IMG/VR virus record: IMGVR_UViG_3300025131_000535
Coordinates: 1 to 20,679 of that record
Reading direction: 5' to 3' (one strand)
DNA length: 20,679 nucleotides
Source: a virus
Below are positions 1-20,679 of the stretch, in pieces (the first letter of the stretch is position 1; each line of letters starts with the position of its first letter). Under the pieces are notes generated by a model. That model was not told the DNA's origin. It did no database searches and saw only the letters and a list, made by a program, of their open reading frames with translations. The translations under genes and the position numbers were made by a program.

Positions 1-3000
1 TTTGTTTCTGATATAGGCAATTATAAAGAAATAATAATTCAGCAAGATCCTTTGTCTGCCGAAGATCAAGAGGATTTAGATCGAGATCGAGAAATATTAA
101 AATTCCTACAAGGACCGGACGAGGAGCAGATCCCGGGTATGACCGACAAAGACAGGAAATTTTTTAATAATCTTATACCTCCGGCCGCGGCTTCCGCCTT
201 TGAGGGTCTACAGAACATTGCAAATAATTTGGCGGCCATGGCGGGTGATGATCAAGTATCTCTTGTCGAGCGCATAACCCGCATGTTGGCGAACCGGCCG
301 CTCCGCGTTGCTGGAGCAACACATAGTTTGTATGACAACATAGAAGATTTTTTCCTCACCTCCGCGATCGTTACACAACAAAGCACATTAACACCAGAAC
401 AGGCCCTTAGATACTACTCTTTTCTGACAACTCTGAACTTTAGGGCCGACTCCGCGGACAGCTTCGGACGCGCTATCACTTATAGTATTAATGGCGGAAC
501 AAAACCAGATAAAATTAAAATATATTCTGTTCCTGTCCGGGGAGATATCACCGCAGATCTGCAGACAACAGCAGCCGGGCCCCTTAGTGCCCGGGCCATC
601 GAAGCCAAGCAATTTAAAAGTATAGTTCTCAACTACCTTACTGAGTCCCGGTCCTGGTCCACACCCTCATCTGGATTGGACAGCATCTTTCAGAAAAAAT
701 TATACCCATTTATGTATTTGTCGTTAATTAATTCATTTGCTTACGAAATTAGCAAATCTGACCTATTCGACCCGGTCTCGATGAATAATTTTAGTCTTCT
801 CCCTCGTGTATGTACCGATGGGTCCATTAGTAATTGGGATTTAATGGATATTAATACTATTAAACAAGAGGCATTAGCTGAGTTTGCAAATAATTCTTGT
901 ATTGAAGGAAATTATGAGCTAGGACCGGTCCGAGACGCCGGTCTGCTCGCTTTGGTAAGCACTTACATGCAAGTGCTCATTGTAGACTTGATGCTTAAAA
1001 ATATTTTTATGGTGAGTAAGTTTGGCGTTGATTATCTTTCATCTAGCCCAGACATCCTGAATGAGCTCTTGAATCAAAGCCAGACGAAAATATTAGAGTA
1101 TTTAGGAGGTACCACCGCTGTAGGAGAGACTACGGTCTTGCCCGGCATTGTTAAGAAGGCCGCAGCACTGGTCGTGAAAAAGATCATAGTTAAAGATCCG
1201 GCGTCGTTTGCATATCCTATCTCGGGCGCCCCAACTTCTTCGAACCAAGTTGGTTTGCTCGACTCGCTGATCCAACTCCAAACGCTCCCGGAATTACCTC
1301 AGAATCCGTTGAGCGCCGAGAATCCGATTCTTCAAACTATGGCTATCCGTTATCTTTTTGAAAAAAGACTAAAAGGAACAACAGAAAAAGTTAAAGAATA
1401 TTTTGGTCTCAATACCAGCACCCCGGTGGAGAGTTACCTTACTTATGGCATGCCTCATGTAGAATTAGCAGATTTTGAGTATCTTCCATATGGATTGGCC
1501 GCGTGGGAAAATACGCTCGGTCCATCGTCTAACCCTGGTCCCGCATGCGTATATATGGTGCGCACCGGCCAGATGGCGGCATCGACGGTGTATACTCCGG
1601 ACGATACATATGAAGGCTCCAACACTAGCGGTGGTGGGTTTTTTGCATTGTTTAAATATATTGGTGCGCGAAAGGCTGAGGATAAGTTCTCTACCGCGAC
1701 ATCGACAGCATTTGATAAATGGTTTGATGGTCTTGATATTCTCACGAAGACTGCCGGCCCGCCGCTAGAACTGGGATTTGCCGTGGATCAGGATAATCTT
1801 TCAAAATTCGGAAAAGAAGTCGCCGCATATGAAAAATATGGAAGTATTGTAATGGAGCGGTATTTCAAAGTGGTGTATTCCCAAAGTCAATTAGATGCGT
1901 TCCTGGACGCTGGTAGCGAAAATTCGCAGGCCATATTGATGCGTTGGGTGGCAGACGATATTCCAGCCTTTTTCGCTAATCGAACCCCTCTCACTACAAC
2001 CTTCGGCATCCACTCCACCGACGCGATGGAAGAAGAAGATGGTCCACTGGCCGGCGCAGCCAGCGCCGAGTATCTCATGAGTTTTGATGCATTTAAGGCT
2101 CTTTTCGATAATCTAGTATCTATCCTAGCACTACGACAGACCTTCTTGCCTATTCCACTTTATTTAACAGGTTATTCCCCGATGCGCAAAGAAACGACCG
2201 AAGAAATGGAAGAGAGAATCGAAACCAACGAAGCGGCCGGCTCGGGTGATACGACCGCAGCCCGGATCGGCGTCGCCGAGAACAAGAACCCCATCGAGGT
2301 GGCTATAGAGATAAGTGACCCCGACTATCAAGATCAAGACCGCAAGCATCTCTCTGACTATAATTTAATTAAGAGCTGGTGTAAGGCTGTCAGGAGTGTG
2401 GTTTTCTCCGCCGCCGGCCCCTACATCGACCAGGCCGACCAAGGGACACAACATGTCCAAGTTTTTAGCCCAGATAACGAATACGCATTCGACCGGGCCA
2501 ATGCCTGGAACGATCTAGAAGACCTCGGCCAGGTCGTCTCCGGTAGATCCGGTGGCCTGCGCACCTGGGTATACCCGGTTTTCAAATCTCCATCTGATTA
2601 TGACTATTATGCAGTGGGAAATTACTTACTGAATGCATCATTGTTTGATGGCGTTACTTTTGCGGCTAATACACCCGGAGAGTGGACATATCTCCGCAGG
2701 GACTGGCAAGAGGGCGGCCGCTACTACCTGGACGATGAGGGAGATTACGACGACTGGCACAACAAGAAAATTCTAGAATCTAAAAACTTTATGATTGTTT
2801 TGAACCGGCCAAACAATCCCGACGACGAGCTCGACACCTGGATGTCAATCCGATCCAAAACTCACATGGATTATGATAAAGACGCTGAGATTGGTGGCAA
2901 CTACTCGTCGTTGGATTTTCTCCCTAACGCTGATGCCAACCCCGCCCCGGCGAAAAAAATGCACGACTTGGCCCTTAGTCTTTTTCATGAGTACAACACG

Positions 3001-4341
3001 GAGCAGGAGCTCAAGGACGCAATCTTTGGTCTTACAACTCCTCTAGAGGACATAATGTTGCCGGCCCCAGTAGCACATGCCGCGGACGGCTCGCCTATTT
3101 ATCATGATCCCGAACCAGAAGACACTTATTTAAGTGACTTTTTTAAAGAAATTTTTCCTTCAATAAAAATGGGCTCAAGGCTAGCCTATTTAACTCCCTC
3201 CTCCCCGGACTGGACCGGTCCCCTGGCAGAAGTCCTCGGAGGGCCGGAAGGCTTTGACGTTCTAGAATCCGCAAGAAAATATAAGTCATTTTTTCTAGCG
3301 GAAGCGGCCATGTTTACGGAGGGCGCAGGAGGGGACCAAAAATTTGCTCACATTGCAATGGGGAATAAATCAGTTGACATAGATGTGGCCAGCTCTTTTC
3401 TGGAAGGAGGATCAGAACTTAACACATTCCTGAGAGAAAATGGGACCACTCAGGGATTTGATCGATTTGTGGAGGAGGTATACCAACGAAAATTTCCATC
3501 CATTGTTACCGGTATGGCTTCCAAAACCCTCGATCTCTTCGGTGACGGAAAAATCGTCGACGTACCTCGCATAATGCAGTATCTTTTTTTAGTAGGTGAA
3601 TTGCGTACATATTATTCCTTGTTTGCGCAGCAAGACATATTTAATGATACCAAACAGACTTTGACCCTCGCCATGGCCGCGGCATTTGCTGGTGATGACC
3701 CTCTAGCTACTAGTGCCTGTGATAAAACGGCGCTCCAAAATATGATGTTAAATGGGGCCACAGATGCGTTAGGGCCCCTATCGTCTTTGGGTAATTCTTT
3801 TATTAATAAGATGCTCATCAATACTCCCAAGGCGATTCTCAAGGGGATTGTCGAACTTTGTGAGCCTCATGTAATCGTTGCCTCAAAAGTTAAGGAAGTT
3901 TCAAAGTCAGTATTCCAAGGAATGGATATGGGACTACAAGCAGCTGCGACTGCAGCGGCCCTGGGCGAAATTGGAGCATCTCTTGAAGGAAATCGCCCCT
4001 CTGCCTGTGATGAGGAACTGGGGATCCCACAAGGTGAGCTAAGTCCATCAGATCTAGATCCACCACCGGATGTTCCTTCACTTGACGAGCTTGTAACTAT
4101 GATCCAAAGAGAAATGGATCAATTATTCCCAGAAAGATTTCCTAAGATAATGAAACCACAGGTCACCAAAGACGGAATAGACTTAGAGGGCACATTACCC
4201 TTCCTTGCAATGTTACCTCCTTTGACTCCATTTGGGATTATATACCTGTTGCTAAGACTGGGCGAATACGCACCCCCTACTGCTGAGCTTGAAGAAAATT
4301 GTGAAACGACAGGCCCGGGCTCACAACTTAACGACACATAA
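1..4341 (+). CDS. Large phage virion structural protein, 5' end missing (partial)
   Basis: The frame is open from base 1 to the TAA at 4339-4341, giving 1446 visible residues, so the true start lies upstream. A TTG at 52 has no Shine-Dalgarno sequence and sits in a reading frame that is already open (FVSDIGNYKE before it), so it is not a credible start. I do not recognise a named family. The protein is mainly helical and acidic. Visible landmarks, counted from base 1, are a helical stretch around residues 1274-1310 containing NTPKAILKGIVELCEPH, a proline/aspartate-rich linker around 1345-1362, and a hydrophobic segment at about 1399-1420 rich in Leu, Pro and Phe close to the C-terminus. From memory, similar C-terminal blocks occur in large structural proteins of uncultured marine phages. 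Its position just upstream of gp25 and gp6 supports a tail or baseplate role. The hydrophobic segment could be a buried helix or a membrane-contacting element. Function is inferred from context only. [Confidence was not given in the original answer; 0 is a placeholder.]. Confidence 0.
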   Translation, partial: FVSDIGNYKEIIIQQDPLSAEDQEDLDRDREILKFLQGPDEEQIPGMTDKDRKFFNNLIPPAAASAFEGLQNIANNLAAMAGDDQVSLVERITRMLANRPLRVAGATHSLYDNIEDFFLTSAIVTQQSTLTPEQALRYYSFLTTLNFRADSADSFGRAITYSINGGTKPDKIKIYSVPVRGDITADLQTTAAGPLSARAIEAKQFKSIVLNYLTESRSWSTPSSGLDSIFQKKLYPFMYLSLINSFAYEISKSDLFDPVSMNNFSLLPRVCTDGSISNWDLMDINTIKQEALAEFANNSCIEGNYELGPVRDAGLLALVSTYMQVLIVDLMLKNIFMVSKFGVDYLSSSPDILNELLNQSQTKILEYLGGTTAVGETTVLPGIVKKAAALVVKKIIVKDPASFAYPISGAPTSSNQVGLLDSLIQLQTLPELPQNPLSAENPILQTMAIRYLFEKRLKGTTEKVKEYFGLNTSTPVESYLTYGMPHVELADFEYLPYGLAAWENTLGPSSNPGPACVYMVRTGQMAASTVYTPDDTYEGSNTSGGGFFALFKYIGARKAEDKFSTATSTAFDKWFDGLDILTKTAGPPLELGFAVDQDNLSKFGKEVAAYEKYGSIVMERYFKVVYSQSQLDAFLDAGSENSQAILMRWVADDIPAFFANRTPLTTTFGIHSTDAMEEEDGPLAGAASAEYLMSFDAFKALFDNLVSILALRQTFLPIPLYLTGYSPMRKETTEEMEERIETNEAAGSGDTTAARIGVAENKNPIEVAIEISDPDYQDQDRKHLSDYNLIKSWCKAVRSVVFSAAGPYIDQADQGTQHVQVFSPDNEYAFDRANAWNDLEDLGQVVSGRSGGLRTWVYPVFKSPSDYDYYAVGNYLLNASLFDGVTFAANTPGEWTYLRRDWQEGGRYYLDDEGDYDDWHNKKILESKNFMIVLNRPNNPDDELDTWMSIRSKTHMDYDKDAEIGGNYSSLDFLPNADANPAPAKKMHDLALSLFHEYNTEQELKDAIFGLTTPLEDIMLPAPVAHAADGSPIYHDPEPEDTYLSDFFKEIFPSIKMGSRLAYLTPSSPDWTGPLAEVLGGPEGFDVLESARKYKSFFLAEAAMFTEGAGGDQKFAHIAMGNKSVDIDVASSFLEGGSELNTFLRENGTTQGFDRFVEEVYQRKFPSIVTGMASKTLDLFGDGKIVDVPRIMQYLFLVGELRTYYSLFAQQDIFNDTKQTLTLAMAAAFAGDDPLATSACDKTALQNMMLNGATDALGPLSSLGNSFINKMLINTPKAILKGIVELCEPHVIVASKVKEVSKSVFQGMDMGLQAAATAAALGEIGASLEGNRPSACDEELGIPQGELSPSDLDPPPDVPSLDELVTMIQREMDQLFPERFPKIMKPQVTKDGIDLEGTLPFLAMLPPLTPFGIIYLLLRLGEYAPPTAELEENCETTGPGSQLNDT

Positions 4342-4403
4342 GAGCGCGAAGATGAATCAAGATAATTATTTCTTACTATTTATAGAAAAGGTATAAATCT
4401 ATC
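4342..4403 (+). promoter_or_regulatory. AT-rich spacer with ribosome binding site of the gp25-like gene; possible promoter
   Basis: This 62-base stretch is the only gap longer than 10 bases in the window, so it is the natural place for an internal promoter. AAAAGG at 4386-4391 is the best Shine-Dalgarno candidate for the ATG at 4404, with a rather long spacing of about 12 bases. GTATAAATCT at 4391-4400 resembles the T4 late promoter core TATAAATA in 7 of 8 bases, but it sits so close to the ATG that transcription would begin at about the start codon. No hairpin with a T-run is visible, so no terminator is called for the upstream gene. The ribosome-binding role is more likely than the promoter role. 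Confidence 0.3.
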
Positions 4404-4802
4404 ATGATCGGGTACTCACCAAAATTTCCACTCCAAATTGACAACTATGTAGGGGCATATGCAGTTAATACTGAACTTAAGGATGTTATAAGACAGAATT
4501 TTAAGAACCTCATGTTAACGGCCCAGGGCGAGCGTGTAATGGATATAAATTTTGGAGCTGGCCTCAGACACTATTTGTTTGAACAGAATCACGGTCAGCT
4601 GCAGAGCTCCATCGCCGAAAAAGTGAGAGAGCAAACACAAAAATATATGCCCTTTATTAGTCTCACAAGTGTAGACTTTAATACCAGTACGGTCGCGGGA
4701 AATGTCGAGGATCACATATTAGATATTTCAATTAAGTATTCGATTTCCGGACTCGATGAAAATGCGAGTGTTCTCATCAGCGCCGCCGCGGACTCTTTAT
4801 AG
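4404..4802 (+). CDS. Baseplate wedge protein, T4 gp25 / P2 gpW family
   Basis: A 132-residue protein, the same length as T4 gp25. It carries the hallmarks of the GPW/gp25 family: an N-terminal beta hairpin, then a helix (ELKDVIRQNFKNLMLTAQ, residues 24-41), the GER signature at 42-44, and the turn NFGAGLRHYLF at 49-59, followed by a second helix and a C-terminal beta sheet. In T4, P2 and type VI secretion systems (TssE) this protein sits at the inner baseplate, contacts the gp6 dimer and the sheath end, and helps start sheath polymerisation. Despite the old name gp25-like lysozyme, the family is structural. It ends in TAG, and that stop overlaps the Shine-Dalgarno sequence of the gp6-like gene 10 bases downstream, which fits coordinated production of the two wedge partners. 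Family call is firm. Confidence 0.93.
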   Translation: MIGYSPKFPLQIDNYVGAYAVNTELKDVIRQNFKNLMLTAQGERVMDINFGAGLRHYLFEQNHGQLQSSIAEKVREQTQKYMPFISLTSVDFNTSTVAGNVEDHILDISIKYSISGLDENASVLISAAADSL

Positions 4803-4804
4803 GA
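4801..4804 (+). promoter_or_regulatory. Shine-Dalgarno AGGA for the gp6-like gene, overlapping the gp25 stop
   Basis: AGGA lies 8 bases before the ATG at 4813 and shares its AG with the TAG stop of the preceding gene. Ribosomes ending gp25 translation would therefore sit on this site, which suggests translational coupling. Confidence 0.6.
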
Positions 4805-4812
4805 ATTAAAAT

Positions 4813-6630
4813 ATGGCAAACGACAGAGCAAACAACAGCACAAAGAATCTAAAAATTATCAACTACGCTGGTAGGGACTTCAATTCAATCCGGAATAACT
4901 TATTAGATTATGTTAAAAGATATTATGCCGACTCGTACAAAGACTTCAACTCAGCCGGCTTCGGCTCACTGGTATTAGACACCGTCTCCTATGTGGGAGA
5001 CACACTCTCCTTTTATCTAGATTACCAACTGAACGAAACATTTCTGGATACCGCAACCGAATATGATAATGTAGTTAAGATCGCGCGCCAGCTGGGATAT
5101 AAATATGCCGACTCCTTTTCCTCGGTAGGTCAAGCACAATTTTTTGTGTCGGTGCCTGCAGCCACCTCCGGCGCCCCAGATGATAGATATCTTCCGGTCC
5201 TCCGTGCAAACACAATCCTCCGCTCCACCGGCGGCCAAAATTTTACACTGGTAGAAGATGTGAATTTTGGAGATCCCAACAACCCAATCATTGTAAGTAA
5301 GATAAATTCTACTACCGGAGCGGCATCTGAGTTCGCCATTAAGGCCACAGGAACCGTAATCTCTGGCCGCGTCAGTAGACAAGTCGTTACCACGGGCGAG
5401 TTTATAAAGTTTAGAAAGATTGAATTAGAAAATCCACATTTAGTAGAAATATTAAGTGTTTATGATGATGAGGGACACAGGTATTATCAGGTCGACCACC
5501 TAGCGCAAGAAATTGTCTTTAAGGCTCTTCGAAACAACAGTACCGATAAGAATACTGTATCTTCTATTTTAAAGGCAATCCCTGTCACCCGCAGATTTAC
5601 TTTAGAAAGAAACAGGACTGGTGCCTACCTACAGTTCGGATATGGGTCTGAGGCTGAGCTTACAAACCAGTCGGTTGCTGATCCGAGCACCGTTGTACTT
5701 AAGCTCCATGGCCGAGATTATATAACACAACAAGAATTTGACCCCACCAACTTAACAGAAACTGATAAGTTCGGGGTCGGTCCTTCAAACACACGTATAA
5801 CAATAGTTTATAGAGTTAATGAGGCCGAGGACGTTAACTTGGCGTCCAACTCACTTACTGCAGTCGCCCAGCCGCGATTTAAATTTAATGATTTACCCTC
5901 GTTAAATATGTCTTTGGTTCAACAAGTGCGTAACAGTCTTGAGGTTACCAACGAAGATCCTATTGTCGGCGATATTACTATCCCATCGGTCGACGAACTC
6001 CGACAGCGTGTATATTCACACTACGCCACTCAAAATCGAGCAGTCACCATTCAAGATTATGAGGCCATCTCTTACGCCATGCCGCCTAGCTTTGGAGCAG
6101 TCACGCGCTGTTCTTTTGAGAGAGACTTTGATTCATTTAAAAGAAACTTAAATATGTATGTGATTTCAAAAAATAAGCTTGGCTTTCTGACCACAACGAA
6201 TACTACTATTAAGAATAACTTAAAAACATGGCTTAGTAGCTATAAAATGATTAATGACACTATCGATATTCGAGACGCACTGATAGTAAACTATGGGATC
6301 AGTTTTTCAGTAGTGGCAGATTATGAAGAAAACAAATACGATGTTATTGCTTTGGCAGTGCAGAGGCTCAAGAATTGGGCCAATAACCAGCAGTCTGATA
6401 TAGCAGAACCCATTTACGTAGTAGATATTTATAAGGAACTACAACGCGTCCCTGGTGTTGTCGATGTACTTGACGTACAAATTCTCCACCGCCAAGGGGG
6501 AAATTACTCAAACACAGATTTTGATTTTAATAGTAGCCTCTCTAATGATGGAAGATATTTGAATGGAGAGGTAAACACGATTTTTGAACTTAAATATTCC
6601 GACACAGATATCCAAGGAAGTGTAACTTAA
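4813..6630 (+). CDS. Baseplate wedge protein, T4 gp6 / baseplate J-like family
   Basis: A 605-residue protein, close to T4 gp6 (660 residues). The N-terminal region (residues 15-97) shows the pattern typical of phage gp6 proteins: NYAGRDFNSIRNNLLDYVK, then GFGSLVLDTVSYVGDTLSFY and DYQLNETF, then a helix leading to ARQLGYKY. The middle is beta-rich. Residues 394-440 contain DELRQRVYSHYATQNRAVT followed by QDYEAISYAMPP, the conserved block of the baseplate J fold. The C-terminus has an alpha/beta region with KELQRVPGVVDVLDVQI at about 545-561. In contractile tails, two gp6/gpJ copies pair with one gp7/gpI copy to form each wedge, with gp25/gpW at the inner end. The gene starts at an ATG with AGGA 8 bases upstream and ends in a TAATG overlap with the next gene. 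Confidence in the family is high. Confidence 0.9.
   Translation: MANDRANNSTKNLKIINYAGRDFNSIRNNLLDYVKRYYADSYKDFNSAGFGSLVLDTVSYVGDTLSFYLDYQLNETFLDTATEYDNVVKIARQLGYKYADSFSSVGQAQFFVSVPAATSGAPDDRYLPVLRANTILRSTGGQNFTLVEDVNFGDPNNPIIVSKINSTTGAASEFAIKATGTVISGRVSRQVVTTGEFIKFRKIELENPHLVEILSVYDDEGHRYYQVDHLAQEIVFKALRNNSTDKNTVSSILKAIPVTRRFTLERNRTGAYLQFGYGSEAELTNQSVADPSTVVLKLHGRDYITQQEFDPTNLTETDKFGVGPSNTRITIVYRVNEAEDVNLASNSLTAVAQPRFKFNDLPSLNMSLVQQVRNSLEVTNEDPIVGDITIPSVDELRQRVYSHYATQNRAVTIQDYEAISYAMPPSFGAVTRCSFERDFDSFKRNLNMYVISKNKLGFLTTTNTTIKNNLKTWLSSYKMINDTIDIRDALIVNYGISFSVVADYEENKYDVIALAVQRLKNWANNQQSDIAEPIYVVDIYKELQRVPGVVDVLDVQILHRQGGNYSNTDFDFNSSLSNDGRYLNGEVNTIFELKYSDTDIQGSVT
6614..6620 (+). promoter_or_regulatory. 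Shine-Dalgarno AAGGAAG inside the end of the gp6-like gene
   Basis: AAGGAAG ends 9 bases before the ATG at 6630 and is the strongest ribosome binding site in the window. It supports the TAATG start (6628-6632) over later ATGs. Confidence 0.65.
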
Positions 6631-8171
6631 TGGCCATCTTACGATACACCGCCAGTGCGGATAACACCATAACGAACGCTTTTCAAGCGGACCTGACCAA
6701 CCGAGGCACTGGCTCAAACATGGGTTATGCCGACAGTTTAGAAGTGTTCTCTATCTACGGACAGAACTCATCCTCAGCCACCGGTCAATCTCAGGAACTT
6801 TCCCGAGCATTGATCCAATTTCCGATACATACCATAATATCAGACCGTTCCGCCGGATCCGTCCCAGCCTCCGGTAGCGTTTCCTTTTATCTTCGAATGT
6901 TTAATGCCGAGACACCATTTACTCTCCCACAGGACTTTACTTTAACGGTAGCCCCCATATCGCAGTCATGGGTCGAGGGTACTGGCTTGGACATGGACGA
7001 ATATAGAGACCTGGGTTCATCCAACTGGCTACAGGCGAGAGTTTCCGCTTCTGCAGACGACGGCACCTGGACCTCGATTGGGGGCGATTATTTGACGGCC
7101 TCCAATTATAATACGACATTTCCTCAGGGGTATGAAGACCTCGAAGTAGACATAACTTCTTTGGTAGAACAGTGGGTCGATGGTACTTATAGTAACAACG
7201 GTGTTGGAATACATCTTACAGCTAGCCAGGAGGCATATCATTCGAGTTCTACGGGCGCAGACTCGGGCAACATTATTAATAATCTCTCTGGCTCAACTGA
7301 TTCCTACTATACTAAAAAGTTCTTCTCACGATCAACACAATATTTCTTCAGCCGACCAGTATTAGAGGCGCGCTGGGATTCTAGGACTCAAGATGATAGA
7401 GAAAATTTCTTTTACTCTAGTTCCGCCGCCCCGGCTGCCGATAATTTGAATACGCTATATTTTTATAACTATATTCGCGGCCGCCTCGTCGACCCCCCAG
7501 CTGTTGCTGCCGCCGGCGAAGAGATTTGGGTGTCCTTTTATTCTAGCTCCGCAGGTGCACCCACGGGTTCTAAGCTGGCGTTGCCAGTGGGAGGCGCCGT
7601 GGCCACGAATCTAGACCTCAATGCAACTGGAAATCTCTCCGTTGCTGGAATTTATACTTGTAACTTGGCTCTTACCTCAGCGGCCACTCCATTAGAAGCA
7701 ATACACGACGTCTGGCATTTTGACGGCGTTGAGTACTTTACGGGGTCTTTTTATCCCGAAAGCTTCCCAACCTATCAGTCTGCACCGACCTTTACGCGGG
7801 TAACCTCTTGTCGCAACTTGAAATCATCATATTCACAAAAGGATAAAGCTAGGTTTAGGTTTTTTGTTCGCTCCCGAGACTGGAGCCCCACTGTGTATAC
7901 AATAGTGACCACCAATAACCCCACAGAGGTTATAACAAGCGCTTCATATGCGATCTATAGGACAACAGACAACTATGCAGCGGTACCGTACGGAACTGGC
8001 TCAGATCTTAGTACCTACATGTCCTATGATCAGCAAGGGAATTATTTCGACCTCGATATGTCGTTATTAGAAGGAGGCTATATGTACGAAATTAAATTAT
8101 CTTATTACAATGATAGTATAGGAGATTGGCAGGAGCAACCCCAAACGTTCAGATTTAGGGTTGATGAATAA
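6630..8171 (+). CDS. DNRLRE-like beta-rich tail/baseplate structural protein
   Basis: A 513-residue protein rich in Ser, Thr, Tyr and Gly, with no signal peptide or membrane segment. The N-terminal half (about residues 1-200) resembles the DNRLRE-type jelly roll of secreted and surface proteins: SRALIQFPIHTI at about 58-69, SWVEGTGLDMDEYRD at about 113-127, and the closing block VDITSLVEQWVDGTYSNNGVGIHL at about 173-196. A middle Ig-like section (about 260-385) has YFYNYIRGRL and WHFDG. The last 120 residues end in an Ig/fibronectin-like sheet with EGGYMYEIKLSYY and FRFRVDE. It overlaps gp6 by one base and is followed after 7 bases by the giant gene, so it is part of the baseplate operon. A role as a baseplate-periphery or fibre-anchoring protein is inferred. 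Carbohydrate binding is possible but no binding residues can be assigned. The domain family call is moderate because it rests on pattern resemblance. Confidence 0.8.
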   Translation: MAILRYTASADNTITNAFQADLTNRGTGSNMGYADSLEVFSIYGQNSSSATGQSQELSRALIQFPIHTIISDRSAGSVPASGSVSFYLRMFNAETPFTLPQDFTLTVAPISQSWVEGTGLDMDEYRDLGSSNWLQARVSASADDGTWTSIGGDYLTASNYNTTFPQGYEDLEVDITSLVEQWVDGTYSNNGVGIHLTASQEAYHSSSTGADSGNIINNLSGSTDSYYTKKFFSRSTQYFFSRPVLEARWDSRTQDDRENFFYSSSAAPAADNLNTLYFYNYIRGRLVDPPAVAAAGEEIWVSFYSSSAGAPTGSKLALPVGGAVATNLDLNATGNLSVAGIYTCNLALTSAATPLEAIHDVWHFDGVEYFTGSFYPESFPTYQSAPTFTRVTSCRNLKSSYSQKDKARFRFFVRSRDWSPTVYTIVTTNNPTEVITSASYAIYRTTDNYAAVPYGTGSDLSTYMSYDQQGNYFDLDMSLLEGGYMYEIKLSYYNDSIGDWQEQPQTFRFRVDE

Positions 8172-8178
8172 TTAAAAT

Positions 8179-11100
8179 ATGAGTCTTAAGGGATTATTTA
8201 ATACCGTCGCTGTAACAAAAATAGTCGACGATAAAACATCAGCGGAGATAGGGGGGGTCGTTGAATCGGCTGACTACCATCTAGCGGATATTATTGATGA
8301 GAAGAGATTTATTCCTTCAATTGACTTTTCCCAACCCAAAAACTTTGCAAAATATGGCTCGGCAGTAAAATATTACGAAGACTCTTATACCTATATCCAC
8401 TCCTCATATCCCTATGATGGTTCGCTAGCCGAGAAACTACAGTGGAAAAATAGTGGCTCTTATATAGACCTCTATATTTTTGATAATAAATACCCACGCA
8501 CCACTGGTTATATCAATTTTTCATATGGAGGTTGGGGCACCCCAGCTGCGGCCCCATCGCTAACTAACGGGTATGGAATTCCCAACAACAGCGCTGATTA
8601 TGAATACATTGCTATCAAGGGCGGCCCCGGCATCGGCGGCGGAATTCAAAACCAATCGGCAAATGTGTGGGATCCCGCCAACAACAGAGAGTCCAATCTT
8701 GAAATCGACCTATCAGAGGGAGTCACAACAGAGTTTTGGCTTAAAAAGACTGCTTTTGACACTACTAAAACAGAAAAAGAGGTTATTTTTGACCTATGGA
8801 ATAACGAGTTGTCTAGTTCCGCGAACTATGGTAGGCTCCGGCTAGAATTGTCCGGCGCCTCGCCAGCTGGCGCCGACCCTTTCCGATTAACTTTTATGTC
8901 CGGAGCGATCGGCCGGCAGCAGCTCTCGTTGGGAGCCAGCACTCTTACAACGGCGTCCGTCGCAGATAATGCGTGGCACCATTATGCTGTTTCACTGAAA
9001 AACTCACCTGTTGTGGGAACCTCTAAATCTATTCAGTTTAATGGCGCCACAACAAACCAGGGCATCCGCACAGGCACAGAGGCATACTGGGATGCACTTA
9101 TCGGTGGCGCCGGAGTATCATCACTACCCTTTTCAGTTTCTACGTGGATATACCCCTCCTCTGTCTCGCCTCATGATAGTACATCTGATTTCTTTTGGTC
9201 CGTCAGCGCCGGTAATTATAAGCTGGCCCTGTCTCTAGAAACAGATGGGCGAATTCACGCGTACAAAGGAAACGTAGGTACGGTTGCTGAGGCATCCTCA
9301 AGTGTTCTGATTTCCTCCGAGCAATGGTACCACGTGGTATACACATATGAGGGCGACGTCAACGGAGAATTGAAGATTTATGTCAACGGAGAATTGGCCA
9401 TGTCCGAGACGGTTGTTGCCGACGACCCACTAGGATGCGATGCGCTCTCCTCGTACTATATGCGCATCGGAGGACCCTCATGGACTACGGTGGGAACGGC
9501 CTTCTTCGATGGGTACATTGACGATACAAGTATATGGGACGAGGAGCTTACAGATTCCAGCGTAAGATCATTGTTTAATAATGGCGTTCCTACTAATCTA
9601 TCCGGCCCGTCGGCCCCCTCTGGCTTGCTGTCCTGGTGGACAATGGGCGATAATAGCGGAGACATTTTAAACGGGACTAATGTTTCATCCGCTAATAATA
9701 GAATTGTCGATGAAACGGGCGCCCAGGACGGCTTCGCCCAGCTGGGGTCCATGGAAGAATCTCAGATTGTAACCCAATCCTCGGCCAACAACGTTATCGA
9801 TGCTAAATTTTATGTAGACGGGCGCCCAAATAATTTTATTAGTATTGGAGCCATGTCTACATCTTCCTTTGGGAAGATCGGCGGCGCCATGCAGGCAACT
9901 ATCGGCTCCCTCATAACTTCCCCGGCAAACTCTACTGCTGCCGCCATGGCTGGAAAATTAAGCGCGTCCCTGGACGAGTTCCGATACTGGAAGACGCAAC
10001 GCAGTTCTGAAAAAATTGGTAGGTATTGGTTTACACAAGTCGGCGGAGGTACCAACACAGATCTTGCAAATACCGATTTAGGAGTCTACTATAAATTTAA
10101 TGAAGGGATAACACAAACCGCTTCTGTAGATTCTACTATTTTAGACTACTCCGGCCGCATTACCAATGGTACCTGGACCGGGTACACCGCAGGTGCAAGA
10201 AACACCGGCTCAGCCATAGTATCTGCCTCAGCCGCACAGAGCGAATTTAAAGATCCGATTATCTATTCAACCCATGCAGACGTTGTGTCTACGCTCCAAA
10301 TATTAAAAAACTCAGGGTCAGTCCACGATTTCGATAATTCGTCACAACTTTTTGGTTATTTTCCCTCATGGATGCAACTTGATGATCCGGAAAACGGAAA
10401 CGAACTTCAAAAACTAACTCAGATTATCTCCAGTTATATGGACACTCTCTATCTTCAGATTGAGAGTTTCGGAGATATTCATAATATTTCATATTTAAGT
10501 GGCTCCGCCGCCAAGGCAAACACCACAGTTGAGAAGCTTTTATCAGCTAAGGGGCTCCTGGCCCCAGAACTATTTTTGGATGCAGATATTCTAGAGAAGC
10601 TGGGAGATAGAAGCGAGGAGCGATTATACCGCGACTCATTATCTAACATTAAAAACAAGATATACCAAAACTTATATAATAACCTTACTGCCATTTATAA
10701 GTCTAAGGGTACCCGTCAATCATTCCGAAATGTTTTAAGATGTTTTGGCGTCGATGAAAAGATTTATAGGCTCAATGTTTATGGCAATAATGTTCAGTTC
10801 AAAGTTAGAAATAACCGCGAACTGTATTCTGCTAATAAAAGATATATAGATTTTAGCCGCAGGGCCCATTTTGAATCAACAGTATTTCTTTCCGCTAGCA
10901 CGGCAAATGCTGTCTCGTACTTAACGTCCTCTGTGGAATTAACCGGTGGTTACGCGAGCACTCTTGAAGCTTATATACTTTTTCCTCGTAAACCAGGCGC
11001 CAAGGAGCTCGCGTATAGTGATTACTCGTACAACTATTTAACTTCGTCTCTGTTTGGTCAGCATACTGTAGTTCCAACGGCCCCCTCGAGTTCATTAGTG

Positions 11101-14100
11101 TGGGACACTCCGGACAATACTAACTTTCAAGTACTTGCCGTCCGTGATACGGTCGGTTCTGTTGATGCGCAGTTTATTTTATCTTCTAGCGCCGAAGGCG
11201 CATTACCAATACTGACGTCCTCTTTCTATGACGATGTATATGAGAATAGTAATTGGATCTTTGGTGTAACGGTTAAACCTGCCCAATACCCCTTGGTGGA
11301 CTATATCTTCGGCTCAGATACTGAGAACTATATAGTTGAGTTTAAAGGCACCCAAGTCGACGCTGGTGAGGTTTTAAACTCCTTCACGGTAACTGGCTCG
11401 CTCTCGGGCGAAGAAGCGACCAAAGGGTTCCTCACGGGCTCTAAGAGAGTATATGTTGGTGCCCACCGCCAAGACTTTGAGGGAGCTGTGATTGATCGAA
11501 GCGACGTCCGCGTCGGATTCTGCCGATATTGGTTAGACGATATTACTCTAAACTTGATGCAAGATCATGGCCGCGATGTCCAAAATTATGGTACTTTAAA
11601 CCCCTCTCGAAGCCCGTATCTTTTCCAGGGTGAAGCAGGAACCCACGGCCGCGGATCAGGATCTGCAGAATTTTTAGAAACAGATACACTAGCAATGAAT
11701 TGGGACTTTGCAACGGTTACCGGCTCCAACGCATCGGGCGAATTTACTGTTCCCGATTTTTCATCTGGCTCCACGGCGGCACAATCTAGTCGTTGGGGCC
11801 CATTGGGTAATCTACTAGCCGCACAGCATACTGGTTATGGTTATGGTTTCCCTGCATCATCAACACAAGTAATTGATGCCGATTACGTATTAGCAGCAGA
11901 GTTACAAGACTTCGAGCGCCTTAACTCAAATGACATGATATCCGTTATGTCGGTTGAAGACGATATGGAATTCACCAGAGAGTCGCGACCTATAAACTTT
12001 TTATATGCCATCGAAAAAAGTATGTATCAATCGATTTCGGAAAATATGCTGCAGATGTTCGGTACGATCACTGATTTTAATAATATTATTGGGAGTCCAG
12101 CTAATAAATATCGGGATACGTATAGGAGCCTCCGAATCTTGCGTGAGCGTTTCTTTGAAAGGGTGGGGAACACACCAGATCTAGATAAATATATTGAATT
12201 TTATAAGTGGTTTGACTCTTCCTTAAGTAAAATTTTACAACAATTGGTACCGGCCTCCGCACAATTTTCTAAAGATGTACTTACGGTCGTGGAAAGTCAC
12301 GTCCTAGAACGTAGCAAATATCAACATAAGTTTCCGACGGTAGATTTAAAGAGTGGAGACATCGAAGGCTCTATCATCTCCCCTCTCCCGTTAAGCCCAG
12401 GCTGGCAATTTACTCACCACCCGGTAAATGATAGGGAAGATACAAATGCGAATTACTGGAAGAATTTGGCTTCTCGTGCCACCGGAAAGCTCGCGTCGAC
12501 AAACACGGCCTTAGACAGCAATAAGCAAATCTACTTTGATAACAGCACTAAAGATACGAGAGACAGAAAAGAACGAAATACTTACAGGTTTAAAAGCACA
12601 ACACAGAAAACCATCCGCGCCGGCACGACCACACATAGGAACAAAAAGGCTAATTTTGTTTTTGATGCGACTGCACCATGTGGACCGGTTGTTCCAGGAA
12701 CCAACATTCCTCAGAACATAATGATGAGTTTTAATACAGATGTAGAACAAAATCAGGATATAGTGGACGATCTTCATCCGGGTAAAAAGAAAAGATTAGG
12801 CTTCGGTATTGATCCCACTATTAATAATACGCCAGGCCAACTCAAGCAGGACGGCAACATTCTGGCGCCATTTAGTTTATATAGTTCATCGGTTTCGACG
12901 GGGTACAACTCTTATGTAGTTGGCTTTTATACTGGAAGCGTGATGCTAACAAACCTGCATGAAGACATAGTATTAACCAACGAGACGCGCCCACTCCAGG
13001 GCCCGTTCACAGAAAAATTTGTTGGCGGAAGATACTATCGCCACGGGCCACTGAATGGCCAGCACGGCTCACTTGATACTCCCGATGACCGAGCAGAAGG
13101 GTTTAGACTAGAGTTTGGTGTGTCGGCACCGTCTTCATATTCCGGAGCACTTGGAATTGTGCCGCCAAACTATCCCTTTGTTGATTCGCCGTCTGGATCA
13201 GCGCCGTACGGTTTCTTGGGTCGCTTACCAACGGCGCAAAGGCTGAGAGACGAGGGGTCTAAACGGCCGGTTAATATTAAAAACATTCTGATGTCAACAG
13301 CGTCAGCGCAGACTCGACTGCCCGGAACGATACTTCATAGTAAAATCGGCAACTATACAAAAAACTATCAAGTTATTCAGTCCGCCGGTCGCACGATCAA
13401 CGATCCATTCTTCCAAGATCAATCGTTTAGTTTCGCGGCCAACCCTCTAGCCAGTAACCAGACCATCCGGGGAAGATTCCCTCTTTCTAACGTGCACGGC
13501 AGTCCAGCAACGCCAAATGTAGGCTTTGTAGAACACGAAATCCCCCAGAGAACTGGCTCTAATTCTAACAAAACTATTTTTGTTAACAAGTTTAGTGCAC
13601 CCGGTGGCTATAGTTCGATCTCACCAGGGTATTTAGGCCCAGCCCACGAAGAAAAATCTGTTTATAATGTACTTTCTTATCGCAACCTATCTGTTCTAGA
13701 CTATGGAGTCTATGAATCCGCTTCTGCCGATGCCTCTACAAATCTTACTATGCACGTAGATCAGGCCTTTAAGAATAATATCTCTGTTTCCCGAGGCCTA
13801 AAACAGCGCCTAGTTCCACATAATGCACCGTTTGGGTACGACGGGGTGTATACAGAGTTGCCGGCGTACTATAAAGTTAATCGGAACGCACGTACTCAAA
13901 TAAGTGATGCTGATGGAAACACTACTCAAAAGTATGACAATTACTTTGTTCATCATCCCATCCCGCGATCAATAAAGCAGTATCGATGGGTTACCTCCTC
14001 TTACGATGCTTCATACACAGACCCAGGGAAATTTTATGGATATAGCGAGTTAAGTGGGGGCTACTTTATTGAAAGTCTACCAACAATTAGTCAGTCGTCT

Positions 14101-17100
14101 GATTACGACGACGAAACTTTTACTTATCTCACTATAAGGATTGCGGACCCAGTTTCAAGTGCCACCAATACGCTGGGCTTCCCACTATCTGATGCTACAT
14201 CCTCATATATCAATTCAGAATACTGGGCACCCCCGGCGTTCAATCAGCCTCCCGACATGTTCAATTCGTTGATGCTGATGAGAAATGGCCCCTATCAGGC
14301 GCCTTCCTGGAAACAGCTAAGGCAGAAAGACCACCCAGTACTGAGAAACCATGAAAAAAATAGTATTCTCTCTTTGCGTACAAAATCCGGATATGATGTT
14401 ACTATAGGCGCTCGTCGCGGGAACAATCTTACACAGTTCACAGAACCGCAAGTTTATAGCAGCGAGATGCCCCTGATACATCGCTTCCAGATAGGACAAG
14501 ACCGAGTACATATCCTATCCTTAAAAAACTCATTTGGCAACAAGCTTATAGCCTTTGCTAACTATGAAGCAAACAATCTTCTTAATACCCAACGTAAGTA
14601 TGATTCCGGGAATCTCTATTTTAATCGAATAAATTCAATGATTTTAATGGGCCGCAACAAAGATAAGTCTGTGAATTCGGCCTTGTCTAACATTGGCGCA
14701 ACATATGCACAAACAGTATACCCGGCAACCTATAACGCCTTCTTAAATCGTACCCGAAGCAGAAATTATTATAGTATCGCTGATGTTTGGAATAACTCAC
14801 GCGCACTGCGGTCTGATGCTGCCAGAGAAAACTCGCAGGGAACAACCATTACTAAAACATATGTTGCATATCCTAGCAAGTGGCTCACCGATGCCCATCA
14901 TGTTTATAGTTCATCTGTGAGTTATACATACGATGACGGCGCCGGGGAACTTCAAAATTCTTATTCGCGCTATTATGTTCAGACAAATGGGTCGGCTCGC
15001 TCCCCGATTATCTATCCAGCGGCAACCTACAATGCGCGTATCCCTCTGGGGACGGTGTCATCCTCAACGAGTCCATCAGGATTCTGGCCTGCCTTCGTCG
15101 GTGATCGATTTAACTTAGTTATGGGATCCTATTCAGGTTCCCTAGGAATCGCAGGCTCGGGCAAGGTTCCATATAAAAATTATGAAGACTATGCAAAACA
15201 TCTAAGACTCATAGGAAAAGATTATTCGATAGTTCCAGAGTTTAGGATTAGCGAGCACATTGCCGAATTCCTGCAGGGCGAAGATTTTACGACATTAGGC
15301 GATATAGACGATCTCCTGAGTCTCACTGGGTCGGCATATAACAGTTCCGCGGAAACTGGGTTTTATCAAGAGTATGCCAATTCTGATTTCATGAAGATGT
15401 TCCAGGTTGTAAATGATGCATATGACGGGAGCAAGCTTGTTGATGGGTCTGAGATGGAGCAAGACAAGATAGGCTTGCGTTGCAACGCGTTGCTCCAGTT
15501 TTTACCATATAAGGGGTTTTATCCGGCCGAGCGCACACAACAGCTGGCATCTCTGTTCTCGCAGTCCTATGGGCCCCAAGTTTTTAAGAGTGGCTCTGGT
15601 CTAGCAGAGGCTGCCGTCTATCGAGCTATTCTGGAACCATTGTATTCCCAAGGAGTAATGTACAATACGATTAAGTCTGGCATAGCTGTTAGTAATTTTA
15701 TAATCTCTAACACTGCGAGCATCCCCGCCCAGATCATCGCCACTCCCGGCGGCGGTCCCCCTAGTGCTAATCTATCATCCTCGGCGGTAAAGAGTACGGG
15801 CGCCACCCCGCTACCTGAGGGTAATTTGTTTTTTGAATACATGTTGCCACCATTTAAGTCAACTGACGGCTCTTTTTCGGGCTCCTATTGGAATGAAAAT
15901 GGCTATTTCTTCGAAAAGGTGCCCTTCGAGGCCCTGTATCAGCCTCGGAACTTCTTATCGGAAGATTATATTTCGTATACAGGAAGAGTTTATGACACCG
16001 GATTACAGAGCGCGAGCCTTTTAGAATACGCGGACGAAGGCGGCGGCACATCTGAAGACAATTACGTCACTTGGAACGGTCAAGGTGATCGTAAATATGA
16101 ACTAGCTATTGATAACTTTTTGTGCGAGACAGTTAACTTCTTTCAAAATGGGCTGACTTCCATTGTTTCAAGTCGAGAAGATGATTTTGGCGCCATTGAA
16201 AGCGGGTCTGTGTACTCAATGACACTTAAATTATATCGGCCAACCACGGTGAGTCCTGGCCACGACTGGGCCGACACCGGGTCCATCATACCTGATTATA
16301 GTAAGTTTGATATGTATCGTAGAGTCTCCGCCTTTGGTCCTCCCATCGCTTCGAAGTGGTGGGATATTGACGCTTCTTTTGACGGCGCCGCTGATTACAG
16401 TGCCAGCTTCTCACACTTGACTCCCCCATATATTGCCGGCTCGGGTTCATGTACTTTCTCGTACACCGCCAGCAGCAACGGGATCCCAACGTTAGATGAT
16501 ATATTTAGCAACATGTCAATAACTTATAACCGAATGGAGTTCACGACACTACAGAATACCGATAATGCCGGCGGTGAAATGACAGATTATAAGGTACAGT
16601 TAAAAGATAGCTTTAACCTGACACAATCAATTAATTCTGTCCCGGCCGGAACTCGTACTCAAAAGAAGCAGTGGCTCATTCAGTCTAAATTTGAAACACC
16701 CGTTATTAACATTGCCGGCGACCGAAGAACTTGTGGTACAGCAGAAGTTGCCGGCGCCTACGCCACAGGGATGGTCGCACTCACGAGCAGTGTTGTTTCC
16801 TCAGCATTTGCAACAGGGTATATTGACTTGACAGCCAGCTCTCCGGGCGAGGCCACTGCCACCGGGTCAGTGGAATTCGCCGGCGTCCCGAACGATACGA
16901 AGTTCCTATATTTTCAGGGAGCCTCGGGCACACAATATGCTTACTTCGCCGATGCCGGCGCCACCCGGGTCAACCCATCATACGCTGAAACCAATAATGT
17001 GTGGTACTTTAATTATGGGGCCGACAAAGACGAGGCCGCGGAGAACCTCCGCGACGCGTTGACGGCTTCTGCTTTTGTTGTTACTGACGGCGGCTCTGTG

Positions 17101-18852
17101 ACAATGCCAGCTAGTGATGCTGTAATGCTGACGGCTTCAGTTGCCGGTACCGCCGGCAACTTTAGTCTTCTTGATGACGGCCTCGGTGAGGTTGTAATTC
17201 TCGGAATGGCCGGCGGCGCCGACGGAACCAACACAATCACAGAGGACGATCAGTGGACGATTAGTGATGGTGGTACCGATGGCGAAACTCACTCAATGAC
17301 TTTTGCTCTTACGGCCTCCGGAGGCTCATGCCCCGCCGGCGCAACAGACTGCGCGCTGATCGACATGACTGATATCGATGCGACGGCCACCAGTTTGGCT
17401 GCGAAGATTAATCTTCAGGACGACCTTAATATAACAGCCGGAGTGGAGAAAAACGGTCTGCTAAAAGCCAGAATAACATTAACAAACAACACAACAGGCT
17501 CTGCTGGGAAGGTACCTATTACAGCAACGACTTCCTCAAATGGCGACGGTTACCAGGAAATAGGTGGAATGGCCGGAGGCGCCGACGCGGTGTACTCCCT
17601 GGATTCTATGGATCGGTTTACCCTTAGTGATGGCGGAACGGACGGAGGCACCACTAGTGCCACCTTTAAACTTAAAACCGGGGCCTCGGCAGCAGATGAG
17701 GCGGAGCTTGTAGATAATGATGCCTCTGCCAGTGCAGCAAATCTTATCGCAAAGATTAATGCTTATACCGATTTGGGCGTGACGGCCTCTCCTGGCGCCG
17801 GAAATTCGGCAGCAAATGCCTTTATTACATTAACAAATGATAATTTCGGGAGCGACGGCAACGTAACAATCGGACTAATAGTTGATGACGCCGCGTACTG
17901 GGCAGCGTCTGGGATGGCCGGGGGAGTGACGTACGAGGCTGCCAATGTCTATGGCGACACTTACGGCGCCTTGTCGGTAGCCACCCCAGCAGATACAACC
18001 GTTCCAGTTCCCCCCGCCGGCCTCGCAGTGACAGAAAACTGCCAGATCTACACTCAGGGACTTTGGCACGATTATGGGACAGTCCCAAGTGGCTCAGATG
18101 AGGGCGTTTTCGCTGTCATTGAATCGCCTTCTCCCAAAGAAGGAAATTCTTTAGCTGAGTTGGTTGGTATGCCAATTGGGCAGCAGTTTAGAATTGGTGG
18201 GGTTAAGGGTCGCAATATGCTAGAGGAGGCTGTCGTCGCAGTACCATTTTTCATGGGCCGAGACAACCGAAGAAAATTCTATAAGTTAGATAGTGAGTCA
18301 AAGAACTCCATTAAAACGTTAACTACTCAACTAGATAAGTATATTTTCCCGCCTAGGTTTGATTTTATTCGGAATGATGATATGGATCCGATAGCCATGT
18401 ATGTATTTGAGTTTAGCCGTGCCGTTACTCAAAAAGATATAGCAGACATGTGGCAGAATCTTCCGCCCTCAATTCATGAAACCTTCGTCCAAAAAGAGTC
18501 GACTATTGAACACAGGCTTCTAAAAGATCAGATGCTGAACAAATCCGGCCGGCCCTTACGGAATGATCTTAGGTGGTTGGTATACAAAGTGAAAAAAAGA
18601 GGAGAAATGGACTATTCTAGGTTCACCAAGAAGGGCCTAATTGACGATACTGGAACCATACCAAGCAATATTAATAATGCGGCTTATTCCTACAATTGGC
18701 CATATGATTATTTCTCCTTAGTGGAACTAGTTAAAATTGATGAAGCAATTGGATATACCTCTGAGTTACCACCAGATAGTAGGGTAGAAATAGTAGGGGA
18801 CGTAAATATTTCGTCACGCGATGGTATAATGATAAACATGGAAGAAGAATAA
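8179..18852 (+). CDS. Giant 3557-residue baseplate-associated protein with nested LamG-like domains and a possible gp7/gpI-like core
   Basis: A single uninterrupted frame from ATG 8179 to TAA 18850-18852. Order of regions: a short N-terminal arm (1-120); a first LamG/concanavalin A-like domain in two halves (about 120-276 and 538-690) with a complete second one between them (277-537); a helical block (about 695-894) with KGTRQSFRNVLRCFGV at 843-858; a third lectin-like jelly roll (about 895-1142, SKRVYVGAHRQDFEG then VRVGFCRYWLDD); a second helical block (about 1250-1386, NDMISVMSVEDDME to ESHVLERSKY); a long aromatic- and Ser-rich beta region (about 1390-2834) with blocks such as FLPYKGFYPAERTQQL near 2440; an inserted repeat block (about 2853-3285); and a C-terminal domain with GLWHDYG at 3294-3299, PIAMYVFEFSRAVTQKDI and YNWPYDYFSLVELVKID. 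The ribosome binding site is weak. From memory the C-terminal blocks match huge structural proteins of uncultured marine phages. A baseplate wedge or adhesin role is inferred from its place after gp25 and gp6. Confidence 0.85.
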   Translation: MSLKGLFNTVAVTKIVDDKTSAEIGGVVESADYHLADIIDEKRFIPSIDFSQPKNFAKYGSAVKYYEDSYTYIHSSYPYDGSLAEKLQWKNSGSYIDLYIFDNKYPRTTGYINFSYGGWGTPAAAPSLTNGYGIPNNSADYEYIAIKGGPGIGGGIQNQSANVWDPANNRESNLEIDLSEGVTTEFWLKKTAFDTTKTEKEVIFDLWNNELSSSANYGRLRLELSGASPAGADPFRLTFMSGAIGRQQLSLGASTLTTASVADNAWHHYAVSLKNSPVVGTSKSIQFNGATTNQGIRTGTEAYWDALIGGAGVSSLPFSVSTWIYPSSVSPHDSTSDFFWSVSAGNYKLALSLETDGRIHAYKGNVGTVAEASSSVLISSEQWYHVVYTYEGDVNGELKIYVNGELAMSETVVADDPLGCDALSSYYMRIGGPSWTTVGTAFFDGYIDDTSIWDEELTDSSVRSLFNNGVPTNLSGPSAPSGLLSWWTMGDNSGDILNGTNVSSANNRIVDETGAQDGFAQLGSMEESQIVTQSSANNVIDAKFYVDGRPNNFISIGAMSTSSFGKIGGAMQATIGSLITSPANSTAAAMAGKLSASLDEFRYWKTQRSSEKIGRYWFTQVGGGTNTDLANTDLGVYYKFNEGITQTASVDSTILDYSGRITNGTWTGYTAGARNTGSAIVSASAAQSEFKDPIIYSTHADVVSTLQILKNSGSVHDFDNSSQLFGYFPSWMQLDDPENGNELQKLTQIISSYMDTLYLQIESFGDIHNISYLSGSAAKANTTVEKLLSAKGLLAPELFLDADILEKLGDRSEERLYRDSLSNIKNKIYQNLYNNLTAIYKSKGTRQSFRNVLRCFGVDEKIYRLNVYGNNVQFKVRNNRELYSANKRYIDFSRRAHFESTVFLSASTANAVSYLTSSVELTGGYASTLEAYILFPRKPGAKELAYSDYSYNYLTSSLFGQHTVVPTAPSSSLVWDTPDNTNFQVLAVRDTVGSVDAQFILSSSAEGALPILTSSFYDDVYENSNWIFGVTVKPAQYPLVDYIFGSDTENYIVEFKGTQVDAGEVLNSFTVTGSLSGEEATKGFLTGSKRVYVGAHRQDFEGAVIDRSDVRVGFCRYWLDDITLNLMQDHGRDVQNYGTLNPSRSPYLFQGEAGTHGRGSGSAEFLETDTLAMNWDFATVTGSNASGEFTVPDFSSGSTAAQSSRWGPLGNLLAAQHTGYGYGFPASSTQVIDADYVLAAELQDFERLNSNDMISVMSVEDDMEFTRESRPINFLYAIEKSMYQSISENMLQMFGTITDFNNIIGSPANKYRDTYRSLRILRERFFERVGNTPDLDKYIEFYKWFDSSLSKILQQLVPASAQFSKDVLTVVESHVLERSKYQHKFPTVDLKSGDIEGSIISPLPLSPGWQFTHHPVNDREDTNANYWKNLASRATGKLASTNTALDSNKQIYFDNSTKDTRDRKERNTYRFKSTTQKTIRAGTTTHRNKKANFVFDATAPCGPVVPGTNIPQNIMMSFNTDVEQNQDIVDDLHPGKKKRLGFGIDPTINNTPGQLKQDGNILAPFSLYSSSVSTGYNSYVVGFYTGSVMLTNLHEDIVLTNETRPLQGPFTEKFVGGRYYRHGPLNGQHGSLDTPDDRAEGFRLEFGVSAPSSYSGALGIVPPNYPFVDSPSGSAPYGFLGRLPTAQRLRDEGSKRPVNIKNILMSTASAQTRLPGTILHSKIGNYTKNYQVIQSAGRTINDPFFQDQSFSFAANPLASNQTIRGRFPLSNVHGSPATPNVGFVEHEIPQRTGSNSNKTIFVNKFSAPGGYSSISPGYLGPAHEEKSVYNVLSYRNLSVLDYGVYESASADASTNLTMHVDQAFKNNISVSRGLKQRLVPHNAPFGYDGVYTELPAYYKVNRNARTQISDADGNTTQKYDNYFVHHPIPRSIKQYRWVTSSYDASYTDPGKFYGYSELSGGYFIESLPTISQSSDYDDETFTYLTIRIADPVSSATNTLGFPLSDATSSYINSEYWAPPAFNQPPDMFNSLMLMRNGPYQAPSWKQLRQKDHPVLRNHEKNSILSLRTKSGYDVTIGARRGNNLTQFTEPQVYSSEMPLIHRFQIGQDRVHILSLKNSFGNKLIAFANYEANNLLNTQRKYDSGNLYFNRINSMILMGRNKDKSVNSALSNIGATYAQTVYPATYNAFLNRTRSRNYYSIADVWNNSRALRSDAARENSQGTTITKTYVAYPSKWLTDAHHVYSSSVSYTYDDGAGELQNSYSRYYVQTNGSARSPIIYPAATYNARIPLGTVSSSTSPSGFWPAFVGDRFNLVMGSYSGSLGIAGSGKVPYKNYEDYAKHLRLIGKDYSIVPEFRISEHIAEFLQGEDFTTLGDIDDLLSLTGSAYNSSAETGFYQEYANSDFMKMFQVVNDAYDGSKLVDGSEMEQDKIGLRCNALLQFLPYKGFYPAERTQQLASLFSQSYGPQVFKSGSGLAEAAVYRAILEPLYSQGVMYNTIKSGIAVSNFIISNTASIPAQIIATPGGGPPSANLSSSAVKSTGATPLPEGNLFFEYMLPPFKSTDGSFSGSYWNENGYFFEKVPFEALYQPRNFLSEDYISYTGRVYDTGLQSASLLEYADEGGGTSEDNYVTWNGQGDRKYELAIDNFLCETVNFFQNGLTSIVSSREDDFGAIESGSVYSMTLKLYRPTTVSPGHDWADTGSIIPDYSKFDMYRRVSAFGPPIASKWWDIDASFDGAADYSASFSHLTPPYIAGSGSCTFSYTASSNGIPTLDDIFSNMSITYNRMEFTTLQNTDNAGGEMTDYKVQLKDSFNLTQSINSVPAGTRTQKKQWLIQSKFETPVINIAGDRRTCGTAEVAGAYATGMVALTSSVVSSAFATGYIDLTASSPGEATATGSVEFAGVPNDTKFLYFQGASGTQYAYFADAGATRVNPSYAETNNVWYFNYGADKDEAAENLRDALTASAFVVTDGGSVTMPASDAVMLTASVAGTAGNFSLLDDGLGEVVILGMAGGADGTNTITEDDQWTISDGGTDGETHSMTFALTASGGSCPAGATDCALIDMTDIDATATSLAAKINLQDDLNITAGVEKNGLLKARITLTNNTTGSAGKVPITATTSSNGDGYQEIGGMAGGADAVYSLDSMDRFTLSDGGTDGGTTSATFKLKTGASAADEAELVDNDASASAANLIAKINAYTDLGVTASPGAGNSAANAFITLTNDNFGSDGNVTIGLIVDDAAYWAASGMAGGVTYEAANVYGDTYGALSVATPADTTVPVPPAGLAVTENCQIYTQGLWHDYGTVPSGSDEGVFAVIESPSPKEGNSLAELVGMPIGQQFRIGGVKGRNMLEEAVVAVPFFMGRDNRRKFYKLDSESKNSIKTLTTQLDKYIFPPRFDFIRNDDMDPIAMYVFEFSRAVTQKDIADMWQNLPPSIHETFVQKESTIEHRLLKDQMLNKSGRPLRNDLRWLVYKVKKRGEMDYSRFTKKGLIDDTGTIPSNINNAAYSYNWPYDYFSLVELVKIDEAIGYTSELPPDSRVEIVGDVNISSRDGIMINMEEE
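9007..9789 (+). other. LamG/concanavalin A-like domain inserted within another LamG-like domain (residues 277-537 of the giant)
   Basis: This segment is a complete LamG-type jelly roll: opening strand SIQFNG (284-289), FSVSTWIYP (318-326), EQWYHVVYTYEG then LKIYVNGEL (381-405), and the closing FFDGYIDDTSIWDEELT (442-458) with WWTMGD (485-490). The flanks read as one interrupted LamG: WHHYAVSLKN before it (266-275) and NVIDAKFYVDGRPNN right after it (538-552), which would normally be adjacent. The second half then continues with LDEFRYWKTQR and LGVYYKFNEG. Boundaries are accurate to perhaps ten residues. Confidence 0.6.
10261..10860 (+). other. Helical block with KGT...RNVLRCFG motif, possible gp7/P2 gpI-like wedge core (residues 695-894)
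   Basis: This stretch is helix-rich: SSQLFGYFPSWMQLDD, LQKLTQIISSYMDTLY, LYRDSLSNIKNKIYQNLYNN and IYKSKGTRQSFRNVLRCFGV. Small tail proteins of the P2 gpI family, the counterpart of T4 gp7, have a similar arrangement of helices ending in a Lys/Arg-Gly-Thr motif and a helix running into a Gly near a Leu/Phe. It follows gp25 and gp6 in gene order, as gpI follows gpW and gpJ in P2. The match is by eye and remote. Confidence 0.4.
10861..11604 (+). other. Third lectin-like (concanavalin A/LamG-type) jelly roll in the giant (about residues 895-1142)
   Basis: Opening strands FESTVFLSAS (898-907) and TLEAYILFPRK, then NWIFGVTVKPAQYPLVDYIFG, SKRVYVGAHRQDFEG and SDVRVGFCRYWLDDITLNLM. The last block resembles the usual LamG ending in which a rigid strand leads to an R.W helix-like turn. 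Divergence is larger than for the first two lectin-like regions. Confidence 0.4.
16762..16905 (+). repeat. Three tandem 16-residue (48-base) repeats with an Ala-Thr-Gly core
   Basis: The core A-T-G followed by a hydrophobic strand recurs at residues 2862, 2878 and 2894 of the giant (ATGMVAL, ATGYIDL, ATGSVEF), an exact period of 16 residues. The DNA is diverged (gccacaggg, gcaacaggg, gccaccggg), so this is an old protein-level repeat and not a recent slippage product. The pattern suits short beta strands in a solenoid or hairpin stack. Confidence 0.7.
16885..17925 (+). repeat. Three tandem beta modules of about 111, 121 and 115 residues, each ending GMAGG
   Basis: GMAGG occurs at residues 3009, 3130 and 3245, which sets the unit ends at bases 17217, 17580 and 17925. 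The second and third units share a strand pair containing SDGGTDG (3029-3035 and 3150-3156, exactly 121 residues apart), a helix like TSLAAKIN / ANLIAKIN, and ARITLTN / AFITLTN before a glycine-rich turn. The first unit is more diverged but has the equivalent helix DEAAENLRDAL and the strand VMLTASVAGTAGN. Such modules are common as beta decorations on phage structural proteins; the binding target, if any, cannot be read from sequence. Confidence 0.75.
18840..18847 (+). promoter_or_regulatory. Purine-rich ribosome binding site (GGAAGAAG) for the 366-residue protein
   Basis: GGAA at 18840-18843 is 8 bases before the ATG at 18852, inside the last codons of the giant gene. It is a moderate Shine-Dalgarno match; the TAATG overlap (18850-18854) also favours re-initiation at this start. 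Confidence 0.45.
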
Positions 18853-19952
18853 TGCAGTTTTTTGATGACAAACAAGAGGTAATGGATGTTATAATTACGC
18901 CCTTTGGAAAACATCTTTTGTCTCAAGGGCGTTTTAAACCGCAATATTATGCATTTTTTGATGAGGATATTTTATATGATTCCCTCTGGATTAGTGGGTC
19001 TGTAATTGAAGAGCCCCAAAATACCATTGAGGGCAGAATTCAACATGAAACCCCAAGAATAAAGCAGCAGTCTGTTTATACTGGTATAGAAACTGCAATT
19101 AATATACGTAACGATATAATACGAACCGCGATCGCTGGCGCAACGTATGACACAGGTTCTTATGTGGTCCAGGACACTCACAATCATGCTGTGTATAACA
19201 AAGAGACACTTCAGCAGCATGGTGATAGGTTCTCTTTTTTAAGTAAGCCTCTTGGCCGATCAGCAATAGCGTCTAAATATCTCCCGGCTTGGAATGTCTC
19301 AATGCTAAAGGGCGCGATAAGTTCCAGTCAAGGCTATTTCGTAAATCCTCAGGACGACGCCCAAGATACAACGGGTTCCATAGAGAATATTCCTCAAATT
19401 AACATTAATCTCAATTATAAAATTTATGTTAATGAGGTCGGCCCAGAATATCAATGGACAATCGCTGACACTACAGTTGCTTATACTGCCGACACTTTCC
19501 CGGTCCAGGAAGAAGGCTTTGAAGAGCAAGATGTAAGCGACGTCTTCCCCCCGTCGACGATACAAGACATAGCATCTGAAGTTTTTGGCGATGGTACTTA
19601 TTTTACACTACAAAACGGTAAAATAATAATTGATCTATTGGAAGAAAACGTTGACTTTAAAAAAGAGAACTTTGACATTCAGGTATTTGCATCTGGGTCG
19701 CTATTTAATTCAGTTAATAATGAACCACAACAGCTACTCTTCTCGAATGCGTTGATTGCCCCTCAGGGAGACGATGTTGAGAAATACCTAACAATTCGTG
19801 TTGATCGGGGGATAGATGATGCCCGAATTAGCCGCGGCCAAATTAAAAATCTTACCGCCCTTACCACAGATAGTGCAACAACTAACGTGATCAGTACTCG
19901 CGAGTTTTTGGTTCGAGATCTTTATGACCCCGAAGAGGATATTTGTGAATAA
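18852..19952 (+). CDS. Conserved-looking phage structural protein of unknown function, 366 residues
   Basis: The gene starts in a TAATG overlap with the giant gene and ends in a TAATG overlap with the next one. The N-terminus is distinctive: MQFFDDKQEVMDVIITPFGK (1-20), then LLSQGRFKPQYYAFFDEDILYD (22-43), followed by an acidic segment and TPRIKQQSVYTG. From memory, proteins with this opening occur beside large baseplate or lectin-like genes in uncultured marine phages, without an assigned function. The rest is mixed beta with several acidic patches (a DTFPVQEEGFEEQDVSDVF segment near residues 214-232) and ends DLYDPEEDICE. No signal peptide, membrane helix or catalytic motif is visible. Tight coupling to the giant suggests it is a partner in the same substructure, perhaps an adaptor or assembly factor; that is inference. 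Confidence 0.8.
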   Translation: MQFFDDKQEVMDVIITPFGKHLLSQGRFKPQYYAFFDEDILYDSLWISGSVIEEPQNTIEGRIQHETPRIKQQSVYTGIETAINIRNDIIRTAIAGATYDTGSYVVQDTHNHAVYNKETLQQHGDRFSFLSKPLGRSAIASKYLPAWNVSMLKGAISSSQGYFVNPQDDAQDTTGSIENIPQININLNYKIYVNEVGPEYQWTIADTTVAYTADTFPVQEEGFEEQDVSDVFPPSTIQDIASEVFGDGTYFTLQNGKIIIDLLEENVDFKKENFDIQVFASGSLFNSVNNEPQQLLFSNALIAPQGDDVEKYLTIRVDRGIDDARISRGQIKNLTALTTDSATTNVISTREFLVRDLYDPEEDICE

Positions 19953-20679
19953 TGAAACAAACCCCACTAAGTCCTGGTAACGTTCCAACCAATATAAAAA
20001 AAGTAATAGTTAATAATACAGGCGCCTCCTATGATTTAGAAATTTCGGTGGAGGCCATATCACCCGAAACCATAGACTTTACTGATTCAAGTCTCTTTGT
20101 ACTCGCCACGGCTGATTATAGTGTTGCACAACAAATTACCAAAGATAACTCTGTAGCTGTTAAATATCTTACCAAACAAAAAACCAACCCTGCAGTTGTT
20201 TATACTGTGAGCTCCTTAAGGCGATCTCGTGTTGTTAAACCACCGCGGTACTTTAAAAAGACTCAGTCAGGATATAATAAAAACTTAGTAATGCCAATTA
20301 GTAATGTTTCCAATTTGGTGGTGTTCGCGGGGATCCTTAAGCGCACCCAGCTACGAAAAGGAGAGGCCACTACCTTGATCTCCATAGATACTCTGACAAT
20401 TTTAAGGAACGGGGCCCCCCAAGAAAACAATATCTTACTTTTCGAAGATACATCCCATAAGAACTTGTGGCTCGGCCAAGCGTTTCAAGATAATTCGGGG
20501 ATATGGTACAAACAGTCCGGGCTCCCCACGGCATCCCCCCAACGCCTTTACTCGGTCACCGTACCAAATACTAAAGTGATATATAAGAGTCAGCTAGATG
20601 AAAACCTACTAAAGACGCTAGCAAACAGCTTTAATGATTTATATATTCTTAATAAGACCATCAACTCCAAACAAGCGAT
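19952..20679 (+). CDS. N-terminal 242 residues of an unrecognised structural protein (partial, cut by the window end)
   Basis: The ATG at 19952 shares its A with the TAA stop of the preceding gene, and the frame stays open to the last base, giving 242 complete codons plus two bases. It begins MKQTPLSPGNVPTNIKKVIV and has beta-strand character, with a basic stretch SSLRRSRVVKPPRYFKKTQ around residues 90-108 and later a helix-like YKSQLDENLLKTLANSFNDL near 211-230. A purine-rich AGAGGA at 19934-19939 is a possible but distant ribosome binding site. I do not recognise the family. Codon use and amino-acid style match the neighbouring genes, and the stop/start overlap makes a real gene very likely. 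Its place in the operon suggests another tail or baseplate component. Confidence 0.8.
   Translation, partial: MKQTPLSPGNVPTNIKKVIVNNTGASYDLEISVEAISPETIDFTDSSLFVLATADYSVAQQITKDNSVAVKYLTKQKTNPAVVYTVSSLRRSRVVKPPRYFKKTQSGYNKNLVMPISNVSNLVVFAGILKRTQLRKGEATTLISIDTLTILRNGAPQENNILLFEDTSHKNLWLGQAFQDNSGIWYKQSGLPTASPQRLYSVTVPNTKVIYKSQLDENLLKTLANSFNDLYILNKTINSKQA

Follow-up and report, generated by a model that had tools for sequence, protein, structure and literature searches.

A complete LamG domain nested in a hairpin of another LamG domain in a giant protein of marine T4-type phages, with evidence for exchange of the nested domain

The DNA analysed here in its entirety, called the window, is a 20.7-kb fragment (20,679 nt) from the IMG/VR viral record IMGVR_UViG_3300025131_000535. 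A gp25-like baseplate wedge gene (4404..4802, +; PF04965, E 8e-15; phrog_261) and a gp6-like baseplate wedge gene (4813..6630, +; phrog_6, E 9e-18, and phrog_219; tblastn matches to phages annotated as baseplate wedge) lie upstream of a giant ORF (8179..18852, +). The latter encodes a protein of 3557 aa that is homologous along its length to ~80 viral loci and carries the nested domain described below. The fragment does not extend far enough to reveal gp23, the major capsid protein of T4-type phages, which was found in eight of the ten long contigs carrying relatives of the giant ORF, marking the family as T4-type myoviruses. Together, the gp25-like and gp6-like genes upstream and gp23 in the long relatives place the ORF in a T4-type baseplate cluster.

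Residues 690–1399 (10246..12375, +) form a conserved core in the alignment that is distantly shared with isolate phages. Part of this core gives a profile match to protein gp109 of Flavobacterium phage immuto (E 1e-16), and distant homologues of the sequence from residue ~700 onwards are encoded directly 3′ of the gp6 homologue in immuto and in Microcystis phage Mel-JY01; a search for similarity to the N-termini of these homologues found none. The gene order, with the carrier following gp6, is compatible with the position of gp7, a T4 baseplate wedge protein. Of the comparisons bearing on gp7, the core profile matched no PDB sequence and the fold-match list was filled by LamG. The N-terminal part had no relative among PDB sequences either, and a PHROGs search with the core returned no assignment. 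Likewise, tblastn of residues 1–1000 against 50,697 phage records gave no match, meaning that, at this sensitivity, no isolate in that collection carries the nested region. Genome-collection matches from a host search fall in unrelated MAGs. A homologue of the phage core (43% identical) is present in the 2.8-Mb WOR-3 MAG chromosome CP070664.1 (L124) and belongs either to a prophage or to viral sequence that was joined to the MAG during scaffolding.

Two further features of the giant protein lie outside the nested region. Residues ~885–1241 (10831..11901, +) are predicted to fold into a second, conserved LamG-like sandwich that is not a cassette (AlphaFold2 model, pLDDT mostly 77–94; fold matches to the LG domain of PAPP-A and to 4dqa with Z 15–16, model 196–552) and is too divergent for Pfam to detect. 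Near the C-terminus, tandem modules of ~100 residues occupy residues ~2886–3221 (16834–17841), with two copies being 45% identical; such modules also occur in the relatives L005 and L036.

A preliminary description of this DNA, made from its letters alone, proposed that two strands normally adjacent in a LamG jelly roll are held apart in the giant protein by a second, complete LamG pattern. Its anatomy proved right and its interpretation, discussed further below, largely so. In the translation, the strand WHHYAVSLKN spans residues 266–275 and NVIDAKFYVDG residues 538–548, with SIQFNG...WWTMGD located in between. The first half of the outer LamG domain (residues 107–275; 8497..9003, +) ends in WHHYAVSLKN and is covered by fold matches as well as by modelled strands at 182–275. 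Its second half (residues 538–688; 9790..10242, +), in which the fold resumes with KFYVDG, LDEFRYWKTQR and YYKFNEG, is conserved in all relatives and, in the model, packs against the first. The insert (residues 277–537; 9007..9789, +) consists of a complete LamG domain plus a C-terminal return linker. Its LamG core extends from SIQFNG to WWTMGD (residues 284–491; 9028..9651, +), and the nested domain matches the Laminin_G_3 profile (PF13385) with 87.9–92.1 bits, well above the curated cut-off of 27.6 (best stretch 314–462; whole-protein E 1e-24). The insert differs modestly in composition from its flanks (GC3 of 0.53 versus 0.44–0.45), and no target-site duplication or hallmark of a mobile element was detected either at the junctions of the window itself or at the L019 junction.

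An AlphaFold2 model of residues 1–703, built from a 62-sequence alignment, is of moderate overall confidence (mean pLDDT 68, pTM 0.62). The outer strands are modelled with high confidence (block pLDDT mostly 80–95 for 180–275 and 73–93 for 540–610), and the insert, which forms a separate set of strands at 283–487, with lower confidence (block means 38–85). Fold matches to pentraxins and to the LG domain of PAPP-A span residues 107–688: 209 of the 217 residues of the pentraxin 3flp_A align over model 107–682 (Z 18.5), as do 197 of the 206 residues of CRP over model 109–680, while the insert alone matches the LamG-type structure 4dqa (model 276–537, Z 16.8), all ranges denoting first and last residues only. 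The packing of the two halves is deduced from match coverage, from the listed strands and from relatives that lack the insert, rather than from inspected coordinates; on this basis, residues ~107–275 and 538–688 are predicted to form one pentraxin-like sandwich, i.e. a jelly roll built from both flanks of the insert, with the inserted LamG as a separate fold. The prediction agrees with the preliminary description, which had expected a pair of jelly rolls connected through a single loop. By profile or fold, both domains belong to the LamG/pentraxin superfamily; their lectin role is putative. PAPP-A, the top fold match, was considered as a precedent for a nested LamG and set aside because its N-terminal LG domain is described as one continuous stretch.

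Relatives provide a second line of evidence for the nesting. A scan with residues ~608–1207, which lie outside the insert, returned 80 viral relatives, 79 of them alignable; IMG/VR as a whole comprises at least 592 relatives. Residues ~277–537 are missing in 74 of these 79 (occupancy 6%), and the flanks are kept in 95–100%, so close relatives lack exactly the insert. The uninterrupted hairpin, which reads e.g. WHHYAFSFLSASAGVTAKYYIDG, has a short turn that makes the two strands direct neighbours. In two insert-free relatives, L060 and L010, one continuous Laminin_G_3 match runs across the junction (179–368 and 167–362; 33.0 and 31.3 bits, cut-off 27.6), identifying the outer domain as LamG by profile in its uninterrupted copies. 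The same profile did not hit insert-free L002, L003 and L047, indicating that the outer LamG family is divergent. A homologous insert in the same hairpin, termed site A, is found in five members of the scan set (L005, L007, L008, L028 and L031); a scan with an alignment as query contributed L084, L088 and L090, bringing the total to eight other contigs. A single-sequence scan with the insert had found no relatives, in contrast to the alignment query, and a second scan using the return linker as query detected no further site-A carriers. All long site-A inserts share this C-terminal linker (DGTNVSSATN...YSPxNN). An in-frame fold of 261 residues placed exactly between two strands that relatives keep side by side, together with homologous inserts at the identical point in contigs of other samples, is far beyond chance. 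It is thus confirmed that residues 277–537 constitute an entire LamG domain lodged in a hairpin of another one. In L007, a frame change interrupts the N-terminal coding region (7463–8246 of that contig, near window residue ~230); it is probably an artefact of sequencing or assembly, since the 99.6% identical L088 lacks it.

Comparison of the relatives further indicates that members of the family employ multiple loops and sites, beyond the single one of the preliminary description. With a profile of the nested inserts, LamG cassettes were found in many relatives at no fewer than five additional, recurrent sites, near window residues 1399–1420, 1626–1684, 1770–1788, 1905–1919 and 1941–2028. Site B (residues ~1399–1420; 12373..12438, +) is empty in the window and holds a LamG in L013, L014, L025, L041, L050 and L096; site D (residues ~1770–1788; 13486..13542, +), also empty in the window, is filled with LamG in many relatives, among them L002, the nearest; and the likewise empty sites E and F (residues ~1905–1919 and ~1941–2028; 13891..14262, +) are occupied in relatives. 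In a tree of 98 cassettes, these group in part by site, yet the sites are mixed (37 changes against a minimum of 8 and a shuffled mean of 64), with weak inner branches. LamG cassettes also occur as small separate genes (~220–760 aa) in related phage contigs (L094, L099, L100, L101, L105–L110, L114, L115, L117, L118, L120 and L122). These are possible cassette donors; none groups closely with any site-A insert in the cassette tree.

The outer LamG domain itself is occupied at other positions as well. In L091 a nested LamG precedes WHHYA, in L112 and L119 one follows the LYVNG strand, and a non-LamG module of ~150 residues follows residue 212 in L019 and residue 232 in L070 and L072. Copies of this module (L019 aa 217–364 and 1588–1731; L070 aa 234–397; L069 aa 1184–1333) are 60–64% identical between sites of the same or related giant proteins. 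Hence, at least four loops beyond the 276/538 hairpin carry modules in relatives, the loops used across phages being those after ~212, after ~232, between ~245 and 262, at 276/538 and at ~549–571. This use of several loops makes the outer LamG look like a multi-loop socket.

The most direct view of exchange comes from L084 and L090, two contigs from different metagenomes (3300006753 and 3300025131) that are ~99.5% identical over ~8.2 kb. Between them, 151 mismatches fall within nt 4961–5431 of L084 (~470 bp; residues ~291–447), compared with 39 elsewhere. This tract covers nearly the whole nested LamG core, and the outer LamG and the compared downstream residues are 100% identical after rounding. 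Within the tract, 49 codons differ synonymously and 55 in the encoded amino acid, accompanied by indels, and 73 of the 151 mismatches involve A, as expected without bias. The inclusion of synonymous changes and the lack of a concentration on A show this to be replacement by a diverged allele rather than targeted hypermutation: the nested domain of these phages has been replaced alone, by recombination, with its surroundings unchanged. The same pattern is seen for L041 and L096 (~95% identical) at the LamG cassette of another site, and these two additionally differ by the presence or absence of a further cassette. In a control pair from two samples, L007 and L088 (99.6% identical), the nested domains are identical. 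The preliminary description had read the nesting as a hint of recent or repeated adhesin swapping. Recency is supported for L084 and L090, a result that does not carry over to the window's own insert, as the window is a short fragment without a near-identical relative.

That many sites accept at least two unrelated types of module, and that most relatives manage without the nested domain, could also be explained if the nested LamG were a structurally tolerated spacer, with loops taking up any fold neutrally and phage binding left unchanged. We consider this unlikely: the cassettes are mostly lectin-like LamG domains and not random folds, and the tract replaced between L084 and L090 coincides with the nested LamG core and alters 55 amino acid codons within an otherwise almost invariant ~8.2 kb.

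The distribution of the insert speaks for mobility. On a backbone tree built downstream of it, the eight carriers require at least seven changes in insert presence, all seven forced by well-supported branches, and the nearest relative of most carriers lacks the insert (window/L002, L028/L060, L031/L047). This patchiness supports the repeated swapping proposed earlier. As a rule, nested domains are more divergent than backbones (identities of 34% against 58–65% for the window and L005), whereas those of L008 and L084 are 65% identical on backbones of 50%, which indicates lateral exchange. Transfer of the whole outer domain together with the insert was addressed with an outer-domain tree, on which carriers are scattered too (seven changes, three forced). 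In residues 176–274, carriers resemble one another slightly more than expected from the backbone, which suggests that the insert may bring short adjoining stretches along. Moreover, the site-A cassette of L005 is closest to one at another site, namely that of L091 at 2276. The return linker common to all long site-A inserts does point to a common ancestry at the hairpin, as would be expected if the insert were ancestral and had been lost from most relatives without ever being mobile. However, a single gain would cost 16 losses, and neither the resemblance of the nested domains in the distant phages L008 and L084 nor the cross-site affinity of the L005 cassette fits such a history, rendering it improbable.

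Two other alternatives fare worse. The restriction of variation to one domain of otherwise near-identical genomes is reminiscent of diversity-generating retroelements or other targeted mutators, but a variable segment with adenine-specific substitutions, the mark of a retroelement target, was not found in L084/L090, and the synonymous differences, the indels and the unbiased involvement of A make this origin very improbable. Finally, although the window and its relatives are metagenome contigs, an assembly chimera of two LamG genes can practically be dismissed given in-frame inserts in the same hairpin of eight other contigs from different samples and the identical inserts of L007 and L088.

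We therefore return to exchange by recombination: with nesting, patchy gain and loss, other occupied loops and replacement in near-identical relatives each documented by sequence comparison or model, a socket for exchangeable LamG cassettes in a baseplate-associated protein of T4-type myoviruses is the explanation that we hold to be probable as a whole. In a marine myovirus of the T4 type, the giant ORF would encode a virion protein associated with the baseplate. The LamG sandwich at the N-terminus of this protein would act as the socket, in which the hairpin WHHYAVSL/KFYVDG is opened to hold a second complete LamG while the first remains unbroken. The nested LamG would belong to a pool of cassettes that are inserted, removed and replaced in loops of the giant protein, presumably by ordinary recombination during co-infection. 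An outward-facing, putatively carbohydrate-binding surface could thereby change with the scaffold kept, and, given a position at the particle surface, this may affect host attachment and host range. A putative function as exchangeable lectins would best account for these observations.

Optional inserts in LamG-type folds are known from neurexin, whose LNS2 domain carries an eight-residue insert at splice site 2 (WHDVKVTRNLRQ | HSGIGHAM | VTISVDG; PDB 6pnq) that modulates ligand binding (PMC6856630). By motif rather than by inspected superposition, the W-H hairpin concerned is equivalent to that of the phage protein (WHHYAVSLKN | insert | KFYVDG). Whereas splicing adds 8 or 15 residues in neurexin, the phage protein has gained an entire LamG of 261 residues that is encoded in the genome. 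Tandem arrays such as laminin LG4-5 and neurexin LNS1-6 also combine several LamG/LNS domains in one adhesive protein, but as beads on a string, whereas the phage LamG sits inside another LamG. Accessory Ig-like domains on phage virion proteins are well known. Those on structural proteins of tailed phages are likewise exchangeable accessory adhesion domains (cf. PMC13370021, PMC10743442); in contrast, the accessory domain considered here is a LamG within a LamG loop of a giant baseplate-cluster protein. In marine Alteromonas phages, recombination exchanges host-recognition parts, with whole fibre and chaperone modules being shared (PMC10579305); the segment replaced here is a tract of ~470 bp within a single nested domain. 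Searches of the open-access literature yielded no account of one LamG lying inside another, an absence that is no proof of novelty. The preliminary description is extended by two findings: the nested domain alone is replaced between near-identical phages, and it belongs to a cassette system that spans several sites.

A LamG hairpin that by motif matches the splice-insert site of neurexin can thus take up an entire second LamG. Since nested insertion keeps both folds whole, a binding domain can be added or replaced without refolding the scaffold. It is conceivable, if still tentative, that the first LamG is a dedicated socket whose loops, at least five in number, take whole modules, and that replacement of the nested lectin alone contributes to the diversity of surface binding in abundant marine T4-type phages. 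For this large and uncultured group, the natural series of empty, occupied and replaced sites over hundreds of marine viral contigs makes attachment specificity through a loop-nested lectin directly testable.
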